Assembly (NCBI RefSeq): GCF_008122265.1
Contig: NZ_CP043042.1
Coordinates: 2,790,001-2,854,000, forward strand
Direction of reading: 5' to 3'
From: Marinobacter fonticola
GTDB lineage: Bacteria > Pseudomonadota > Gammaproteobacteria > Pseudomonadales > Oleiphilaceae
Length of the DNA: 64,000 nt
How positions within the stretch are numbered: the stretch's first letter is position 1; the number at the start of each line of letters is the position of its first letter. The translations under genes were made by a program, and so were the position numbers. Shown here piece after piece: positions 1 to 64,000 of this stretch. The notes beneath the pieces are model-generated. The model saw nothing but the letters and a program-made list of their open reading frames with translations, did no database searches and was not told the origin of the DNA.

Positions 1-78
1 ATTATTGCGACTAGTTATCGAGATCGGTTTATGCCCGGCGGCGGCCGGGCCAGAATCCATGAATTGAGGGTACCCACC

Positions 79-852
79 ATGCTAATGGTCATTTCGCCGG
101 CCAAGAATCTGGATTACGAAAGCCCGCTGGCCACCCAATCTTACACCCAGCCGCAATTCCTCGAGGATGCTTGCGAGCTGATTGACCAGCTCAAACCCCT
201 TGAACCGCACCAGGTCAGCAACCTGATGGGCATCAGCGAGAAGTTGGGCACGCTGAACGCCGAGCGCTATCAGGCATGGCATACGCCCTTTTCTCCCGAG
301 AACGCACGCCAGGCGGTGCTCGCTTTCAATGGGGATGTGTATACCGGGCTGGACGCGCCCAGGTTCAGCGAAAACGATTTCAACTTCGCACAAAAACACC
401 TACGGATTCTATCCGGCCTTTACGGTATCCTGCGCCCTCTCGATCTGATGCAGCCCTACCGGTTGGAAATGGGCACCCGATTCGAGAACGCCCGCGGCAA
501 GGATTTATATGCGTTTTGGGGTAACAAACTGACCAACGCCCTGAACGATGAATTGGCCGGTGAAGACGACGTGCTCATCAACCTGGCGTCCAACGAATAT
601 TTCAAGAGCGTCAACAAGCGTGCGCTGAACAGTCGAATCATTACGCCGCAATTCAAAGACTGGAAAAACGGCCAGTACAAGATGATCAGTTTCTACGCCA
701 AAAAGGCCCGCGGCATGATGTGCGCCTATGCCATCAAGAACCGGATCGACTCGCCCGACGAGCTAAAGGATTTCGACACGGCGGGCTACCGATTCAGCGA
801 AGAACAGTCCAAGGGCGACAACTGGGTCTTCCTGCGTGACGCGCCCGCCTGA
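79..852 (+). CDS. yaaA: peroxide stress protein YaaA (DUF328/UPF0246)
   Basis: A 257-residue cytoplasmic protein that matches the YaaA family along its full length. Visible family motifs are [13 protein letters not shown] at the start, [28 protein letters not shown] and SFYAKKARG. YaaA limits free iron and oxidative DNA damage during peroxide stress in E. coli, where it also binds DNA; that role is known from the family, not shown here. The reading frame is open from position 31, but the ATG at 79 matches the family N-terminus exactly, so the first 16 codons are left out. No partner gene is visible upstream. Confidence 0.95.
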
Positions 853-973
853 TCGCTATTTTCGGGGCGGTTCAGATGGACCGTTCTGATGGGCAGCTCT
901 GATGGACAGTTCTAATAGACGGGCGATGGACAATTGAGATGAATAAACCTGCGCCATCCAACGGGAGTGACGA

Positions 974-1174
974 ATGAGCGAAGCGCTCTTTTCCCAGATC
1001 GCCATGTATGTGCTGCTAACGGCACTGATTGCCTACATGGGGTTTATCGTCTGGGATCTCGCAAAAAAATCCAAAGCTGGTCGTTTCGGCACGATTACTT
1101 TGTTCATCGTGCTGGGTGCGGGCGTGCTCGGTTTTATCATCAAGACCGTTCTGGTTGAGGTGATGCAGCTTTGA
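974..1174 (+). CDS. DUF2788 small membrane protein
   Basis: A 66-residue protein with two predicted membrane segments (about residues 8-28 and 40-60) joined by a short basic loop, AKKSKAGRFG, that is typical of DUF2788 proteins in Pseudomonas relatives. The start is supported by GGAGTG five bases before the ATG. Function is unknown. It sits alone between yaaA and rdgC on the same strand, with gaps of about 120 and 100 bases. Confidence 0.8.
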   Translation: MSEALFSQIAMYVLLTALIAYMGFIVWDLAKKSKAGRFGTITLFIVLGAGVLGFIIKTVLVEVMQL

Positions 1175-1277
1175 TATCGCGGGCTCTGGTGCCAACGAGA
1201 GCGCCCGTTCCCCCCTATCAACTTTTCGAGTCAACAATTTTCGATTCAACAACGATTTAAATCAGGGAATTAACTGA

Positions 1278-2213
1278 ATGTGGTTTCGTAACGCCCGAAT
1301 CTACCGATTCACCAAACCATTCGACGTCAGCGTAGAAGAGCTGGAGAGCAAACTTGAGGAGGCGGCTTTCAAACCCTGTGGGCCTCAGGAATCCTTCCGC
1401 CAGGGCTGGGTTGCCCCGCTGGGCCGCCATGGCACCCAGAAAGTCCACAGCGCCAATGGCTACCACCTGATTGCCCTACGCAAAGAAGAGCGTGTGCTGC
1501 CCGCAGCGGTAATCAAGGAAGCCGTAACGGAGCAGGTCGAGCAGATCGAAGCGGAGCAGATGCGCAAGGTGGCCCGCAAGGAAAAAGAGGAAATCAAGGA
1601 GCAGCTAACCCAGGAGATGCTGCCCCGGGCCTTTACCAAGTCTAAACGTACCTTTGCCTACCTGGCCCCGAAGGACGGCTTCATGATCGTCGACGCCGGA
1701 TCCGACAAGCAGGCCGAAGAGCTGGCTACCACCCTACGTCAGGCCATCGGATCGCTACCCATTCGCCCGCCGGCGTTGGAACAGGCCCCCGCCTTCACCT
1801 TTTCCGGATGGCTCAGCGAAACCATCGACATGCCCACCACCTTCACACTGGGCGATGAATGCGAGCTGAAGGACACCGGCGAAGAAGGCGGCGTGGTCCG
1901 CTGCAAGGGCCTGGACCTGTTGGGCGACGAAATCCGCAATCACCTCAACGCCGGCATGCAGGTCACAAAGCTGTCGCTCGGCTGGGAGGACAGTTTAACC
2001 TTCGTACTGGATGAGGAGCTGGCCTTGCGCCGTCTGAAGTTCGGCGACACCTTCCAGGAAAAGCTCGACGATATCGACGCGGACGATGCCGCGGCCAAGT
2101 TCGACGCCAGTTTCACGCTGATGACGTTAGAGCTTGCCCGCTTGATTCCAGCGTTGCTGGAAGCGCTGGGGGGAGAAGATCGCTCTGCGATCGTTGAGGA
2201 AGACGCTGCTTAG
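1278..2213 (+). CDS. rdgC: recombination-associated protein RdgC
   Basis: A 311-residue protein of the usual RdgC length (303 in E. coli). It starts MWFRNARIYRFTKPF and keeps the family blocks GWVAPLGRHG, LPAAVIKE and KSKRTFAYLAP. RdgC forms a DNA-encircling ring dimer and restrains RecA-dependent recombination; this is family knowledge. A purine-rich AGGGAA lies nine bases before the start. The gene converges on the acetyltransferase gene that follows. Confidence 0.95.
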   Translation: MWFRNARIYRFTKPFDVSVEELESKLEEAAFKPCGPQESFRQGWVAPLGRHGTQKVHSANGYHLIALRKEERVLPAAVIKEAVTEQVEQIEAEQMRKVARKEKEEIKEQLTQEMLPRAFTKSKRTFAYLAPKDGFMIVDAGSDKQAEELATTLRQAIGSLPIRPPALEQAPAFTFSGWLSETIDMPTTFTLGDECELKDTGEEGGVVRCKGLDLLGDEIRNHLNAGMQVTKLSLGWEDSLTFVLDEELALRRLKFGDTFQEKLDDIDADDAAAKFDASFTLMTLELARLIPALLEALGGEDRSAIVEEDAA

Positions 2214-2240
2214 CGCTTCCTTATTTACCCGGTACACAGG

Positions 2241-2259
2241 GGCAGGCCTTTGGCCTGCC
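2241..2259. repeat. perfect hairpin between convergent genes
   Basis: GGCAGGCC-TTT-GGCCTGCC is a perfect 8-base stem with a 3-base loop lying between the rdgC stop and the converging acetyltransferase stop. No T-run follows on either strand, so a simple intrinsic terminator is not certain. A near copy lies at 25611-25629, which suggests a dispersed palindromic element. Confidence 0.6.
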
Positions 2260-2265
2260 AACCTT

Positions 2266-5001
2266 CTAGCCACGCAATCTTTCCAGCTTCCAATCCGTTT
2301 CTGGTTCGTTAAGCGTTAGCCGTAGGTCCATCACATCCTCTTCCATGTTGTACGTGATCTCGAATCCAAGGCGACGGGCCAGCGCCAGCATGGGCTGATT
2401 TTCCGATAGGACGTTGCCGATCATCTCTACCGTGCCCCTGGCGCGGCAATAGTCGATCATCTTTCGCATGAGCGTGTAGCCCAAGCCCTCGCCTTTCATG
2501 TGGTCGCGGACCATCACGGCGAACTCGCACTGAATGTTGTCCGCATCGGTCCAGACGCGCACGGTCCCGAGAGTTTCTTCACCGTTACCGTCCTCCCTTG
2601 CAGCGTTGGCGACGAAGACCATTTCACGGTCATAGTCGATCTGAACCATCTGGGCGATGTCTTCATGGGAGAAGTGCTTGCGATACTGGAAGAAACGGTA
2701 GCGGATGGACTCCGGTGATTGCAGGTGATGGAACTCCATGTGCGACGGTTCGTCTTCCGCCAGCACCGGACGCAGGATCACACGACGGCCCGATTTCGGC
2801 AGCACGATCCATTCTTCCAGCTCCCGCGGATAAGGCTGAATGATCGGCCGCCCTGACTCCTTCGCCAAATCAATGGCGGCATCCACCGCCACGGCACCGT
2901 CCCGGTCAAACAGCAGCGGCAGGATCTCCAGCCCCTTGATTTGAGGGATATCGATCACAATCTGCGACAGAGTCACCAAGGTTTCGCAGATGGCCCGGAT
3001 ATCGTCTTCCGGCTGTAGACTGTATTCCCGCAGCAAGCGATACATGTAGGTTCGCCGGAGGAGTTCTTTGGCCAGCACCATGTTGAGCGGCGGCAAAGCG
3101 ATCTGCCGGTCAGTCATCACGTTTACGCTGGCGCCCGCCGCACCGCAGACGACCAGCGGACCGAAGATGGGGTCCCGGGTAATACCCACGCTGAAGGCGA
3201 TCCCGCCCAAATGCTGATAGGTGCGCTGCACGGAAAAGCCGAGGAAGCCGCTGCGCGGAAAATGTGCCCGGTATTCTTCCATCAGGATTTCGCAGGATTC
3301 GATAATCGCGGACTCACTATTGAGACCCTGAATCGTCGCCTTGTAACGCCCGCGTCCCGTCTGTTCTTCCATGAAGGGATGGCACGCTCGCTCGTGGATC
3401 AGCGTGACATCAACGGGCCGGCGTTCGACTTGGAAGCTCTCGACGACGCCCTCGATATCATCGCAATAGATGGTATTAACCGTACGGATGCCGTAGTCGC
3501 CGATCACTGCCCGGGCTTCGCTGTTGGATAGATGGTTGCGTCCCGACCGGTGGGCTTTCATCACGATCTTGCGGGCCTGGGAGCGATCGGCGAAGTGATC
3601 GGTGAACGATTCCGGCGTCTCCCGCAGCAGGCGTTGCACCCGTTGATGGTGAACATGCTGCATGAACGCCTTAACCGCTTTTTCCGGCGAGAAAAACGAG
3701 GGGGTGCCGACCCGATAAAACTCATCCCGGGCGTCAAGCACCGTACTCTGCCCCAGCCAGCAGGTGAAAATATTGAGCCGGGTCCCCTTACTCGCCTGAA
3801 TCACGGCATCGGCGATCTGCAAGCTGTCCTCGGTGAGACTTGGGGCATACATCACCAGCACATTGGAGACATTGGGGTCCTTGGCCAGGATACGGATAGC
3901 CTCGGCGTAAAGTTCCGGAGAAGCATCGTAGTTGAGGTCAATCGGGTTCTTTCGCGTCCAATAAGGAGGCAGGTGCTTGGCCAGGGCTTCGATGGTCTCG
4001 CTGGACAACGTTGCAAGCTCGCCATTCAGCGCCGCCAGACGGTCTACAGCCAGCACGCCGGGGCCTACACCATTCGCCATAACCACCAACTCTTCGCGCC
4101 GCACCGGGCGCATGCGGGTCAAGGTTTCCAGTGCATCGAACATCTCGCTAAGCCCGTCAACCCGCAGCACCCCGGCCCGGCGTAAGACCGCATCGTAGAT
4201 CGGGTCGGTACGCGTCACCCCCACCGGCAATTGCACCGGCAACCATTCGGACTCCGGCACACGGCCGCTTTTGACCGCGATCACCGGTTTCGTGCGAGAA
4301 GCCACACGCACCGCAGACATGAACCGCCGAGGGTCGGGAATGCTCTCGATATGCAGCAATATGGCCCGGCACTGGGAATCCTGAGCGAGATAATCGATCA
4401 GGTCGTCATGACCGATATCCATCCCGTCACCCAGCGTGAGGAAATGCGAAAAACCCACACCCCGGGCAAAGGCCCAATCGATGATTGAACTGGCAATGGT
4501 GCCCGACTGCCCCACGAAAGCCACCTTGCCGGGGATCGCACCCATATGGGCATAGGTCGCGTTGAGACTGCGCGCCGGTACCATCAAACCGATAGTGTTC
4601 GGCCCCAGGACTCGGATACCACTTTCACGGGCAGCATCGCGCACGGAGTACATCAGCGGCTGACCGGTCTTGCTGTGGGCGCGCGACATTCCGCCAGTCA
4701 TGACGATCGCCGTTTTTACGCCAGCCTCGCCCAACTGGCGGATCATCTTGGGAACGGTATCCGGCGGCGTACAGATAATCGCCAGTTCCGGTTTGAAAGG
4801 CATTTTGGCGACTTTGCGCACGCACGGCACGCCGTGGACATTCTGGTACTCGTTGCGGTTGATCACCAGAAGCTTACCGGGAAAGCCGCCAGCCATGAGG
4901 TTTCTCAGCACCATCCCACCCAGATTGTCGCCACGTTCCGACGCCCCGGTAATGACAATGGATTCCGGATTGAACAGGCTTTCCAGATACCGCGTGCTCA
5001 C
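2266..5001 (-). CDS. acyl-CoA synthetase (NDP-forming)-GNAT fusion, PatZ/Pka-like protein lysine acetyltransferase
   Basis: A 911-residue protein. It begins with an NDP-forming acetyl-CoA-synthetase CoA-binding domain (ITGASERGDNLGG near residue 17). Succinyl-CoA-ligase-like and ATP-grasp-like regions fill the middle, and a GNAT acetyltransferase domain ends it at about residues 735-895 (acetyl-CoA loop HMKGEGLGYTLM). This is the architecture of PatZ (YfiQ/Pka), which acetylates lysines of metabolic enzymes such as acetyl-CoA synthetase. Whether the synthetase half is active cannot be judged by eye. The start is GTG, supported by AGGGAG upstream. The gene is monocistronic. Confidence 0.88.
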   Translation of the reverse strand: MSTRYLESLFNPESIVITGASERGDNLGGMVLRNLMAGGFPGKLLVINRNEYQNVHGVPCVRKVAKMPFKPELAIICTPPDTVPKMIRQLGEAGVKTAIVMTGGMSRAHSKTGQPLMYSVRDAARESGIRVLGPNTIGLMVPARSLNATYAHMGAIPGKVAFVGQSGTIASSIIDWAFARGVGFSHFLTLGDGMDIGHDDLIDYLAQDSQCRAILLHIESIPDPRRFMSAVRVASRTKPVIAVKSGRVPESEWLPVQLPVGVTRTDPIYDAVLRRAGVLRVDGLSEMFDALETLTRMRPVRREELVVMANGVGPGVLAVDRLAALNGELATLSSETIEALAKHLPPYWTRKNPIDLNYDASPELYAEAIRILAKDPNVSNVLVMYAPSLTEDSLQIADAVIQASKGTRLNIFTCWLGQSTVLDARDEFYRVGTPSFFSPEKAVKAFMQHVHHQRVQRLLRETPESFTDHFADRSQARKIVMKAHRSGRNHLSNSEARAVIGDYGIRTVNTIYCDDIEGVVESFQVERRPVDVTLIHERACHPFMEEQTGRGRYKATIQGLNSESAIIESCEILMEEYRAHFPRSGFLGFSVQRTYQHLGGIAFSVGITRDPIFGPLVVCGAAGASVNVMTDRQIALPPLNMVLAKELLRRTYMYRLLREYSLQPEDDIRAICETLVTLSQIVIDIPQIKGLEILPLLFDRDGAVAVDAAIDLAKESGRPIIQPYPRELEEWIVLPKSGRRVILRPVLAEDEPSHMEFHHLQSPESIRYRFFQYRKHFSHEDIAQMVQIDYDREMVFVANAAREDGNGEETLGTVRVWTDADNIQCEFAVMVRDHMKGEGLGYTLMRKMIDYCRARGTVEMIGNVLSENQPMLALARRLGFEITYNMEEDVMDLRLTLNEPETDWKLERLRG

Positions 5002-5250
5002 GTTCTATCTCCCTGAAAGTTTCTCCTAATGGTAGGCGCTAAACGGGCGATTTAAAACGAAACATTTCAACACCCGAATCTTATCGGACGTCATTGGAAG
5101 CCTGGCCGGAATCGAACATCGCGAACCTGAGAACCCATGAACAACGCCACCAAAGAAGAACGGCGAGCGACCGTCATCCCTGCTAACATAAGCGCCATGA
5201 GGACAATGACCAACACGTGAAGAGCCGCTTCACCATAGGCCCTTATTATT

Positions 5251-6177
5251 ATGACGACCGCCTTTTTCTTCCATGACGACTTCCTGAAACACGACATGGG
5301 AGCGGAACATCCCGAATCTCCGGATCGCTTAAATGCCATTATCAGCTACCTGGCCGACACGGAACTCGAGCAGCAATTGGACTGGGTGAGGCCGGACGAA
5401 ATCACCCGTGACCAGCTTCTCCTGGTGCATCCCGAACGTTACCTGCAGCAACTGGACATGATGCAGCCGACCCGTGGCCGTGTCTTCACCGATCCCGACA
5501 CCGCGATGACGCCTTATACCCTGCGAGCGGCCAGGCTGGCGGCTGGCGCCAATATCCAGGCAGTGGACATGGTGCTATGCGGCCAGGCCACCAATGCGTT
5601 CGTCGCCGCGCGGCCACCCGGCCATCATGCCGAGCGTGGCAAATCCATGGGGTTCTGTTTCTACAACAACGTGGCGTTGGCAGCGAAGCATGCGTTGACC
5701 TTCCACGGTCTGGAGCGCGTGGCAATCATCGATTTCGATGTCCATCAAGGGAACGGCACCGTGGATATCGTGCAGGGAGACGAGCGAGTGCTAATGTGCT
5801 CGAGCTTCCAGCACCCGTTCTACCCTCATTCCCACGTCTTCCGGATGCCGGAGAACATCGTCAACACGCCTATCCTGGCAGGCACCTCGTCGACGGATTA
5901 CCGCAAGAAAGTCGAAGCCGAATGGCTTCATCGCCTGCAGGATTTCAAGCCGCAGTTAGTGCTGGTTTCTGCCGGATTCGACGCCCACAAGGCCGACCCG
6001 TTGGCGGAGTTGCAGCTTGAGGCCGAAGACTATCGCTGGCTAACGGATATGATCACTAGTGTGGCGCACGATTCAGCCGATGATCGCGTGGTTTCAACCC
6101 TGGAAGGGGGCTACCATCTGAGTGCCCTGGCGGAAGGCGTGACAGCCCATCTTGAAGGCCTGGCAGCCATTAAGTAA
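5251..6177 (+). CDS. histone deacetylase family protein (acetoin utilization/acetylpolyamine amidohydrolase type)
   Basis: A 308-residue zinc hydrolase of the arginase/deacetylase fold. Visible motifs are RPPGHHAE near residue 125 (the tandem histidines), DFDVHQGNGT (zinc Asp and His), SAGFDAH (zinc Asp) and a closing glycine-rich LEGGYH. Bacterial members remove acetyl groups from small amines or proteins. It stands close to the PatZ-like acetyltransferase but is divergent from it, so an acetylation/deacetylation pairing is only an inference. The ribosome site is weak. Its stop is 3 bases from the convergent next gene. Confidence 0.92.
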   Translation: MTTAFFFHDDFLKHDMGAEHPESPDRLNAIISYLADTELEQQLDWVRPDEITRDQLLLVHPERYLQQLDMMQPTRGRVFTDPDTAMTPYTLRAARLAAGANIQAVDMVLCGQATNAFVAARPPGHHAERGKSMGFCFYNNVALAAKHALTFHGLERVAIIDFDVHQGNGTVDIVQGDERVLMCSSFQHPFYPHSHVFRMPENIVNTPILAGTSSTDYRKKVEAEWLHRLQDFKPQLVLVSAGFDAHKADPLAELQLEAEDYRWLTDMITSVAHDSADDRVVSTLEGGYHLSALAEGVTAHLEGLAAIK

Positions 6178-6180
6178 AGG

Positions 6181-6945
6181 TTATTCGGGCAGGTGGAATA
6201 TAGACTCGAGTTCGCCGGTTTGCCGCAATTGCTCCAGTGCGTCAGCGAGGGGCTCACGCAGCTCGGGATGCATCGCCTTTCGGGACATGTAGAGGTGACC
6301 TTCCTGGCCTTTGCGAAACACGTTCATGCGAAAGTTTTGGTACGGCAGGTCGAGAGATTTCAAAGTGTGGTAAAGGGCCTGATCACTACAGAGCACCGCG
6401 GAGACACGCCCGCGCTTAAGCATTTCGAGCGCTTGAAACACATCCCTGACAGGCACCTTCTCTATTTTGTCCGCTTGGCGGAATACTTCGCCATAATAGG
6501 TGCCGCTCACGAAGGCCACGGTCTGTCCTGCCAGCCCCTCCATCGAAAGCTCCGTCTCTGAATCGGCCCGGGCCGTCAAAAGCACTTCGGTTTGCACGAC
6601 CACGCCCAAGTCAAAGGCGGCGCTATCGATGGCCGGATTTTCGAACAGTACGACGAAATCCGACCGGCCCTGAACAATCTCCGCGACTGCCCGGCGGTGC
6701 GGCCGTAGCTCGTAGTCGATGGGAACATCGGCGATTGCGACTAAGCGGTGAGCCAATTGCACAAGGCTCCCGGCAGGTTCACCGTGACGGTCTCGATAAC
6801 CCCAAGGCCAGACGGCGGGAATGGCGAATATGGCGGATTGCGGCGTCGCACCTGTCTCAGTTTCGGCGGCGGTCGATAGGGGGAGCAGCGCTGAGAGGAT
6901 TAACGCCGAGGCGACGAAAAGGGATTTTAGGATATTGAGCCGCAT
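6181..6945 (-). CDS. periplasmic substrate-binding protein, amino-acid type (SBP_bac_3)
   Basis: A 254-residue protein with a cleavable signal peptide (basic MRLNILKS, hydrophobic core to about residue 26, cleavage near STAAE). A family-3 solute-binding fold follows, seen in GRSDFVVLFENP, EGLAGQTVAFVSG and the closing ADALEQLRQTGELESIF. No permease or ATPase gene is adjacent, so it may be an orphan binding protein rather than part of a transporter. The ligand is unknown. It converges on the deacetylase gene. Confidence 0.8.
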   Translation of the reverse strand: MRLNILKSLFVASALILSALLPLSTAAETETGATPQSAIFAIPAVWPWGYRDRHGEPAGSLVQLAHRLVAIADVPIDYELRPHRRAVAEIVQGRSDFVVLFENPAIDSAAFDLGVVVQTEVLLTARADSETELSMEGLAGQTVAFVSGTYYGEVFRQADKIEKVPVRDVFQALEMLKRGRVSAVLCSDQALYHTLKSLDLPYQNFRMNVFRKGQEGHLYMSRKAMHPELREPLADALEQLRQTGELESIFHLPE

Positions 6946-7046
6946 GATCCAAAACCGCTTACAGAAAACCTTATTATAGTAAACGGTCCAACGTCGTAAC
7001 CGATAACCTCGGGGAAGCCGGACATCTCACTCAGCTTCCCAAACAG

Positions 7047-7071
7047 TCCCGATTAACCGAAAACATCGGGA
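7047..7071 (-). terminator. probable terminator of fliD-fliS
   Basis: On the minus strand, TCCCGAT and ATCGGGA form a 7-base stem around an 11-base loop 14 bases after the fliS stop, followed by CTGTTT. This is a reasonable but short-tailed intrinsic terminator. Confidence 0.55.
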
Positions 7072-7084
7072 GTAGACGGCGCCG

Positions 7085-7486
7085 TTAAACCGCAGCTTGC
7101 TGGCCACCTAGGACTTCTTCGCGAATACTGTCCCAGCCGTCTTTTACCTGACGTAGCAGACTGGATACTTCATCGAGCTTAGCGACGTCGTTAAGACGGT
7201 TCGCATCGAACAGCGCGCGCTCCATATAGTCATACAGCGCTTCAAGACGCTGCACCAATTCACCGCCTTTCTCAAAATCAAGAAAGCTACGCAAGCCACC
7301 AATGATTTCGATAGTCTTGCTGATCAGGCGCCCCTTGCCCTCGAAATCCTTGGCCTGCATGCGGGCTTTGGCCATATTGATACGCTCCAGCGCACCGTTA
7401 TACAGAAGCTGAATCAGCTTGTGAGGGTCCGCATCGGTGATGCTGGTTTGGGTGTTAACTCGTTGGTATGCCTGTAAACCGTTCAT
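7085..7486 (-). CDS. fliS: flagellar export chaperone FliS
   Basis: A 133-residue helical protein with the FliS hallmarks AYQRVNTQTSI, DPHKLIQLLYNGALERI and the conserved tail region DGWDSIREEV. FliS binds the C-terminal helices of flagellin in the cytoplasm and prevents premature polymerisation. It lies 33 bases after fliD with a GAGAGG ribosome site and is presumably cotranscribed with it. Confidence 0.95.
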   Translation of the reverse strand: MNGLQAYQRVNTQTSITDADPHKLIQLLYNGALERINMAKARMQAKDFEGKGRLISKTIEIIGGLRSFLDFEKGGELVQRLEALYDYMERALFDANRLNDVAKLDEVSSLLRQVKDGWDSIREEVLGGQQAAV

Positions 7487-7519
7487 GTTTTCCTCTCTTA
7501 GGCCTGTACAAGGTCAGGC

Positions 7520-9496
7520 TTAGTTATCGCGTTTGTTCGGGGCCAGCGCCGCGAGCTGCTGCGTGACGTAATCTCTTGTGCTATTAAGTTGCGAGATCAA
7601 TGCATCCGCTGCGGAGAATTGAGAGACCAAGCGTTCACGGTAGGAGGTAATCCGATCTTCCAGCTGCACGCGCTGTTCTGCTATTTCCTTTAATTCGTCT
7701 TGCAAGCTGTCTGTGCGAGCTTCCAGCACGCCCCCGGCGCCGACCATGTCGGTCACCATGTTTACCGCACGCTCGCCGATACCCTCAATAAAGCTAATCG
7801 AACCCCGGGCACCTGTGCTTCCACCCGTCACACGAACTTGCATACCGGCAGCGGCTGTCGCGCCCTCGACAAACAGAACCTGACCTTCACCGGTTGCTCG
7901 TTGACCATTAATCGTGCCCGCAACATCCTGGCCAGCCGTACCTGAGGTTACGGACAGACCAAGGTCAGCAGCAGAATTCGTATCCACGGAAGTGATGCTT
8001 ACGTTGGATTCACTACCGAACGCACCTGAAGTAAACGTCAGCGCGCCAGCGCCGGGATCAAAAGCAACCTTCACGGATTGGCCGCTGGAGCTGAGCACAG
8101 CGTTCTCATCAAGCCTGGCCTGGATTTCCTGAGCAAGCGCGTCGCGGGTATAGGTGCCGGCGGTCAACTGGATACTGACTGAACTACTACCATCAACTTT
8201 AAAAGTCAGCGCATCGTTGTTGGCGTCGATAGTCACAGAAGCGGTACCGACGTTCGTACCGGAAACCCCACCCTGAGTGGCAATCTGTGTGATATTGACT
8301 TTATACTCGCCGGGCTCGGTATTCAGGTTGCTTCCCACAAACTCAATTTGCGAGTCGCTCGAGCGCCCCTGCTCTGCAAACAGAGCTACAACGTCATCGG
8401 GATATGTCTTCAGTTGTTCTTCGAACACCGAGCGGTCGAAAGCGAGCTGACCGGTCTTGTAATCCGTTGTGATCCCCACATCCGCCAGCGAGCGGACGCC
8501 CGCGTCTTCAAGGCCGGGGACGATGCCGGTCAACATGCCCCTCAACTGGTTCTGGACATTACGAACCGTCGAATCTCCGGAAAGCAAACCGCCCCGGCCG
8601 CTCTCGGCGTTGTAACCTGAAAGACCTTGGATGGTCTGCTGCAACGTATTGAACTTATCTAGAAAGGTTTGAACCCGGTCCGCGACAGCTCCGGTATCTT
8701 GAGAAACCTTAACGGTCGAGGTTATACCTTCTGCTTTTAAGTCAAAGGTCAATCCATCGATGACATTTTCGATGGTGTTTGACTGTCGGGTGATGGATAT
8801 CCCGTTAACCTGCACCACGGCATCTTTAGCCGCTACAGTTTCAGTTAAATTTTGAACGGTACCGTTGAAGGCAAAAGCCGATAGTCCGGCCGTGTCGGTA
8901 TTGTTGCCGTCAGTGTCGTTCACCGAAATACTGATGGCATTGTCAGTGCCCGTTTCTTCCGAGGACAAAACCAGACGAAAGCCCGCCCCTGTATCGACAA
9001 TACCGGCGGTTGCCCCGATATCGGCTTCGTTAATAGCGTCGGCTAAACCCTGAAGCGTGTTATTCGTACCGTCTATGGCGATATTTTTACTTTCACTACC
9101 GACAAAAACCGTCAGCGAGCCGGTACCGATCGTCGTGCTGTCTTTGCTGTCCCATGTTCCGGAAGCCAACGACTGCGACTGCGCAAGGCTGTCCACCTGA
9201 ACGGTATAGCTTCCACGGCTGGCTTTGCTGCTATCGAGAGTGACCGCAACGTCTTCATTGGACGACGTGGCCGAGAACGATTTAAGGCCTTCCGGCGAAC
9301 TGAGTTGACGCATCGGCAGGCGTAGTTCGGTAATTGCACTGCGCAGCGTGCCATAGGCAGAAATTAATGCCTCGGTACGCTGCTGGTTAAAGTCCAGCCG
9401 CTGGGTCGCCGGTTTACGTTCAGCTGTCACCAACTGGTCGACAAGATCCGAATTCAGAACCCCTGAACCAATGCCTAGTGAAGATATACCTGCCAT
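7520..9496 (-). CDS. fliD: flagellar filament cap protein FliD (hook-associated protein 2)
   Basis: A 658-residue protein with a FliD N-terminal domain (GIGSGVLNSDLVDQLV, RLDFNQQRTEALISAYGTL), flagellin-IN-type repeats in the middle and a FliD C-terminal domain (QLEDRITSYRERLVSQFSAADALISQ). It caps the filament tip and folds incoming flagellin. At 658 residues it is longer than the roughly 470 residues usual in Pseudomonas; the extra length is in the variable surface part, around residues 370-560. It is expressed from its own sigma-28 promoter and has a GAGG ribosome site. Confidence 0.95.
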   Translation of the reverse strand: MAGISSLGIGSGVLNSDLVDQLVTAERKPATQRLDFNQQRTEALISAYGTLRSAITELRLPMRQLSSPEGLKSFSATSSNEDVAVTLDSSKASRGSYTVQVDSLAQSQSLASGTWDSKDSTTIGTGSLTVFVGSESKNIAIDGTNNTLQGLADAINEADIGATAGIVDTGAGFRLVLSSEETGTDNAISISVNDTDGNNTDTAGLSAFAFNGTVQNLTETVAAKDAVVQVNGISITRQSNTIENVIDGLTFDLKAEGITSTVKVSQDTGAVADRVQTFLDKFNTLQQTIQGLSGYNAESGRGGLLSGDSTVRNVQNQLRGMLTGIVPGLEDAGVRSLADVGITTDYKTGQLAFDRSVFEEQLKTYPDDVVALFAEQGRSSDSQIEFVGSNLNTEPGEYKVNITQIATQGGVSGTNVGTASVTIDANNDALTFKVDGSSSVSIQLTAGTYTRDALAQEIQARLDENAVLSSSGQSVKVAFDPGAGALTFTSGAFGSESNVSITSVDTNSAADLGLSVTSGTAGQDVAGTINGQRATGEGQVLFVEGATAAAGMQVRVTGGSTGARGSISFIEGIGERAVNMVTDMVGAGGVLEARTDSLQDELKEIAEQRVQLEDRITSYRERLVSQFSAADALISQLNSTRDYVTQQLAALAPNKRDN

Positions 9497-9538
9497 AATT
9501 ATTGCCTCCTCAGGAAGGCTGCATATCCATTTGTATGC

Positions 9539-9565
9539 TTATCGGCCAAAAGCGGCAAAACTTTG
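9539..9565 (-). promoter_or_regulatory. sigma-28 (FliA) promoter of fliD
   Basis: On the minus strand the sequence reads CAAAGTTT, 11 bases, GCCGATAA. This matches the FliA consensus (TAAAGTTT-N11-GCCGATAA) at all but the first base, with exact spacing. It lies 43 bases before the fliD start. Confidence 0.85.
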
Positions 9566-9631
9566 CCCTTATCGCCGTCGGAATTGTAACTAAATGTAGA
9601 GCGCCCACCCTCGCTTCTAGCGCCCTGAACG

Positions 9632-9666
9632 ACAAACACCGCCGGCTCCTCACGGAGGCGGCGGTG
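9632..9666 (-). terminator. intrinsic terminator after flaG
   Basis: On the minus strand, CACCGCCG and CGGCGGTG form an 8-base stem with an inner CTCC/GGAG stem around GTGA, followed by TTTGTC. It separates flaG from the sigma-28 promoter of fliD. Confidence 0.75.
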
Positions 9667-9709
9667 CTGAAATACCGCTGTTTAAGGCCTAGGCGAAACC
9701 GGCAAAGGT

Positions 9710-10135
9710 TTACACTTCGATGTAAAACAACGTCAGCGGTTCATCCTGCTGCAATTTTTCGGCCAACCTTAAAGCCACATCATCAGGAATCTGCCGAACC
9801 ACTTTATCCGTCTGCTGATCAACGACACGGACAATGGTCTTTCCGGAGTCATTGTCCACTTCAAATTGAAGATCACGCTGGACGGTTTGCACGAAGTCAT
9901 TCAGCCGGGAAACCGCCTGATCGAGCGATTCCCTTTGGGCTTCACGCCGATCTTCCAGCCGCTCAATTCGTGTCGGTTGAGACTGTCTGGAAAGACCAAC
10001 GGTAACACCCGCTTCCTGGACCCGAGCGGAAGGCTCATTTCCTTCTGCCTGAGGTGGCGCAGACGCCCGAGCCGGAGCTTGTTCACTGGAGCGAACCAGC
10101 TTCAAATCCGAGCTGTTCAGGTTTATGTCATTCAT
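9710..10135 (-). CDS. flaG: flagellar protein FlaG
   Basis: A 141-residue protein with a low-complexity N-terminal half and the FlaG domain at about residues 75-141, including GKTIVRVVDQQTDKVVRQIP. In polar flagellates FlaG affects filament length. The start has GAGGTG upstream. It follows flagellin 1 after a terminator-like hairpin and has no clear promoter of its own, so it is probably transcribed by read-through. Confidence 0.9.
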   Translation of the reverse strand: MNDINLNSSDLKLVRSSEQAPARASAPPQAEGNEPSARVQEAGVTVGLSRQSQPTRIERLEDRREAQRESLDQAVSRLNDFVQTVQRDLQFEVDNDSGKTIVRVVDQQTDKVVRQIPDDVALRLAEKLQQDEPLTLFYIEV

Positions 10136-10163
10136 AGCTCACCTCGCTATCCTCTCACGGCGG

Positions 10164-10188
10164 AAAACCGGTCCCCGAAAGGACCGGC
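10164..10188 (-). terminator. intrinsic terminator after flagellin 1
   Basis: On the minus strand, CCGGTCC and GGACCGG form a 7-base stem around a 6-base loop followed by TTTT. It lies between flagellin 1 and flaG and probably keeps flaG expression well below flagellin. Confidence 0.8.
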
Positions 10189-10207
10189 TGTTACCGCTCT
10201 ACCCCTA

Positions 10208-11653
10208 TTACTGCAGGAGGGAAAGAACCTGCTGCGGGCGGGCGTTGGCCTGCGCCAGGACTGAGATACCAGCCTGCTGCAGCACCTGAGACTTGGACAG
10301 CTTCGCCGTTTCAGAAGCGAAGTCAGCGTCCAGGATCCGGCTTTGTGCAGCCGAAAGGTTCTCAGAAGTGGTCGCAATCGCATCGATAGTCGATGTGAAG
10401 CGGTTCTGGATCGCACCCAGGTCAGCTCGCTGGCTGTTGATCGAGGTCAGAGCCGCATCGATAGTCGCAATCGCTTGGTTTGCACCGTCAGCGGTTGTTA
10501 TATCTATTTCAGCGACACTCTGTAGCGCGCCGCTCTCAGATGTTGCGCTCACAACTTCGGCAGAGTTGCCAACGATGCTGAAGGCTGAGCTTGAGCTGAA
10601 GTCAACCTCACCGGTCACACGGGTACTGTCGTTACCACCAGCCACTAGACTCGCGGTCGAACCATCAGCCGAAGTCACGGTGACGTTCGCGGAGGAATCG
10701 GCGATAACGATATCTTCGCCAGCCTCACTCTCCAGCAATACGTTGCCAGAATCATCCAGACTTGCAGTGATGCCGGTTGTCGCAGAGGCGTCGTTAATAG
10801 CTGTTACCAAGGCGCTATTGTCGCCACTCTCAACGGTAGCCGAGATCGTGACCGCTGAACTGTTCTCGCCGGTCAGATCAAAAGAGACCGTGCCCGCGGA
10901 AAGTCCGGAAATGGTCGCTTCGGTGTAGGCATCGGCGCTAACCCCTGTCTTCGAACTCAGGTCGTTAACTGCACTGGCGACATCGCTGGCCGTCGCATTC
11001 GCACCGAACTCGGCCAGTTCGGTGACACCATTACCCGACACCGTGATGTTGCCTGCAGCAACACCGTTACCAGCCGGCGCATCTGTGGCAGCCGCAGTTA
11101 GGTTGCCGGAGAGAGTGCCATTACTGGTATCCGCGGTGTAGTTGCCGATATCAGTGGCACGCGCGCTACCGAGGGATACGTTAATGGTCTGGTTAGCGTT
11201 GGCGCCCACCTGGAACTGGGAGTTGGTGAAGTCACCGTTCAGCAGAGTGCGGCCGTTAAAGTTGGTGGTGTCCGCTACGCGGTTCAGCTCTGCCTGCAGC
11301 TGTGTAACCTCAGCCTGCAATGATTTGCGGTCGGTAGCCGAGTTGGTGTCGTTGGCAGACTGGACAGACAGCTCACGAATACGCTGGAGCAGATCTCCCG
11401 CCTGACCCAGAGCGCCTTCAGCGGTCTGCGCCAGGGAGATACCGTCGTTGGCGTTGCGCTGGGCAACGTTCAAACCACGGATCTGCGCATCGAAACGCGA
11501 GGCAATTGCCAGACCGGCGGCGTCGTCTTTGGCCGAGTTGATACGCAGACCGGAGGACAGACGCTCAAGAGCCTGATCGGACAGAGACTGTGACTTGCTC
11601 AGATTGTTCTGTGCGCTGAGTGACGCAACGTTGGTGTTAATACCGAGAGCCAT
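10208..11653 (-). CDS. fliC: flagellin 1
   Basis: A 481-residue flagellin. The conserved N-terminal D0/D1 region runs from [12 protein letters not shown] to about residue 165 ([20 protein letters not shown]), and the C-terminal D1/D0 region ends in [14 protein letters not shown]. The middle, about residues 170-380, is a variable, Ser/Thr/Ala/Asn-rich surface domain. The frame is open 111 codons upstream, but the ATG at 11653 has AGGAG at good spacing and matches all flagellins. A sigma-28 promoter lies about 90 bases upstream. The second flagellin is divergent. Confidence 0.96.
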
Positions 11654-11741
11654 GATGCTTCTCCTAAAACCTATAAAGTTTCTCTTGGAAGAGGTCTGAC
11701 GCCCGATCGTTTTATATTGGTGCGCCGCCCTGCTGTAATGC

Positions 11742-11768
11742 TTAACGGCGCCTATTAAAGTTCCTTTA
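11742..11768 (-). promoter_or_regulatory. sigma-28 (FliA) promoter of flagellin 1
   Basis: On the minus strand the sequence reads TAAAGGAA, 11 bases, GCCGTTAA. The -10 matches the FliA consensus at 7 of 8 positions, the -35 keeps TAAAG, and the spacing is exact. It implies a leader of about 80 bases before the flagellin 1 ATG at 11653. Confidence 0.8.
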
Positions 11769-11918
11769 GAAAAACTTCGGCTTTTATTGTTAAGTAATGT
11801 AAAAGCGGCAAAAGACTGCCATTCCCGTGCTTTCCAGACGTTTCCTTGACGCCGCTCAATGGCATCCAAAAATCCATTTATCTTATTTTTCAAATAGTTA
11901 AACGAATAAATTGAAAAC

Positions 11919-11933
11919 TGGCACGGCCTTCGC
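11919..11933 (+). promoter_or_regulatory. sigma-54 (RpoN) promoter of flagellin 2
   Basis: TGGCACGGCCTTCGC has a perfect -24 box (TGGCACG) and the invariant GG-N10-GC spacing of RpoN promoters. The -12 element is TCGC instead of TTGC. The predicted start near 11945 leaves a leader of about 90 bases. The same -12 variant occurs before the TPR gene at 23404-23418. Confidence 0.72.
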
Positions 11934-12034
11934 TTATTGCCGCTTAGGAATAATTTTTCTGATAACGGCCGGCAGGGCGTCCACATACAAACGGGCCTGA
12001 GCTACCGGCTTCTCTTACTAAGAGGGAGATCGAT

Positions 12035-13543
12035 ATGCCTCAGATCATCAACACCAATATTGCCTCGCTGAACGCCCAGCGGAACCTGAACACGTCACAA
12101 CGTGATGCGGACACTGCCCTCCAGCGCCTGTCTTCCGGTCTGCGTATCAATTCAGCCAAAGACGATGCCGCCGGCTTGGCCATTTCGGAACGCTTCACTT
12201 CACAAATTCGCGGCCTCGACCAGGCTGTCCGCAACGCGAACGACGGCATTTCCCTGGCCCAGGTCGCAGAGGGCGCACTGGACGAATCCGGCGAAATTCT
12301 TCAGCGTATCCGTGAGCTGGCTATCCAGTCGGCCAACTCCACTAACTCATCTTCCGACCGTGCTGCCTTGCAAAGCGAAGTCAACCAGCTCAAGCAGGAA
12401 CTACAGCGCGTAGCCGAAACCACTGAGTTCAACGGTCTTAAGCTTCTGGACGGTTCGTTCCAGGCCCAGACCTTCCAGGTTGGCGCCAACGAAAACCAGA
12501 GTATTGCGGTCTCCGTCTCCGGCGCGACTAACGACGACCTGGGTAACTATGAAGTCCGGCGCGCTAACGATCAGGCTAATCTTGGCTCGGGCTCGCCCTC
12601 AACGGCTGAAGCCAATCTGACCAACGCGGAAGCAAACCATCCGGTAGCAGCACAGAACCTAACGATCTCCAGCGCACTTGACCAGGTGACCATCCCTGTT
12701 AATGCCGGCGCGACGGCTGCGGAGATCGCCGCCGAAGTAAATAAGGAAGTCGAGCGCACCGGTGTGAGTGCAACCGCAAGCACAGAGACCACATTGACCA
12801 CCGATGCTGCCGGCACAGTCACGTTCGATCTGGACTCCGGCGGAGAGGTATCCACCATCTCGGCCTCAATCACCGATCCCAACGACCTCAACGAACTCGC
12901 TTCGGTCATCAACAAGGCATCCGGTCAGACGGGGATAAATGCACGGGTCGAAGACAGTACGTTGGTACTCACACAGGATGCCGGTAAGGATATCCGGATC
13001 GAGAACTTCTCGCATAGCGGCCCGGGTAACCTCACTGTGGCTGGCGAAACCGGCAGCGGCGCGTCAACTCAACTGGTGGGCAACGATCCGAACCTGGACT
13101 CTGTACTTATCACCGGTACCGTCGACTTCTCGTCCTCGGGTTCGTATGCCGTAACGTCTGACATCGACAACACGGCGGGCTCGCTGTTCGATACTGCTGC
13201 GCGCACCCCCGTCGGAGCTGAGAGGCAGACCGTGTCCAGCATCGATATCAGTACGGTTGAGGGGGCCAACCGCGCAATTTCAATCGTGGACGGTGCCCTA
13301 GCCGTCGTAAATGGTATCCGTGCAGACCTGGGCGCAGTTCAATCACGCTTCGAGTCCACCATTGCCAACCTGAGTACAACTTCGGAGAACTTGAACGCCG
13401 CCCGTTCGCGGATCCAAGATGCCGACTTTGCATCGGAAACCGCGGAATTGGCACGGACTCAGGTCCTCCAGCAGGCGGGCCTGTCGATCCTGGCCCAGGC
13501 CAATGCCCGTCCGCAGCAGGTGTTGCAGCTTCTACAGGGCTAA
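12035..13543 (+). CDS. flagellin 2
   Basis: A 502-residue flagellin with conserved ends ([18 protein letters not shown] at the start, [15 protein letters not shown] at the end) and the D1 motif [20 protein letters not shown] shared with flagellin 1. The variable centre, about residues 170-410, differs from that of flagellin 1. The ribosome site is GAGGGAG. It is divergent from flagellin 1 and preceded by a sigma-54 type promoter, so the two filament proteins are probably made at different times or in different amounts. Which one dominates the filament cannot be told here. Confidence 0.95.
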
Positions 13544-13553
13544 ACTAGCCTTT

Positions 13554-13581
13554 TCGGGGTGGTGTTTTGGCGCCACCCCGA
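13554..13581 (+). repeat. hairpin after flagellin 2
   Basis: TCGGGGTGG and CCACCCCGA form a perfect 9-base stem around a 10-base loop, 10 bases after the flagellin 2 stop. No T-run follows, so it may attenuate or stabilise the flagellin transcript rather than stop it fully before the glycosyltransferase gene. Confidence 0.55.
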
Positions 13582-13604
13582 TAAACCCTCTCATAGGATA
13601 AACC

Positions 13605-15488
13605 GTGAATATACCCTTACTTGAAAAGAAGTTATTCACAGGCGATACAGCCGGCTTCAAGTCAGACCTTTTCACCATTTTGTCCAAGATTGAGGGCGGT
13701 TATCCCATATTGGGCGGCGACCAGAAGATAGCGGATGGTTCGACGCGCTCGTTTGCGGGTTTACAACCTCTTCACGAAACCGCCTCCCTATTTAGCAATC
13801 AGAACGCAGTCCAGCAGCTGGCAACGAGCATTACTGCCTTCCTGAGCTCCGGCAATCTTGAGCTGACATCCCAGGAAATTCATAAGCTGATTGTCTGCAA
13901 GCATATCCTCACGGATATTTTCTATACTTCCGACTACGGCAATCTCGACCACATTCTGTACTATCGCGGAATCTGGAGCGCCGAAAGTGGATTTAGCCTG
14001 AACAAGGATTCGGACGTCCTGTTGCTACTCATCTGCTGGACGATGAACAGTCGTATCGCTCTCCCGGCAGATGTACTGAGGGAAAGGGTTCCCCAGGAAC
14101 TCTTGCTTACGCTGGCGAGTGCCCTATACCAGTTTGAACAGGTCCAGACCCGGCAGGGCTTCGATAACTTCGACTTTGTATTCAATCAATTTCTTGCACT
14201 CCCCAACGGGCTCAATCTGTCTCGCTGCCAAGTGATGCTCATCAATATATGGATGGGCTGTTCCTACTGGGACGTATCCAACCGGCATGCGATTAAGGCC
14301 AAGATCAATCAGCTGATCCGCACTGCCTACCCCAAGATCGAAACGCGAGAGCCCGAGACAATCAAACAGCGGCCAAAAATTGCCATCATGCTGGAGCGCT
14401 ATCGCTCGGACCACGCGGTGTATCGGTGTTTTCATGCCTATATCGCTGAGCTGAAGAATCATTTCGAGGTGTGCTTCTTCGTCGACGAGAAAGACGTAGA
14501 CGAAGTTAGCAAACAGGACGCAGACCACTGCGTTTTTGTCGAAGGCAACCCGCAAGATATCCGCAAAGTTGCAAAGCAGGTGAACCACTACCGTCCCGAC
14601 GTCGTTTTTTATCTTTCCCTGGGCATGAATATCTGGACGGTGCTGCTCGCCAATTTTCGTCTGGCGCCGGTACAAGTCATGGGCTACGGGCATCCGGCGT
14701 CCGCCTTTACAGATACAATTGATTACGGTTTTCTAGTCGGGTGGCTGCCAGGTCCTGATTATCAGTCACTGTGTACTGAGAAGGTTATCAACTTCAATAT
14801 TGATAGCGGCAGCGATATCGAACTGCACCCCCGAACCGATCTCTCCCTGCGGTCGCCGATCAATGACAGTTCAACGCAAGTTGTCCACGTCGCGGTCAAT
14901 AGCTCGCTTATGAAGGTCAGCGATCGGGTACTACAAGTGTGCAAGATGCTCAGGGAGCACTCGGAAAAACAAATCGAGTTTCACTTTTTCCCTGCTCATC
15001 AGAGGGGATTCAAGCTGCTCGCTTTCCAACGCAAACTGGCAGGCATTTTCAACAGCGGATTTCACGTGCATCCGCCATGCGGCTACGATGTTTATATGCA
15101 GAAACTCGCTCAGTGCCATTTCGCGATCGGGACATTCCCCTTTGGCGGTACCAACACTAATACGGACTCCGTACTGCTGAGCCAGCCAAAGCTGTATCTC
15201 AAAAGCGAGGGTGATCTCGCCGAACTTACAGACTACTGTAACTTTGCTCGCTTTGATCCTGACGCCGGCTTTGCGTTCTCCACAGAGCTGGAGCTCATCG
15301 CCACCGCTATCGTCTGGATACATAACCCGGCCGATCATGAAAACGCAGTAAAAAGAACCAACGGAATGCGGGATGTACTACTCAATACGCTGGCCACGTC
15401 GAGCGACTTCAGACGCGAAGAAAATCTCAGCTTTCTGCGCGGCTTTAATCACCTGATCGCTGGTCAGTCGACAAGCGGTCTGGTGTAA
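13605..15488 (+). CDS. HMW1C-like (GT41-type) glycosyltransferase, probable flagellin glycosyltransferase
   Basis: A 627-residue cytoplasmic protein with a GTG start and AGGATA upstream. The N-terminal half (to about residue 250) is an unassigned helical region. The C-terminal half has HMW1C/Glyco_transf_41 signatures in order: SLGMNIWTVLLANFRLAPVQ (near 336), GYGHPAS (near 359), SSLMK (near 432), EFHFF (near 458) and FPFGGTNTNTD (near 510). The Ser/Thr-x-x-Lys and Asn-x-x-x-Asp residues fall where HMW1C contacts the UDP-sugar. HMW1C enzymes add hexose to asparagine in the cytoplasm. Being 61 bases after a flagellin, its likely acceptor is flagellin; donor sugar and acceptor residue are inference. 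Confidence 0.78.
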   Translation: MNIPLLEKKLFTGDTAGFKSDLFTILSKIEGGYPILGGDQKIADGSTRSFAGLQPLHETASLFSNQNAVQQLATSITAFLSSGNLELTSQEIHKLIVCKHILTDIFYTSDYGNLDHILYYRGIWSAESGFSLNKDSDVLLLLICWTMNSRIALPADVLRERVPQELLLTLASALYQFEQVQTRQGFDNFDFVFNQFLALPNGLNLSRCQVMLINIWMGCSYWDVSNRHAIKAKINQLIRTAYPKIETREPETIKQRPKIAIMLERYRSDHAVYRCFHAYIAELKNHFEVCFFVDEKDVDEVSKQDADHCVFVEGNPQDIRKVAKQVNHYRPDVVFYLSLGMNIWTVLLANFRLAPVQVMGYGHPASAFTDTIDYGFLVGWLPGPDYQSLCTEKVINFNIDSGSDIELHPRTDLSLRSPINDSSTQVVHVAVNSSLMKVSDRVLQVCKMLREHSEKQIEFHFFPAHQRGFKLLAFQRKLAGIFNSGFHVHPPCGYDVYMQKLAQCHFAIGTFPFGGTNTNTDSVLLSQPKLYLKSEGDLAELTDYCNFARFDPDAGFAFSTELELIATAIVWIHNPADHENAVKRTNGMRDVLLNTLATSSDFRREENLSFLRGFNHLIAGQSTSGLV

Positions 15489-15510
15489 TTTGAAACTCTC
15501 GGGGCAAAAA

Positions 15511-16590
15511 ATGACGGTATCGGGACACGCCAGAGCGGAATACGCTCGCAGTTTCTGCCAAGCCTTTGAACACTCTGCGCGACCCAAGTATATTCTCGGG
15601 ACCAACGAGTATGCTCTGAGTGTTGCCGAACACATCAATATCGATGGGTACATCAACGACTTTGCAAAGACAGCAGAATTCGGCGGCAAGCCTATTGTTC
15701 CGATTGAAGCGGTTCCCTCCGACGCCCTGGTGTTAACCGCAGTCGTCTATCGTCCGAACTCCGCGCGAGCAAGGGTCGAAGCCTATCCTTTCGACAGTCT
15801 GGACTACTACGCCTTCATCAGGCATACAACTCTCGACGTCAAGGACATCGACTATTGGCAAGGTTTCCGGGAAGATCTGGAAACGCATGCGGAAACCTAT
15901 CGTTGGCTGCATGAGCGCTTCGAAGATGAAGAGTCACGGCAGTGCTTTAATCGGCTTGTCGACTTTAGAAAGACCTACGACATCGAACACATGCGAGAGT
16001 TTACTTGCCGAGAGAAAGAGCAGTATTTCGAACCCTTCCTGGGTTTGCAGACCAAAGGCGAGGTTTTTGTCGATATCGGCGGGTACGATGGTCAGACTAC
16101 CTTACAGTTCATTCGCCACTGCCCGGACTATAAGCGGATCCATTATTTCGAACCTTCCGCCGATAACATGCGGGTATCGCAGCAAGCCCTGTCAGATGTT
16201 CGAGATATCAAGTTTCACCCGGAGGCCCTCTCCAATCAGACGGGAACGGTGGGCTTTTCCTCTGACGGTAGCAGTTCCCGCGTTGCAGCTGACGACGATA
16301 ATCTGGAATCAATTAGAGCCGTTCGTTTCGATGAGTTGATCAATGAGCCCACGACTTTTATCAAGATGGACATCGAGGGCTTCGAGCACGCCGCGCTCGA
16401 AGGCGCTCAAATACATATCCGAGACAACAAGCCTCGGCTGGCCGTTTGTGTGTACCACCGACCAGATGACTTCCGAACTGTTCCCGAGCGGGTGCTCTCA
16501 TACTATCCCGATTACAAGGTGTACCTGCGGCACTACATGGAAGGCTTCACCGAAACCGTAATGTTTTTTGTTCCCCCCAGTATCGAGTGA
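15511..16590 (+). CDS. FkbM family SAM-dependent methyltransferase
   Basis: A 359-residue protein whose C-terminal half is an FkbM methyltransferase: SAM-binding VDIGGYDGQTTLQF near residue 188, FEPSADNM, and IKMDIEGFEHAALEGA. The N-terminal 150 residues include a Rossmann-like stretch (YILGTNEYALSVAEHI) often found in sugar-modifying proteins. FkbM enzymes O-methylate sugars and other small groups. A TTG at 15490 would add seven residues; the ATG at 15511 is preferred for its GGGG spacing. It is only 22 bases after the glycosyltransferase, so it may methylate the same flagellin glycan. Confidence 0.85.
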   Translation: MTVSGHARAEYARSFCQAFEHSARPKYILGTNEYALSVAEHINIDGYINDFAKTAEFGGKPIVPIEAVPSDALVLTAVVYRPNSARARVEAYPFDSLDYYAFIRHTTLDVKDIDYWQGFREDLETHAETYRWLHERFEDEESRQCFNRLVDFRKTYDIEHMREFTCREKEQYFEPFLGLQTKGEVFVDIGGYDGQTTLQFIRHCPDYKRIHYFEPSADNMRVSQQALSDVRDIKFHPEALSNQTGTVGFSSDGSSSRVAADDDNLESIRAVRFDELINEPTTFIKMDIEGFEHAALEGAQIHIRDNKPRLAVCVYHRPDDFRTVPERVLSYYPDYKVYLRHYMEGFTETVMFFVPPSIE

Positions 16591-16618
16591 AAGCAGCAAG
16601 CCAGAATCCAAACCTTCC

Positions 16619-16897
16619 CTAGCCAAGCCGCTTCTCAAGGATGAGGTTGGCCAGCCCACCCACCGTCTGAAACCTCTCGCTTTCAAAGTCATCGTCGTCA
16701 AATTCAACATCGAAGCGCTCCTCGAGTTCTGTAATAAAACCCAGCAGGGATAGCGAATCGACGTGCCCCGCCGGGAGATACTCGTAGTCTTCGAGATCGC
16801 CTTTCTGCGGAAGTGGCCCGCGCTTCTCAAGTGCGCCGGCGATAGCACCGACAACCTCGGCGCGGAACTCCGGATCTTTGACTGAATATTGGATCAT
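16619..16897 (-). CDS. acyl carrier protein
   Basis: A 92-residue acidic protein with the phosphopantetheine attachment motif HVDSLSLLGF (Ser48) and a typical four-helix pattern (TELEERFDVEFDDDDFE). It is the last gene of the minus-strand sugar operon and overlaps the oxidoreductase by 4 bases. In this setting it most likely carries an acyl group, loaded by the AMP ligase, for transfer to an amino sugar. It is not the fatty-acid AcpP. Confidence 0.9.
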   Translation of the reverse strand: MIQYSVKDPEFRAEVVGAIAGALEKRGPLPQKGDLEDYEYLPAGHVDSLSLLGFITELEERFDVEFDDDDFESERFQTVGGLANLILEKRLG

Positions 16898-18063
16898 TGC
16901 TGTGTGTTACCTTTTTCTTCAATGAGATAGATCCACTTTTCCTGTTGCACTGACGTCACTACGGCGTCCAACAGGCGGATACCCTCGGCTGCATGCTGCA
17001 CACCGAAAACGTGGGGTGTACTGACGGCCCTGCCTTCCTTGAAATCGATAACCGCATCGGCCAGATCCACATACAGGTTGGCGAAGGCCTCGATGAATCC
17101 AGCCGGGTGACCGGCCTTGAAGCGTTCGTAGCGACGCTGGTTGGCATGGCTCACGTCTCCGGCCCGGTCGACAATCTCCCGTCGGCCATCGGCATGGTTC
17201 AGAAGGAGTTCTTCCGGACTGGTTTGCAGCCACTCGGCGCTGGCCTTGCGGCCGAAGATGCGAACCCTCAAGCCGTTGCGATAACCAAGTGCCGACTTGC
17301 TGTACCACATCTGGCACTGCATACCGTCCTGGTAGCGCAGCATGCAGGAAACATTATCAACGATACCGTCGAACCAGCCGTGACTGTCCTGGTCGGCGAC
17401 AACCTTGAGTGGCTTCTTATCCGTCAAATACTGGTTTAGGTGATGGAGATGTACGGCCAGGTCCAGATAGATGGTTGGAATCTCACCATCTTTCAGTCGC
17501 CAGGATTGCGGGCAAGGTCGCTCGCCCGAAGGCGTCAGGCGGATAAAACCTTCCTGGGGCATCTCGATCTGAATCTGCAGGATGTCCCCCAACTCACCGG
17601 ACACTACCTTTTGACGCAGTTCCCGCAGCATGGGGTAGCCGCTGTAGTTATAAGTTACGGCCAGAAACCCGCCTGTTTCCTCCAATACACGCTCAATGCG
17701 CTCTATTTCCCGCCGGTTGCAGACCAAAGCTTTCTCGCAAATCACGGGAAAGCCAGCTTCGAGGGCCGCCTCAACCATCTCCGCATGGGAAGGCGTCGGC
17801 GTAAGAACCACGACGGCGTCGGCCCTGCCTTGCTCTTTTTCCAGAAGCGTTTTCCAATCCGGATAAAGCCGGTCGGACGATACGCCCCATCGCTCCGCCG
17901 TCTCGGCATTGACGTCCGGACGCGTGCTGAAACAGCCGGCCGCGAGAGTCCAGCGGTGATCCATCTGGCTTGCGACATTATGTGTATAGCCAACGGCCGA
18001 CGCGATAGAGCCGCCAATAAAGGCCAATTCCAGGGGTTTCGGTTGCTTCTGGTTCAAGCTCAT
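16894..18063 (-). CDS. Gfo/Idh/MocA family oxidoreductase
   Basis: A 389-residue NAD(P)-dependent dehydrogenase. The Rossmann start is AFIGGSIASAVGYTH, where the usual GxGxxG is altered to GGSIAS. The family block CEKALVCNRREIERI (the EKP-type Lys region) and a C-terminal substrate domain follow. It overlaps its neighbours by 4 bases on both sides. The substrate is unknown; candidates are the sugar nucleotide or the acyl chain that decorates it. The changed nucleotide-binding glycines deserve a check of cofactor binding. Confidence 0.82.
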   Translation of the reverse strand: MSLNQKQPKPLELAFIGGSIASAVGYTHNVASQMDHRWTLAAGCFSTRPDVNAETAERWGVSSDRLYPDWKTLLEKEQGRADAVVVLTPTPSHAEMVEAALEAGFPVICEKALVCNRREIERIERVLEETGGFLAVTYNYSGYPMLRELRQKVVSGELGDILQIQIEMPQEGFIRLTPSGERPCPQSWRLKDGEIPTIYLDLAVHLHHLNQYLTDKKPLKVVADQDSHGWFDGIVDNVSCMLRYQDGMQCQMWYSKSALGYRNGLRVRIFGRKASAEWLQTSPEELLLNHADGRREIVDRAGDVSHANQRRYERFKAGHPAGFIEAFANLYVDLADAVIDFKEGRAVSTPHVFGVQHAAEGIRLLDAVVTSVQQEKWIYLIEEKGNTQQ

Positions 18064-19598
18064 ACCTCGAATACCGGGGTCATTGTCTTTGCCTGCTCCG
18101 CAATTGCCTGCCGATCTATCTTGGACAGCCCACTGCGGGGTATAGCGTCGAAAGCGTAGATACGGCGAGGCTGCTGATAGTCACTCAGCTCCTGTAAACA
18201 TAGCAGGCGCAGGCGGCGTATCAGTTTTTTGTCGAGTTCCGCAGCCACAAGGGCAACAGCGACGGTCTCACCCAGCGTCGGATCCTCTACGGCGAACACC
18301 GCGCACTCTGTCACCGCAGTATCGCTATTGAGCACATCCTCCACATCCCGGGGATAGACATTAATGCCTCCGGTGATGATCGTGTGCTTCTGCCGTCCCA
18401 GGAAATACAGGAAGCCGTCCTCGTCGAGAGCGCCGATATCGCCGGTACGAAAATAGCCGTCGTGAAGCGCGGCATCGGTCTTTTCGGGCAGCTCGTAGTA
18501 CCCTGAAAATGACAGTGGACTACTGACTTCGATCTCACCCGGCTCCCCCGCGGGCTGGATATGGCCGTGAGCGTCGACGATACGGATGTCGACACCGGGC
18601 ACAGCGCGCCCGACGGAGGCCCATTTTTCCGGGAAGGCCGTCGCATTCAGGTCGGAGACCGTAGCCACTTCGGAGGCGCCATAACATTCGTGGAATTCGC
18701 CACTGAAGATCGCCATAAAGGCCTTCTTGCTGTCGAACGACAATCGCTCGGAGGACGAGACCAGTACCCGCAAGCACCGTGGAAGACGCTCACTTTTGGC
18801 ATGACAATGATCGACAATGCGCCGGACCTGGGTAGAGACAATCATGGTGAACGTAACGCCGTGACGCTCGACCTGCTCCAACCAGCTCTCCGCGGAGAAA
18901 TGGGGCTGCAGTACGCTGGTAGCGCCCACCATCAACGGCAGCAGTACCAGTCGTTCGGCCAACGAGTGGTATAACGGCGTGCATGCGATAACCACATCCT
19001 CTTCGGAAAGGCCATAGACGGCGCAAGCGCTTTGCGCGCGGGCCACTTTCGTCTGCTGGCTAAGAACGATGGGCTTGGGGTCGCCTGTCGAGCCGGACGT
19101 CAGCGTGAGAATAAAAGGCACATCCTCTTTGCAATCAAGGGCCGGCTGCGCTGTGATGCCTCCCGATCCTTCATGCTGAGTTTTGAGCTTTTCATAGCCG
19201 TCCACCTCTCCACCTGCAACGATCCAACGGACTCGCTCACTCCCAAAATGCCGATCCAGCTCTGCAACGCGGGCATGCCAGACGACACAGGTCTTCACGC
19301 GTGTCCTATCGAAGACAGCTTCGATGGCCCGGGGGCCAAGGCTCATGGAATGAGGCACAAGCACCAGTTCACACTTGGCCGCGGCCATCAGCAAAATCAC
19401 GAACTCGCGACAGTTCGGCAATAGCACGCCCAGGTGATCGCCCCTGCGCAACCCTATCTCCGTTAGGTGAGTCGCTGCCGCTTCAACGGCTCCGCCGAGT
19501 TCGCTGTACGTTTCCCGATGGTCTTCGATGACCAGCGCCGTCTTGCGCGGAAACCGGGCGACCTGCCTGGCAAAGCGGGAGTAGATCAACTCGTTCAT
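18060..19598 (-). CDS. class I adenylate-forming acyl-CoA/acyl-ACP ligase
   Basis: A 512-residue AMP-binding enzyme with the P-loop LTSGSTGDPKPIVLS (near residue 165), the adenine-binding YGASE, the hinge motif GYFRTGDIGALDEDGFLYFLGR, and the catalytic lysine region SGLSKIDR near the end. It activates a carboxylic acid as an acyl-AMP. With an adjacent acyl carrier protein and an acyltransferase, acyl-ACP formation is more likely than a CoA-only role. The acid is unknown. It is joined by 4-base overlaps to the acyltransferase and the oxidoreductase. Confidence 0.88.
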   Translation of the reverse strand: MNELIYSRFARQVARFPRKTALVIEDHRETYSELGGAVEAAATHLTEIGLRRGDHLGVLLPNCREFVILLMAAAKCELVLVPHSMSLGPRAIEAVFDRTRVKTCVVWHARVAELDRHFGSERVRWIVAGGEVDGYEKLKTQHEGSGGITAQPALDCKEDVPFILTLTSGSTGDPKPIVLSQQTKVARAQSACAVYGLSEEDVVIACTPLYHSLAERLVLLPLMVGATSVLQPHFSAESWLEQVERHGVTFTMIVSTQVRRIVDHCHAKSERLPRCLRVLVSSSERLSFDSKKAFMAIFSGEFHECYGASEVATVSDLNATAFPEKWASVGRAVPGVDIRIVDAHGHIQPAGEPGEIEVSSPLSFSGYYELPEKTDAALHDGYFRTGDIGALDEDGFLYFLGRQKHTIITGGINVYPRDVEDVLNSDTAVTECAVFAVEDPTLGETVAVALVAAELDKKLIRRLRLLCLQELSDYQQPRRIYAFDAIPRSGLSKIDRQAIAEQAKTMTPVFEV

Positions 19599-20269
19599 AC
19601 GACTTTCATCAGTTTCAGAAAGGTCTCGCTTTTCAGACGATGCCGGATGGCCTGCTCGGAAAGGTAGACATCGCCCTCACTCGAGGTCTTTGCCAAAAAG
19701 GTATTAGCCGCCACGAAGGTTTTCGGCGCCACCTCGATACCATGGGCTGCTGAAGCATTCATGCCGAACACTGACCGATCGCCAATGCGGGTTTCGCCGC
19801 CAATAGCAACGCCACCGTTCAACCAGCAACCATCGCCGAGCATCGTCCCATGGCCAAGGTTGACGTGGCTGCTCAGGAAATTGGCGCTGCCCAACCTGGA
19901 GCCGGGGTGAATAACGGCATATTCGAGAATGATATTGTTGTCGCCCAGCTGTGTGGAAGGATACAGGCGAACGGTCGAGTCAACGAAGTTCGCCAGTTCA
20001 TAGCCTTTGGCCCGGGCCATGGCGCAGCGCTCGACGCGAATCCGGTTCATACCCGTGTAACCCACGGCCACCAGCATCCGATAGCAACTTGGGGCATAGT
20101 GCTCCTCCACGTTCTCGAACGGGAGCAGCGGCAAGCCACAAAAGGTTGAAGACTCGATCAGCCGCTGCTCCATGGTAAACGCCACCGTCTCGTACTGGGG
20201 GCTCACGATCTCAGCCATCATGCGGGCCATATGGCCATTTCCGTAGATAACGAGCTGCTGGCGTTTCAT
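19595..20269 (-). CDS. NeuD/PglD-family sugar N-acyltransferase (left-handed beta-helix)
   Basis: A 224-residue protein with an N-terminal Rossmann-like sugar-nucleotide domain (VIYGNGHMARMMAEI) and a C-terminal left-handed beta-helix of hexapeptide repeats. HVNLGHGTMLGDGCWLNGG carries the family histidines used to deprotonate the amino group. PglD-type enzymes acylate the 4-amino group of UDP- or dTDP-4-amino sugars. It directly follows the aminotransferase, so the predicted step is N-acylation of a dTDP-4-amino-4,6-dideoxyhexose. Confidence 0.85.
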   Translation of the reverse strand: MKRQQLVIYGNGHMARMMAEIVSPQYETVAFTMEQRLIESSTFCGLPLLPFENVEEHYAPSCYRMLVAVGYTGMNRIRVERCAMARAKGYELANFVDSTVRLYPSTQLGDNNIILEYAVIHPGSRLGSANFLSSHVNLGHGTMLGDGCWLNGGVAIGGETRIGDRSVFGMNASAAHGIEVAPKTFVAANTFLAKTSSEGDVYLSEQAIRHRLKSETFLKLMKVV

Positions 20270-21357
20270 AGTTTAACAACGGGTTCAGATGGGACCGACT
20301 TGACGATATTGCAGATGTCGTGAATCTGCTCGGGAGTCAGGCCGACAAAAATGGGCAGGCATAGCACGCGGCCAGCCTGTTCCTTACCTACATTCGTTTT
20401 TTGTTTCGAGTAGAGGCCGAGCGTCCCAAGCGCCGGATAGAAATAGGCACGGCTGTCGTACCCATGCTCCTCCAGCCGTTGTCTGACACGGTTTCGATGG
20501 GCCACATCATGGCAGAGGATCGGCATGTAAGCCCCGTTTCGAGAGGCGTCAGCGAAAGACAATGGCATTTCGGCCCAGTTCGAGAGTTCGCGGCAATACA
20601 GATCCTGGACAATACAACGCTGCTCAATGATGTCATCCACACTTTCGAGAACAGCCAGCCCCATGGCTGCGTGAAGCTCGCTCATCTTTGCATTGATGCC
20701 GACATCGACTGGAAACCCGTCTCTGAAACCAAAGTTGATGATTCGACGAGCCAGCTCCAGATCAGCCGGATCCTTGAACACGATGGCGCCACCTTCGCCG
20801 GTATGGAACAACTTGGTAGCATGGAAGCTAATCGTTGCCGCATCCCCCCAACCCAGAAGGCTCTTACCCTGATAGTCGACGCCAAATGCATGGGAGGCGT
20901 CATAGACCAGTTTGAGATTTCGCTCACGGGCGAGATTCTCAAAAGCCTCTACGGCGCAGGGGTTTCCATAGGTATGCACAGGCACCAGGGCCTTGGTAGA
21001 CACATCGATGACCTGCGCTGCCGAAACCGGATCCAGGTTCAGGGTTGACGGGTCGAGGTCAGCGTAGCGAGGCTCCAGACCTTGCCACACCAGGGCTGAA
21101 CTGGTCGCAGGAAACGTAAATGGCGTGGTGACCGCCGAGCCGTCCTTGATACCCAAAGCAGCTACCGCTATCTGGATCGCCAGCGTTCCATTGCCAACCA
21201 GCAGCATGTTCTCAACGCCGAGATACGCTTCCAGCCGGGACGTAAGCTCCTGGACCAGCGGCCCATTGTTGGTCAGTTGGCGCGACGCGTAGACCCGGTC
21301 CAGGTAGTGCTCGAGCCTCTCGCGAGGTGGGAGAAACGGCCTAGTGACTGGAATCAT
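20266..21357 (-). CDS. DegT/DnrJ/EryC1/StrS aminotransferase, VioA-like
   Basis: A 363-residue PLP enzyme with the internal-aldimine lysine in [15 protein letters not shown] (Lys182) and the N-terminal block [14 protein letters not shown] seen in VioA, which makes dTDP-4-amino-4,6-dideoxyglucose (viosamine). No 3,4-ketoisomerase gene is present, which favours 4-amination over 3-amination. The frame is open 16 codons upstream, but the ATG at 21357 gives the family start [11 protein letters not shown] and a 17-base overlap with rmlA. A WecE-like Fuc4N product is the main alternative. Confidence 0.88.
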
Positions 21358-22222
21358 ATTCGTCCACCAAAGTGCGCACATAGTCTCCGTAACCATTGCT
21401 GGCACGGTAGGCCGGTAAGGACTTGAGATCGCTCATTGTCAGCCAGCCTTCGTTGAGGGCAATTTCCTCCAGACAAGCGATCTTGAACCCCTGGCGCTTC
21501 TCTATGGTTTCAACAAATTGCGCAGCTTCCAGCAGACTTTCATGGGTACCGGTATCGAGCCACGCGAAACCCCGGTTTAACTGCTCAACGGTCAGCTTCT
21601 GCTCTTCAAGGTAAACCTGGTTGATGGATGTGATTTCGAGCTCCCCTCGAGTAGAGGGTCGTACGGACCTGGCGATATCGACAACACGATTGTCATAGAA
21701 GTACAACCCAGTCACGGCGTAACTGGATCTGGGTTTAAGCGGTTTTTCCTCAACGGAAATAGCGCGCCGGTCCCGATCGAATTCAACAACACCGAAACGC
21801 TCCGGATCCCGGACCTGGTATCCGAAGATGGTTGCACCCTCTTCCCGCCGGGCTGCTTCGCGCAATTTGGGTGAGAAGCCCTGGCCGTAAAAGATATTGT
21901 CGCCAAGCACCAGGCAAACCCGATCACCATCAATAAACTCTTCCCCAATCAGGAATGCCTGCGCCAAACCTTCCGGCGCCGCCTGTGTCGCGTAGGAAAG
22001 CCGCAAGCCAAAATTACCGCCGTCCCCGAGTATCCTCCGAAAGCCCTCGTTGTCCTCGGGCGTGGTGATAATCAGAATGTCGCGGATACCCGCCAGCATC
22101 AACACAGATAGTGGGTAGTAAATCATTGGCTTGTCGTATACCGGCAATAGCTGCTTGGACACACCCATGGTTATAGGATACAAGCGCGTGCCTGAGCCGC
22201 CGGCCAGGATGATCCCCTTCAT
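21341..22222 (-). CDS. rmlA: glucose-1-phosphate thymidylyltransferase
   Basis: A 293-residue nucleotidyltransferase with the signature [20 protein letters not shown] at the start and [12 protein letters not shown] for sugar binding. It makes dTDP-glucose from dTTP and glucose-1-phosphate, the first step of the pathway encoded by this operon. It overlaps rmlB by 4 bases. The rmlC and rmlD genes needed for rhamnose are absent here, which supports a 4-amino sugar as the end product. Confidence 0.95.
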
Positions 22223-23274
22223 AGAACGCTTACTCCCAGGGTTCCCAGTCGTCGGCCCTCAGCCCCGCTGCGCTCCAACCAATCGCGGTTGCCCAGGTAC
22301 CATTCGACCGTAGCCTCTACACCAGACTCAAAGGTGTGTCGCGGCTTCCACCCAAGATCGAGCAACCCCTGGCTGGGCGCAATGGCGTATCGCCGGTCAT
22401 GGCCGGGACGATCTTCGACAAACCTGATCAGTGACTCATAGCCTCCAATTAGAGGATGTTGTCGCTGCAGACTCTGGCAAAGTGCCTTTACTACCGTCAG
22501 GTTCGTGCATTCGGATTGCCCGCCCACTAAGTAGGTGTCACCAATACGGCCCGATTCGACAATACAATAAAGCGCACGGGCGTGATCCTCAACGTGCAAC
22601 CAATCACGGATTTGGTCGCCTTGACCGTAAAGCGGCAAAGTTCTGCCTCGGAGCGCATTTAGAATAATCAGCGGAATGAGCTTCTCCGGATACTGATAGG
22701 GGCCATAGTTGTTGGAACAGTTACTCAGCAAGACTGGAAGCCCATAGGTACGACCCCAGGCCCTGACTAAATGGTCCGAAGCCGCCTTGCTCGCCGCGTA
22801 GGGCGAACTTGGGGTATAGGGAGAATCCTCGTTGAAGGGGTCCGCATTCGGCGCAAGATCGCCAAAGACCTCATCGGTACTGACGTGATGAAATCGGAAG
22901 CGCTGTTTTCGTCCTGTTTCCAACCTGCCGTAATAAGCTCGCGAGACCTCAAGTAAGACGAGCGTTCCCATAACGTTGGTCTGTATGCAGATTTCGGGGC
23001 CATCAATCGAACGATCGACATGGGACTCGGCTGCAAGATGCATCACGGCATCCGGTTGATGATGGTCGAAGATGCGTGCCATCGCCTCGCGATCACAGAT
23101 ATCGGCGCATTCAAAGGCGTAGCGTGCCGACGCGACCACCGAGTCGAGCGCTTCGGAGCTAGCGGCGTAGGTTAACTTGTCGACATTGACGACGGATACC
23201 GGGGTCTCATCTATTAGGTAGCGGGTCAATGCTGACCCGATGAAACCGGCCCCACCGGTCACCAGAATCTTCAT
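22219..23274 (-). CDS. rmlB: dTDP-glucose 4,6-dehydratase
   Basis: A 351-residue short-chain-dehydrogenase fold enzyme. It has the NAD-binding [14 protein letters not shown], the catalytic TDEVFGDL, and [13 protein letters not shown] with the Tyr-x-x-x-Lys pair. It makes dTDP-4-keto-6-deoxyglucose. The frame is open 12 codons upstream, but ATG 23274 gives the canonical [10 protein letters not shown]. It is the first gene of the seven-gene minus-strand operon ending at 16619. I see no sigma-54 or sigma-28 box on the minus strand before it. Confidence 0.95.
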
Positions 23275-23403
23275 AATTGTCGTTTTTCTCGCTGCGGCAA
23301 TCTTGAGCATAGTTCAGCAACTTTCGTACCGAAACTCGTCAAATGTCTTTTATTCAATAAAAATGCCTTAAGTAATAACGCGTTAAACATTCCGTACAAA
23401 ACC

Positions 23404-23418
23404 TGGCACAACTTTCGC
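23404..23418 (+). promoter_or_regulatory. sigma-54 (RpoN) promoter of the TPR gene
   Basis: TGGCACAACTTTCGC has a -24 TGGCAC box and exact GG-N10-GC spacing. It shares the unusual TCGC -12 element with the flagellin 2 promoter. The predicted start is about 80 bases before the ATG at 23510. Confidence 0.7.
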
Positions 23419-23509
23419 TCTAATCACCTCAAACACTGCAAACCTATTCCAGAACTGCAGATTCTTGCCGCCCATGTCGAAAAGCGGCATGAGCGATACG
23501 AGGTGATCC

Positions 23510-25510
23510 ATGTACGCACAGCATCATTCACAGGCAGCCCAGCATAGCCAGACGGCAATCGCGCACTTGCTGCTCGAGGCCAACGCAGCCTACGGCGAGT
23601 CTAACCATCCCAACAGTAGCTACGTCCGTCGGCTCGACGCCCGCGAAGAATGCCGCCAGCTACTGGTTCAGATCACCGGTATAACCGAAGACAACGCTGC
23701 AGCCTGGGGGCTCCTCGGCCGCGTCGAGATGGACGAAGGTAACCTGGACGAAGCCCAGGCCTTGTTCCAACGCAGCCTGGCAATCGATCCGGAGCAGGCC
23801 CAGCAATATAGCAATCTCGGCTACTGGGCCCTGGCCAGCGAGCGGCCAGCGCTTGCCGAGCAGTATTTCCTCGAGGCTCTGGAGCGTGATCGCCAGTCCG
23901 CTTCGGCGTTTTGTGGTATCGCCCACGCCAAACGCCGGCTCGGACAGTTCGACGTGGCCTACCTACACTATCGCAAGCTGCTCCAGTTGAACCTGAACTG
24001 GCCGTCGGTCTACAGCGGCATGGTTGCCTGCGCCGCGAACTTGCACGTGGATCAGGCCGATCAAGAGCTGGCTAACGACGCCATCACGTTACTCAGTCGC
24101 GATGACATCCCCCATCAGGAGTTAGGCCGGTTTGTCGCGGGCATACTGCGTCAACAGTACGATTTGAACAATCCTAGTGCCGAGGTGTTGCTCGAAGCCG
24201 CCGGTCAGGATGAGCTTCTGCTGCTCGCGCTGGAAAAGACACTCATGCCCGATGCTGCCATCGAAGAGCTCGTGACACAGCTGCGCTACGCTGTCCTTGC
24301 CGAGGTGGCGAACACCGCTGAGCTGCGAGACGAACTCCACCGCCTTGCTGCAGCCATTGCTCTCTACGTCGACCGCACCGGCTACGCGCTAATGATTGGC
24401 GAGGACGAATCTCGCCTGGTGGCAGCCATCGACGACAGCATCAACGCTCAGTTCGCCATGGGCGAAGACATGCCATCGATTGCCGGTTCTTTGATGATCA
24501 GCGCCATGTACGGCGCGTTGTTCCATCAGACATTCGCTGTTCGCATGGGCCAGTGGAGCCTCATCGAATGGCCCGTGGGCCTGCAGCCGTTAATGGCCAC
24601 AAGCTATTACAACCGTGCCACCGAGGAAGCCATCAAGCAGAACTTCGAGGAGAAGGTGGAGGAATTGGCGCTCGCCCCCGCGGACGTGCCCCAAGCTTGG
24701 CCGGCCTGGAATCGTCTGGCGCCACGACCGAAAAGCAGCCTGAAAGCGCTGATGAAATCCCGTCTGCGCCTGGAGACGGAAGGTCTGCCAGATACTTTGC
24801 GCATCATGGTGTGCGGTGCGGAGTCGGGTCAGCGTGCGTTGGAGCTGGCTGCCAGCCTAAGCGATGTTGAGGTTATTGCGGTCGACGAGTCCCTATCCAA
24901 CATTGCCCGGGCCGCACGCACCGCCGAGGAGATGGGTCTGGAGCATATCGTGTTCTGGCCTTGGTCACTGGCTAAACGGTTTATTGCCGATGGCCACAAG
25001 GTGCATTGGATCGAGATGGGCCGCCTGCCCTCGGGAAACACAAGCCAGGTCGCTTTGGCCGCATTGATCAACGATGCCTGCGAGCAAGGTGCCGTGGTGC
25101 ACTTGCATACCGAAGCTGCGGGGCAAACAACCGCCGATATCCAGATCCAGCAACTGATTGCACAGCATCAACTACCGCAAACCAGCGCAACACTTCGCCG
25201 TTTGCGCCGGATGGTGATTAACAATGCCCAGGATCCCACTTGGCAAGCGTTGCTCGCCAGCACTGATTTTTACGGCTTGGGCGGCTGCCACAACCGCTGG
25301 TTCCGCCCTCAGGATGCCGAACAGTTGAGCCGACTAATGGGACTGATGAGTAATGAAGTAGACTGGAAACTGGTACGCGCCCAGGACAGCGACGGCCATG
25401 CCCTAGCGTTACCCCCCGTCCAGCGACAGCTTCAGGCTGAAGCAACCGGCAGTCATGTGCAGAGTGTGTTGGGGCAACCGCTTACGCTCTACTTTATGAA
25501 GCGGCGTTAA
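23510..25510 (+). CDS. TPR protein with methyltransferase-like C-terminal domain
   Basis: A 666-residue protein. Residues about 60-170 hold three or more tetratricopeptide repeats (AAAWGLLGRVEMDEGNLDEA, YSNLGYWALASERPALAEQY). The centre is helical. From about residue 435 a Rossmann-like methyltransferase fold begins (LRIMVCGAESGQRALELAA, VEVIAVDESLSNIARA). A GAGGTGA ribosome site fixes the start. With its sigma-54 promoter and position by the sugar operon it is probably a flagellin-modification factor, perhaps a glycan methyltransferase or a scaffold; this is inference. No DNA-binding or membrane segment is seen. Confidence 0.72.
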   Translation: MYAQHHSQAAQHSQTAIAHLLLEANAAYGESNHPNSSYVRRLDAREECRQLLVQITGITEDNAAAWGLLGRVEMDEGNLDEAQALFQRSLAIDPEQAQQYSNLGYWALASERPALAEQYFLEALERDRQSASAFCGIAHAKRRLGQFDVAYLHYRKLLQLNLNWPSVYSGMVACAANLHVDQADQELANDAITLLSRDDIPHQELGRFVAGILRQQYDLNNPSAEVLLEAAGQDELLLLALEKTLMPDAAIEELVTQLRYAVLAEVANTAELRDELHRLAAAIALYVDRTGYALMIGEDESRLVAAIDDSINAQFAMGEDMPSIAGSLMISAMYGALFHQTFAVRMGQWSLIEWPVGLQPLMATSYYNRATEEAIKQNFEEKVEELALAPADVPQAWPAWNRLAPRPKSSLKALMKSRLRLETEGLPDTLRIMVCGAESGQRALELAASLSDVEVIAVDESLSNIARAARTAEEMGLEHIVFWPWSLAKRFIADGHKVHWIEMGRLPSGNTSQVALAALINDACEQGAVVHLHTEAAGQTTADIQIQQLIAQHQLPQTSATLRRLRRMVINNAQDPTWQALLASTDFYGLGGCHNRWFRPQDAEQLSRLMGLMSNEVDWKLVRAQDSDGHALALPPVQRQLQAEATGSHVQSVLGQPLTLYFMKRR

Positions 25511-25610
25511 ACAGTAGTCTGCAGAACGACAGCCAAGCCATCAGCGACGCCGGGCAATGTAGCCGGCGCTTCGGCATCGGAGGGCCCGCCAGGGCCCCCT
25601 GAGTATGAAC

Positions 25611-25655
25611 GGCAGGCCTGTGGTCTGCCCGGAAGCTGAAGCTCCCGCTACATTT
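25611..25655. repeat. REP-like palindromic element
   Basis: GGCAGGCCTGTGGTCTGCC (25611-25629) is a near copy of the hairpin at 2241-2259. It is followed directly by GGAAGCTGAAGCTCC and CGCTACAT, which resembles dispersed extragenic palindromes of Pseudomonas relatives. The 164-base gap from 25511 also holds the palindromes GCCGGGC/GCCGGC and GGGCCC-N4-GGGCCC. The region lies between two convergent genes and may terminate both. Confidence 0.5.
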
Positions 25656-25674
25656 GCAGGTACTGCATGACAAC

Positions 25675-26328
25675 CTAACCAGTAACGCCCCACTCGGTGC
25701 AAAACAGCTCCCAGTCGGCCAGCTCATCCACATCCCAACGGGGCTCCAATTGACAGACCTGAAACCCGGCGGCAGAGAGTGCGGCCTGCGTTTGAGCCAA
25801 GGCTTGGTCCGTTCCCCAGTCAATACCGGCAAGCGCGCCGCCTAAATCCGTTCGACTGCCGATCAACACAAAACCCCCGTCATTGGAAGGACCCAAGACA
25901 ACGTCGCTGTGCTCAAGCGCGGACAGCGCCTGGCGAACATAGTTCGGGTCAACGGACGGGCAATCACTGCCGACGATCACAGCCCGATCCGCCGATTGAA
26001 GGGTCGTGCTCAGGGCGTGGCTCATACGCTCACCGAGATCCTGCCCCACCTGGCTTTGCGGAGGGATCCTGTTTGCTTCGAGTTGGGCCAGTATCCGGGC
26101 GGCGTACTTCCTGCTGCCGGGTTCGGGCTTATCCCACCAAAAGTCGACGGGGCAGCCCACCTCGAGAAGATTGCCCAGCACCGTACACGTGAGTTCGATG
26201 TGAGCGTTCATCGCGCCATAAGCGCCCAAGGCCGCAGCCAGCCGGGTCTTGACCCGCCCTGGCTCGGGCCACTTGGCGAATTGCAGGATGCTACCGCTCT
26301 GATCAGCGGTCTGGTGTGGGAGCGACAT
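25675..26328 (-). CDS. TIGR04282-type (DUF2064) glycosyltransferase-like protein
   Basis: A 217-residue protein with a GT-A-like fold: LQFAKWPEPGRVKTRLAAAL at the start (nucleotide-sugar loop), VIVGSDCPSVDP in the middle and VLGPSNDGGFVLIG. The family is annotated as arsenosugar biosynthesis glycosyltransferase in some genomes, but most members sit outside arsenic loci and their substrate is unsettled. It overlaps the next gene upstream by 26 bases, forming a two-gene unit with its usual partner. Confidence 0.85.
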   Translation of the reverse strand: MSLPHQTADQSGSILQFAKWPEPGRVKTRLAAALGAYGAMNAHIELTCTVLGNLLEVGCPVDFWWDKPEPGSRKYAARILAQLEANRIPPQSQVGQDLGERMSHALSTTLQSADRAVIVGSDCPSVDPNYVRQALSALEHSDVVLGPSNDGGFVLIGSRTDLGGALAGIDWGTDQALAQTQAALSAAGFQVCQLEPRWDVDELADWELFCTEWGVTG

Positions 26329-27034
26329 CGGGATAATAGATCCTTGCTAGGGTTGCTGGATCCTCACCTCGCCAATAGCGCCAACGCAAGCGCCACATCA
26401 GCAGTATCGTTTTCCAAGGACCGTGTTTTTCCCAGCGACGACTGTCGGTCAGCGCCTGGGACGAAATACAATAGGGGCGGGACAATCCAAGCAGCCGGCG
26501 ACTGAGCGCAACATCTTCCATTAAAGGCAAAGGTTCGAAGCCGCCCACCTCCTGAAACATGGCGCGGCGAACGAATATGGCCTGATCGCCCGTACAAATT
26601 CCGGTCAACCGCGACCGAGCATTCATCAGCTCGCCGATCAGGCGGTAAAGCCAGCGGTCACCGCTAAGCCGCACATCGAACCGCCCCCATGCCGCCGGGC
26701 TATCAACGAACCGCTGCAGGTTCTCGATGCCATCAGAGGGGAGATGGGTATCTGCATGAAGAAAGACCAAAACCTCGCCACCGGCGAAAGCGGCACCGGC
26801 ATTCATTTGGCTGGCCCGCCCCTTGGGTGCCTGAACAACCCGGTCGCACAGCGGCTCCGCTAAAGAAATCGTATTGTCTTGGCTCCCGCCATCCACCACG
26901 ATGACCTCGTGTCCGGCCTCCCGCCATGCCTGAAGCCCCTCAAGCGCCGCAGCGATCGAAACGGATTCATTGAGCACAGGCACGACAAAGGAAACGTGCA
27001 GAGGGACCGTGACCACGGGCAGCTCCAACTCCAT
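26303..27034 (-). CDS. TIGR04283-type family 2 glycosyltransferase
   Basis: A 243-residue GT2 enzyme with SFVVPVLNESVSIAAALEGL, the nucleotide-binding VIVVDGGSQDNT, the metal-binding LVFLHADTHLP and a later GDQAIFVRR. It is partnered with the TIGR04282-type gene just downstream. The N-terminus is about 11 residues longer than usual, so the true start may be one of the internal GTG codons. No arsM or other arsenic gene is adjacent. Confidence 0.85.
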   Translation of the reverse strand: MELELPVVTVPLHVSFVVPVLNESVSIAAALEGLQAWREAGHEVIVVDGGSQDNTISLAEPLCDRVVQAPKGRASQMNAGAAFAGGEVLVFLHADTHLPSDGIENLQRFVDSPAAWGRFDVRLSGDRWLYRLIGELMNARSRLTGICTGDQAIFVRRAMFQEVGGFEPLPLMEDVALSRRLLGLSRPYCISSQALTDSRRWEKHGPWKTILLMWRLRWRYWRGEDPATLARIYYPDVAPTPDR

Positions 27035-27127
27035 CGAAAAAGGGGCTTAAACTAACAGCTGATACGCCTTCCGCCAACCTGTCCGGTTGAGCCAGACGCT
27101 TACCCTGGGTATCATACCCGACCTCTC

Positions 27128-27204
27128 GCCCCCGTAGCTCATCTGGATAGAGCGGTCCCCTCCTAAGGGACAGGTAGCAGGTTCGAGTCCTGCCGGGGGC
27201 ACCA
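27128..27204 (+). tRNA. tRNA-Arg (anticodon CCT)
   Basis: A 77-base cloverleaf with acceptor stem GCCCCCG/CGGGGGC, D-loop AGCTCATCTGGATAGAGC, anticodon stem GTCCC/GGGAC around loop CTCCTAA (anticodon CCT), T-arm GCAGG-TTCGAGT-CCTGC and an encoded CCA. Its last 17 bases are the left attachment site of the integrative element that follows. Confidence 0.97.
27188..27204 (+). repeat. left attachment site (attL core)
   Basis: TCCTGCCGGGGGCACCA at the tRNA 3' end is repeated exactly at 38583-38599. A tyrosine integrase starts 178 bases to the right, the normal geometry for tRNA-targeted elements. Confidence 0.9.
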
Positions 27205-27308
27205 ATAACCGATCCAGATAACCCCAATACCTTCCTGAAACCCCTGATTTTACGCCTAATTCGCCCTCTTACTGGCACTAACAGGAACTCTTAGGACATC
27301 ACTGGATA

Positions 27309-27369
27309 TACCCGCAATTTGTGGGTAATCTTGCGGGTATCGCATTTGCACTGCTCCACGCATACCCAC
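27309..27369. promoter_or_regulatory. candidate integrase arm-type sites, left end
   Basis: Four copies of a 7-base motif G[C/T]GGGTA lie here: inverted at 27309-27315, direct at 27321-27327 and 27333-27339, inverted at 27363-27369. The first three are 12 bases apart. The motif recurs near the right end at 38504-38522, also with 12-base spacing. Confidence 0.6.
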
Positions 27370-27382
27370 AGGAGTCACGCCA

Positions 27383-28642
27383 GTGAGCCGGGCCCTTAAT
27401 AAATTAACGGATAGTGCCGTCAAAAAGGCATCCTCCGACGGACAGAAGCAACGCAAGCTTGCTGATGGTGGCGGACTTACTCTCATTGTTCGGCCAGCGT
27501 CAAAGGTCTGGTGGTTTCGGTACCGGTTCGCAGGCAAGGAAAAGACCTTCAGCCTGGGCAGCTATCCAGAGGTGCCCCTGAAAGATGCGCGCGAAGGGCG
27601 TGACGAAGCCAGGAAGCTGCTGGCGCAGAATATCGACCCAGTGAACCATCGGCGGACGGAAAGCGCCAAGCATCGCAACGCAGCGGCGAACACGTTCAAG
27701 GCCATTGCCAACGACTGGTTGAAGCGGCAAGAAGGCGAACTCGCACCCGGCACAATCAGAGTCACACGCCGTCGTCTCGAAAGCCATATCTTCCCGCACA
27801 TAGGGCAGATCCCGGCAACAGATATCGAGCCGCCGCTCGTACTCCAGGTGCTGCGCAAGCTGGAGACCAAGGGCAAGCACGAGACCGCCCATAGAATGCG
27901 CCAGCGCATCAGCCAGATATTCAGGTATGCCATTGCTGATGGCCGGGCGATCCGCGACCCTGCTGCCGACCTCCGGGGCCTCCTCAAATCAGCACCAACC
28001 ACAAACCGGCCTGCATTAACCAAGCCGGCGGAGGTAGGCGCCCTGCTCCGAGCCATTGAAGCCTACTCCGGCCAGCCGACGACATGCGCGGCGCTGCAAC
28101 TGGCTCCGATGTTATTCCTTCGCCCTGGCGAGCTGAGAAAAGCCGAATGGCCCGAAATTGATCTCGAAAACGCGACTTGGACCATACCCGGGCACCGCAT
28201 GAAGGGCACCTTGAGAGCAAAGCGAGCCGGCAAGGTACCGGACCACCTGATTCCGTTACCAGAGCAGGCGGTAACGGTTCTCGAAGTGCTGCAGCGGATC
28301 ACCGGTCACCGCCCGTACGTATTCGAAGCCATCAAGCCCGGCCGCCCGCTGTCTGAAAACACCATCAATACGGCGCTGCGATCGATGGGCTTCGATGGCG
28401 ACACCATGGTTGGCCACGGCTTCCGGGCGACGGCATCAACCCTGCTCCATGAGATGGGCTGGCAGCCGGAGGTTATCGAACTGCAGCTTGCCCATCGTCA
28501 GCGGAACCAGGTTGCCGCCGCCTATAACCGATCCGCTAGGCTAGAAGAACGGACGGCAATGATGCAGCAATGGGCAGACTACTTGGACAATCTGAAGAAA
28601 GGCGGTTCAGTCGTTCCGTTTAAAGCCAAGAGGGAAGCATGA
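27383..28642 (+). CDS. tyrosine-type site-specific integrase
   Basis: A 419-residue P4-like integrase. The N-terminal DUF4102-type domain covers LADGGGLTLIVRP and KTFSLGSYPEVPLKDAR. The catalytic residues are Arg in FLRPGELRKAEW (near 245), H345-x-x-R348 in HGFRATAST, H371 in LAHRQ and the nucleophile Y381 in AAAYNRS. The start is GTG, with AGGAG upstream. It lies next to the tRNA it presumably targets and overlaps the next gene by 4 bases. Confidence 0.95.
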   Translation: MSRALNKLTDSAVKKASSDGQKQRKLADGGGLTLIVRPASKVWWFRYRFAGKEKTFSLGSYPEVPLKDAREGRDEARKLLAQNIDPVNHRRTESAKHRNAAANTFKAIANDWLKRQEGELAPGTIRVTRRRLESHIFPHIGQIPATDIEPPLVLQVLRKLETKGKHETAHRMRQRISQIFRYAIADGRAIRDPAADLRGLLKSAPTTNRPALTKPAEVGALLRAIEAYSGQPTTCAALQLAPMLFLRPGELRKAEWPEIDLENATWTIPGHRMKGTLRAKRAGKVPDHLIPLPEQAVTVLEVLQRITGHRPYVFEAIKPGRPLSENTINTALRSMGFDGDTMVGHGFRATASTLLHEMGWQPEVIELQLAHRQRNQVAAAYNRSARLEERTAMMQQWADYLDNLKKGGSVVPFKAKREA

Positions 28643-29535
28643 AAATGGCCAAGTTGAAAGCGAAAGAATGGATGACCATCCCGGAAGCTGCCTCCTTTCT
28701 CAATCATATAGCAGGTCAAGAACAGACCATCACAGAATGGGACATACTCCATTACGCGGCATCAGGAGACCTCACACTTTCCATAAAAACGTTCTCTCGC
28801 GTGCCCGGCATTTATGGATACTTCTATCCGAGGGGCTCACGGCCGCCGCAACCTGAGACTGATCCTCCAGACTTCGACGGTAAAGTTTTTTACCTTTCCC
28901 AGGCTTCAAAGCAGACCGCATCTCAACTCCGCCTGTATGAGGCGGTGAAAAAATGGGAAACAGAGGAGCCAGATCCGAACGCAATTTGGGAGGGCCCGGC
29001 GCTGGCTGCCATAGATGAAGAGTCGGCGCTCCAGCCAGGTGTTTGGGACATTCTCTACACAACCATGGCTCAAGAGTACCTCGAGAGCCACTGGAAGAGA
29101 TGCACCGACGAGAGAGATCTCAATCCAGCTGTCCCGCTGAATATACTTAGCGCAAACTTCGCTAAGATCGACGAGAGAGGCACGGAAACATCTACGTTTG
29201 AATTGTGCTTGGTTGAACCTGAACAAGCGGGTGCCGCGCTCGTGAGACTACCCGATCTGCTGCCCGGATCAATACTTTGCATTCGACCTCAAGCATTAGA
29301 GGCGCTTTTCGAGGCCTCGCAAACATCGAGCAGTTCAGAGCTCTCTACCAAAGAGAAGAAGACCTACCTCAGAGTCATAAGGGCGCTCTGCGAGCACCAC
29401 AAAGACATCGACCTTGGCAAGCATTCGACTGCGGCCGCCCAGGTCATAGCAATGGCCGACTCTCTCGGGCTTTCTATTCCAAGTAAGCGCAGTCTTGAGA
29501 ACCTACTGAAAGAGGTACGCAACCTAGAAGATTGA
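28639..29535 (+). CDS. unrecognised 298-residue protein of the integrative element
   Basis: It starts inside the integrase stop (ATGA overlap), so it is translationally coupled to it. The N-terminus looks like a small helix-turn-helix or adaptor region (MTIPEAASFLNHI). The C-terminal 65 residues (KKTYLRVIRALCEHHKDIDL and SIPSKRSLENLLKEV) resemble the C-terminal module of cargo proteins found next to AlpA in many islands. Function is unknown; regulation of excision is possible because of the coupling. No membrane segment or catalytic motif is seen. Confidence 0.75.
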   Translation: MKMAKLKAKEWMTIPEAASFLNHIAGQEQTITEWDILHYAASGDLTLSIKTFSRVPGIYGYFYPRGSRPPQPETDPPDFDGKVFYLSQASKQTASQLRLYEAVKKWETEEPDPNAIWEGPALAAIDEESALQPGVWDILYTTMAQEYLESHWKRCTDERDLNPAVPLNILSANFAKIDERGTETSTFELCLVEPEQAGAALVRLPDLLPGSILCIRPQALEALFEASQTSSSSELSTKEKKTYLRVIRALCEHHKDIDLGKHSTAAAQVIAMADSLGLSIPSKRSLENLLKEVRNLED

Positions 29536-29567
29536 GCGCAATTGCGCCCGCGAGCTGCGCAATTGCG
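29536..29567. promoter_or_regulatory. twin palindromic operators before alpA
   Basis: The perfect 12-base palindrome GCGCAATTGCGC (29536-29547) and a second GCGCAATTGCG (29557-29567) have centres 21 bases apart, two helical turns. They lie about 65 bases before alpA. This is the layout of a cooperative dimer-binding operator; the binding protein is unknown but could be the 298-residue protein, AlpA or the ribbon-helix-helix protein. Confidence 0.6.
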
Positions 29568-29632
29568 ACAATGTCACCCTAGCCGCTGATTAACTGCCCA
29601 TGTGTTCCAGAAACGCATGAGGATAATCAGCA

Positions 29633-29851
29633 ATGCACACAGCAGCATCGAAAGTACCAACCGATAGGGCCGAGCGCCTGCTTCGTCGTCGCGAAGTGGA
29701 AAACCGCACCGGCCTCAGCCGCTCCACCATCTACCTCTGGATGAGTGACGGCCTATTCCCCAAACCTCGAAAGATCGGCCCCCGTGCTGTTGCCTGGCGC
29801 GAAAGCGATATCCAGGCGTGGATTGAACAGCGCCCGGAAGGCTCCGCATGA
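29633..29851 (+). CDS. AlpA-family transcriptional regulator
   Basis: A 72-residue DNA-binding protein of the AlpA/MerR-like winged helix type: RLLRRREVENRTGLSRSTIY, LFPKPRKIGPRAVAWRESDI and QAWIEQR. AlpA proteins activate excision or replication genes of islands and P4-like satellites. It is the first gene of a packed operon (overlaps of 4 bases with the next two genes). Confidence 0.92.
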   Translation: MHTAASKVPTDRAERLLRRREVENRTGLSRSTIYLWMSDGLFPKPRKIGPRAVAWRESDIQAWIEQRPEGSA

Positions 29852-30057
29852 ACTCCGTTGTTAAGCCTGGCTGGTTTACCAGAAGGCGCCAACAGTACCT
29901 CGCACTATCCCAGGTACCAAGAACGCTGAATATCACCGCCAGCGAAGTCACAGACGCTGTATCGCGAGGAGATATCCAAATTGAGCGGATCAGTGGCTGC
30001 AAAGCGGTCGCGCTTGATGAGCTGATTCGATATGTCGAACGGAGGGCGTCACGATGA
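29848..30057 (+). CDS. small putative DNA-binding protein
   Basis: A 69-residue protein overlapping alpA by 4 bases. The segment LNITASEVTDAVSRGDIQIE followed by LDELIRYVERRAS looks like a degenerate excisionase/AlpA-type winged helix, so it may be a second small regulator. This rests on pattern only; function is unknown. Confidence 0.6.
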   Translation: MNSVVKPGWFTRRRQQYLALSQVPRTLNITASEVTDAVSRGDIQIERISGCKAVALDELIRYVERRASR

Positions 30058-30413
30058 GCGAGAAAAAGAAGCGGGCCCGGACCGGCGGCACACCGGTCAC
30101 GGACCTTAACGAGGCATTCCGAAGCAAGACCCAGTATAAGCGGAAACCCCCTGGCCTGCTAACCCGGGAGCGGCGAATCCTGACCGCCCTCACCCTTGGG
30201 CCCAAGACCCGCGAGGAAGTGGACCGTATCGGCAAGGTCAGCAACGGCCCCGAGTACATTCGTCAGCTTCGTGAGCGCGGCTTAGAGATCCACTGCGAAC
30301 GCCGGTGCTTCAGGAATGAAGAGGGACAGGTCTGCTGTCCAGGTGTCTATCGGCTGGCGGAGAAGTCCGTTCCAAGGGCCATGGAGCTGCTCTATCTCGC
30401 TATGGCGGGGTAA
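30054..30413 (+). CDS. small winged-helix-like protein
   Basis: A 119-residue protein overlapping its predecessor by 4 bases. It begins with a basic, disordered-looking stretch (MSEKKKRARTGGTP). The core RERRILTALTLGPKTREEVD and YIRQLRERGLEIHCER resembles a winged helix of the type used in helix-turn-helix domains of phage regulators. It has two cysteines near CCPGVYRLAE. Function is unknown. Confidence 0.6.
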   Translation: MSEKKKRARTGGTPVTDLNEAFRSKTQYKRKPPGLLTRERRILTALTLGPKTREEVDRIGKVSNGPEYIRQLRERGLEIHCERRCFRNEEGQVCCPGVYRLAEKSVPRAMELLYLAMAG

Positions 30414-30417
30414 GCCT

Positions 30418-30825
30418 ATGCCGAGGGATAGACGAGCCAGAAACGTTGGGAGGAAAGGTATTGGGTCCTTTCTCCAGCTTCCCAAGGACGTACTGAACAG
30501 CCGCGCCTACAAGAGCCTGAATGGCTGGCAGGTCAAGCTGTTGGTCGATATCGCGTCCCAGTTCAACGGGAAGAACAACGGCGACCTTTGCGCAGCATTC
30601 TCGGTCATGGAGGACCGCGGCTGGAACTCGAAGACCACCCTCACCAGGAGCCTGAAAGCATTGCTCGACTCTGGACTGATCGAGATGACCCGGCAGGGAG
30701 GCCGCAATCAATGCTCACTATTCGCTGTGACCTGGCGACCGATCGACGAATGCAGCGGGAAGCTCGAAGTGAAACCCACGAACGGCCCGAGCGCACGATA
30801 TCTGAATTGGAGCAAAGCCGCATGA
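30418..30825 (+). CDS. putative replication or regulatory winged-helix protein
   Basis: A 135-residue protein. FLQLPKDVLNSRAYKSLNG, then NGDLCAAFSVMEDRGW and TLTRSLKALLDSGLIEMTRQ, reads like the N-terminal winged helix of phage replication-initiation (O-like) proteins. The frame is open 34 codons upstream, but ATG 30418 follows the previous stop by 4 bases and is preferred. It is immediately followed by iteron-like repeats, which supports, without proving, a replication role. Confidence 0.6.
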   Translation: MPRDRRARNVGRKGIGSFLQLPKDVLNSRAYKSLNGWQVKLLVDIASQFNGKNNGDLCAAFSVMEDRGWNSKTTLTRSLKALLDSGLIEMTRQGGRNQCSLFAVTWRPIDECSGKLEVKPTNGPSARYLNWSKAA

Positions 30826-30836
30826 AAATTAAATCT

Positions 30837-30972
30837 TGTGGTCCGTATGTGACCCAACGTGGTCCGTATGTGGACCAGTTAACCCATTTAACCTTAATAA
30901 TCTGGGCTTATGTGGTCCGTATGTGGACCAGTCAGAGCCGTTTTCAGGGTTTACGTGGTCCATATGTGGACA
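30837..30972 (+). repeat. iteron-like repeat cluster
   Basis: Four copies of a degenerate element, GTGGTCCRTATGTGGACC in its full form, each an imperfect GGTCC/GGACC palindrome. The GGTCC starts are 30840, 30861, 30914 and 30957, that is 21, 53 and 43 bases apart, close to 2, 5 and 4 helical turns. An AT-rich stretch (30879-30908) lies between copies 2 and 3. The layout fits a replication origin or a multi-site operator. The 514-base gap 30826-31339 holds nothing else that I can assign. Confidence 0.7.
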
Positions 30973-31339
30973 CCTCTATAATTTACCATGTACCGGCTCT
31001 ACCCAATGACCGAAGGGAAGACACACGCGGGTCGAAATCAGCCATCCGAGAAACGACCGGCGCCCCACCGCAACATCATCTCGATCACAACGAACTCCCC
31101 ACCTGGATGCAGGAAATAACAGGCCTATCACTTGGCCGGGTGTCGTTGAGTTCATATGTGCCATTTTGGGTAGTTTTTATTTACCGCCACATTCAAGACG
31201 TCAATACACGTCTATGGAATGCATAGTTACGCAGCGGAAATCGTATCGTTTTGAGTACACCCAATTAAATTGGATAAATAACCAGTTTCTGGGGTACGCT
31301 CGACCGTAGGTAGGTTAAAAACTGTTCGAGGTGGAAACG

Positions 31340-31507
31340 ATGGCACGCCCCAAAGGCAGCAAACAGACACGTCCAACGAGCAAGGCAATCGTCGGTTACT
31401 ACGAGCTGCTGAAAAGCGCAGCCGACAACGGTGACACCCTGGCGGCCGCTGAACTCATCAAGATCAACATCATGGAAAAAACACGAGGTGCGACCCATGC
31501 AAAATGA
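31340..31507 (+). CDS. small protein of unknown function, 55 residues
   Basis: An open frame starting at an ATG preceded by GAGGTGG, with a basic start (MARPKGSKQTRPTSKAIV) and an AAELIKIN helix. It overlaps the following gene by 11 bases. The start and coupling support it as real. The palindrome CCAATTAAATTGG at 31261-31273 may be part of its promoter. Function is unknown. Confidence 0.55.
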   Translation: MARPKGSKQTRPTSKAIVGYYELLKSAADNGDTLAAAELIKINIMEKTRGATHAK

Positions 31508-32285
31508 ACGTTCCGCGATCCGACTGAGCGGCCTTGAACATCGCCTGAATTACACCGAATACGACTGGCCCAGTATTACCGGCGCCCAGTTGGAAACCCC
31601 CCAAGGGATCTGGCGAGCTGGAGGAAATCTGAACGCCGCGCGCAGGCTACAAGAGGCCGCCCTACTGGCTTTCAATAACTCGGGCGAAGCTATCGGCAAT
31701 GTGAAATCCGATAGCGACCTGACACCCGAAGCCAAGAGCCGACGCGTTCTGGCCTCCGCAGAGCAATATTTCAATTCAGTGGCTCCGGTCGTCTCTGAAC
31801 TAAGCAATGGCATGGCGAGCCTAGCAGAGGCCGCGCCGCGCATGCTGTCCGCTGTGAAGCCGCTCAAAGAGACCGATGTGGTCGGTGAATTACGCGACCA
31901 GGAGCTACGGTCCTTCCTGCGCACCCTTGGACCAGGGGAGCGCCAGAAGCTGGTCCTCGCCATGGGTAAAGGGGAGCATTCCGAACTGACAGCCGCGGTG
32001 CTTCGCGGACCTTCCATTGTTTCCGGCCTGACTGACGACACTGTGAAGTCACTCAACCGCGCAGGCATCGCCACCAGCTACCGGGATTCGGTCACCGCCC
32101 TGCACACCCTACTGATGGTTCGGGATGACGTGATCCGAACGGCTATCGCCGGTGCGGACCTGTTGGGCCAGATCCACAATTCGGCAAAATCTACAGCGGT
32201 TCGAGCAAAGGCTTGGAAGGCCGACGAGGGCGCCGACACCCTGCGCGAATGGCTGAACGACTTCCGCATGCTGCAAGCAGCGTAA
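31497..32285 (+). CDS. unrecognised 262-residue protein before the tape measure gene
   Basis: It begins MQNERSAIRLSGLEHRLNYT, with GAGGTG upstream. The frame is open 22 codons earlier but inside the preceding gene. The protein is mostly helical and Ala/Leu-rich, with no membrane segment and no motif I recognise. Position, one gene before a short protein and then a tape measure protein, is where tail assembly or chaperone genes lie in phages, but sequence does not confirm that role. Confidence 0.65.
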   Translation: MQNERSAIRLSGLEHRLNYTEYDWPSITGAQLETPQGIWRAGGNLNAARRLQEAALLAFNNSGEAIGNVKSDSDLTPEAKSRRVLASAEQYFNSVAPVVSELSNGMASLAEAAPRMLSAVKPLKETDVVGELRDQELRSFLRTLGPGERQKLVLAMGKGEHSELTAAVLRGPSIVSGLTDDTVKSLNRAGIATSYRDSVTALHTLLMVRDDVIRTAIAGADLLGQIHNSAKSTAVRAKAWKADEGADTLREWLNDFRMLQAA

Positions 32286-32295
32286 GGGGGGCCAA

Positions 32296-32571
32296 ATGCT
32301 TCTATTCGACCTGCGCCAGCCCATGACAGATTGCCGGGTGCACGACACCGAGGAACACCCTCTGGTGGAACTTCGTGCCCTGGCAGACCGAGCCCTTGCG
32401 GTAATGATGTCCTACAGCCTGGATTATGCCCGGGTGAGCTACACCATGCTGTCATTCGACCCAGACACCGGTAAGACCGTCACCGTCGAAGCAAGGACGC
32501 CAGGGCGAGCCTATGAGCTGGCGCAGGCGGAATACCAACGCGACACCGGCCCCAGTCAGGCCGTGCAATAG
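32296..32571 (+). CDS. small protein of unknown function, 91 residues
   Basis: A soluble protein 10 bases after the previous gene. LVELRALADRALAVMM suggests one helix, then a short beta region (YTMLSFDPDTGKTVTVEART). It directly precedes the tape measure gene, the place of a tail assembly chaperone, but no frameshift site or family match is visible. Confidence 0.6.
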   Translation: MLLFDLRQPMTDCRVHDTEEHPLVELRALADRALAVMMSYSLDYARVSYTMLSFDPDTGKTVTVEARTPGRAYELAQAEYQRDTGPSQAVQ

Positions 32572-32580
32572 GAGGCGCTT

Positions 32581-34704
32581 GTGAGCTATCGAGCGAGGTT
32601 GGAGGTTACGATTGACTCAAAGTCGGGGGAGACCAGGCTCCGCCGGCTCCAATACGAACTGGACCGCACGGAGAAGGCCGGCGCTCTTGTCGGGAAGACG
32701 CTTCTCGCTGCAGGTGGAGCCCTGGCCGGCGCCGTGACACTCAATGCAGTGGGCAGGCTGGCCACGATGGCCGACGAGTTCGCCCTACTTCAGTCCCGCG
32801 TCAGGGCCGCTACGGACGCCACAGGAGACTATGTAGCGGTGTCTGAAAGGCTGTTCGATATCTCCCAGGACACCGGCACCACGCTGAAATCGAACATCGA
32901 GCTGTTTGACCGCATCCGGATCGGGGCGCAGGAGCTCGGGCGCAGCAATGATGAAGTGCTCGAACTGGTGGAGGCGGTCAATCAGCTGGGGCAAATCGGC
33001 GGTTCCAGTGCATCCGAGTTGAGCAACGCCGCTATCCAGCTTTCCCAGAGCCTGTCCGGTGGCATCGTCCGGGCTGAGGAATTCAACAGCATCATCGAGA
33101 ACACCCCGCGGTTGGCTCAGGCGATTGCCGAGGGCCTGGGCAAGTCTACCGGTGAGCTCCGGGAAATGGTGCTTGCCGGCAACCTGCTGGCCGACGATGT
33201 GTTCGAATCGATCCTTGGCCAGACCGACAAGATCGAACGGGACTTCGGGAAGCTGGAAAGCACCATCGAGCGAGCAGGAACGACGTTCGGCAACTCGTTT
33301 GACGTGTTCATTGGCCGGCTTAACGAAGCGACCAACGCATCATCGAATGTCGCCAGGATTATCGAGGGCCTGGCCTCCGGCCTGGACAATGCCACGGTGA
33401 AGCTGTTCGGTGCGGCCGATCCTATCGAAAACCTGAGCGACAAGATTCAGGATTTGGTCGAAGAGCGCTTCAAACTGGTTTTCCTGCTGCGGCAAGAGCA
33501 GGAAGCCGGCAGTGTCGCCGCACTCGCAACCCAAAGCCGGATCGATGCCATTGACCGCGAGGTTAAGTCTCTCGATGACCGCCGCAAGGCTCTAGTCCAA
33601 CAGCGGATCGCCCAGGACGACGCCACACGGGCCGCTGAAGCTGCTTCCGGCTTCAAGCCTAAGCCTGCCGCCATCGAAGATGTTCGAGATGCAGAGGATC
33701 TGCGGGCATCCCTCGATAAGCGCTTCGGGATCGAGCTGCAGTACCGTCGCCGCATCGAGGAAATCAACGACCTCTACAACAAGCGAGCCCTGGATGCGGA
33801 CACCAAGGCAGAGCTGGAGCGACAGGCAGAGCTTGCACGCATTCGGGCCCAAAATCCGGGAACCGGTAACGCCTACGACTCCATTCTCGGGCAGGTAGAT
33901 GCTCAAGGTCGAGGCCAGGAATACATCGCCGCCCAACAAGCTGAATTCGAGGCCGTGAGGCGCAGCCTTGACCAGCGCTATGCAATCGAGCAGGAGCACG
34001 CGGCCCGGATGCAGGCTCTGCGGGACGGAGAACGCCAGGGCCTGATTGAGGACCAGACCGAAATGAATCGCCTTGTTACCGCCTCTGTGGAGCAGCGAAA
34101 CAAGGAGTTGATGCAACTCGAGCAGGCGCGCCAGTTCATCCAATTGGGCGCCGCAGAGCAATTGTTCGGAAACATGGCGGATCTGGCGAAGGAGTTTGCC
34201 GGGGAGCAGTCCGACCTGTACCGCACGATGTTCGCCTTCCAGAAGGCTGCAGGTATTGCGCAGTCCCTGGTAGCCATCAACACCGGTATCGCGATGGCAG
34301 CTGCCAATCCCTGGCCGATTAACCTTGGTGCCATGGCTTCGGTTGCCGGCGCCACTGCCGGCCTTGTCTCGAATATCTCAGCGATCACCCTGCAGGGCCA
34401 GGCCCACGACGGTATTGACCGCGTTCCCAAGTCCGGCACCTGGAACCTGGAGGCTGGCGAGCGGGTAACCACCTCGAAGACCAGCGACAAGCTCGACAAG
34501 ACGTTGGACGACGTCCAGAAGGGCATGAACACGGCACCAGTCATCAACGTGATAGAGAACCCTGACCGTGCCGGGAACATCTCATCACGGAACGATACGG
34601 ACGGCCGGCAGGTGATCGACATCGTCGTCGCCGACTTTCGTGGTGGCGGCCCGATCTCCAAGACGTTCGAATCCACCTATGGGCAGAAAAGGAAGGGTCG
34701 ATAG
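32581..34704 (+). CDS. phage-type tape measure protein
   Basis: A 707-residue protein with a GTG start and AGGAGG upstream. The N-terminal tape measure domain spans about residues 60-250 (EFALLQSRVRAATDATGDY, GGIVRAEEFNSIIENTPRLA, MVLAGNLLADDVFESIL). A long coiled-coil region follows, then a hydrophobic stretch near residues 550-600. The C-terminal signature is HDGIDRVPKSGTWNLEAGER. In siphophages it sets tail length and helps DNA pass the membrane. At 707 residues it is short for the family and stands alone without other tail genes. Confidence 0.9.
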   Translation: MSYRARLEVTIDSKSGETRLRRLQYELDRTEKAGALVGKTLLAAGGALAGAVTLNAVGRLATMADEFALLQSRVRAATDATGDYVAVSERLFDISQDTGTTLKSNIELFDRIRIGAQELGRSNDEVLELVEAVNQLGQIGGSSASELSNAAIQLSQSLSGGIVRAEEFNSIIENTPRLAQAIAEGLGKSTGELREMVLAGNLLADDVFESILGQTDKIERDFGKLESTIERAGTTFGNSFDVFIGRLNEATNASSNVARIIEGLASGLDNATVKLFGAADPIENLSDKIQDLVEERFKLVFLLRQEQEAGSVAALATQSRIDAIDREVKSLDDRRKALVQQRIAQDDATRAAEAASGFKPKPAAIEDVRDAEDLRASLDKRFGIELQYRRRIEEINDLYNKRALDADTKAELERQAELARIRAQNPGTGNAYDSILGQVDAQGRGQEYIAAQQAEFEAVRRSLDQRYAIEQEHAARMQALRDGERQGLIEDQTEMNRLVTASVEQRNKELMQLEQARQFIQLGAAEQLFGNMADLAKEFAGEQSDLYRTMFAFQKAAGIAQSLVAINTGIAMAAANPWPINLGAMASVAGATAGLVSNISAITLQGQAHDGIDRVPKSGTWNLEAGERVTTSKTSDKLDKTLDDVQKGMNTAPVINVIENPDRAGNISSRNDTDGRQVIDIVVADFRGGGPISKTFESTYGQKRKGR

Positions 34705-35123
34705 TGGCGAGCAACCGGGACGAGAGGGGCCGCTTCCTGCCCCGGGTATCAGGCAACCCGTCAGGCCGTCCCAAGGCCGCCGACGATCTACGCCGGCGCC
34801 TGGAGTCCGGCGTGGGCGATGCGGCTGAGGCGGTACTCAAGGCAGCCAAGGAGGGCGACCTGAACGCCTGCAGGATCATCATCGAGCGCACCCTACCCGC
34901 CCTACGGCCTCATCATGCCGCTGTGCGGTTTGAGATCGACCCGGCGGCGCCATTGGCTGACCAGGGCCGGGCCATTGTCGCCGCGGTGGCAGATGGCCAG
35001 TTACCACCGGACCAGGGTAAGGCCCTATTGGATGGCATCGCCTCATTGGCTCGAATTACCGAAATCGACGAACTGGCCGCACGAATCGCGAAACTGGAGA
35101 GCATGACCGATGAAGGACCTTGA
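34704..35123 (+). CDS. DUF5681 domain protein
   Basis: A 139-residue protein whose N-terminus ERGRFLPRVSGNPSGRPKAA is the DUF5681 signature, common next to phage terminase genes. Its GTG start overlaps the tape measure stop by one base. Helical C-terminal part with a short coiled coil. In phages this domain may be a small terminase-like or packaging-linked factor; the role here is unknown. Confidence 0.8.
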   Translation: MASNRDERGRFLPRVSGNPSGRPKAADDLRRRLESGVGDAAEAVLKAAKEGDLNACRIIIERTLPALRPHHAAVRFEIDPAAPLADQGRAIVAAVADGQLPPDQGKALLDGIASLARITEIDELAARIAKLESMTDEGP

Positions 35124-35406
35124 GCGCCGTCTGAGACGGCTGGAGAAAGACCGCTTTGTGACCGATGACGGCATTGAGGCCATATTCATCACCATCGTAG
35201 ACAACTCGAAGGAAGGCCGGGGCCTTGACCTGCCGACCTATGGCTGGCGATTTCAGCGCCATGCTGCAGACGACGTGGTGACGATGAGGAACCCGGGAGA
35301 AGACGACGACAGCCTACGGGAGCGCCACATGAACGCCGTCCGACCTCTACTGCCCCACAACAGCGTGCCCACATTCCTGCCGATTACGGAGAGCGACAGC
35401 CAATGA
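35110..35406 (+). CDS. tandem small protein 1 (98 residues)
   Basis: It begins MKDLERRLRRLEKD, a short amphipathic coiled coil, and overlaps DUF5681 by 14 bases. It is the first of four consecutive genes with a shared N-terminal heptad-like motif. The rest (TYGWRFQRHAADDVVTMRNP) contains a DPVTVMREPGE-like segment that is also seen in member 4. Function is unknown. Confidence 0.65.
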   Translation: MKDLERRLRRLEKDRFVTDDGIEAIFITIVDNSKEGRGLDLPTYGWRFQRHAADDVVTMRNPGEDDDSLRERHMNAVRPLLPHNSVPTFLPITESDSQ

Positions 35407-35669
35407 ACCGCGAACTCAAGCGACGCCTGGCCGCCCTGGAGAAAAGCGGCCCCTACGCCAAGCGCGTCGAGATATGGATTAAACCGCCGGCCGACGACCT
35501 CCATGGTTGGGAGTGTGGCCCCGAGACCGTCATGCGCCTGGAAGGCGAAACGGACGATGAGCTGGAAGCCAGGGCCAAGGCCACAATGAAGCGCCTATAC
35601 CGCGAGAAGACCATTGTCGGGGGCTTGTGGGTCTACTTTGGCATCGGACCGATGGGGAACACGCGATGA
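35403..35669 (+). CDS. tandem small protein 2 (88 residues)
   Basis: It begins MNRELKRRLAALEKS and overlaps the previous gene by 4 bases. It shares the N-terminal coiled-coil motif and an ETVMRLEGETDDELEARAKA segment, parallel to VTMRNPGEDDDSLRER in member 1. It is paralogous to its neighbours by motif; function is unknown. Confidence 0.65.
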   Translation: MNRELKRRLAALEKSGPYAKRVEIWIKPPADDLHGWECGPETVMRLEGETDDELEARAKATMKRLYREKTIVGGLWVYFGIGPMGNTR

Positions 35670-35842
35670 AACGGGATCTTGAACGCCGCCTCGCCAGCCT
35701 GGAGCAGCACAACCAGGACAGCACGGTAAAAGCTATCAGCGATCTGATGGACGAGCTGAGCGCCGAAGCAGCGGGCGGAGAACACAGCAAATCACCGCAC
35801 TCAATCTTCGACTGCCTGGAGGATCCAACCGATGCGTCGTGA
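35666..35842 (+). CDS. tandem small protein 3 (58 residues)
   Basis: It begins MKRDLERRLASLEQH at ATG 35666, overlapping the previous stop by 4 bases. It keeps only the N-terminal motif of the family and lacks the second segment, so it may be a shortened copy. Function is unknown. Confidence 0.6.
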   Translation: MKRDLERRLASLEQHNQDSTVKAISDLMDELSAEAAGGEHSKSPHSIFDCLEDPTDAS

Positions 35843-36125
35843 ACTGTGGAGACGCCTGGAGGCCATAGAGAAGGATGCGGGTGTCGGCCAAGAGCTGCCC
35901 ATCATCTGGGTGTCCAGACCGAACGCCGACAACGAGCACCTACCGCCTGCCGGCTGGACCGAAACAATCGCTGAGGATCCAGTCACCGTGATGCGCGAAC
36001 CAGGCGAGTCCGATGCCAGTCTTCAAGCGCGAATGATTGCCGAATTTCGAGCGAAGCCGACCTTCTCACCCAAGGCTGCGGGCATATTCACTAGCATCAA
36101 CGCCGACTGTACCGAAAAGGTATAG
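35832..36125 (+). CDS. tandem small protein 4 (97 residues)
   Basis: It begins MRRELWRRLEAIEKD, overlapping the previous gene by 11 bases. PVTVMREPGESDASLQARMI matches the second segment of members 1 and 2. It ends the tandem set 112 bases before the resolvase gene. Function is unknown. Confidence 0.65.
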   Translation: MRRELWRRLEAIEKDAGVGQELPIIWVSRPNADNEHLPPAGWTETIAEDPVTVMREPGESDASLQARMIAEFRAKPTFSPKAAGIFTSINADCTEKV

Positions 36126-36196
36126 GCCAATTAATACAAATAAACTCCGATTTATTCCGTAATAATAATTGCCACAGCAGACCCTAATCGCTACAG

Positions 36197-36224
36197 TGTG
36201 TCGAAAATAACCCAAAATGACACA
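36197..36224. promoter_or_regulatory. candidate resolvase recombination or operator site
   Basis: TGTGTC at 36197-36202 and GACACA at 36219-36224 bound a 28-base segment immediately upstream of the resolvase ATG (36238). The size and inverted ends match a serine-recombinase crossover subsite, or an operator for autoregulation. Confidence 0.55.
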
Positions 36225-36237
36225 CCAGGGGAACGCT

Positions 36238-36885
36238 ATGTTTATTCGCGCCTATCTCAGGGCCAGCACCGACGAGCAAGATGCAAACAGGGCCCAATCG
36301 ATGCTTCAGTCCTTCGCAACGGACTGCGGGCACAAGATCGCCAATTGGTACACCGAGAATGCTTCCGGCGCCCAGGCGGATCGCTCCGAGCTTCAGCGAT
36401 TGCTGAAAGATGCCCAGCCGGGTGATGTGTTGCTGGTGGAGGCCATAGACCGGCTCTCGCGACTACCGGCCGGAGACTGGAAGCGCCTACGCTCTGAGAT
36501 CGAATCCAAGGGGCTGCGTGTAGTGGCCGTGGACCTTCCAACCAGCCACCAGGCGATGAGAAGCACGGAGGGCGACGAATTCACAGCACGGATGCTGGAT
36601 GCGATTAACGGAATGATGCTGGATATGATGGCCGCCATTGCTCGCAAGGACTACGAAGACCGCCGCCGCAGACAGGCTGAAGGGATTGCCAAGGCGAAAG
36701 CCGCGGGCGTCTACCAGGGCAGGCCCCGGGACATGGACAAGCGACGCAAGATTAAAGAGCTGCTCAAGTCAGGCCTCAGTGTTCGCAAGGTCGCCGAATA
36801 TGCCGATTGCTCAACCTCAACTGTTCAGACCGTGAAGAAGGAATTTACCAAATCTGCCGGCGCCAAAAAGTCGCCTGAGCGTTGA
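36238..36885 (+). CDS. serine recombinase (resolvase/invertase family)
   Basis: A 215-residue enzyme with the catalytic serine in RAYLRASTDEQ (Ser10), VEAIDRLSRLP, the long E-helix region and a C-terminal helix-turn-helix (GLSVRKVAEYADCSTSTVQT). The start at 36238 has AGGGGA upstream and keeps the catalytic N-terminus. It may resolve element multimers or invert a segment. A plausible 28-base site lies just upstream. Confidence 0.92.
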   Translation: MFIRAYLRASTDEQDANRAQSMLQSFATDCGHKIANWYTENASGAQADRSELQRLLKDAQPGDVLLVEAIDRLSRLPAGDWKRLRSEIESKGLRVVAVDLPTSHQAMRSTEGDEFTARMLDAINGMMLDMMAAIARKDYEDRRRRQAEGIAKAKAAGVYQGRPRDMDKRRKIKELLKSGLSVRKVAEYADCSTSTVQTVKKEFTKSAGAKKSPER

Positions 36886-36904
36886 CGGCGAAGGCAAGAG
36901 GTGG

Positions 36905-37093
36905 CTACGTGGCAGCCCAGCCTGATTCTACCCAACGATCTATTTCGGCATGGTTGTACCAGATAACGCCGTCAGGCCCGTACTTCCACTGCCGGCCCTC
37001 CACCCATTGCCTTCTGCGGATTTTTATCTGGTCCTTGGTGAGCCCGGTCATTTCAGTGAGCTTTCGCTCAAGCACCCAGCGTGAAGCAGTCAC
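36905..37093 (-). CDS. excisionase-like small protein
   Basis: About 62 residues from a GTG start. SRWVLERKLTEMTGLTKDQI and WVEGRQWKYGPDGVIWYN plus NHAEIDRWVE match the fold of lambda-type excisionases that bend DNA beside the integrase. The frame is open to 37180; the shorter start fits the family length and the true start is uncertain. It converges on the resolvase gene. As the element has both integrase and this protein, it should be excisable. Confidence 0.7.
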   Translation of the reverse strand: MTASRWVLERKLTEMTGLTKDQIKIRRRQWVEGRQWKYGPDGVIWYNHAEIDRWVESGWAAT

Positions 37094-37275
37094 TTCTATA
37101 GAGCCCTTATCCGTTCTTTTAAGTCTTCGACAGTCGCGCGCTTCCGGGAAAAGCTTCGCTCTGAGGCCTGCCGGTCCCACATCTCACTTCGCCACGGTTC
37201 ACTACCGCGCCTGCGGTGGGCTTACAGTTACCACGCAAGGCGCCCGGAAGCCAGGCGCCTGCAATAGCGGAAAGT

Positions 37276-37497
37276 TCAAACCAGGTTCTTCTCACCTGGG
37301 TTTATGATCCTTGTCATCTCTCCAGCCGAAAAGCTCACGTGCTCTTTGGCCTGCTTTACCAGCGCACCTAGAACCACATCCGGATTATCCGCGTTGAGCA
37401 CGGATGGATCCGTCATATACATCAACAGTATCTCAGCATCGAACAGACGTTCACGCACTTCGTTTATTTTCTGGTGAAGTTCAGCATTATTTTCCAT
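37276..37497 (-). CDS. small protein of unknown function, 73 residues
   Basis: An acidic protein with a helical N-terminus (MENNAELHQKINEVRERLFD) and a strong AAGGAG ribosome site. It is the last of three closely spaced minus-strand genes. No motif recognised. Confidence 0.6.
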   Translation of the reverse strand: MENNAELHQKINEVRERLFDAEILLMYMTDPSVLNADNPDVVLGALVKQAKEHVSFSAGEMTRIINPGEKNLV

Positions 37498-37509
37498 GGT
37501 CGCGCTCCT

Positions 37510-37896
37510 TCAAATGTCCGTCAGCAAGTAAAGTTCAACACCCACGTAGCCCGACTCTCTCAGCTCTTCTACACGCGTCAGGGCATCCCCGTAGGTCATG
37601 GGAACAAAGCTCGTGTGGCGTTCGGGGCGACCATAAGCCTTGGCGAAAAAGTGATAGCCGAACCGGTCATCTTCTGAAGGCACATGCGCAGCCAGAGACA
37701 GGTCGGCAGCGAGGCTCATTTGTACCACCTCCACCGATGGATGGGTGGCTGAGAAGAAGTCCCTCAGATCTTCAGCCTCAGATTGCGAAACGGGCTCGTC
37801 GGGCAACCGTGGTCCGGATTCAGATAGCCTCACTCCGAAACCATGAAGGAAACCCTCTGCGAGAAAAGGTGAATCTGGTTGGGCTTGCGGGTTCAT
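37510..37896 (-). CDS. protein of unknown function, 128 residues
   Basis: A soluble acidic protein overlapping its upstream neighbour by 4 bases (ATGA) and preceded by GGGAGGG. SEAEDLRDFFSATHPSVEVV and DALTRVEELRESGYVGVEL suggest a small alpha/beta fold. No family recognised; no signal peptide. Confidence 0.6.
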   Translation of the reverse strand: MNPQAQPDSPFLAEGFLHGFGVRLSESGPRLPDEPVSQSEAEDLRDFFSATHPSVEVVQMSLAADLSLAAHVPSEDDRFGYHFFAKAYGRPERHTSFVPMTYGDALTRVEELRESGYVGVELYLLTDI

Positions 37897-38141
37897 TGTT
37901 TTAGCCCTCCCTTGTCCGGCGCTGTGCCGTCCACATTCATACGTAAGAGAGCTATGGTTTCTGGCATGAGATGAGCAGCGATGGTCTCGGTTTCCAATGC
38001 TTCGCGGTATGTTCCAACCCAGGCTTTATCGCCGAAAGCCATCATCACTTCCTTCTTGTATGGATCGAGAGTGACGCAAAGGAACGGTCCGGCGTTCGGT
38101 ATAGCTTCTCTCCCAGCGGTGGTAAGATGCTGATGTTGCAT
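37893..38141 (-). CDS. small protein of unknown function, 82 residues
   Basis: It begins MQHQHLTTAGREA at ATG 38141 with GAGGAAC upstream. The frame is open 5 codons earlier but lacks a good ribosome site there. YREALETETIAAHLMPETIA forms a helix. It is translationally coupled to the next gene. Function is unknown. Confidence 0.6.
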   Translation of the reverse strand: MQHQHLTTAGREAIPNAGPFLCVTLDPYKKEVMMAFGDKAWVGTYREALETETIAAHLMPETIALLRMNVDGTAPDKGGLKQ

Positions 38142-38174
38142 GGTTGAGTTCCTCAATTACTTTACTGTGTAACT

Positions 38175-38203
38175 CCCCCGCCCTGTTGCAGCAGGCGCGG
38201 GGG
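38175..38203. terminator. strong GC hairpin, possible terminator
   Basis: CCCCCGC (38175-38181) and GCGGGGG (38197-38203) pair perfectly with a shorter CTG/CAG stem inside. No T-run is present on either strand. It lies between the ribbon-helix-helix gene and the next minus-strand gene and may separate them. Confidence 0.5.
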
Positions 38204-38211
38204 TCCTATCG

Positions 38212-38373
38212 TCAGTCCTTGTGACGTGCCACATACTCATCGAGTGCAGTTCTGATGAGATCCGCAAGGCGCACATCTTCACCAGTTCGCATCCGCCGCT
38301 TCCTGGCGATTTCGTCAAGCTTCCTTCGCGTTTCCGCCTCTATTCGCGCACTGATGTGCACCAAGTCCGGCAT
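38212..38373 (-). CDS. ribbon-helix-helix protein
   Basis: A 53-residue protein with a ribbon-helix-helix pattern: HISARIEAETRRKLDEIARK (strand and first helix), then DLIRTALDEYVARHKD. The start at 38373 has AAGGAGA; an upstream ATG would add 17 residues without family similarity. It is a good candidate for a repressor of the element's operons, or an antitoxin-like regulator, though no toxin is adjacent. Confidence 0.72.
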   Translation of the reverse strand: MPDLVHISARIEAETRRKLDEIARKRRMRTGEDVRLADLIRTALDEYVARHKD

Positions 38374-38503
38374 GGTTTTCTCCTTATCGTGTTCGCGTAA
38401 CACACGAATACAATATCCAGACAAGACTCTCCCTGCAAGGGATCGCTGAGGAAATTTTGTGCCGCAGTGGTAGCTATTGGCAGCCCAGGCACATAGAGAA
38501 AAT

Positions 38504-38522
38504 GCGGGTATTGTTGTGGGTA
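38504..38522 (+). promoter_or_regulatory. candidate integrase arm-type sites, right end
   Basis: GCGGGTA (38504-38510) and GTGGGTA (38516-38522) repeat the left-end motif with the same 12-base spacing, 61 bases before the right attachment core. Confidence 0.6.
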
Positions 38523-38582
38523 CTCAGGCACCGAACAAGTGCCAGCGCCTAATTTTTCATAAGGTTAGATGTGGCTTTCGGT

Positions 38583-38599
38583 TCCTGCCGGGGGCACCA
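38583..38599 (+). repeat. right attachment site (attR core)
   Basis: TCCTGCCGGGGGCACCA is an exact second copy of the tRNA-Arg 3' end. The bases on either side differ from the tRNA, so this is a partial duplicate with no complete tRNA. Confidence 0.9.
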
Positions 38600-38647
38600 C
38601 CTGCACTTCCCCTGACTTCCGCAACATGGGTCGATTTCTATGACTTC

Positions 38648-39088
38648 TTAGGAGTTCACTTTTGGATCTCCGCTCTCACTGACCCCTTCATGCAATGACG
38701 CAATGAGCGGACAAGCGACATTGTCGGGGCCAGCGTGGCAACGATCCACCATCTCGGCGAGAACACTCTCAATTTTTTCCAGTCTGTCGATCTTCTCGCG
38801 CACATTCCTCAGCTTGTGCTCAGCCAGAACGCTGGCTTCCTTGCAGTGGGCACCGCCTTCAAGCCAAAGCAGGTCGTCTATCTCATTGAGACTGAATCCC
38901 AACTGCTGGGCTGTCTTTATGAATGTTAAACGATCGATGTCGGCGGGGCCGTAACGTCGAATTCCCCCAGGAGGACGCACCGGTTCCGGTATTAACCCTC
39001 GTCGCTGGTAATAGCGAATAGTCTCGACATAGACATCCGCGGCCCTGGCAAAGCCACCGATGGTCAATAAGGTCTCCCTACTCGACAT
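38648..39088 (-). CDS. merR: mercury-responsive regulator MerR
   Basis: A 146-residue MerR protein: winged helix ([20 protein letters not shown]), dimer helix and the mercury-binding cysteines in [14 protein letters not shown] and VACPLI. It represses and, with Hg(II), activates the divergent mer promoter by untwisting DNA. It is divergent from merT and begins 6 bases from the operator. Confidence 0.95.
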
Positions 39089-39093
39089 ACGCC

Positions 39094-39124
39094 TTGACTC
39101 CGTAGTTGACTACGGAAGTAACCT
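39094..39124 (+). promoter_or_regulatory. mer operator/promoter (MerR target)
   Basis: A -35 TTGACT (39094-39099) and a -10 TAACCT (39119-39124) with a 19-base spacer that holds the CCGTAGT-TGA-CTACGG dyad. The over-long spacer with a central dyad is the classic MerR-activated promoter. It drives merT-merP-merA. Confidence 0.93.
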
Positions 39125-39161
39125 TGCCTCAAGAAACAAGCTCATAAAAGGCGGAAGCTAT

Positions 39162-39512
39162 ATGTCGAATTCTAGATCAGGGCGCCGTGCCTTGGCCGCT
39201 GGGGGAATCGCGGCAGTTCTCGCCTCGGCCTGTTGTCTAGGCCCACTGGTATTGATCGCGCTGGGCATTTCCGGCGCCTGGATCGGTAACCTCGCGGCCC
39301 TTGAGCCTTATCGCCCACTATTCATTGGCGTGGCACTGATAGCCATGTTCTTTGCCTGGCGCAGAATCTATCGGCCAGTGGAACAGTGCCGTCCTGGAGA
39401 GAGCTGTGCCGTACCTATGGTGCGAACAACCCATAAGGTGATCTTCTGGGGTGTAGCGGTCCTGGTACTGGTCGCTTTGGTTTTCCCTTATGCACTGCCT
39501 CTATTCTATTAA
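39162..39512 (+). CDS. merT: mercuric transport protein MerT
   Basis: A 116-residue inner-membrane protein with three membrane segments. The first contains the mercury-binding Cys pair (SACCLGP), and the second pair lies in the loop (QCRPGESCAVP). It hands Hg(II) from MerP to cytoplasmic MerA. ATG 39162 is preferred over the longer open frame because of AGGCGGA upstream and the family start. Confidence 0.92.
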   Translation: MSNSRSGRRALAAGGIAAVLASACCLGPLVLIALGISGAWIGNLAALEPYRPLFIGVALIAMFFAWRRIYRPVEQCRPGESCAVPMVRTTHKVIFWGVAVLVLVALVFPYALPLFY

Positions 39513-39526
39513 AGGAGAGCCTCCCC

Positions 39527-41242
<1,716 letters not shown>

Positions 41243-41273
41243 TAAATACTCTACTTGACACTCAGTATAGCGA

Positions 41274-41294
41274 GCCCCGGATAATCACCGGGGC
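41274..41294. terminator. hairpin between convergent mer and cus operons
   Basis: GCCCCGG and CCGGGGC form a 7-base stem around ATAATCA, between the merA stop and the end of the cus operon. There is no clear T-run on either side; a bidirectional terminator is plausible. Confidence 0.5.
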
Positions 41295-41304
41295 CAGCCC
41301 ACTT

Positions 41305-41421
41305 CTATTGGACCCTGTCGCAGTTCTCGTATATTTGCAGACGTCTCAGAAATCTGTCTCGGGGGCCGCCAACGGCCGGAAACAGGACGAGCGTGAAGAG
41401 TGCTGCCAGTAGTAGTCTCAT
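41305..41421 (-). CDS. small secreted or membrane-anchored protein, 38 residues
   Basis: A 38-residue frame 13 bases after the tolC-like gene, with GAAAGAGAA upstream. MRLLLAALFTLVLFPAVGG is a signal-peptide-like start followed by a basic tail ending NCDRVQ with one cysteine. It is probably cotranscribed with the efflux operon. Its reality and function are uncertain. Confidence 0.4.
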   Translation of the reverse strand: MRLLLAALFTLVLFPAVGGPRDRFLRRLQIYENCDRVQ

Positions 41422-41434
41422 GGCGGATTCTCTT

Positions 41435-42667
41435 TCAGTTTGATACGTCGGTGGTATCCATTGGCAGCAAAGCTTCGTATCCCGCCCTGGCGCTATAAAG
41501 ATCACGGATGATCGCAGCTCTCGCGAGTTTCACTCCATTGAGTTGCCTTGCACTATTGATGGCGTCTTCGAGCCTGCCGGTGCCACTGGCCAGCTCGTTC
41601 AGGCTGGCTTCCCAGTGAGCGCGCTGATTGGGCAAATGCCGCTGGTTGAGGATGTCCAAACGGTCATAGCCAGCCTGAACGCTCGCCTTCATATCTGCAA
41701 TCGAAGCCAGCCACTCTCGGTGTGCCTGGGTGGTCCGCCATTGGTGCTGGGAAACTTCGGCGGCGGCCTTGCGAACGGCACTGTGCTGTCGTTGCCCGCT
41801 AAACGGTATCCGAATGCCGATACCGATCATCCAACGTTTGCTATCGTCAGCCCACAGGCTGTTGTAGCCCGCACTGGCTGTAAACGCGGGCCTGCGATTG
41901 GTCTCGGCAATCTCCAGTCGGGCGCGGGCCTCAGCTTCTCGTGCTTGGGCAGCCTCAATCATCGGGTGATCCATCCCGTTCCGACCGTTGGACACCAGAG
42001 GCGTGTCCGGCGGCAGAGACAGTTGCAGGTTGGAATCGGTGGGACGGCGCCCGAGCAATGGGATCAGCTTGCCGGCAAGCCTTGCTTGGTCCGCCTTCAG
42101 TTCAACCAATCGGGCATCCAGGGTATCCAATTCCGTTTGCACCCTGAGCATCTGGCTTTGAGAGCCTACGCCATAGCTCAGCCGTTGATCGGAAACCTTC
42201 GCAAGCTGCTCCACAAGAGCGCGGGTCTCATGGTGAAGTTCAATCGCCTCGTTGGCGAACCACCATTGCGCGTAGGCCCCCTTAACGCTGGCCGTCAGCT
42301 GCCGAACCCGCCACTGAGTGTCCTGCCGGGCTGCGATTACTTCTGCTTCCGCCGCCTTACGGGACGCCGATAGCTGGTCTGGCCAGGGTAATTGCTGGCT
42401 GAGCTCGAAACGATGGCCAACCGTGTTGGGGCCCGCCAGGGTTTCTGGTGCGATACCGTATTTAAAGACAGGGTCGGCCCAGGTATCAGAACTATCCACC
42501 CCGGCCCTCGCGACCTCGATGGAGGACTTCTGTGCGCCGAGGGCGGCGTTGTTGGCCAGTGCCTCGGCGATCCATTGGTCCACTGCTTCAAGGGATTGTG
42601 CAGTTGACGGCGAGGATATCGCGACCAATAGCACCAATATGACTTGGATTTCCGCTAACCGGATCAT
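41435..42667 (-). CDS. TolC-family outer-membrane efflux channel (CusC/CzcC-like)
   Basis: A 410-residue outer-membrane factor with a signal peptide (MIRLAEIQVILVLLVAISSP) and long amphipathic helices typical of two OEP repeats, such as AREAEARARLEIAETN. It forms the outer tunnel of the tripartite metal efflux pump. It overlaps the RND gene by 4 bases. In classic cus operons this gene comes first; here it is last. Confidence 0.9.
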   Translation of the reverse strand: MIRLAEIQVILVLLVAISSPSTAQSLEAVDQWIAEALANNAALGAQKSSIEVARAGVDSSDTWADPVFKYGIAPETLAGPNTVGHRFELSQQLPWPDQLSASRKAAEAEVIAARQDTQWRVRQLTASVKGAYAQWWFANEAIELHHETRALVEQLAKVSDQRLSYGVGSQSQMLRVQTELDTLDARLVELKADQARLAGKLIPLLGRRPTDSNLQLSLPPDTPLVSNGRNGMDHPMIEAAQAREAEARARLEIAETNRRPAFTASAGYNSLWADDSKRWMIGIGIRIPFSGQRQHSAVRKAAAEVSQHQWRTTQAHREWLASIADMKASVQAGYDRLDILNQRHLPNQRAHWEASLNELASGTGRLEDAINSARQLNGVKLARAAIIRDLYSARAGYEALLPMDTTDVSN

Positions 42668-45600
42668 CGGAAGGTTCCTTTTTTAATAATTTTTTTAAAC
42701 CGGGCATGCTGCCAGAGATAGAAAATTACCGGGATCAGCAGCAGCGTCAGGATCAGCGTGGTGACCATCCCCCCGATCATTGGCCCTGCGATCCGCTGCA
42801 TCACTTCCGAGCCGGTACCGCTGCCTAACATGATGGGCACCAGGCCGGCCACGATGGCGGCGAAGGTCATCATAATCGGGCGCACCCGTTGCGCAGCCCC
42901 GTGGCTGATCGCCTGGCGCAGGGCATCCGCCGACAACTCCCCTGGCTGATGATCGACGGTCTCTAAAGCGTTGTGCAGGGACTGGTTCAGGTACACCAGC
43001 ATCAGCACGCCGATTTCCACCGCCACCCCGGCGAGGGCGATAAAGCCGACGGCTACGGCCACGGACAGGTTGTAGCCCAGCAGGTACATCAGCCAGATGC
43101 CGCCGATCATGCCAAACGGTAGGGTCCCGAGGATGATGGCCACCTCAGTCAGATTGCGGAAGTTCAGGTATAGCAGGATGATGATGATAGCCAGAGTAAG
43201 GGGCACGACCATCGTCAGGCGTTCCTTGGCACGCTGCATGTACTCATATTGTCCGGACCAGGTCAGGGAATAGCCGGAGGGCAGGTCCATCTCTTCCTGA
43301 ACGCGGGCCTGGGCTTCCTGGACCCAACTGCCCAGATCCCGGCCTTCGATGTCCACCAGGGTCCAGCCGTTGATTCGAGCGTTTTCCGACTTGATCATCG
43401 GTGGCCCATGATCGATGCGAATATCCGCCACATCCGACAAGGCGATACGCTTGCCATCAGGCGTCACGATGGGCAACAGGCGCATCTGCTCTACCGAATC
43501 CCGGTAGCCCTGGGGGTAGCGCAGGTTGATGGGATAGCGCTCCAACCCCTCCACGGTGCTGGCTACATTCATGCCGCCAATTGCGGTGCGCACCACTGAT
43601 TGAATGTCTGAGATATTCAACCCGAAACGAGCGGCGGACTCGCGCTGTATATCCACCTTGATGTAGCGGCCACCGGCCACCCTTTCGGAAAAGGCGGAGG
43701 CAGTGCCCGGTATATCAGACAGTACCCGTTCCAGTTCTTCCCCTATGCCTTGGATAACCGCCAGATCAGGCCCGGCGACCTTGATGCCCACTGGGGTCTT
43801 AATCCCTGTGGAGAGCATGTCTATGCGGGTTTTGATCGGCATCACCCAGGCATTGGTGAGGCCGGGGAGTTTGACGGTTTGGTCCAGTTCCCGGCGTAGG
43901 GATTCCGGTGTCACGCCGGGTCGCCATTGGTCTCGAGGTTTAAACTGGATGAAGGTTTCGATCATGGTCAGCGGGGCCGGATCGGTAGCCGTATCGGCGC
44001 GGCCTATTTTGCCGAACACGGTTTCCACCTCGGGGATACTGGCGATCAGTTTGTCAGTCTGTTGCAGAATCTGGCGTGCCTTGCCAATGGAGATACCGGG
44101 ATAAGTGGTGGGCATGTACATCAGATCCCCCTCGTCCAGAGGCGGCATAAACTCACTGCCCAGCTTATTGGCCGGCCAAAAGCCGATGACCAGCACAATC
44201 AGGCCACTTGCAAGCATCAGAACTGGACGCCGTAAAGCCCAATCAATGACCGGTTTGTAAAGGAAGATCAGCAGTCGGTTGATAGGATTGCGGTGCTCCG
44301 GCAATACCTTCCCACGAATGAAGTAGCCCATCAGCACCGGCACCAACGTAATCGCTAGCCCGGCAGCCGCAGCCATAGCGTAGGTTTTGGTGAACGCCAG
44401 GGGTGCGAAGAGCTTGCCTTCCTGAGCTTCCAGGGTGAATACCGGCAGAAAACTGACGGTGATAATCATCAGTGAGAAAAACAGCGCAGGCCCAACCTCG
44501 CCAGCAGCTCGTGACATGACGGCCCATCGGTTTTCCGGGGTCAGCGGGGTACGCTCCATGTGTTTATGGACGTTTTCGACCATTACGATGGCACCATCCA
44601 CCATGGCGCCGATAGCAATGGCGATACCGCCGAGGGACATAATGTTGGCGTTGATGCCCTGGGCATGCATCACCACAAACGCGGCGAGAATACCCACCGG
44701 AAGACTGACGATAACCACCAGCGAAGAGCGCAGGTGGAACAGGAACACCGCGCAGATCAGGACAACCACCAGGAACTCTTTCAACAACTTGCCGTATAGG
44801 TTATCGACCGCGCTGTTGATTAGCGTGGAACGATCATAGGTGGGCACGACTTCGACGCCATCCGGGAGGCTGGCCTTGATATCTTCGAGCCGTTGTTTAA
44901 CACCCTGAATGGTTGCCAGTGCGTTTTCGCCGAAGCGCATCACTACGATGCCACCGGCCACCTCACCTTCTCCATTCAGTTCGGCGACACCCCGACGTAT
45001 CTGGGGCCCCAACTGGATATCCGCCACATCCTTCAGCAACAAGGGCTTGCCATTTTCGCTAACGCCCAGCGGCACCTGACGCAGATCCTCCTCGTTCTGC
45101 AGGTAACCAGTAACCCGTACCATGTATTCCGCCTCGGCCATCTCCACTACCGAAGCGCCGGTTTCCTGGTTGGCATTATTGATGGCGGCATGAATGCGCT
45201 GCAGAGTGATGTCGTGGGCACGTAGCCGATTCGGGTCCACTACCACTTGGTACTGTTTGACCATGCCTCCCACGCTCGCTACCTCGGATACGCCTGGCAC
45301 GGTTTGCAGCTCAAACTTCAGGAACCAGTCCTGAATGGCCCGCAGTTCCGACAGATTGTGCTGGCCACTGCGGTCTACGAGGGCATAGGAATACACCCAG
45401 CCAACGCCAGTGGCATCCGGCCCCAGTTCAGGTTTGGCTGCATCGGGGAGTTGCCCGGCCACTTGGCTCAGGTATTCCAGCACCCGTGAGCGGGCCCAGT
45501 ACAGGTCGGTGTCGTCATCGAAAATCACGTAGACGAAGGAATCGCCAAAGAAGGAGTATCCGCGAACTGTCTTGGCACCCGGTACTGAGAGCATGGCGGT

Positions 45601-45810
45601 GGTCAGCGGGTAAGTTACCTGGTCTTCCACCACCTGTGGCGCCTGACCGGGATAAGGCGTTTTAACAATCACCTGCACGTCCGACAGGTCCGGTATGGCG
45701 TCGATAGGTGTTTCGCGGACGGAATAGAAGCCCCATCCGGTCAGAATGAGGGTAGCAAGGAGTACAAAAAATCGATTATGAAGCGACCACTGGATAATGG
45801 CGTTAATCAT
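42664..45810 (-). CDS. cusA: heavy-metal RND efflux permease, CusA type
   Basis: A 1048-residue inner-membrane proton antiporter with twelve expected membrane segments. DTDLYWARSRVLEYLSQVAG, GPDATGVGWVYSYALVDRSG, AELNGEGEVAGG and GGIAIAIGAMVDGAIVMVEN match CusA closely. RIDMLSTGIKTPVGIKV identifies the monovalent-cation (Cu/Ag) subgroup. It pumps Cu(I)/Ag(I) from periplasm or cytoplasm to the TolC-like channel. Confidence 0.93.
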   Translation of the reverse strand: MINAIIQWSLHNRFFVLLATLILTGWGFYSVRETPIDAIPDLSDVQVIVKTPYPGQAPQVVEDQVTYPLTTAMLSVPGAKTVRGYSFFGDSFVYVIFDDDTDLYWARSRVLEYLSQVAGQLPDAAKPELGPDATGVGWVYSYALVDRSGQHNLSELRAIQDWFLKFELQTVPGVSEVASVGGMVKQYQVVVDPNRLRAHDITLQRIHAAINNANQETGASVVEMAEAEYMVRVTGYLQNEEDLRQVPLGVSENGKPLLLKDVADIQLGPQIRRGVAELNGEGEVAGGIVVMRFGENALATIQGVKQRLEDIKASLPDGVEVVPTYDRSTLINSAVDNLYGKLLKEFLVVVLICAVFLFHLRSSLVVIVSLPVGILAAFVVMHAQGINANIMSLGGIAIAIGAMVDGAIVMVENVHKHMERTPLTPENRWAVMSRAAGEVGPALFFSLMIITVSFLPVFTLEAQEGKLFAPLAFTKTYAMAAAAGLAITLVPVLMGYFIRGKVLPEHRNPINRLLIFLYKPVIDWALRRPVLMLASGLIVLVIGFWPANKLGSEFMPPLDEGDLMYMPTTYPGISIGKARQILQQTDKLIASIPEVETVFGKIGRADTATDPAPLTMIETFIQFKPRDQWRPGVTPESLRRELDQTVKLPGLTNAWVMPIKTRIDMLSTGIKTPVGIKVAGPDLAVIQGIGEELERVLSDIPGTASAFSERVAGGRYIKVDIQRESAARFGLNISDIQSVVRTAIGGMNVASTVEGLERYPINLRYPQGYRDSVEQMRLLPIVTPDGKRIALSDVADIRIDHGPPMIKSENARINGWTLVDIEGRDLGSWVQEAQARVQEEMDLPSGYSLTWSGQYEYMQRAKERLTMVVPLTLAIIIILLYLNFRNLTEVAIILGTLPFGMIGGIWLMYLLGYNLSVAVAVGFIALAGVAVEIGVLMLVYLNQSLHNALETVDHQPGELSADALRQAISHGAAQRVRPIMMTFAAIVAGLVPIMLGSGTGSEVMQRIAGPMIGGMVTTLILTLLLIPVIFYLWQHARFKKIIKKGTFR

Positions 45811-45872
45811 GGGCTGAATCCGGTTTGGTGATGTCCGGGGGCGGTCGCATGGCTCCGCACCCCGGTTTATCG

Positions 45873-46214
45873 CTATTGTTTCCTGATGTTGGTTATTTGC
45901 TGGCCCTTACCGGCCGGTGTCAGGGTGAAAAAAACCGAATCGTTTTTACCCAGGCCCTCCAAGTTCACCTCTGGCGCCACGGGAAACCCCATCGTCATGC
46001 TCGGCCAATTCAGCTCCGGAATGGGCTCGTGATTCAGGGTTATCTTGCGTTTTTCGGTGTTGATCGCGGTGATCACGCCGCGACTCTGGACCGGGCCCGT
46101 TGACTCCTTTTTGTCCATGCCGGACATGGAGCCCATGTTGCTATCGGCCACCGTCAGAGCGGGACCCAGCGTTAATCCAAACACAACAGCCATCGTCAGG
46201 GTTTTCAGGTTCAT
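45873..46214 (-). CDS. cusF: periplasmic copper chaperone CusF
   Basis: A 113-residue protein with a signal peptide (cleavage near TVADS) and an OB-fold core. NHEPIPELNWPSMTM holds the CusF metal ligands in exact spacing: His, Trp eight residues later, then Met-x-Met. It passes Cu(I)/Ag(I) to CusB. Confidence 0.93.
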   Translation of the reverse strand: MNLKTLTMAVVFGLTLGPALTVADSNMGSMSGMDKKESTGPVQSRGVITAINTEKRKITLNHEPIPELNWPSMTMGFPVAPEVNLEGLGKNDSVFFTLTPAGKGQQITNIRKQ

Positions 46215-46229
46215 GGTTTTCTCCAGTGG

Positions 46230-47726
46230 TTATTGCGCATCTTGCGCAGGTTCAATGCGTTCTATACGGTAGCCTTCAGGTGTCTCCCGAAAGCCGAAGT
46301 TGACGCTCTGATCGGGGCCCAGGTCTCCCAAATCCACGGAATCGGCGATACCAAATGTCATCGTCATGGCTGGCCAACCAAGGTCGGGAATCGGGCCGTG
46401 ATCGAGGGTGACTGAGGTGCTGTCGCTATCGAGTTCCGTGATTCGGCCGACGCCCTGGATCAGCCTGGCAGGCGAGTCGTGTGAACCCGCATCGCCTGCA
46501 TTTTGCTTATCCGTTTCAAGCCGAAGCATGGCGGCCTCGAGGCTCGTTTCGGAGTCGATCAGGAACTGGGCGGACACGACCACCTGCTGTCCTTCTTTTA
46601 GCCCCTCGCGGATGACCACCCTGTCCCCCGCTTCCTGGCCGGTTGCGACCGGCACCGGGCGGAAGTAGCCTTCGTCTTCGGCCAGCAGCACGTGCTGACT
46701 ATCGCTGCGCTGGATCAGCGCCGTTCTGGGGATGGTCAGCAGGTCATCGCCGATGGGGGCATCCATCGTGAGAGTTACGAACATGTTGGGGCGCAGCCGG
46801 CCATCAGGATTGGGAACGCGCACCCGTGCCCGCAAAGTCCGGGTTTTGGCATCCAGCTCCGGGTAGACGTAGTCAATGGTGCCCTGCCATTGAGTGTCTG
46901 GCATGGAGGGTGTGGTGAATTCCACCGATTGGCCGGCAACGACGAGCCCGGCCTGGCGTTCGAAGAATTCGGCGATCACCCAGACCGAATCGCGGCTGCC
47001 GATGGCCATGATTTCGGTGTCCGGACGCACAAACATACCGGCACGGACCGGCAGAGCGGCCACATAGCCTGAACCGGGGGCGAACACGGTGATGCGCTCA
47101 CGGACCTTTCCTGTGCTTTTCAGGTTGGCAATTTGGGTATCTGTCATACCCAGGGCCCGTAGCTTGCCGCCCGTTGCTGTCGTCTCTGAGCCTCGTTTCA
47201 GGCGCTCGGACATCAGGAACTCATGCTGGGCATTGACCAGCTCCGGCGAATAGATCTCATACAGTGGCTCGCCGCGACGGACTTCCTCTCCCGGTGAGCG
47301 AATATGGAGAACCTCTACCCAACCGGCGATACGGCTGTGGACGTGGATCAGTTTGTCCTCGTCGTCGGCGACATAACCCACGGTACGGACCGGAATGGAG
47401 ACCGAACCTTGGGAGACCGACTGGGTTTTAACTCCCAGGTTGGTCCTGACAGCAGAGTTTATCTGCACCCCGCCATCGTCCCGGCCGGTGTCCTCTTCCG
47501 CATAAACGGGCACTAGATCCATTCCCATGGGGGACTTGCCCGGCTTATCCCGGCGGTAGTTGGAATCCATGGGGGCAACCCAGTACAAGGGCTCTTTATC
47601 GTCGGCCGATTTCCCGGCTGGACTGCTGGAATCGGCTGATTTGGACATTGGCATAGTTTGCTGACTGGTCAGCCAGCCAAGACCAAAGGCCATAGCGATC
47701 ACTATCGCCACCAGGGCAATGCGCAT
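46230..47726 (-). CDS. cusB: RND periplasmic adaptor CusB with fused CusF-like C-terminus
   Basis: A 498-residue membrane-fusion protein. The N-terminal membrane anchor is followed by a heavy-metal-binding segment (YWVAPMDSNYRRDKPGKSPMGM), barrel-sandwich and beta-barrel domains and a hairpin. From about residue 420 a CusF-like domain is fused (LDHGPIPDLGWPAMTM, same ligand spacing). The operon therefore has two CusF domains, one fused and one free. Confidence 0.92.
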   Translation of the reverse strand: MRIALVAIVIAMAFGLGWLTSQQTMPMSKSADSSSPAGKSADDKEPLYWVAPMDSNYRRDKPGKSPMGMDLVPVYAEEDTGRDDGGVQINSAVRTNLGVKTQSVSQGSVSIPVRTVGYVADDEDKLIHVHSRIAGWVEVLHIRSPGEEVRRGEPLYEIYSPELVNAQHEFLMSERLKRGSETTATGGKLRALGMTDTQIANLKSTGKVRERITVFAPGSGYVAALPVRAGMFVRPDTEIMAIGSRDSVWVIAEFFERQAGLVVAGQSVEFTTPSMPDTQWQGTIDYVYPELDAKTRTLRARVRVPNPDGRLRPNMFVTLTMDAPIGDDLLTIPRTALIQRSDSQHVLLAEDEGYFRPVPVATGQEAGDRVVIREGLKEGQQVVVSAQFLIDSETSLEAAMLRLETDKQNAGDAGSHDSPARLIQGVGRITELDSDSTSVTLDHGPIPDLGWPAMTMTFGIADSVDLGDLGPDQSVNFGFRETPEGYRIERIEPAQDAQ

Positions 47727-47815
47727 TGATGTTTCCTCGTTTAAAGCTCATGAGCGCTTATTCGTAGCCCACTACAGGCCCGTACGAACGTGCGAACAAA
47801 TCAAAAAGGCTCGGT

Positions 47816-48214
47816 TCAGGCTTTTGAGGAATTGGGGGGAGGTGTAAGGGTGTCGAGAATGATGCTGAGATAGCCGCCGCGGGGGCGGTGGTGTGCAGGG
47901 CCAGAGGAAGATTGCGCCGGCAAATCCGCCTTTTCAGGAACCAGTACAGACAGCATGCCACCGCAACTACCCAAATTGGCAGCCAGGGCACAGTCCGCCG
48001 TTGCCATATCACCACAGGCCATGTCTTGTTCCAAATGCGCGGTAGTGGTGTCTAAACCGGTGTTGTCGCAGCAATCCGTCATGGCCACCTGGTGGGCCTT
48101 GAGAGAAGGTTCCGTTGGATCTGCCTTAAATTGCCCGAACGCCAGCACCGGCTGCATTGCCATGATCAGCAACAGCAGGTGAATAACAGCTTGGCGAATT
48201 GTTTGGTGGGGCAA
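47816..48214 (-). CDS. cysteine/histidine-rich secreted protein, first gene of the cus operon
   Basis: A 132-residue protein with a signal-peptide-like N-terminus (VIHLLLLIMAMQPVLAFG) and several cysteines (TDCCDNTG, MACGDM, ADCALA, GSCGG) plus histidines near HHRPRGGY. No family recognised. It is the first gene after the MerR-type promoter and precedes cusB by about 90 bases, so a periplasmic metal-binding role is likely but unproven. Confidence 0.7.
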   Translation of the reverse strand: MPHQTIRQAVIHLLLLIMAMQPVLAFGQFKADPTEPSLKAHQVAMTDCCDNTGLDTTTAHLEQDMACGDMATADCALAANLGSCGGMLSVLVPEKADLPAQSSSGPAHHRPRGGYLSIILDTLTPPPNSSKA

Positions 48215-48253
48215 GAGGAGTGACTCAGGTGATTGAGTTTAAATAAGTTTTCG

Positions 48254-48284
48254 AGATAGTAAGGTGCAGCTACCACAAGGTCAA
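48254..48284 (-). promoter_or_regulatory. MerR-type promoter of the cus operon
   Basis: On the minus strand TTGACC, a 19-base spacer and CTATCT form a MerR-activated promoter geometry, 40 bases before the cysteine-rich gene. The -35 starts TTGACCTT, like the other two MerR-type promoters at 57864 and 59359. Confidence 0.68.
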
Positions 48285-48307
48285 GCAGTAAATTGTACGG
48301 TTTGGCA

Positions 48308-48712
48308 CTAGCTCCACTGGCCTATTAATTTTTGGACATTCTCCCCATTAGGGACTCCGCCTGGCCTATGTTGCCATTCCTCAACTGCAGCTTTCATGTC
48401 GTCACGAAGTTGCTTAAGCTCGTTTAATTCCTGCTCCAGTCTGAGCAGACGGTCTGCAAATAATTCCTTCAGATTGCCGCTAGCAACGCCGCCATCTTCC
48501 ATCGTTTGATCCAGAATGACTCTGACTTCATTCAGGTTCAGACCCAATTTATTAGCCGCACGAATAAAACGTAAACGGCTTAGGTCTTTCGAATCATACA
48601 CGTGGTAGCCATTACAGGGATTTGTCCGCGGTCGGAGTAACCCTTCGCGCCTATAAAAACGAACAGTGTCCGCGGAGACATCCGCCAATCTCGCAATTTC
48701 TTTAACTTTCAC
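48308..48712 (-). CDS. MerR-family regulator of the cus operon, atypical effector region
   Basis: A 134-residue MerR protein with VKEIARLADVSADTVRFYRR and a long dimer helix. It lies immediately upstream of the cus promoter on the same strand. The C-terminal metal loop, where CueR-type proteins have two cysteines about 8-10 residues apart, reads HRPGGVPNGENVQK and has none. The only cysteine is in the winged helix (NPCNGY). It may sense metal differently or a different ligand. Confidence 0.85.
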   Translation of the reverse strand: MKVKEIARLADVSADTVRFYRREGLLRPRTNPCNGYHVYDSKDLSRLRFIRAANKLGLNLNEVRVILDQTMEDGGVASGNLKELFADRLLRLEQELNELKQLRDDMKAAVEEWQHRPGGVPNGENVQKLIGQWS

Positions 48713-48867
48713 AGCGCCAACCTCCTCTGAACGTTCTTCGTAGTAGCCCGCGAGCCATCAATACGATCTTGTCCGCAGGGAATCCGTGCCCATATGTACT
48801 TTGGGTTAGATGGCAAGTGAAAGTTCCTTCCCACGCGCCCGGCTCCCGCAATCAGATAGCCTCATGT

Positions 48868-49569
48868 TCAGTGCATGGCGCCCATGGCTTGCAAGTGCCA
48901 CAGTTGCCAGGCGGCAAACGAGATGATCAGCAGCGCTGCCACTGTGCGTGTCGTTGGGTTCTGGATCCAGCCTGAGATACGCCGTGCTGCCATGCCGGTT
49001 GCCAGCACCGTCGGCAGGGTTCCAAGCCCGAACGCACCCATCAGTGCGGCGCCCTGCAGGGGTTCCGCAATCGCAAGACTCCAGGCGAGCATTGAGTAAA
49101 TTAATCCACAGGGCATCCATCCCCAGACTGCGCCCAAACCAAATGCCTGGCGGACCCTGACAACGGGCATAAACCGCTTTCCGATAGGAGCTACGATATC
49201 CCAGGCATAGCGGCCCAAGGACTCGATACGAACCAGCCCCTTCCACCAATTGGCGATATATAGCGCCATCAATATCAACATGACGGCAGCCACTATTCTC
49301 AGCACAAGAGCAACACCATCCAGCGCATGGCTGAGCCCGGCACCGACTAAACCGACAAGAGCTCCGACGACCATGTAACTGGAGATGCGGCCTGCATTAA
49401 ACCCCAGCAACAATCCAAATACACGGTGAGGCCGACTCACCTCGCGAGGCACCGAAAAGGTCAGCGCGCCCATGATACCGCCGCACATTCCAATACAGTG
49501 CGCACCCCCAAGGAGACCGAAAACAAAGGCGGCCGCAAAGGGGGAGAAACCAAATATAGAAGGATCCAT
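48868..49569 (-). CDS. SafE/DsbD-like sulfite exporter family membrane protein
   Basis: A 233-residue protein with about six membrane segments and the conserved GGAHCIGMCGG near residue 24 and WMPCGLIYSML near residue 150. Members occur by copper-efflux and cytochrome oxidase assembly genes; copper transport is suspected but not settled. It is 155 bases from the MerR gene and has no close partner upstream. Confidence 0.82.
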   Translation of the reverse strand: MDPSIFGFSPFAAAFVFGLLGGAHCIGMCGGIMGALTFSVPREVSRPHRVFGLLLGFNAGRISSYMVVGALVGLVGAGLSHALDGVALVLRIVAAVMLILMALYIANWWKGLVRIESLGRYAWDIVAPIGKRFMPVVRVRQAFGLGAVWGWMPCGLIYSMLAWSLAIAEPLQGAALMGAFGLGTLPTVLATGMAARRISGWIQNPTTRTVAALLIISFAAWQLWHLQAMGAMH

Positions 49570-49694
49570 CTGTTATTCTCAAAAGCGAGCTGTATTAATC
49601 ATCCGCGCCATCACCTGTTAACGTCTCGTACGAATACACTCGACCGTAAAGCCTTGCGCATAAACCGGACACCACGTGAGGCGACCCAGCTTGG

Positions 49695-50426
49695 TCATTG
49701 TGGCTCATGCTCAGCAACCACGAAGAACAAACGGTCAGTGAAGCGGACCTGATCTCTGTCAAGCTGGCTGTCGACTTCTAGGATACCGTCCTCAATTTCA
49801 CCGGGAGTAAAGCCTGCGAGACTCGACATAAACCGAGCCCGAAGCATTGCATACCAGCGCTCCTTCGGGATCTGGACGTGGTACTGCTCCGTGTTTGTCA
49901 CAGCTCTGAGACCTGAACTGGAGATTTCATCGAGAAGAATTTCAAGTTCCGGCTGGCTCTCTGAAAAGGCCGTCATCGCCCGTTTAAAAAGGGGAAGCTC
50001 CGGCAAACTGGGCCGAGTCACCACCAAAACACGGCCATCGGGCCTTAAACTTGAGCTTATTTTCTCCCAAAAATTCTGACGATTCCGGACGTGATGGATC
50101 GATTCCTTGATAAGAATCCGGTCCATTGGCACCTGCCTATGGGCAAACGTTTCAGCAGATTCACAATATGTCTGGAGGCCTCGGTACCGCCCTGCGTTCA
50201 AGAGCATGGCGTCGGAGGGATCCACGCATATGGCGTCAGACTCAAGCGGCACGCCCAGCTTCAGGAGGTGAGCAAATATACCGGTTCCACCTCCCAGGTC
50301 CGCGAATTTACTATTCCTTCGCATACTCAAATGCCCAAGAGTCTTGGTCAGCATCCAGTCCCGGTAGCCATCGGTTAAAAGCCAGAGATCATCATAGTCC
50401 CCGGCAATCCTTGAAAAAGCTGACAT
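49695..50426 (-). CDS. class I SAM-dependent methyltransferase
   Basis: A 243-residue cytoplasmic methyltransferase with motif I ADLGGGTGIFAHLLKLG and a later DRILIKESIHHV. ATG 50426 is chosen over the open frame to 50465 because of GGAGAG. The substrate is unknown; no As(III) cysteine set is present, so it is not an obvious ArsM. Confidence 0.82.
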   Translation of the reverse strand: MSAFSRIAGDYDDLWLLTDGYRDWMLTKTLGHLSMRRNSKFADLGGGTGIFAHLLKLGVPLESDAICVDPSDAMLLNAGRYRGLQTYCESAETFAHRQVPMDRILIKESIHHVRNRQNFWEKISSSLRPDGRVLVVTRPSLPELPLFKRAMTAFSESQPELEILLDEISSSGLRAVTNTEQYHVQIPKERWYAMLRARFMSSLAGFTPGEIEDGILEVDSQLDRDQVRFTDRLFFVVAEHEPQ

Positions 50427-50632
50427 CACAATCTCTCCAATGAAGCGGTTCTCGACACACCACACGCACCCGCCTATTCGGCCAGAGACTTCAAGGCCGG
50501 CACGGCTGAAGATGCGCTTCTGGCGGTACTGCGGGGCCTAGCGACCTTTCAGGCTGGACGGAGCAATGACATTCAATCGCTCGTCGAGCAGGCCGATGTT
50601 CATTTGAACCTCCTTTTTATCGGTCTCTGTCA

Positions 50633-51532
50633 CTAGTCCCAAACTGCGCCATCAAAGGCATCAAGAGGTATCTTCAAATAGCGCCGACCATTGTCTTCGG
50701 GCTCGGGCAATTCACCGCCACGTATGTTCACCTGCAGCGCATGGAGGAGAAGCTTGGGCATGGGGAGCTCTTTGTCACGCTCGTTCCGCATGGCGATGTA
50801 TCCATCTTCAGTCTGATCACCCATCAGGTGCTTGTTGGTTTCCCGCTGTTCGCGCACGGTACTCTCCCACCTTGCCTCTCGGCCGCCCGGTCGATAGTCA
50901 TGGCCGGTAAATAGCCGGGTCTCGTCGGGCAGGGCCAGAATCTCCTGAATGGATTGCCAGAGCTGGCGGGCATCGCCACCCGGAAAATCGGCGCGGGCAG
51001 TACCGCTATCAGGCTGGAAAAGCGTGTCGTGCACAAAAGCCGCATCACCCAGTAAATAGGTAACTGACGCCAGCGTATGGCCGGGAGAAAACAATACCCT
51101 GCCCTGAATTGACCCCACCCGGACCACATCGCCGTCCGCAAAAAGATGGTCCCATTGACGGCCATCGGCAGGAAAAACAGGCCAATTGTAAAGGTCCTTC
51201 CATAGTGCCTGCACGTCTTTTACATAGGTGCCTATCCCCGTTGGCGCCCCTGTTTTCTCTTTCAGATAGTGTGCGGCGGACATATGGTCGGCATGAGGAT
51301 GAGTATCCAATATCCATTCAACCTCGAGCCCCTGCTCTGCTATGTATGCCAGGATCTCATCGGCAAGATGAAATGCTGTCGAGCCGGATTTCTCATCGAA
51401 ATCAAGAACCGGATCGATAATGGCGCACTTTAGGGTTCTCGTGTCGGTAACTACGTACTGGATACTAGACGACAGTGGATCATAGAAGCCTGCTACATCA
51501 GGTTGTCCAGAAGAACATCTGAAGTTCTGCAT
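50633..51532 (-). CDS. MBL-fold hydrolase, persulfide dioxygenase/ETHE1-like
   Basis: A 299-residue metallo-beta-lactamase-fold protein with the metal motif THPHADHMSAAHYLK (HxHxDH) and later FSPGHT and FTGHDYRPGG. The pattern fits glutathione persulfide dioxygenases (Blh/ETHE1), which oxidise sulfane sulfur. It is the last gene of the minus-strand redox run, and sulfur handling fits the thiol neighbours. Confidence 0.82.
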   Translation of the reverse strand: MQNFRCSSGQPDVAGFYDPLSSSIQYVVTDTRTLKCAIIDPVLDFDEKSGSTAFHLADEILAYIAEQGLEVEWILDTHPHADHMSAAHYLKEKTGAPTGIGTYVKDVQALWKDLYNWPVFPADGRQWDHLFADGDVVRVGSIQGRVLFSPGHTLASVTYLLGDAAFVHDTLFQPDSGTARADFPGGDARQLWQSIQEILALPDETRLFTGHDYRPGGREARWESTVREQRETNKHLMGDQTEDGYIAMRNERDKELPMPKLLLHALQVNIRGGELPEPEDNGRRYLKIPLDAFDGAVWD

Positions 51533-51646
51533 AAGGCGCCCCCTTGCAAAGTTGATAATGGTTATGGATGACCGAGCATCGTCTTAAGCGGTTTCTTTGG
51601 CGTCTACAGACGAGCACTTCCTCGACGCAGTACTCTTCCCTGTGTG

Positions 51647-52303
51647 TCAGCCCAGCCCCGAGCGGGACTTGCCAATGAGTTTTGCAAGTCGGCCGACTCT
51701 TGGAATAAACCTCGGCACATCCTGCTGGTAGGTTCGGTACTCCTCCCCAAACCGCTCAATCACCTTTCGCTCTTCATGGCGTGCGAGCAGGCTATAGGCG
51801 AGAACGATGATGGGGAACAGACTAACGGAGAACAGCGTCGGCCAATGCACAATTCCCTCCCCGAACAGGATGAGAAAAAGGCCCGTATATTGAGGATGCC
51901 TCACGACGCTATAGAGTCCATCCGTAGCAAGGCGATCTTGTTGGTGTGCACGGTGAAGTTCTCGCCATCCCTGCAGAAAAATACCGATGCCAGTCACAGC
52001 CAGAGCATAGCCGAGCAGCATCGCGACGAGCATACCCATCTCGCCGATACCGAGCAGCGAAGACCAGAGATTCGCACTGAGCTCACTACCGTCCAAGTCA
52101 AAGAACCGCACGAGCAAATAGACAGTGAGAGGGAAGCCGTACATCTCTGCATACAATGCGATAATAAATGCTTGCACCACCCCGGCACTGCCCCACTCCC
52201 GCCATGTCCTGGGAGCGAGCCAACGATACATGACCCAGGAGATCAGGACGATCATGATCGCCGCTATACCCCAGGCTCCGGAATGAGCAATAGTTTCTTT
52301 CAT
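51647..52303 (-). CDS. isoprenylcysteine methyltransferase-like (ICMT/PEMT) membrane protein
   Basis: A 218-residue protein with about five membrane segments and the C-terminal family motif VVRHPQYTGLFLILFGEG with EERKVIERFGEEYRTYQ. It methylates an unknown small substrate. It follows lgt after 42 bases in the same direction. Confidence 0.85.
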   Translation of the reverse strand: MKETIAHSGAWGIAAIMIVLISWVMYRWLAPRTWREWGSAGVVQAFIIALYAEMYGFPLTVYLLVRFFDLDGSELSANLWSSLLGIGEMGMLVAMLLGYALAVTGIGIFLQGWRELHRAHQQDRLATDGLYSVVRHPQYTGLFLILFGEGIVHWPTLFSVSLFPIIVLAYSLLARHEERKVIERFGEEYRTYQQDVPRFIPRVGRLAKLIGKSRSGLG

Positions 52304-52345
52304 GTTAAATTTCCTCGTGAGTCAACAAACAAGCAAAGACAGCTT

Positions 52346-53149
52346 TTATCTGGCTGTCACCGCCTCCGCTTTATTGATCGGTTGACGTCTTGACCAGGCC
52401 ATTAATGCAAGGCCTCCGAGGATCATAGGCAGGGTTAACAACTGCCCCATGGTCACCCAGCCGAGGGCGATGAACCCCAGTTGCGGGTCGGGGAGGCGGA
52501 CAAACTCGACCGCAAAACGGAAAATTCCGTAGAGCAACAGGAATAGGCCGGACGTTGCGCCCATCCGACGAGGGTGGCGTGAGAACCACCACAGCACAAC
52601 AAACAACACAACACCTTCCAGTGCAAACTCATACAGTGACGACGGGTGGCGTGGCGCCTCCCCCATATTCGGGAACACCATGGCCCAGGGCATGTCACTG
52701 ACCCGCCCCGGGAGCTCGTGATTGATAAAATTGCCAAGGCGCCCTGCCCCCAGGCCAATCGGCACCAGGGGTGCGATAAAGTCCGTGAGTTGAAAAAACC
52801 GCAGGTTTTGCTTTCGGGCGAAGACCAAGGCTGCAACCAATACCCCGGTAAAGCCTCCGTGAAAACTCATGCCCCCTTCCCAGACTTTGAACAACCAAAG
52901 CGGATTCTCCGCCAATTTGTCGAAGCCATAGAACAGCGCATAACCCACGCGACCACCCAGGACGACGCCGATTGCGCAGTAGAAGATCAAGTCTTCAACG
53001 TCTTTGTGGCTCAGCCCCACGCGGTGGGCCCGGCGGCGACCCAGCCACCAGGCCGCGAGAAAACCAACAAGGTACATCAGGCCGTACCAATGGATCTGTA
53101 GTGGGCCCAGTGAGATGGCTACCGGGTCAATTTGCGGGTATTGAAGCAT
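52346..53149 (-). CDS. lgt: prolipoprotein diacylglyceryl transferase
   Basis: A 267-residue multi-pass membrane enzyme with the family motifs HGGFTG and the signature [14 protein letters not shown]. It transfers diacylglycerol to the lipobox cysteine. It is probably a second copy, carried with a second lspA at 57914-58426. It follows ccmI after 39 bases. Confidence 0.93.
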
Positions 53150-53188
53150 AGGCTTTCCTGATTGAGTGTTTGAAAGTACGTTCAGGTT

Positions 53189-54079
53189 CTAATCAACAAG
53201 CCGCTCGGCTTCATTGGCGGACCGTTCCAGCCGCTGTTTGGCAACAGCGATACCTTCACGAATGGCTGCGGCGGACTCGTCATCGTCAAAGCCAGCCATC
53301 GCCCGGCGCCAGAACTCGATCGCCTGTTTATAGCGGCCGTCGTCAAAGGCCTCTACCCCCAATAGACCCAGCACCGTCGGCTGACGCGGATCCTTGTCGA
53401 GGATTTCATCTACCAGCGCCTGCACCTTATCGGTCAAGGTGCGCCCGGCGGTAAAAAACTTAATCTGCGCCAACTGGGCCAGCAGATCGGCTCTGCGGCC
53501 TTCCAGTTCGATAAGTCGTTCCAGCGCACGAATCGCCAGAACTGGCTGGCCGCTCTGCTGGTATAGCGGAAACAGCAATGTCCAAACCTTGGGATTGTCC
53601 GGCTGAGTCTCGGCCTGCTCTTCGAGCCGTTCAACCAGCTTCGCCAGTGAGGCATTGGGTGAGTTGAGCACCTCCTGCTGCGCGTCATACAGAGCCAGAT
53701 CGCCGTCGGCGCCCACCCATTGATACCCGATTACGCTGGCAACGATCACAGCCATCATCACCAGCGGTATTACAAAACGTCCGGACAGGGGCTGCCTGAG
53801 AGGCGCGCGACGTCGGGTCTCGGTATCTTCCAATAGATTGCGATCAAGCTCGATACGGCTTTCTTCAAAGCGTGCAGCCTCAATCTCGCCGCGCTCGCGG
53901 GCCCTTTCCAGCGCAGCGAGCCGCCGCTCATAGACTGCCAAATTCTGCTCTTCAGCATGATCATCAGCTTCAAACCTTTGCTGCCGGGCATGGGTCATCC
54001 TTGTTCGCCGCAACGGTAAACTCAGGAACCACAACACCAGTAGCAGCAGTGGGGCGATACCCAGCCAGAGCATGGTCAT
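53189..54079 (-). CDS. ccmI: cytochrome c biogenesis protein CcmI
   Basis: A 296-residue protein with two N-terminal membrane segments, a cytoplasmic coiled coil (NLAVYERRLAALERARERGE) and periplasmic TPR repeats (KVWTLLFPLYQQSGQPVLAI). It delivers apocytochrome c to the heme lyase. ATG 54079 has GGAGGA upstream and overlaps ccmH by 4 bases. Confidence 0.9.
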   Translation of the reverse strand: MTMLWLGIAPLLLLVLWFLSLPLRRTRMTHARQQRFEADDHAEEQNLAVYERRLAALERARERGEIEAARFEESRIELDRNLLEDTETRRRAPLRQPLSGRFVIPLVMMAVIVASVIGYQWVGADGDLALYDAQQEVLNSPNASLAKLVERLEEQAETQPDNPKVWTLLFPLYQQSGQPVLAIRALERLIELEGRRADLLAQLAQIKFFTAGRTLTDKVQALVDEILDKDPRQPTVLGLLGVEAFDDGRYKQAIEFWRRAMAGFDDDESAAAIREGIAVAKQRLERSANEAERLVD

Positions 54080-54558
54080 TCTGTTTCCTCCCGGTGACGA
54101 TGGATGAGAGAAGCCAGGCGCGTGCGCTCCTCTTCCGAGAGGGCTCGAACTCGCCTGTGTCTGCGCGCTCGGACAAATGCAGTCACAACCAGGCCACCAC
54201 CTACCATCATTGTTGCCGGCAACGCCCACAGCAGCCAGGTACGCCCATCAAGGCGCGGGTTGTAGAGTACGAACTCACCAAAACGATCAACCATGAAATC
54301 GAGGATCTCCTTGTCAGAACGCCCCTCGCGAAGCAGGAACGCAACCCGCTCCCGCATATCGCCGGCTACCGGTGAATTGGAACTGTCTATGGCTTGAGCA
54401 TCACATTTAGGGCAGCGTAATGAAGCTGTGATATCGCGGTAACGCTCCGCCATCACCGGATTCTCGAAAGTACGTGCGTCGATAGCTGGAGCAGCCATAG
54501 ATTGGAATATCGGCAGCAAAAAAAAGAGTAGTACGCAGGAGCGGGCTATTAGCGCCAT
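54076..54558 (-). CDS. ccmH: cytochrome c biogenesis protein CcmH
   Basis: A 160-residue protein with a signal sequence, the redox motif LRCPKCDAQ and one C-terminal membrane anchor near residue 110. It keeps apocytochrome thiols reduced for heme attachment. It overlaps ccmG and ccmI, so the genes are coupled. Confidence 0.92.
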   Translation of the reverse strand: MALIARSCVLLFFLLPIFQSMAAPAIDARTFENPVMAERYRDITASLRCPKCDAQAIDSSNSPVAGDMRERVAFLLREGRSDKEILDFMVDRFGEFVLYNPRLDGRTWLLWALPATMMVGGGLVVTAFVRARRHRRVRALSEEERTRLASLIHRHREETE

Positions 54559-55073
54559 TTCTCTACCTCCGCCATGACTTCCTCCACCTGGGCGGGCGTG
54601 ATGTACCCAATGTGCTTGTAGCGAACGATACCGTCTGCGTCGACCAGGAAGGTTTCCGGTACGCCGTATACGCCAAGTTCAAAACCTAAGTCACCGGCAG
54701 GATCGAAGATATTAACCTCGAAAGGCTTTCCAAACTCTTCAAGAAACTGTCGTCCAAGGTCACGGGTATCTTTATAGTTGATGCCGACCATCTGCACGCC
54801 GCGTTCGGAGAGTTCCAGTAACTGAGGCATCTCCTCCTTGCAGGTCGGGCACCAGGAGGCCCAGACATTGACCAGAGAAACCCGTCCGTGCAGCAGGGAT
54901 TCATCGACCTCAGCATCGGGATCCTCCAGCGTCGAGAGCGTGAATGACGGAAATTCCCGGCCCAGCAACGCAGACTCGCGCCCGCTTGGGTCGAGCGACA
55001 GCCCCCGGTAAAGAAAGAAGGCCAGACCAAGGAACACCAGAAAAGGGAGCAGCAGCAACAGCCGGCGTTTCAT
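54549..55073 (-). CDS. ccmG: thiol:disulfide oxidoreductase CcmG (DsbE)
   Basis: A 174-residue thioredoxin-fold protein anchored by one N-terminal membrane segment, with the active site WASWCPTCKEEMPQL and cis-Pro loop GVPETFL. It reduces CcmH or apocytochrome. ATG 55073 matches the family start and overlaps ccmF by 4 bases. Confidence 0.93.
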   Translation of the reverse strand: MKRRLLLLLPFLVFLGLAFFLYRGLSLDPSGRESALLGREFPSFTLSTLEDPDAEVDESLLHGRVSLVNVWASWCPTCKEEMPQLLELSERGVQMVGINYKDTRDLGRQFLEEFGKPFEVNIFDPAGDLGFELGVYGVPETFLVDADGIVRYKHIGYITPAQVEEVMAEVEKWR

Positions 55074-57067
55074 GTGTGGACCTCGCGTGTCGGCCTCACC
55101 CATTCACTTCCAGCTATGGCTGCACGGCGACGACGGTAGCGACGGTCAGCCACGGCCAGGACGCCCCCGAAGGCCATCAACAGTGCACCCAGCCATAACC
55201 AGCGCACGAAGGGCTTGACCTGTATACGCATTGCCCAACTGCCGTCGTCCAGTTCCTCGCCCATAGCAACATAAAGGTCCCGAAGCAGGCTCGGGTGTAG
55301 GGCTACATCCGTCATCGGCTGGCCCCGGGCGATATACAGGCGCTTCTCAGGATGCAGGGTGGTGACCATTCGGCCGCCCCGGGTAACCTCAATGGTCGCC
55401 GTATCGGCCAGGAAGTTAGGCCCCCTGCGCTCGCCCAGTTCGGTCAACGTAAAGACGTAACCGCTCAGGTCGACCTGCTCGTTAAGCGCAAATCGTACGT
55501 CGCGCTCGACAGCGTAGTTCGACACCATCACCACGCCCACAATCGTGACGGCCAGGCCCGTATGGCCGGCCACCATGCCCCAGTACGACAGGGTCAACTT
55601 GCGCAACCCGGCCTGCACCGAAGAGGCCTTGCGGACTTTATCGGATAGATCGCGCACCAGCGCCAGCACGACCCACAAGGCCGCGACCAGCCCCAACGCC
55701 ACGGCTGTATTCCACTTGCCTCCATACAAAAACGGTATCGATACGCCAATAGCCAACGCCGCCAGGCCCGACCCCAGAAGCCGACGGAACAGCTCGCGCC
55801 CAGGCATCTGCTTCCAGCGCGCCACCGGCCCCAGCCCCATAAAAGCACAGAGCATGACGGTCAATGGCACGAACAGGCTATTAAAGTAAGGGGCGCCAAT
55901 ACTGATCTTACCCAGTCCCAACGCATCCAGAATCAAAGGGTATAGAGTGCCCAACTGGACGGTGACCGTCATCGTCACCAGTAGGATATTGTTGATCAGT
56001 AACAAGGCGTCTCGAGATAGCCAACCGAAGCCGACGCTGGCGCTCATCCGTGGCGCCCGTAGCGCAAATATCAACAATGAAACGCCAACCGTGATACCCA
56101 GCAACGCCAAAATAAAGAGGCCCCGCGATGGATCATTAGCGAAGGCGTGGACCGATGTGAGCACCCCTGAACGCACCAGGAAAGTTCCCAGCAGCGACAA
56201 TGAGAAGGTAAAAATGGCCAGAAGCGCCGTCCAGCTCTTGAACGTGCCGCGCTTTTCCGTGACCGCCAGTGAATGTATGAGGGCGGTCCCGGTCAGCCAG
56301 GGAAGAAGCGAAGCGTTTTCCACCGGATCCCAGAACCACCAGCCTCCCCAACCCAGTTCGTAATAGGCCCACCAACTACCCAGAGCAATGCCCAGGGTGA
56401 GAAAGGCCCAGGCTATGTTTGTCCACGGCCGCACCCAGCGCGTCCAGGCCGCGTCGAGACGACCCTCAATCAGCGCAGCGATGGCGAAGGCAAAGACCAC
56501 TGAAAAGCCCACGTAGCCCATGTAAAGCATCGGTGGATGAATGATCAGGCCGACGTCCTGCAGCAACGGATTCAGATCGGCACCGTCAGTGGGTATGCCC
56601 GGCAGCAGGCGTTCGAAGGGGTTGGACGTAACTACGATAAAAAGAAGGAACCCCGCGCTAACGGCACCCAGAACACCCAGTACCCGCGCCAGCATATCCC
56701 TTGGCAAATCGCGCGAAAAAAGACTGACTGCAAAGCCCCAGCCACTGAGAATCAGACTCCACAACAGCACCGAGCCTTCATGAGATCCCCAGACGGCGGT
56801 GAACTTGTAGTACCAGGGCAGCATCGAGTTCGAATTACGGGCCACATAGTCCACGCTGAAATCATCCAGAAGAAAACTGGCAGTCAGGCTGGCATAAGAA
56901 ACCAGCAGAAAGGCAAATTGCCCCCACGCCATAGGCTCCGCGAACGCCATCCACAACGGGCGCCGGGTGGCGGCTCCCAGCAGGGGCACCGTCGCCTGAA
57001 GCAGCGACAGGCAAAGTGCAATCAGTAACGCGAAGAGACCAACTTCAGGAACTGTCAGGGTAAGCAT
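55070..57067 (-). CDS. ccmF: heme lyase subunit CcmF
   Basis: A 665-residue multi-pass membrane protein with WGSHEGSVLLW, the WWD domain GWGGWWFWDPVENASLLPWL and the family's closing region RYRRRRAA. It binds heme-CcmE and forms the thioether bonds of cytochrome c. The start at 57067 (MLTLTVPEVGLF) fits the family; the frame is open 29 codons more. No ccmABCDE is visible within the window. Confidence 0.92.
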   Translation of the reverse strand: MLTLTVPEVGLFALLIALCLSLLQATVPLLGAATRRPLWMAFAEPMAWGQFAFLLVSYASLTASFLLDDFSVDYVARNSNSMLPWYYKFTAVWGSHEGSVLLWSLILSGWGFAVSLFSRDLPRDMLARVLGVLGAVSAGFLLFIVVTSNPFERLLPGIPTDGADLNPLLQDVGLIIHPPMLYMGYVGFSVVFAFAIAALIEGRLDAAWTRWVRPWTNIAWAFLTLGIALGSWWAYYELGWGGWWFWDPVENASLLPWLTGTALIHSLAVTEKRGTFKSWTALLAIFTFSLSLLGTFLVRSGVLTSVHAFANDPSRGLFILALLGITVGVSLLIFALRAPRMSASVGFGWLSRDALLLINNILLVTMTVTVQLGTLYPLILDALGLGKISIGAPYFNSLFVPLTVMLCAFMGLGPVARWKQMPGRELFRRLLGSGLAALAIGVSIPFLYGGKWNTAVALGLVAALWVVLALVRDLSDKVRKASSVQAGLRKLTLSYWGMVAGHTGLAVTIVGVVMVSNYAVERDVRFALNEQVDLSGYVFTLTELGERRGPNFLADTATIEVTRGGRMVTTLHPEKRLYIARGQPMTDVALHPSLLRDLYVAMGEELDDGSWAMRIQVKPFVRWLWLGALLMAFGGVLAVADRRYRRRRAAIAGSEWVRPTREVHT

Positions 57068-57175
57068 TTCGGGGCCGTGTTCGGTTAAGGCTTCGGCGAT
57101 GACCGAACCTATCGGTGAGGGTTTCTCAGGTATTGCTTCGTCAGCCAGCCGCAAGGCCGGCTGACGAATTCTCTA

Positions 57176-57814
57176 TTACTTCCGACCAGGTTGGCGGGTA
57201 ACGCGCAGATACGGTGTCTGCTCATCCCATCCATCAGGGAAACGTTCTTTGGCCTCGTCGTTGGAGAGCGACGGAACGATGATCACATCCTCGCCATTTT
57301 TCCAGTCCACCGGCGTGGCCACTTTGTGGTTGTCGGTCAGCTGAAGTGAATCAATGACCCGCAGGATCTCGTCCAGGTTGCGCCCGGTGCTGGGCGGATA
57401 CGTCAGCATCAGACGTATTTTTTTCGCGGAATCGACAATGAACACCGTACGAACGGTCACCTTGGGGTCGGCTTTCGGATGGATCATTCCGTAAAGATTT
57501 GCGACAACCTGATCCTTGTCTGCCAGGAGAGGAAAATTAAGCCCTGTACCCTGGGTTTTCTCGATGTCCTTTGCCCAGTCGTTATGGGAATCGAGCGGGT
57601 CGACGGACACCCCGATCAGCTTCACGCCGCGGTTGGCAAATTCATCCTTGCGCTTGGCAAAGGCGCCGAGTTCTGTGGTACAGACTGGCGTGTAGTCGGC
57701 GGGGTGTGAAAACAATACGGCCCAATCGCCGCCAAGCCATTCATGAAACTTAATATTCCCCTCGGTGGATTCAACGGTGAAATCGGGAGCGGTTTCTCCA
57801 AGTTGCAATGTCAT
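57176..57814 (-). CDS. 1-Cys/Prx6-type peroxiredoxin
   Basis: A 212-residue peroxiredoxin with the peroxidatic cysteine in FSHPADYTPVCTTELG, GVSVDPLDSHNDWAKD and a long Prx6-type C-terminal extension. It reduces peroxides. A MerR-type promoter sits 50 bases upstream, and ccmF follows after about 110 bases, so a shared metal-induced transcript is likely. Confidence 0.92.
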   Translation of the reverse strand: MTLQLGETAPDFTVESTEGNIKFHEWLGGDWAVLFSHPADYTPVCTTELGAFAKRKDEFANRGVKLIGVSVDPLDSHNDWAKDIEKTQGTGLNFPLLADKDQVVANLYGMIHPKADPKVTVRTVFIVDSAKKIRLMLTYPPSTGRNLDEILRVIDSLQLTDNHKVATPVDWKNGEDVIIVPSLSNDEAKERFPDGWDEQTPYLRVTRQPGRK

Positions 57815-57863
57815 CGTTTCATTCTCCTTTGCTTTGGCTGTCGTTCTCGGTTCGTCAACACAG

Positions 57864-57894
57864 ACGATATCTTTAAAGTCAACTTTAAGGTCAA
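57864..57894 (-). promoter_or_regulatory. MerR-type promoter before the peroxiredoxin gene
   Basis: On the minus strand TTGACC, a 19-base spacer containing the perfect dyad TTAAAGT-TG-ACTTTAA, then TATCGT. It implies control of peroxiredoxin and perhaps ccmFGHI by a MerR-family metal sensor, probably the Cd/Pb regulator encoded at 59423. Confidence 0.72.
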
Positions 57895-57913
57895 GGCGTT
57901 TGTCAGTGGTTTT

Positions 57914-58426
57914 TCAGCCAGATCCATCGGGCTCGGCTTTCGTGCCCGATTTTTCGGGTATGAAACTGACATAGAGAAAAAGCACGGTGCCCAGCACAAT
58001 GGCGATATCGGCAATGTTAAAGGCCGGCCAGTGCCAGGATTGCCAATAGACATCAAAGGAATCCACAACATAGCCACGAAATATCCGGTCAATCAGGTTG
58101 CCCATGGCACCGCCAAGAATGAGGCTGTACGCGATGGCTTCTCCCCTGTGGCGGCACTGACGAATCAGCCTGATCAGTACAATCGAGACAACTACCGCGA
58201 TTGTGATAAGAAAGTATCGCTGCCAACCCCCACCATCGGCAAACAGGCTGAATGCGGCGCCGGTGTTCCAGACATGAACCCAGTTAAAGAACGGGGTCAC
58301 CGGAATCGACTCACCATACGCCATTGACTGCTGGACCAGCCATTTTACAACCTGGTCAGACGCTGTAATCAGGCCGGAAATAGCCAGCAGGGTGTACGGC
58401 AAGAGCTTTTTGCCAGAAATGGACAT
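57914..58426 (-). CDS. lspA: lipoprotein signal peptidase II
   Basis: A 170-residue protein with four membrane segments and the aspartate motifs GGAMGNLIDRI and NIADIAIVLG. ATG 58426 is chosen over the longer open frame. It sits 2 bases after a cation transporter and near a Cd/Pb MerR gene, the arrangement of pbrC in lead-resistance loci, which fits a metal-resistance role beside any housekeeping copy. Confidence 0.93.
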   Translation of the reverse strand: MSISGKKLLPYTLLAISGLITASDQVVKWLVQQSMAYGESIPVTPFFNWVHVWNTGAAFSLFADGGGWQRYFLITIAVVVSIVLIRLIRQCRHRGEAIAYSLILGGAMGNLIDRIFRGYVVDSFDVYWQSWHWPAFNIADIAIVLGTVLFLYVSFIPEKSGTKAEPDGSG

Positions 58427-58428
58427 TT

Positions 58429-59325
58429 TTACCCCTTGAGCGCCAGGATGCGTCTGGCACCGTTGAGTACGATGATCCCCGCGATGCTGCCTATAATAAG
58501 GTCCGGATAATTGGACCCAGTCCATGCCACCAGGGCGCCTGCGGTAATGACCCCCAGGTTGATCACCACATCGTTGGCCGAGAATATCCAGCTTGCCTTC
58601 ATGTGCGCCCCTCCCTCTCGATGTTTGGATATCAGCAGCAGACAACTGGTATTGGCAATCAAGGCAACGAAAGCGATAGCCATCATCACAAACGATTCAG
58701 GCTCACTACCGAATACAAAGCGCCTGACCACCTCTGCGAGCACGCCGATAGCCAAAATCAGTTGGAGTACACCCGCAAGATGCGCGGCGCGCACCTGCAT
58801 TTTTACGCTATGCCCAACCGCATAGAGGGCGAGCCCGTACACGGCCGCATCGGCAAAATTGTCCAGGGACTCTGCAATCAGGCCGGTGGACTGGGCGATC
58901 AGGCCGGCCGTCATCTCCACCACGAACAGGAGTGCATTGATGCCGAGCAACCAACGCAGGGTGCCGGACTCTTGCGCAGCAGAGGTTGTCGATAACTCGG
59001 CGGCCTTGATTGTCTTCGGATCGGCGGCGACGGTTTCCTGGAGGGACGCACCTAGTCCCAAGGTCGCGAGCTTCGCAGTGATAGGGTCAGCCTGGCCATC
59101 ATGCACGACCTGCAAACGGCGGTTCGACAAGTCGAAGGACAGCGCCCGAATGTCTTCAAAGCCGTTCAAGGCCAAGCGAATCATTCGTTCTTCCGATGGG
59201 CAGTCCATCTTCGGCACAGCATAAATGCTGACCCATTTCCCCGACGCTTCGGAGGAGGCCTCCATATCGACATCCGCTGCGGGCGTTGAATCGCCGCCAC
59301 AGTGGACCCCACAATTTTTGCTCAT
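58429..59325 (-). CDS. cation diffusion facilitator with N-terminal HMA-like domain
   Basis: A 298-residue protein. Residues about 30-105 form an HMA-like domain with the single-cysteine motif PKMDCPSEE, followed by six membrane segments of the CDF family (ESLDNFADAAVYGLAL; SWIFSANDVVINLGV). It exports Zn/Cd/Pb-type cations in exchange for protons. The second metal site, where CDF proteins usually have HxxxD, reads FSAND here, so metal selectivity is uncertain. It is divergent from the Cd/Pb regulator. Confidence 0.85.
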   Translation of the reverse strand: MSKNCGVHCGGDSTPAADVDMEASSEASGKWVSIYAVPKMDCPSEERMIRLALNGFEDIRALSFDLSNRRLQVVHDGQADPITAKLATLGLGASLQETVAADPKTIKAAELSTTSAAQESGTLRWLLGINALLFVVEMTAGLIAQSTGLIAESLDNFADAAVYGLALYAVGHSVKMQVRAAHLAGVLQLILAIGVLAEVVRRFVFGSEPESFVMMAIAFVALIANTSCLLLISKHREGGAHMKASWIFSANDVVINLGVITAGALVAWTGSNYPDLIIGSIAGIIVLNGARRILALKG

Positions 59326-59358
59326 GATACGACTCCAATCGAATATTGTTCGGCTATC

Positions 59359-59389
59359 ATTTAAAACCTTATAGTAACCATAAGGTCAA
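59359..59389 (-). promoter_or_regulatory. MerR-type promoter of the transporter-lspA operon
   Basis: On the minus strand TTGACC, a 19-base spacer and TTAAAT, with the ACCTTAT...ATAAGGT dyad in the middle. This is the CadR/PbrR operator layout, shared with the divergent regulator gene. Confidence 0.82.
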
Positions 59390-59422
59390 TAGGGCGAAGG
59401 AGAGCCCTTGAGGAGGAGCCTG

Positions 59423-59830
59423 ATGCGCATTGGTCAATTGGCACGGTTAGCAGGGGTCGATACCCAGACGATCCGCTTCTATGAACAGCAAGGCTTGTTG
59501 CCGCCGCCTGATCGGCAGGAAAACGGTTACCGTATCTATACCGAGAAGCATCGTGAGCGGCTGGCCTTCGTCCTTCGCTGCAGAATCCTGGACCTGTCAC
59601 TGGCTGAAATTCACGAACTACAGCGCTATCAGGACGACCCTGATCAGCCCTGTACTGCCGTCAATGTCTTGCTCGATGATCACATCTCTCATGTGCGGTC
59701 GCAGATAACGGCTCTGCAAGCACTTGAGAAACAACTCGTTTCACTGAGATCGAGTTGCAACGATGGTCGGGAAATTGAGGCTTGTGGGATTCTTGCAGGG
59801 ATCAGCGACGCCAGTATGCGTCAGTTGTAG
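59423..59830 (+). CDS. CadR/PbrR-type MerR regulator
   Basis: A 135-residue MerR protein (MRIGQLARLAGVDTQTIRFY). It has the Cd/Pb cysteine set: QPCTAVN near residue 77, SSCNDG near 113 and IEACGIL near 120. The start at 59423 follows GAGGAGG. It is divergent from the transporter gene and most likely senses cadmium or lead. Confidence 0.9.
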   Translation: MRIGQLARLAGVDTQTIRFYEQQGLLPPPDRQENGYRIYTEKHRERLAFVLRCRILDLSLAEIHELQRYQDDPDQPCTAVNVLLDDHISHVRSQITALQALEKQLVSLRSSCNDGREIEACGILAGISDASMRQL

Positions 59831-59878
59831 GTCTGAGCATCAACCGGATACCCGGTTTTCCAAAGGATGCGGCTGCGT

Positions 59879-60451
59879 TCAATCCGGCACCTTGGCAATG
59901 GTACGGTTAATAAAATTAACAATGGCCGGGCTGTCCCATTCTGTGGCGCCGACCAGTCGGCCAATTTCACGGCCTTCATGGTCAATCAGCAGAGTCGTAG
60001 GGACCCCTTCTATACCAAGAGTTGAAGTAGCCAGCGTGGAGGGATCGATATACATGCGGAGGTGACTGATGCCGATTTCCCGGTAGAATTTTTCAACAGC
60101 ACCACGCCCGGCATGATCGATCGACAGAGCAACCACTTCAAATTGTTCACCGCCCAGCTGAGCCTGGAGCGAGTCCAGCGTCGGCATTTCCTCGCGGCAC
60201 GGCGCGCACCACGTCGCCCAAATGTTGAGCAACACCACCTTGCCGTGGAAATCTGCCAGCGTTAAGGGCTCACCTTTTGCGTCTTCGAACGCCAGTTCGG
60301 GCAGATTCCGCGGAGTTTCCCAGATCAGGAAATCCTGGGGGCCAACCGACGCTGGAACGTCTTCCGCAGTCGTAAAGGCCGGGTTAAACGAAAATGCCAA
60401 AGCGAGCACGGCTGTCAGTACCCGGACTAAAGGCCTACCTTGCTGCCACAT
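59879..60451 (-). CDS. TlpA-family periplasmic thioredoxin
   Basis: A 190-residue protein with a signal peptide and the thioredoxin active site IWATWCAPCREEMPTL, cis-Pro EGVPTTLL. It probably reduces periplasmic disulfides, receiving electrons from the DsbD-like protein encoded at 61850. It converges on the Cd/Pb regulator. Confidence 0.9.
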   Translation of the reverse strand: MWQQGRPLVRVLTAVLALAFSFNPAFTTAEDVPASVGPQDFLIWETPRNLPELAFEDAKGEPLTLADFHGKVVLLNIWATWCAPCREEMPTLDSLQAQLGGEQFEVVALSIDHAGRGAVEKFYREIGISHLRMYIDPSTLATSTLGIEGVPTTLLIDHEGREIGRLVGATEWDSPAIVNFINRTIAKVPD

Positions 60452-60498
60452 AAAGGTCTCTCCTGTTTACAGTTGTCAGCTTCCTTGGGCCACGAGGG

Positions 60499-61206
60499 CT
60501 ACTCACTCTGAAAAAGGTCTTCAATCCGCCCATGCAATCGGCCCCAGAACCCATCATCAGCGGCATCAGGACCTATGGCGATCGCCTTGAGATAGGTCAC
60601 CAGATGTTCAGGCTGGAATTTGAGGCCGTGAAAACGGGCACGCATCCGCCCCGTCGGATCGATTACATGGGTGACCACACCGTGTACCTGGACGCCGTCA
60701 CCCGTATCCGTGAACTGAACGCCGTACGCTTTGGCGAGTTCCGACGTCAACCCGGGCGGCTCACCCTCGGCCCGGTACAGAAAGTGCCAATTGACGGGGT
60801 TAAGCTCGAAATTTGCGCCGTAAGCGCGCATGTTTTGCCGGGTCCCGACAATGTCTTCACGGTCAGTGGCAATAGTGATGAAGGTCACCTCATCACTCAG
60901 CCCTTCGCCCTCGACCCCAGTTTGCAACTGCCGGATCAAATTCATATGCAAAGGGCAGGCTTCGGTACAGCGCGTGTAGAGAAAATTGAGTACAACGGTT
61001 TTGCCTTTTAAATCCGCCAGAGAGAGTCTGTTGCCGTCGCTGTCGGTCAAGTCAAACGGAGGCGCTGGCCGGTCAACAAACTGGGCATACCGCTCTTTCT
61101 CGTTTAGCGACGCCTCGACATCCGCCATGGAGTGAGCCATGGCATGGGTGCTTCCCAAGGTAACCACGGCAATCAGTAATGTTCTGAATAAGTTGTTCAC
61201 AGTCAT
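60499..61206 (-). CDS. SCO family copper/thiol protein
   Basis: A 235-residue protein with an N-terminal signal/anchor, the CxxxC copper motif RCTEACPLHMN and the conserved histidine in HGVVTHVIDPTG. SCO proteins assemble the Cu-A site of cytochrome oxidase or act as thiol reductants. It follows the DsbD-alpha-like gene by about 35 bases. Confidence 0.9.
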   Translation of the reverse strand: MTVNNLFRTLLIAVVTLGSTHAMAHSMADVEASLNEKERYAQFVDRPAPPFDLTDSDGNRLSLADLKGKTVVLNFLYTRCTEACPLHMNLIRQLQTGVEGEGLSDEVTFITIATDREDIVGTRQNMRAYGANFELNPVNWHFLYRAEGEPPGLTSELAKAYGVQFTDTGDGVQVHGVVTHVIDPTGRMRARFHGLKFQPEHLVTYLKAIAIGPDAADDGFWGRLHGRIEDLFQSE

Positions 61207-61242
61207 TCTCCATTAGCGTTGTTTTCCGAAGGAGGTGCCGGG

Positions 61243-61833
61243 TTATTGTGGGTTGGTATCGCTCAGATTCAGCGCAACGGGCAGGTCGGCCGGTGCCAGG
61301 CAAACGCCCTCGTCACTGCAGGCCTGTACCCGCACTGTCATGTCGAGCTTGCCTGCCTCTTTCAACATGGCGGTCTGTTCTTCGTCGGGAAGTAGCCGGA
61401 TGCTCGCATCGTCGTCGTACACCTCAAGGGCGGAGTCACCCAGCGTGATGTCACTGACCCGGCCGCGCGGGTACTGGGTCGGAATTTCAAGCGACTGGCC
61501 GTTGACCGAGGAACTGGCGACGGTGGGAATCAGGAACTCCATGGAGGCCGGGTTGGCATTCACGTGCCAGCCCGGCTCAATGTCCAGTTTCAGAACGATT
61601 TCACCGGTATCCCCTGCCAGTGCGTCGTCGCCTCCAATAATGTTGAGGCGTACCTTATCAGAGGAATTTGCCAACCCCGTTCGGGCAGTCGATACCGGGG
61701 CTTCAGAACCGGCTCGTTCATTCTGGGCAGTGCTGGGGGTATTTCCGGTATTGGTATCGATCAACATGAACGCCGCGATCGCGATCAGAAAAACCGCTAC
61801 GCCAGCCAGCAGTACTTTGGGTCGGGTCATCAT
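61243..61833 (-). CDS. DsbD alpha-domain-like protein (separate gene)
   Basis: A 196-residue protein with an N-terminal anchor and a DsbD N-terminal-type domain (EPGWHVNANPASMEF; VQACSDEGVCLAP with two cysteines). In E. coli these domains are part of one DsbD; here the alpha part is separate and lies 17 bases after the membrane part. Confidence 0.82.
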   Translation of the reverse strand: MMTRPKVLLAGVAVFLIAIAAFMLIDTNTGNTPSTAQNERAGSEAPVSTARTGLANSSDKVRLNIIGGDDALAGDTGEIVLKLDIEPGWHVNANPASMEFLIPTVASSSVNGQSLEIPTQYPRGRVSDITLGDSALEVYDDDASIRLLPDEEQTAMLKEAGKLDMTVRVQACSDEGVCLAPADLPVALNLSDTNPQ

Positions 61834-61849
61834 GATTCATCTCCGGTAT

Positions 61850-63040
61850 CTAGGGTTGTGAGTTTTCGGTGCGGTTGATCGCCTCGACCAGGCTGTCGGT
61901 GTCAAAGAGGCCCGTGAAACGGGCGATAACGGTGCCGTCACCGTCAAAAATCGCTGCAAAGGGCAAGGCCTGCCCACCCGTCGCGGTCAACAATGCGTCC
62001 TTTTCAGGGTCACTTGCTGTGACATCCACCTGGATCGGCACCATGTTGGCCCGCCGCACGGCTTCCGCCACAGCGGGCTCCTGGTATACCGTGCGTTCCA
62101 GTACTTTGCAGTTAATGCACCAGTCGGCGGTGAACTCCAGCAAGTAGGGAGCGCCCCGGGCTTTTGTTTCCGCCAAGAGTTCCGGTGTGTAGGGTTGCCA
62201 GACAAGGTCGCCTTCGCTGTTGTCCAGCGGGGATGCGAATACCACTGTCACCGCAAGGGCAAGACCTGCCGCCGTTGCGGCGATCACACGGACGGCCCCA
62301 TTACCCTGGATGAAGCGGCGGATGCCCCAACCCATGACCAGTGCCAGCCAGAGCCACCATAGCCAGGGGTAGACTGCTTTGGGGACCAGGCTCGCACTGA
62401 AAAAGACAGCTGCGGCCAGCAATACCAGCGCGAGCACTTCGCGAATGGCCAGCGTCCAGGGGCCCGCCTTGGGCAATCGTTGCAACCATTCGGGCTTGAG
62501 CATCAGCACCGCGTAGGGCAAGGACAGCCCCAGTCCGATACTACCGAATATTCCCATGATCACGGGGGCCGGTTGGGTAACCGCAAAGGCCAGGACGCCA
62601 CCCAGGAAAGGCCCGGCACAGGGTGCAGCTAAAACCGCACTCAGCAGGCCCGATACGAATGCCTCAAAGTAACGGCGGCCATGGGCCGAGGCGGCAAACG
62701 CGGGAACCGGGATGGGCAGGTCCAACCAGGTAACGACTGCAAACCCGACCATCAACGCAACGAGCACGGCGACGAATACCGTCGACTGGAACAGCGTGCC
62801 CCAGTTCCACTGCAACAGCGCGGTCAGGCCACCCAGCGTCAGGAAAAAAGTGAGTGTTCCTGCGGTGAACGCCAGCGCAGCCAACACCCGGTGTGATCGC
62901 TGGCTGCCGGCCTCACGCAGGATGGTCCGGACCTTGATGGGAATCGCGGGCAGAACACAGGGCGTCAGGTTGAGCAGCAAACCCGCAACCACCGCCATCA
63001 AAATCTGACCGGCGAGGAGTAAAGAGGGAAGCTGATCCAT
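61850..63040 (-). CDS. DsbD-type transmembrane reductase with thioredoxin domain
   Basis: A 396-residue protein: about eight membrane segments (LTPCVLPAIPIKV near the start; AAPCAGPFLGG) and a C-terminal thioredoxin domain with DWCINCKVLERT. It carries electrons from cytoplasmic thioredoxin to periplasmic partners such as TlpA, CcmG and DsbG. It overlaps the DsbG-like gene by one base. Confidence 0.92.
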   Translation of the reverse strand: MDQLPSLLLAGQILMAVVAGLLLNLTPCVLPAIPIKVRTILREAGSQRSHRVLAALAFTAGTLTFFLTLGGLTALLQWNWGTLFQSTVFVAVLVALMVGFAVVTWLDLPIPVPAFAASAHGRRYFEAFVSGLLSAVLAAPCAGPFLGGVLAFAVTQPAPVIMGIFGSIGLGLSLPYAVLMLKPEWLQRLPKAGPWTLAIREVLALVLLAAAVFFSASLVPKAVYPWLWWLWLALVMGWGIRRFIQGNGAVRVIAATAAGLALAVTVVFASPLDNSEGDLVWQPYTPELLAETKARGAPYLLEFTADWCINCKVLERTVYQEPAVAEAVRRANMVPIQVDVTASDPEKDALLTATGGQALPFAAIFDGDGTVIARFTGLFDTDSLVEAINRTENSQP

Positions 63041-63858
63041 TACTTAGTAATTCCCAGCGCCCTTCCCAGCGCTTCTTGCTCGGGCACGCCGGTCTGGCCT
63101 CGCCATTGGCCGCTCGCGTCCTTGAACAGCAGCCCTGGCGTTCCGCTGAAACCCAATTCAGCCATCCACTGGCTGTGCTGGTCGAGCGCCGCCTTAAGGT
63201 TTGCAGGTATGGGCGTGAGCTCGGAAATCCCGCTCCCGTTACCGCTGTTTCCAAAGTTCTCCTCGAACGCTTGAAGCGCTTTGGCCCGATCATCTGCATT
63301 CATGATTGCAGCGGAGAAGCCCAGGCTGGACGGCTTGAGAAAACCAACCATGACCCAGTGCAACCTGACTTTCCCTTCCGACACCCAGCTTCGGGTCTGC
63401 TTCCAGAATTTGTGACAGAAAATGCAATTGGGATCAGCGAACACATAGACCTCGGGAACATCCTCTCCACCCTCGCTCACCAAATGGGTATCCTGGGAGA
63501 GTTGCTCGGCAATCGACGCGTACGTTGGCTTCGGAATATAGCGTTCCGTATATTGGCGGGTCAGATCGTTGCCGTTGCTTTCCAGCAGCGAGCCGGAAAA
63601 AGTGTAGTCACCCAGGCCATAGACTATTCCGGTTTTTCCGCCCTCAATCCTTACAACATAACCGTTCACGCCCTCAGCTGGTGTGGAGAAGCGTTCAATC
63701 ACCGTAAAACCGACTTCTTCCTGAAGTGCGCTGATTCCCGGATCCATCTTTGGTGACGCAAACGTCAGAGCTGCGAATAAACTCAAAAAAAGTGCAAATG
63801 AAAACCGGCGGCAGCACACGATCGTATTCCGCGCCCAAGGCTCCAGAGAAAATGTCAT
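63040..63858 (-). CDS. DsbC/DsbG-like disulfide isomerase
   Basis: A 272-residue periplasmic protein with a signal peptide (ALFLSLFAALTFA), an N-terminal dimer-type region and the active site FADPNCIFCHKFW. DsbG-type proteins isomerise disulfides or protect single cysteines. It is the first gene of the minus-strand redox set in this window. The last 142 bases of the window hold no gene I can support. Confidence 0.9.
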   Translation of the reverse strand: MTFSLEPWARNTIVCCRRFSFALFLSLFAALTFASPKMDPGISALQEEVGFTVIERFSTPAEGVNGYVVRIEGGKTGIVYGLGDYTFSGSLLESNGNDLTRQYTERYIPKPTYASIAEQLSQDTHLVSEGGEDVPEVYVFADPNCIFCHKFWKQTRSWVSEGKVRLHWVMVGFLKPSSLGFSAAIMNADDRAKALQAFEENFGNSGNGSGISELTPIPANLKAALDQHSQWMAELGFSGTPGLLFKDASGQWRGQTGVPEQEALGRALGITK

Positions 63859-64000
63859 TACAGTTACGCTCCCATATTAAGATGTTCTTCAGGCAGAAGG
63901 ATGAGGGGTCAGCCAGCTACGTGATCGCTCGCCAGTAGATTCGAGCGATAGGCAAGCGAAGCGAAACCCCGGGAATCGGAGAGTCAGGACAAAACTGAAA

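Follow-up and report, generated by a model that had tools for sequence, protein, structure and literature searches.

What an integrative element could gain from a phage tape measure gene without the rest of a tail is the question raised by this locus. The tape measure protein (TMP) is the ruler of the phage tail; it forms an internal rod and helps the DNA into the next cell. In the window, by which the whole 64,000-nt stretch of DNA is meant and to which all coordinates without a prefix refer, the TMP gene (32581–34704, + strand, 707 aa) stands alone in an 11.4-kb element. The element lies between tRNA-Arg(CCT) (27128–27204, + strand, ARAGORN), its attachment site, and a copy of the tRNA 3' end (38577–38599, + strand), which matches the repeat copy within the tRNA (27182–27204) in 21 of 23 bases. 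These repeats are 11,395 bases apart, with a chance expectation of 0.01. The TMP frame starts with GTG, has AGGAGG upstream and runs without an internal stop. It matched Pfam TMP_3 (PF20155) at E 9.6e-56 with 189 bits (cut-off 41), TIGR02675 at E 1.1e-20, and 32 PHROGs families, the best of which was phrog_339 (E 4.7e-87). Among the best 25 of the 32 families, 23 are named 'tail length tape measure protein' and two are of unknown function. As judged from its sequence, the product is an intact siphophage tape measure protein.

The gene content of the element was determined by family scans of its open reading frames, 20 against PHROGs, 19 distinct frames against Pfam, of which one was used in two versions, and 10 against NCBIfam. 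On the + strand, a tyrosine integrase of 419 aa (27383–28642; PF22022, PF13356, PF00589) is 76, 73 and 76% identical to the integrases of loci L163, L165 and L173, respectively. It is followed by a 298-aa gene (28639–29535) without a Pfam or PHROGs family, which has short, weak similarity to L164 (5180–6151) and L174 (14244–15293). Next are an AlpA-type regulator (29633–29851; PF05930 at E 2.8e-22, and phrog_2790), a small gene that is possibly, on a weak match, excisionase-like (29848–30057; phrog_2907 at E 0.038), a winged-helix protein (30054–30413; HTH_39 at E 0.0018, below the cut-off) and a DnaD-like replication protein (30400–30825; phrog_186 at E 0.0013, scanned as the frame 30316–30825). 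Four iteron-like repeats with spacings of 21, 53 and 43 bases (30837–30971, + strand) are a candidate replication origin. Downstream of the TMP gene and its neighbours, a serine resolvase/invertase (36217–36885, + strand; PF00239 at E 1.2e-23) had a PHROGs match to 'structural protein' at chance level (E 0.098). The remaining genes are on the – strand: a DUF1233 excisionase (36905–37180; PF06806 at E 9e-12, phrog_539 at E 5.3e-18), a 73-aa gene (37276–37497) that could be aligned by eye with the end genes of L140, L173 and L175, and three small genes (37510–37896, 37893–38156 and 38212–38424), the last of which is weakly CopG-like. The scans and the repeats thus confirm the preliminary description of a lone TMP in a tRNA-borne element with integrase, AlpA, xis-like and resolvase genes.

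No capsid, portal, large terminase, tail tube or lysis family was matched by these frames in PHROGs, Pfam or NCBIfam, as had been described. A tail assembly chaperone family was likewise unmatched in the three collections, and no primase was recognised with Pfam and PHROGs. Promoter and terminator patterns in the element showed no excess over shuffled sequences. The locus is an integrative element with an integrase and defined ends, and its virion gene set is incomplete. Directly 3' of it (38648–64000), mer-like genes, efflux genes and further regulators were noticed by eye, and a merA-like frame looks interrupted (39829–40722 and 40529–41242). The flank genes of sister genomes were sought in the window and none was found.

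The TMP gene belongs to a tight block. A 262-aa gene (31497–32285, + strand) opens it, a 91-aa gene (32296–32571, + strand) without a family in Pfam, PHROGs or NCBIfam or a match in PADLOC lies directly 5' of the TMP gene, and a 139-aa DUF5681-type gene (34704–35123, + strand) comes last. The gaps are 10 and 9 bases, and the start of the last gene shares one base with the TMP stop. Because of this spacing, the four genes are probably transcribed as one unit. The 262-aa protein has seven relatives and a confident helical model (pLDDT 89); queries with it began one codon upstream, at 31494, and fold searches gave no match at E 0.001. Its gene is rare, being found in 2 of 390 genomes of the order with the window's own genome counted, and no relative was confirmed in genome contigs and viral contigs. 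In L201, a distant relative (E 4e-6) is flanked by two terminase genes, the small one matching phrog_309 (E 7.8e-15) and the large one phrog_2 (E 1.5e-24), and this position hints at a packaging role for the 262-aa protein.

The DUF5681-type protein matched 79 of 50,697 phage records, three of which were opened. In Vibrio phages pYD38-B and 2.095.B, the relative immediately precedes the large terminase gene and overlaps it; in Kosakonia phage Kc259, the two are one gene apart. A search with the relative P0160 also led to a gene preceding terL in a Klebsiella phage (E 6e-3). No named small terminase (TerS) family of Pfam, PHROGs or NCBIfam matches the protein, and its predicted structure retrieved at E < 0.001 only three unnamed viral proteins, with TM scores of 0.36–0.45. 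Since the relatives adjoin terL in phages, the gene at 34704–35123 probably encodes a small terminase subunit; if so, packaging genes are not wholly missing from the element. It is followed on the + strand by four tandem small genes (35110–35406, 35403–35669, 35672–35842 and 35832–36125), which share an LxRRLxxLE-type start and have no Pfam or PHROGs family. The whole block of TMP, DUF5681-type gene and small genes, for which the preliminary description proposed a search, was not found elsewhere. Parts of it were: L189 has a TerS-like gene 42% identical to that of the window, with a small LEK-type gene like the tandem genes 3' of it, L201 has the relative of the 262-aa protein, and the relatives of the 262-aa protein and those of the TerS-like protein both list one 100,810-base Pseudomonadota MAG contig.

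In its own genome of 4,543,926 bases, the TMP is the sole match to TMP_3, and Phage_portal (PF04860) has no match. PhageMin_Tail (PF10145) gave one match at 3.88 Mb with E 3e-4, below the cut-off; this place (L255, G000:C1:3882386-3882655) is within another frame of 707 codons. Five other genomes of the genus were compared at the tRNA-Arg site. Shared chromosomal genes follow the tRNA directly in G002, G003 and G005, and G004 has another element there (L256, G004:C1:2058001-2072000) with an integrase of 61% identity. In G001 the tRNA end did not match the search pattern, and no integrase was listed.

Relatives of the TMP were sought in 146 related genomes, of which 10, the window's own included, gave a match, and its clade was sought in 390 genomes of the order, of which 20 gave a match (24 places, 22 genes). 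Besides the window, 26 TMP contexts were classed by eye, with G028 and G038 left out of the nine other matching genomes. The preliminary description took homologues always embedded in full prophages as the mark of a remnant. This outcome did not occur, though 24 of the 26 genes adjoin head or tail genes in prophages: those of L140 and L243 are alone, and the TMPs of L167 and L173 were found through the backbone of the element instead. The lone TMP of L243 has 771 aa (phrog_2854, E 3.8e-147), part of it is 57% identical to residues 504–645 of the window TMP, and its integrase and replication genes differ from the window backbone. The closest relatives, P0002–P0007 (664–677 aa), are outside the 26 contexts; they are 45–49% identical to the window TMP with local coverage of 65–97%. 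No relative of the TMP clade was confirmed in genome contigs. The TMP matches 1048 phage records and 90 plasmid records, none of them over 80% of its length. At 127 viral-contig loci, the winged-helix, DnaD-like, 262-aa and TerS-like proteins of the window had no match, and its integrase had a match in three.

The backbone was followed with the winged-helix protein (30054–30413) as a marker. Marker places numbered 25 including the window, 15 of them in 163 genomes of the family, 8 more in 390 of the order and 2 more in 369 of the class. An integrase was recognised at 24 of the 25, the exception being L195, which begins at a contig end. A DnaD-like protein is present at 14; that of the window is 69% identical to the one in L170, 63% in L166 and L167, 61% in L175 and 41% in L189, and it has no match to that of L140. 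Iteron-like repeats 3' of the DnaD-like gene were found in L166 (four, spacing 21/52/43, with a sequence unlike that of the window), in L167 and L175 (three each, 74/43) and in L140 (three, 42/44); by the same test they are absent from L170. The spacing appears to be kept between elements while the repeat sequence varies. Since both the DnaD-like genes and the repeats recur, a related replication module recurs on this backbone. Ends were mapped for the window element and for L140, L163, L166, L167, L173, L175 and L189. The element sizes are 9.3 kb for L140, 16 kb for L173, about 11.1 kb for L167 and L189, and 9.4 kb for L175. In 22 bases, the end repeats have three mismatches in L140 and L173, four in L175, and three or four in L163 and L166.

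The cargo of the backbone varies. Virion or packaging families were found at nine of the 25 places (the window, L140, L167, L173, L175, L189, L193, L247 and L174), and a TMP at four: 707 aa in the window, 686 aa in L140, 920 aa in L167 and 938 aa in L173, where frames are measured from the earliest start codon available, so that lengths may be overestimated. Together with L243, these TMPs span three families, phrog_339 in the window, phrog_2854 in L140 (E 4.4e-94) and L243, and phrog_4211 in L167 (E 5.8e-55) and L173 (E 6.7e-53), and their companions differ. The companion in L140 is an S78 prohead protease (E 2.4e-43); those in L167 are a small terminase (phrog_57, E 4.8e-36) and a fusion of protease and major head protein (phrog_133, E 1.5e-156). 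L175 has a protease/head fusion and a small terminase without a TMP. The fusion and small terminase genes at L167:10262-12130 and L175:10534-12414 may mark capsid-forming forms. A large terminase was matched in L193 (phrog_2, E 6.6e-20; also a protease) and L247 (phrog_2, E 1e-22), and a small terminase in L174 (phrog_309, E 8.6e-47). The large-terminase genes at L193:8735-12004, L247:11424-13720 and L201:8237-10907 are seen with the full virion set missing. Small terminases guessed by eye for L243, L193 and L247 were dropped, as no PHROGs family matched. On the same backbone, the cargo of L171, L172 and L174 appears by eye to be type I restriction-modification, which fits their helicase and methyltransferase PHROGs.

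At the other 16 places, no virion gene was seen by eye and in PHROGs scans. These scans covered 136 and 107 frames at 17 places, among them L174, later positive for a small terminase, and the best 25 of 132 and 25 of 71 matching families were considered, so weaker virion genes may escape them. Because 16 of the 25 places show no virion gene, the TMP is an optional cargo of this backbone. The TMPs of L167 and L173 are 66% identical over 920 aa, though the integrases of the two elements differ. Codon positions 1, 2 and 3 are 73, 83 and 40% identical, with dN 0.27 and dS 2.3 (NG86, dS being saturated); these two sister TMPs are under purifying selection. They and the window TMP look like working genes.

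One relative carries another kind of cargo. In L189, which is from another bacterial family, the TerS-like gene is followed within 8063–12705 by a 203-aa DNA ejection protein (phrog_598, E 8.8e-33) and by proteins of 406 and 722 aa, neither of which matches a family. Phage CBW1004C-Prop1 has counterparts of the first and third of these genes, gp51 (70% identity) and gp53 (50%), in the same order with one gene between; the middle gene was compared by position only. Two convergent small genes come after the set, as in CBW1004C-Prop1. No other virion gene was seen in L189. The record of CBW1004C-Prop1 says Caudoviricetes, and by its gene list this phage looks short-tailed. The three genes of L189 appear to encode the ejection proteins of a P22-like phage, the first by a family match.

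Taking all together, the window element is most likely a phage satellite rather than a remnant. We give a probability of roughly 0.6 to the reading that it is a satellite of a helper phage with a long non-contractile tail, whose TMP would be replaced by that of the satellite, while the TerS-like protein would redirect packaging and the conduit would be chosen by the satellite. Upon helper infection or induction, the element would excise through its integrase and excisionase and replicate from the iteron origin with the winged-helix and DnaD-like proteins. The tight block of 262-aa, 91-aa, TMP and TerS-like genes would then be expressed. The TerS-like protein would direct the helper large terminase to satellite DNA, and helper tails would be built with the satellite TMP instead of their own. 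Tail length and, more importantly, the DNA-injection conduit of the particles would thus be set by the satellite, and the selective advantage may be that exclusion or defence directed against the helper conduit is evaded. The earlier proposal of a satellite with its own TMP is well supported by the TMPs of L140, L167 and L173, which come without a tail gene set, by the lone TMP of L243 and by the precedent of the PLE satellites. Weighing against the full reading are the lack of a Phage_portal match and of a second TMP_3 match in the genome, the tail assembly chaperone that PLEs encode and that was not recognised here, the 16 places where no virion gene was seen, and the prevalence of prophages among the TMP contexts.

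A decayed prophage, reduced to its tape measure gene and a handful of adjacent genes, would also explain that the virion genes are limited to the TMP and the TerS-like gene, and most TMP relatives are indeed in prophages. However, both ends are present, the block is tight with overlaps, the TMP is intact and close in length to P0002–P0007, and the same backbone bears other TMPs in other genera. The decay of a prophage is largely contradicted by L140, L167, L173 and L243, and we consider it very improbable. The TMP might instead be a weapon that jams or diverts helper tail assembly for the host and stays out of particles. Defence systems are known to act on tail assembly (Rta, described in PMC12987554), and an incomplete tail gene set could serve as a decoy. 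On the other hand, PADLOC gave no match among 10 element proteins (the TMP not included), and the overlap of the TerS-like gene and the ejection-protein sister point to use in particles; a weapon is hence quite improbable.

As for the purpose of a satellite TMP, the preliminary description saw the short length of 707 residues as suited to a shortened tail. The TMP is a ruler, and the tails of PLE11 are reported to be about 10 nm shorter than those of ICP1 (PMC12987554). Among 24 prophage TMPs of 614 to 2075 aa, the window TMP is in the lower third, but five of the 24 are shorter, the closest prophage TMP whose N-terminus is similar measures 722 aa, and the satellite TMPs have 686, 707, 771, 920 and 938 aa. 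Shortening as the purpose is thus not borne out. The TMPs of L140 and of prophage L141 in the same genus share their first 49 and last ~240 residues (53 and 64% identity) and differ in the middle. Such mosaicism is common in phage TMPs, and therefore the shared ends prove little about adaptation. The strongest hint toward the conduit over length is L189: its ejection proteins are of the kind found in a seemingly short-tailed phage, for which length is not at stake. The ejection proteins of P22 are described as building an injection conduit, as proposed for the TMPs of long-tailed phages (PMC10883804). Because tail length cannot be reset in a short-tailed phage, and ejection proteins and TMPs are both proposed DNA channels, the satellite would supply its own conduit, with length second. 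That the TMP mainly resets the helper tail length, with the conduit function incidental, is accordingly unlikely, and replacement of the conduit in helper particles is favoured over tail shortening on the strength of one ejection-protein sister.

Replacement of the conduit can be extended, tentatively and at less than even odds, to the elements as a group. They may carry conduit cassettes, a TMP when the helper is long-tailed (the window, L140, L167, L173 and L243) and a gp7/gp20/gp16-type set when it is short-tailed (L189), so that superinfection exclusion and defences directed at TMPs, which stop the helper, would not hold back the satellite; a change in length would be a side effect. Systems of this kind are described: the superinfection exclusion protein SieA acts on P22 gp16 and gp20 (PMC10883804), and the SNIPE defence works through TMPs (PMC13190303). 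If conduit cassettes exist, satellite and helper would differ in the cells they can enter. If the conduit is replaced, satellites would be selected at the step of entry, which would help to explain the variability of these genes.

PICIs are defined by AlpA, a replication module and TerS, with an integrase also among their features; a TMP is not known as a feature of Gram-negative PICIs. The window element resembles Gram-negative PICIs and PICMIs by its integrase, AlpA and small-terminase-like gene. AlpA was matched, the replication module is represented by the DnaD-like protein with no primase recognised, and TerS is assigned by position only. PICMIs differ in that they are described with a reduced gene content and no capsid remodelling. 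Putative tmp genes are reported in PMC12987554 for PLE-like elements, and the legend of its Extended Data Fig. 10 names them for a sampling of cf-PICIs. In the sister L167, a TMP gene is accompanied by head and TerS genes, and capsid genes as in cf-PICIs are present in L167 and L175, whereas the window element had no capsid gene in the scans. The ejection set of L189 is like gp7, gp20 and gp16 of P22, with the order found in CBW1004C-Prop1, but it sits in a satellite-like element with other virion genes unseen.

The nearest precedent is the PLE satellites of Vibrio cholerae, which encode TMPs that enter the satellite virions and replace the helper's in chimeric tails (PMC12987554). There, deletion of tmp is reported to lower transduction by 96% in PLE1, 99% in PLE4 and 99.9% in PLE11. 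Since the TMPs of PLEs work, a satellite-encoded TMP is already known; control of tails by a satellite was demonstrated in 2026, in a single family, and the authors call it the first case (PMC12987554). The window element shares the satellite-encoded TMP. It differs in that PLEs, as that source describes them, also have a tail assembly chaperone (tac) and some a baseplate hub, neither of which was recognised here, so that tmp occurs without a matched tac, and in that PLEs use the contractile ICP1 tail, whereas the window TMP is of the TMP_3 type. In the literature, no paper on point was found for satellites with ejection proteins and none for phage satellites in Marinobacter. New are the hosts, the TMP_3 type, a window element with neither a capsid nor a recognisable chaperone, cargo that is swapped on a common backbone, and the variant with ejection proteins. 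The elements described here live in hosts other than those of PLEs and have siphophage-type TMPs, and one relative has ejection proteins instead.
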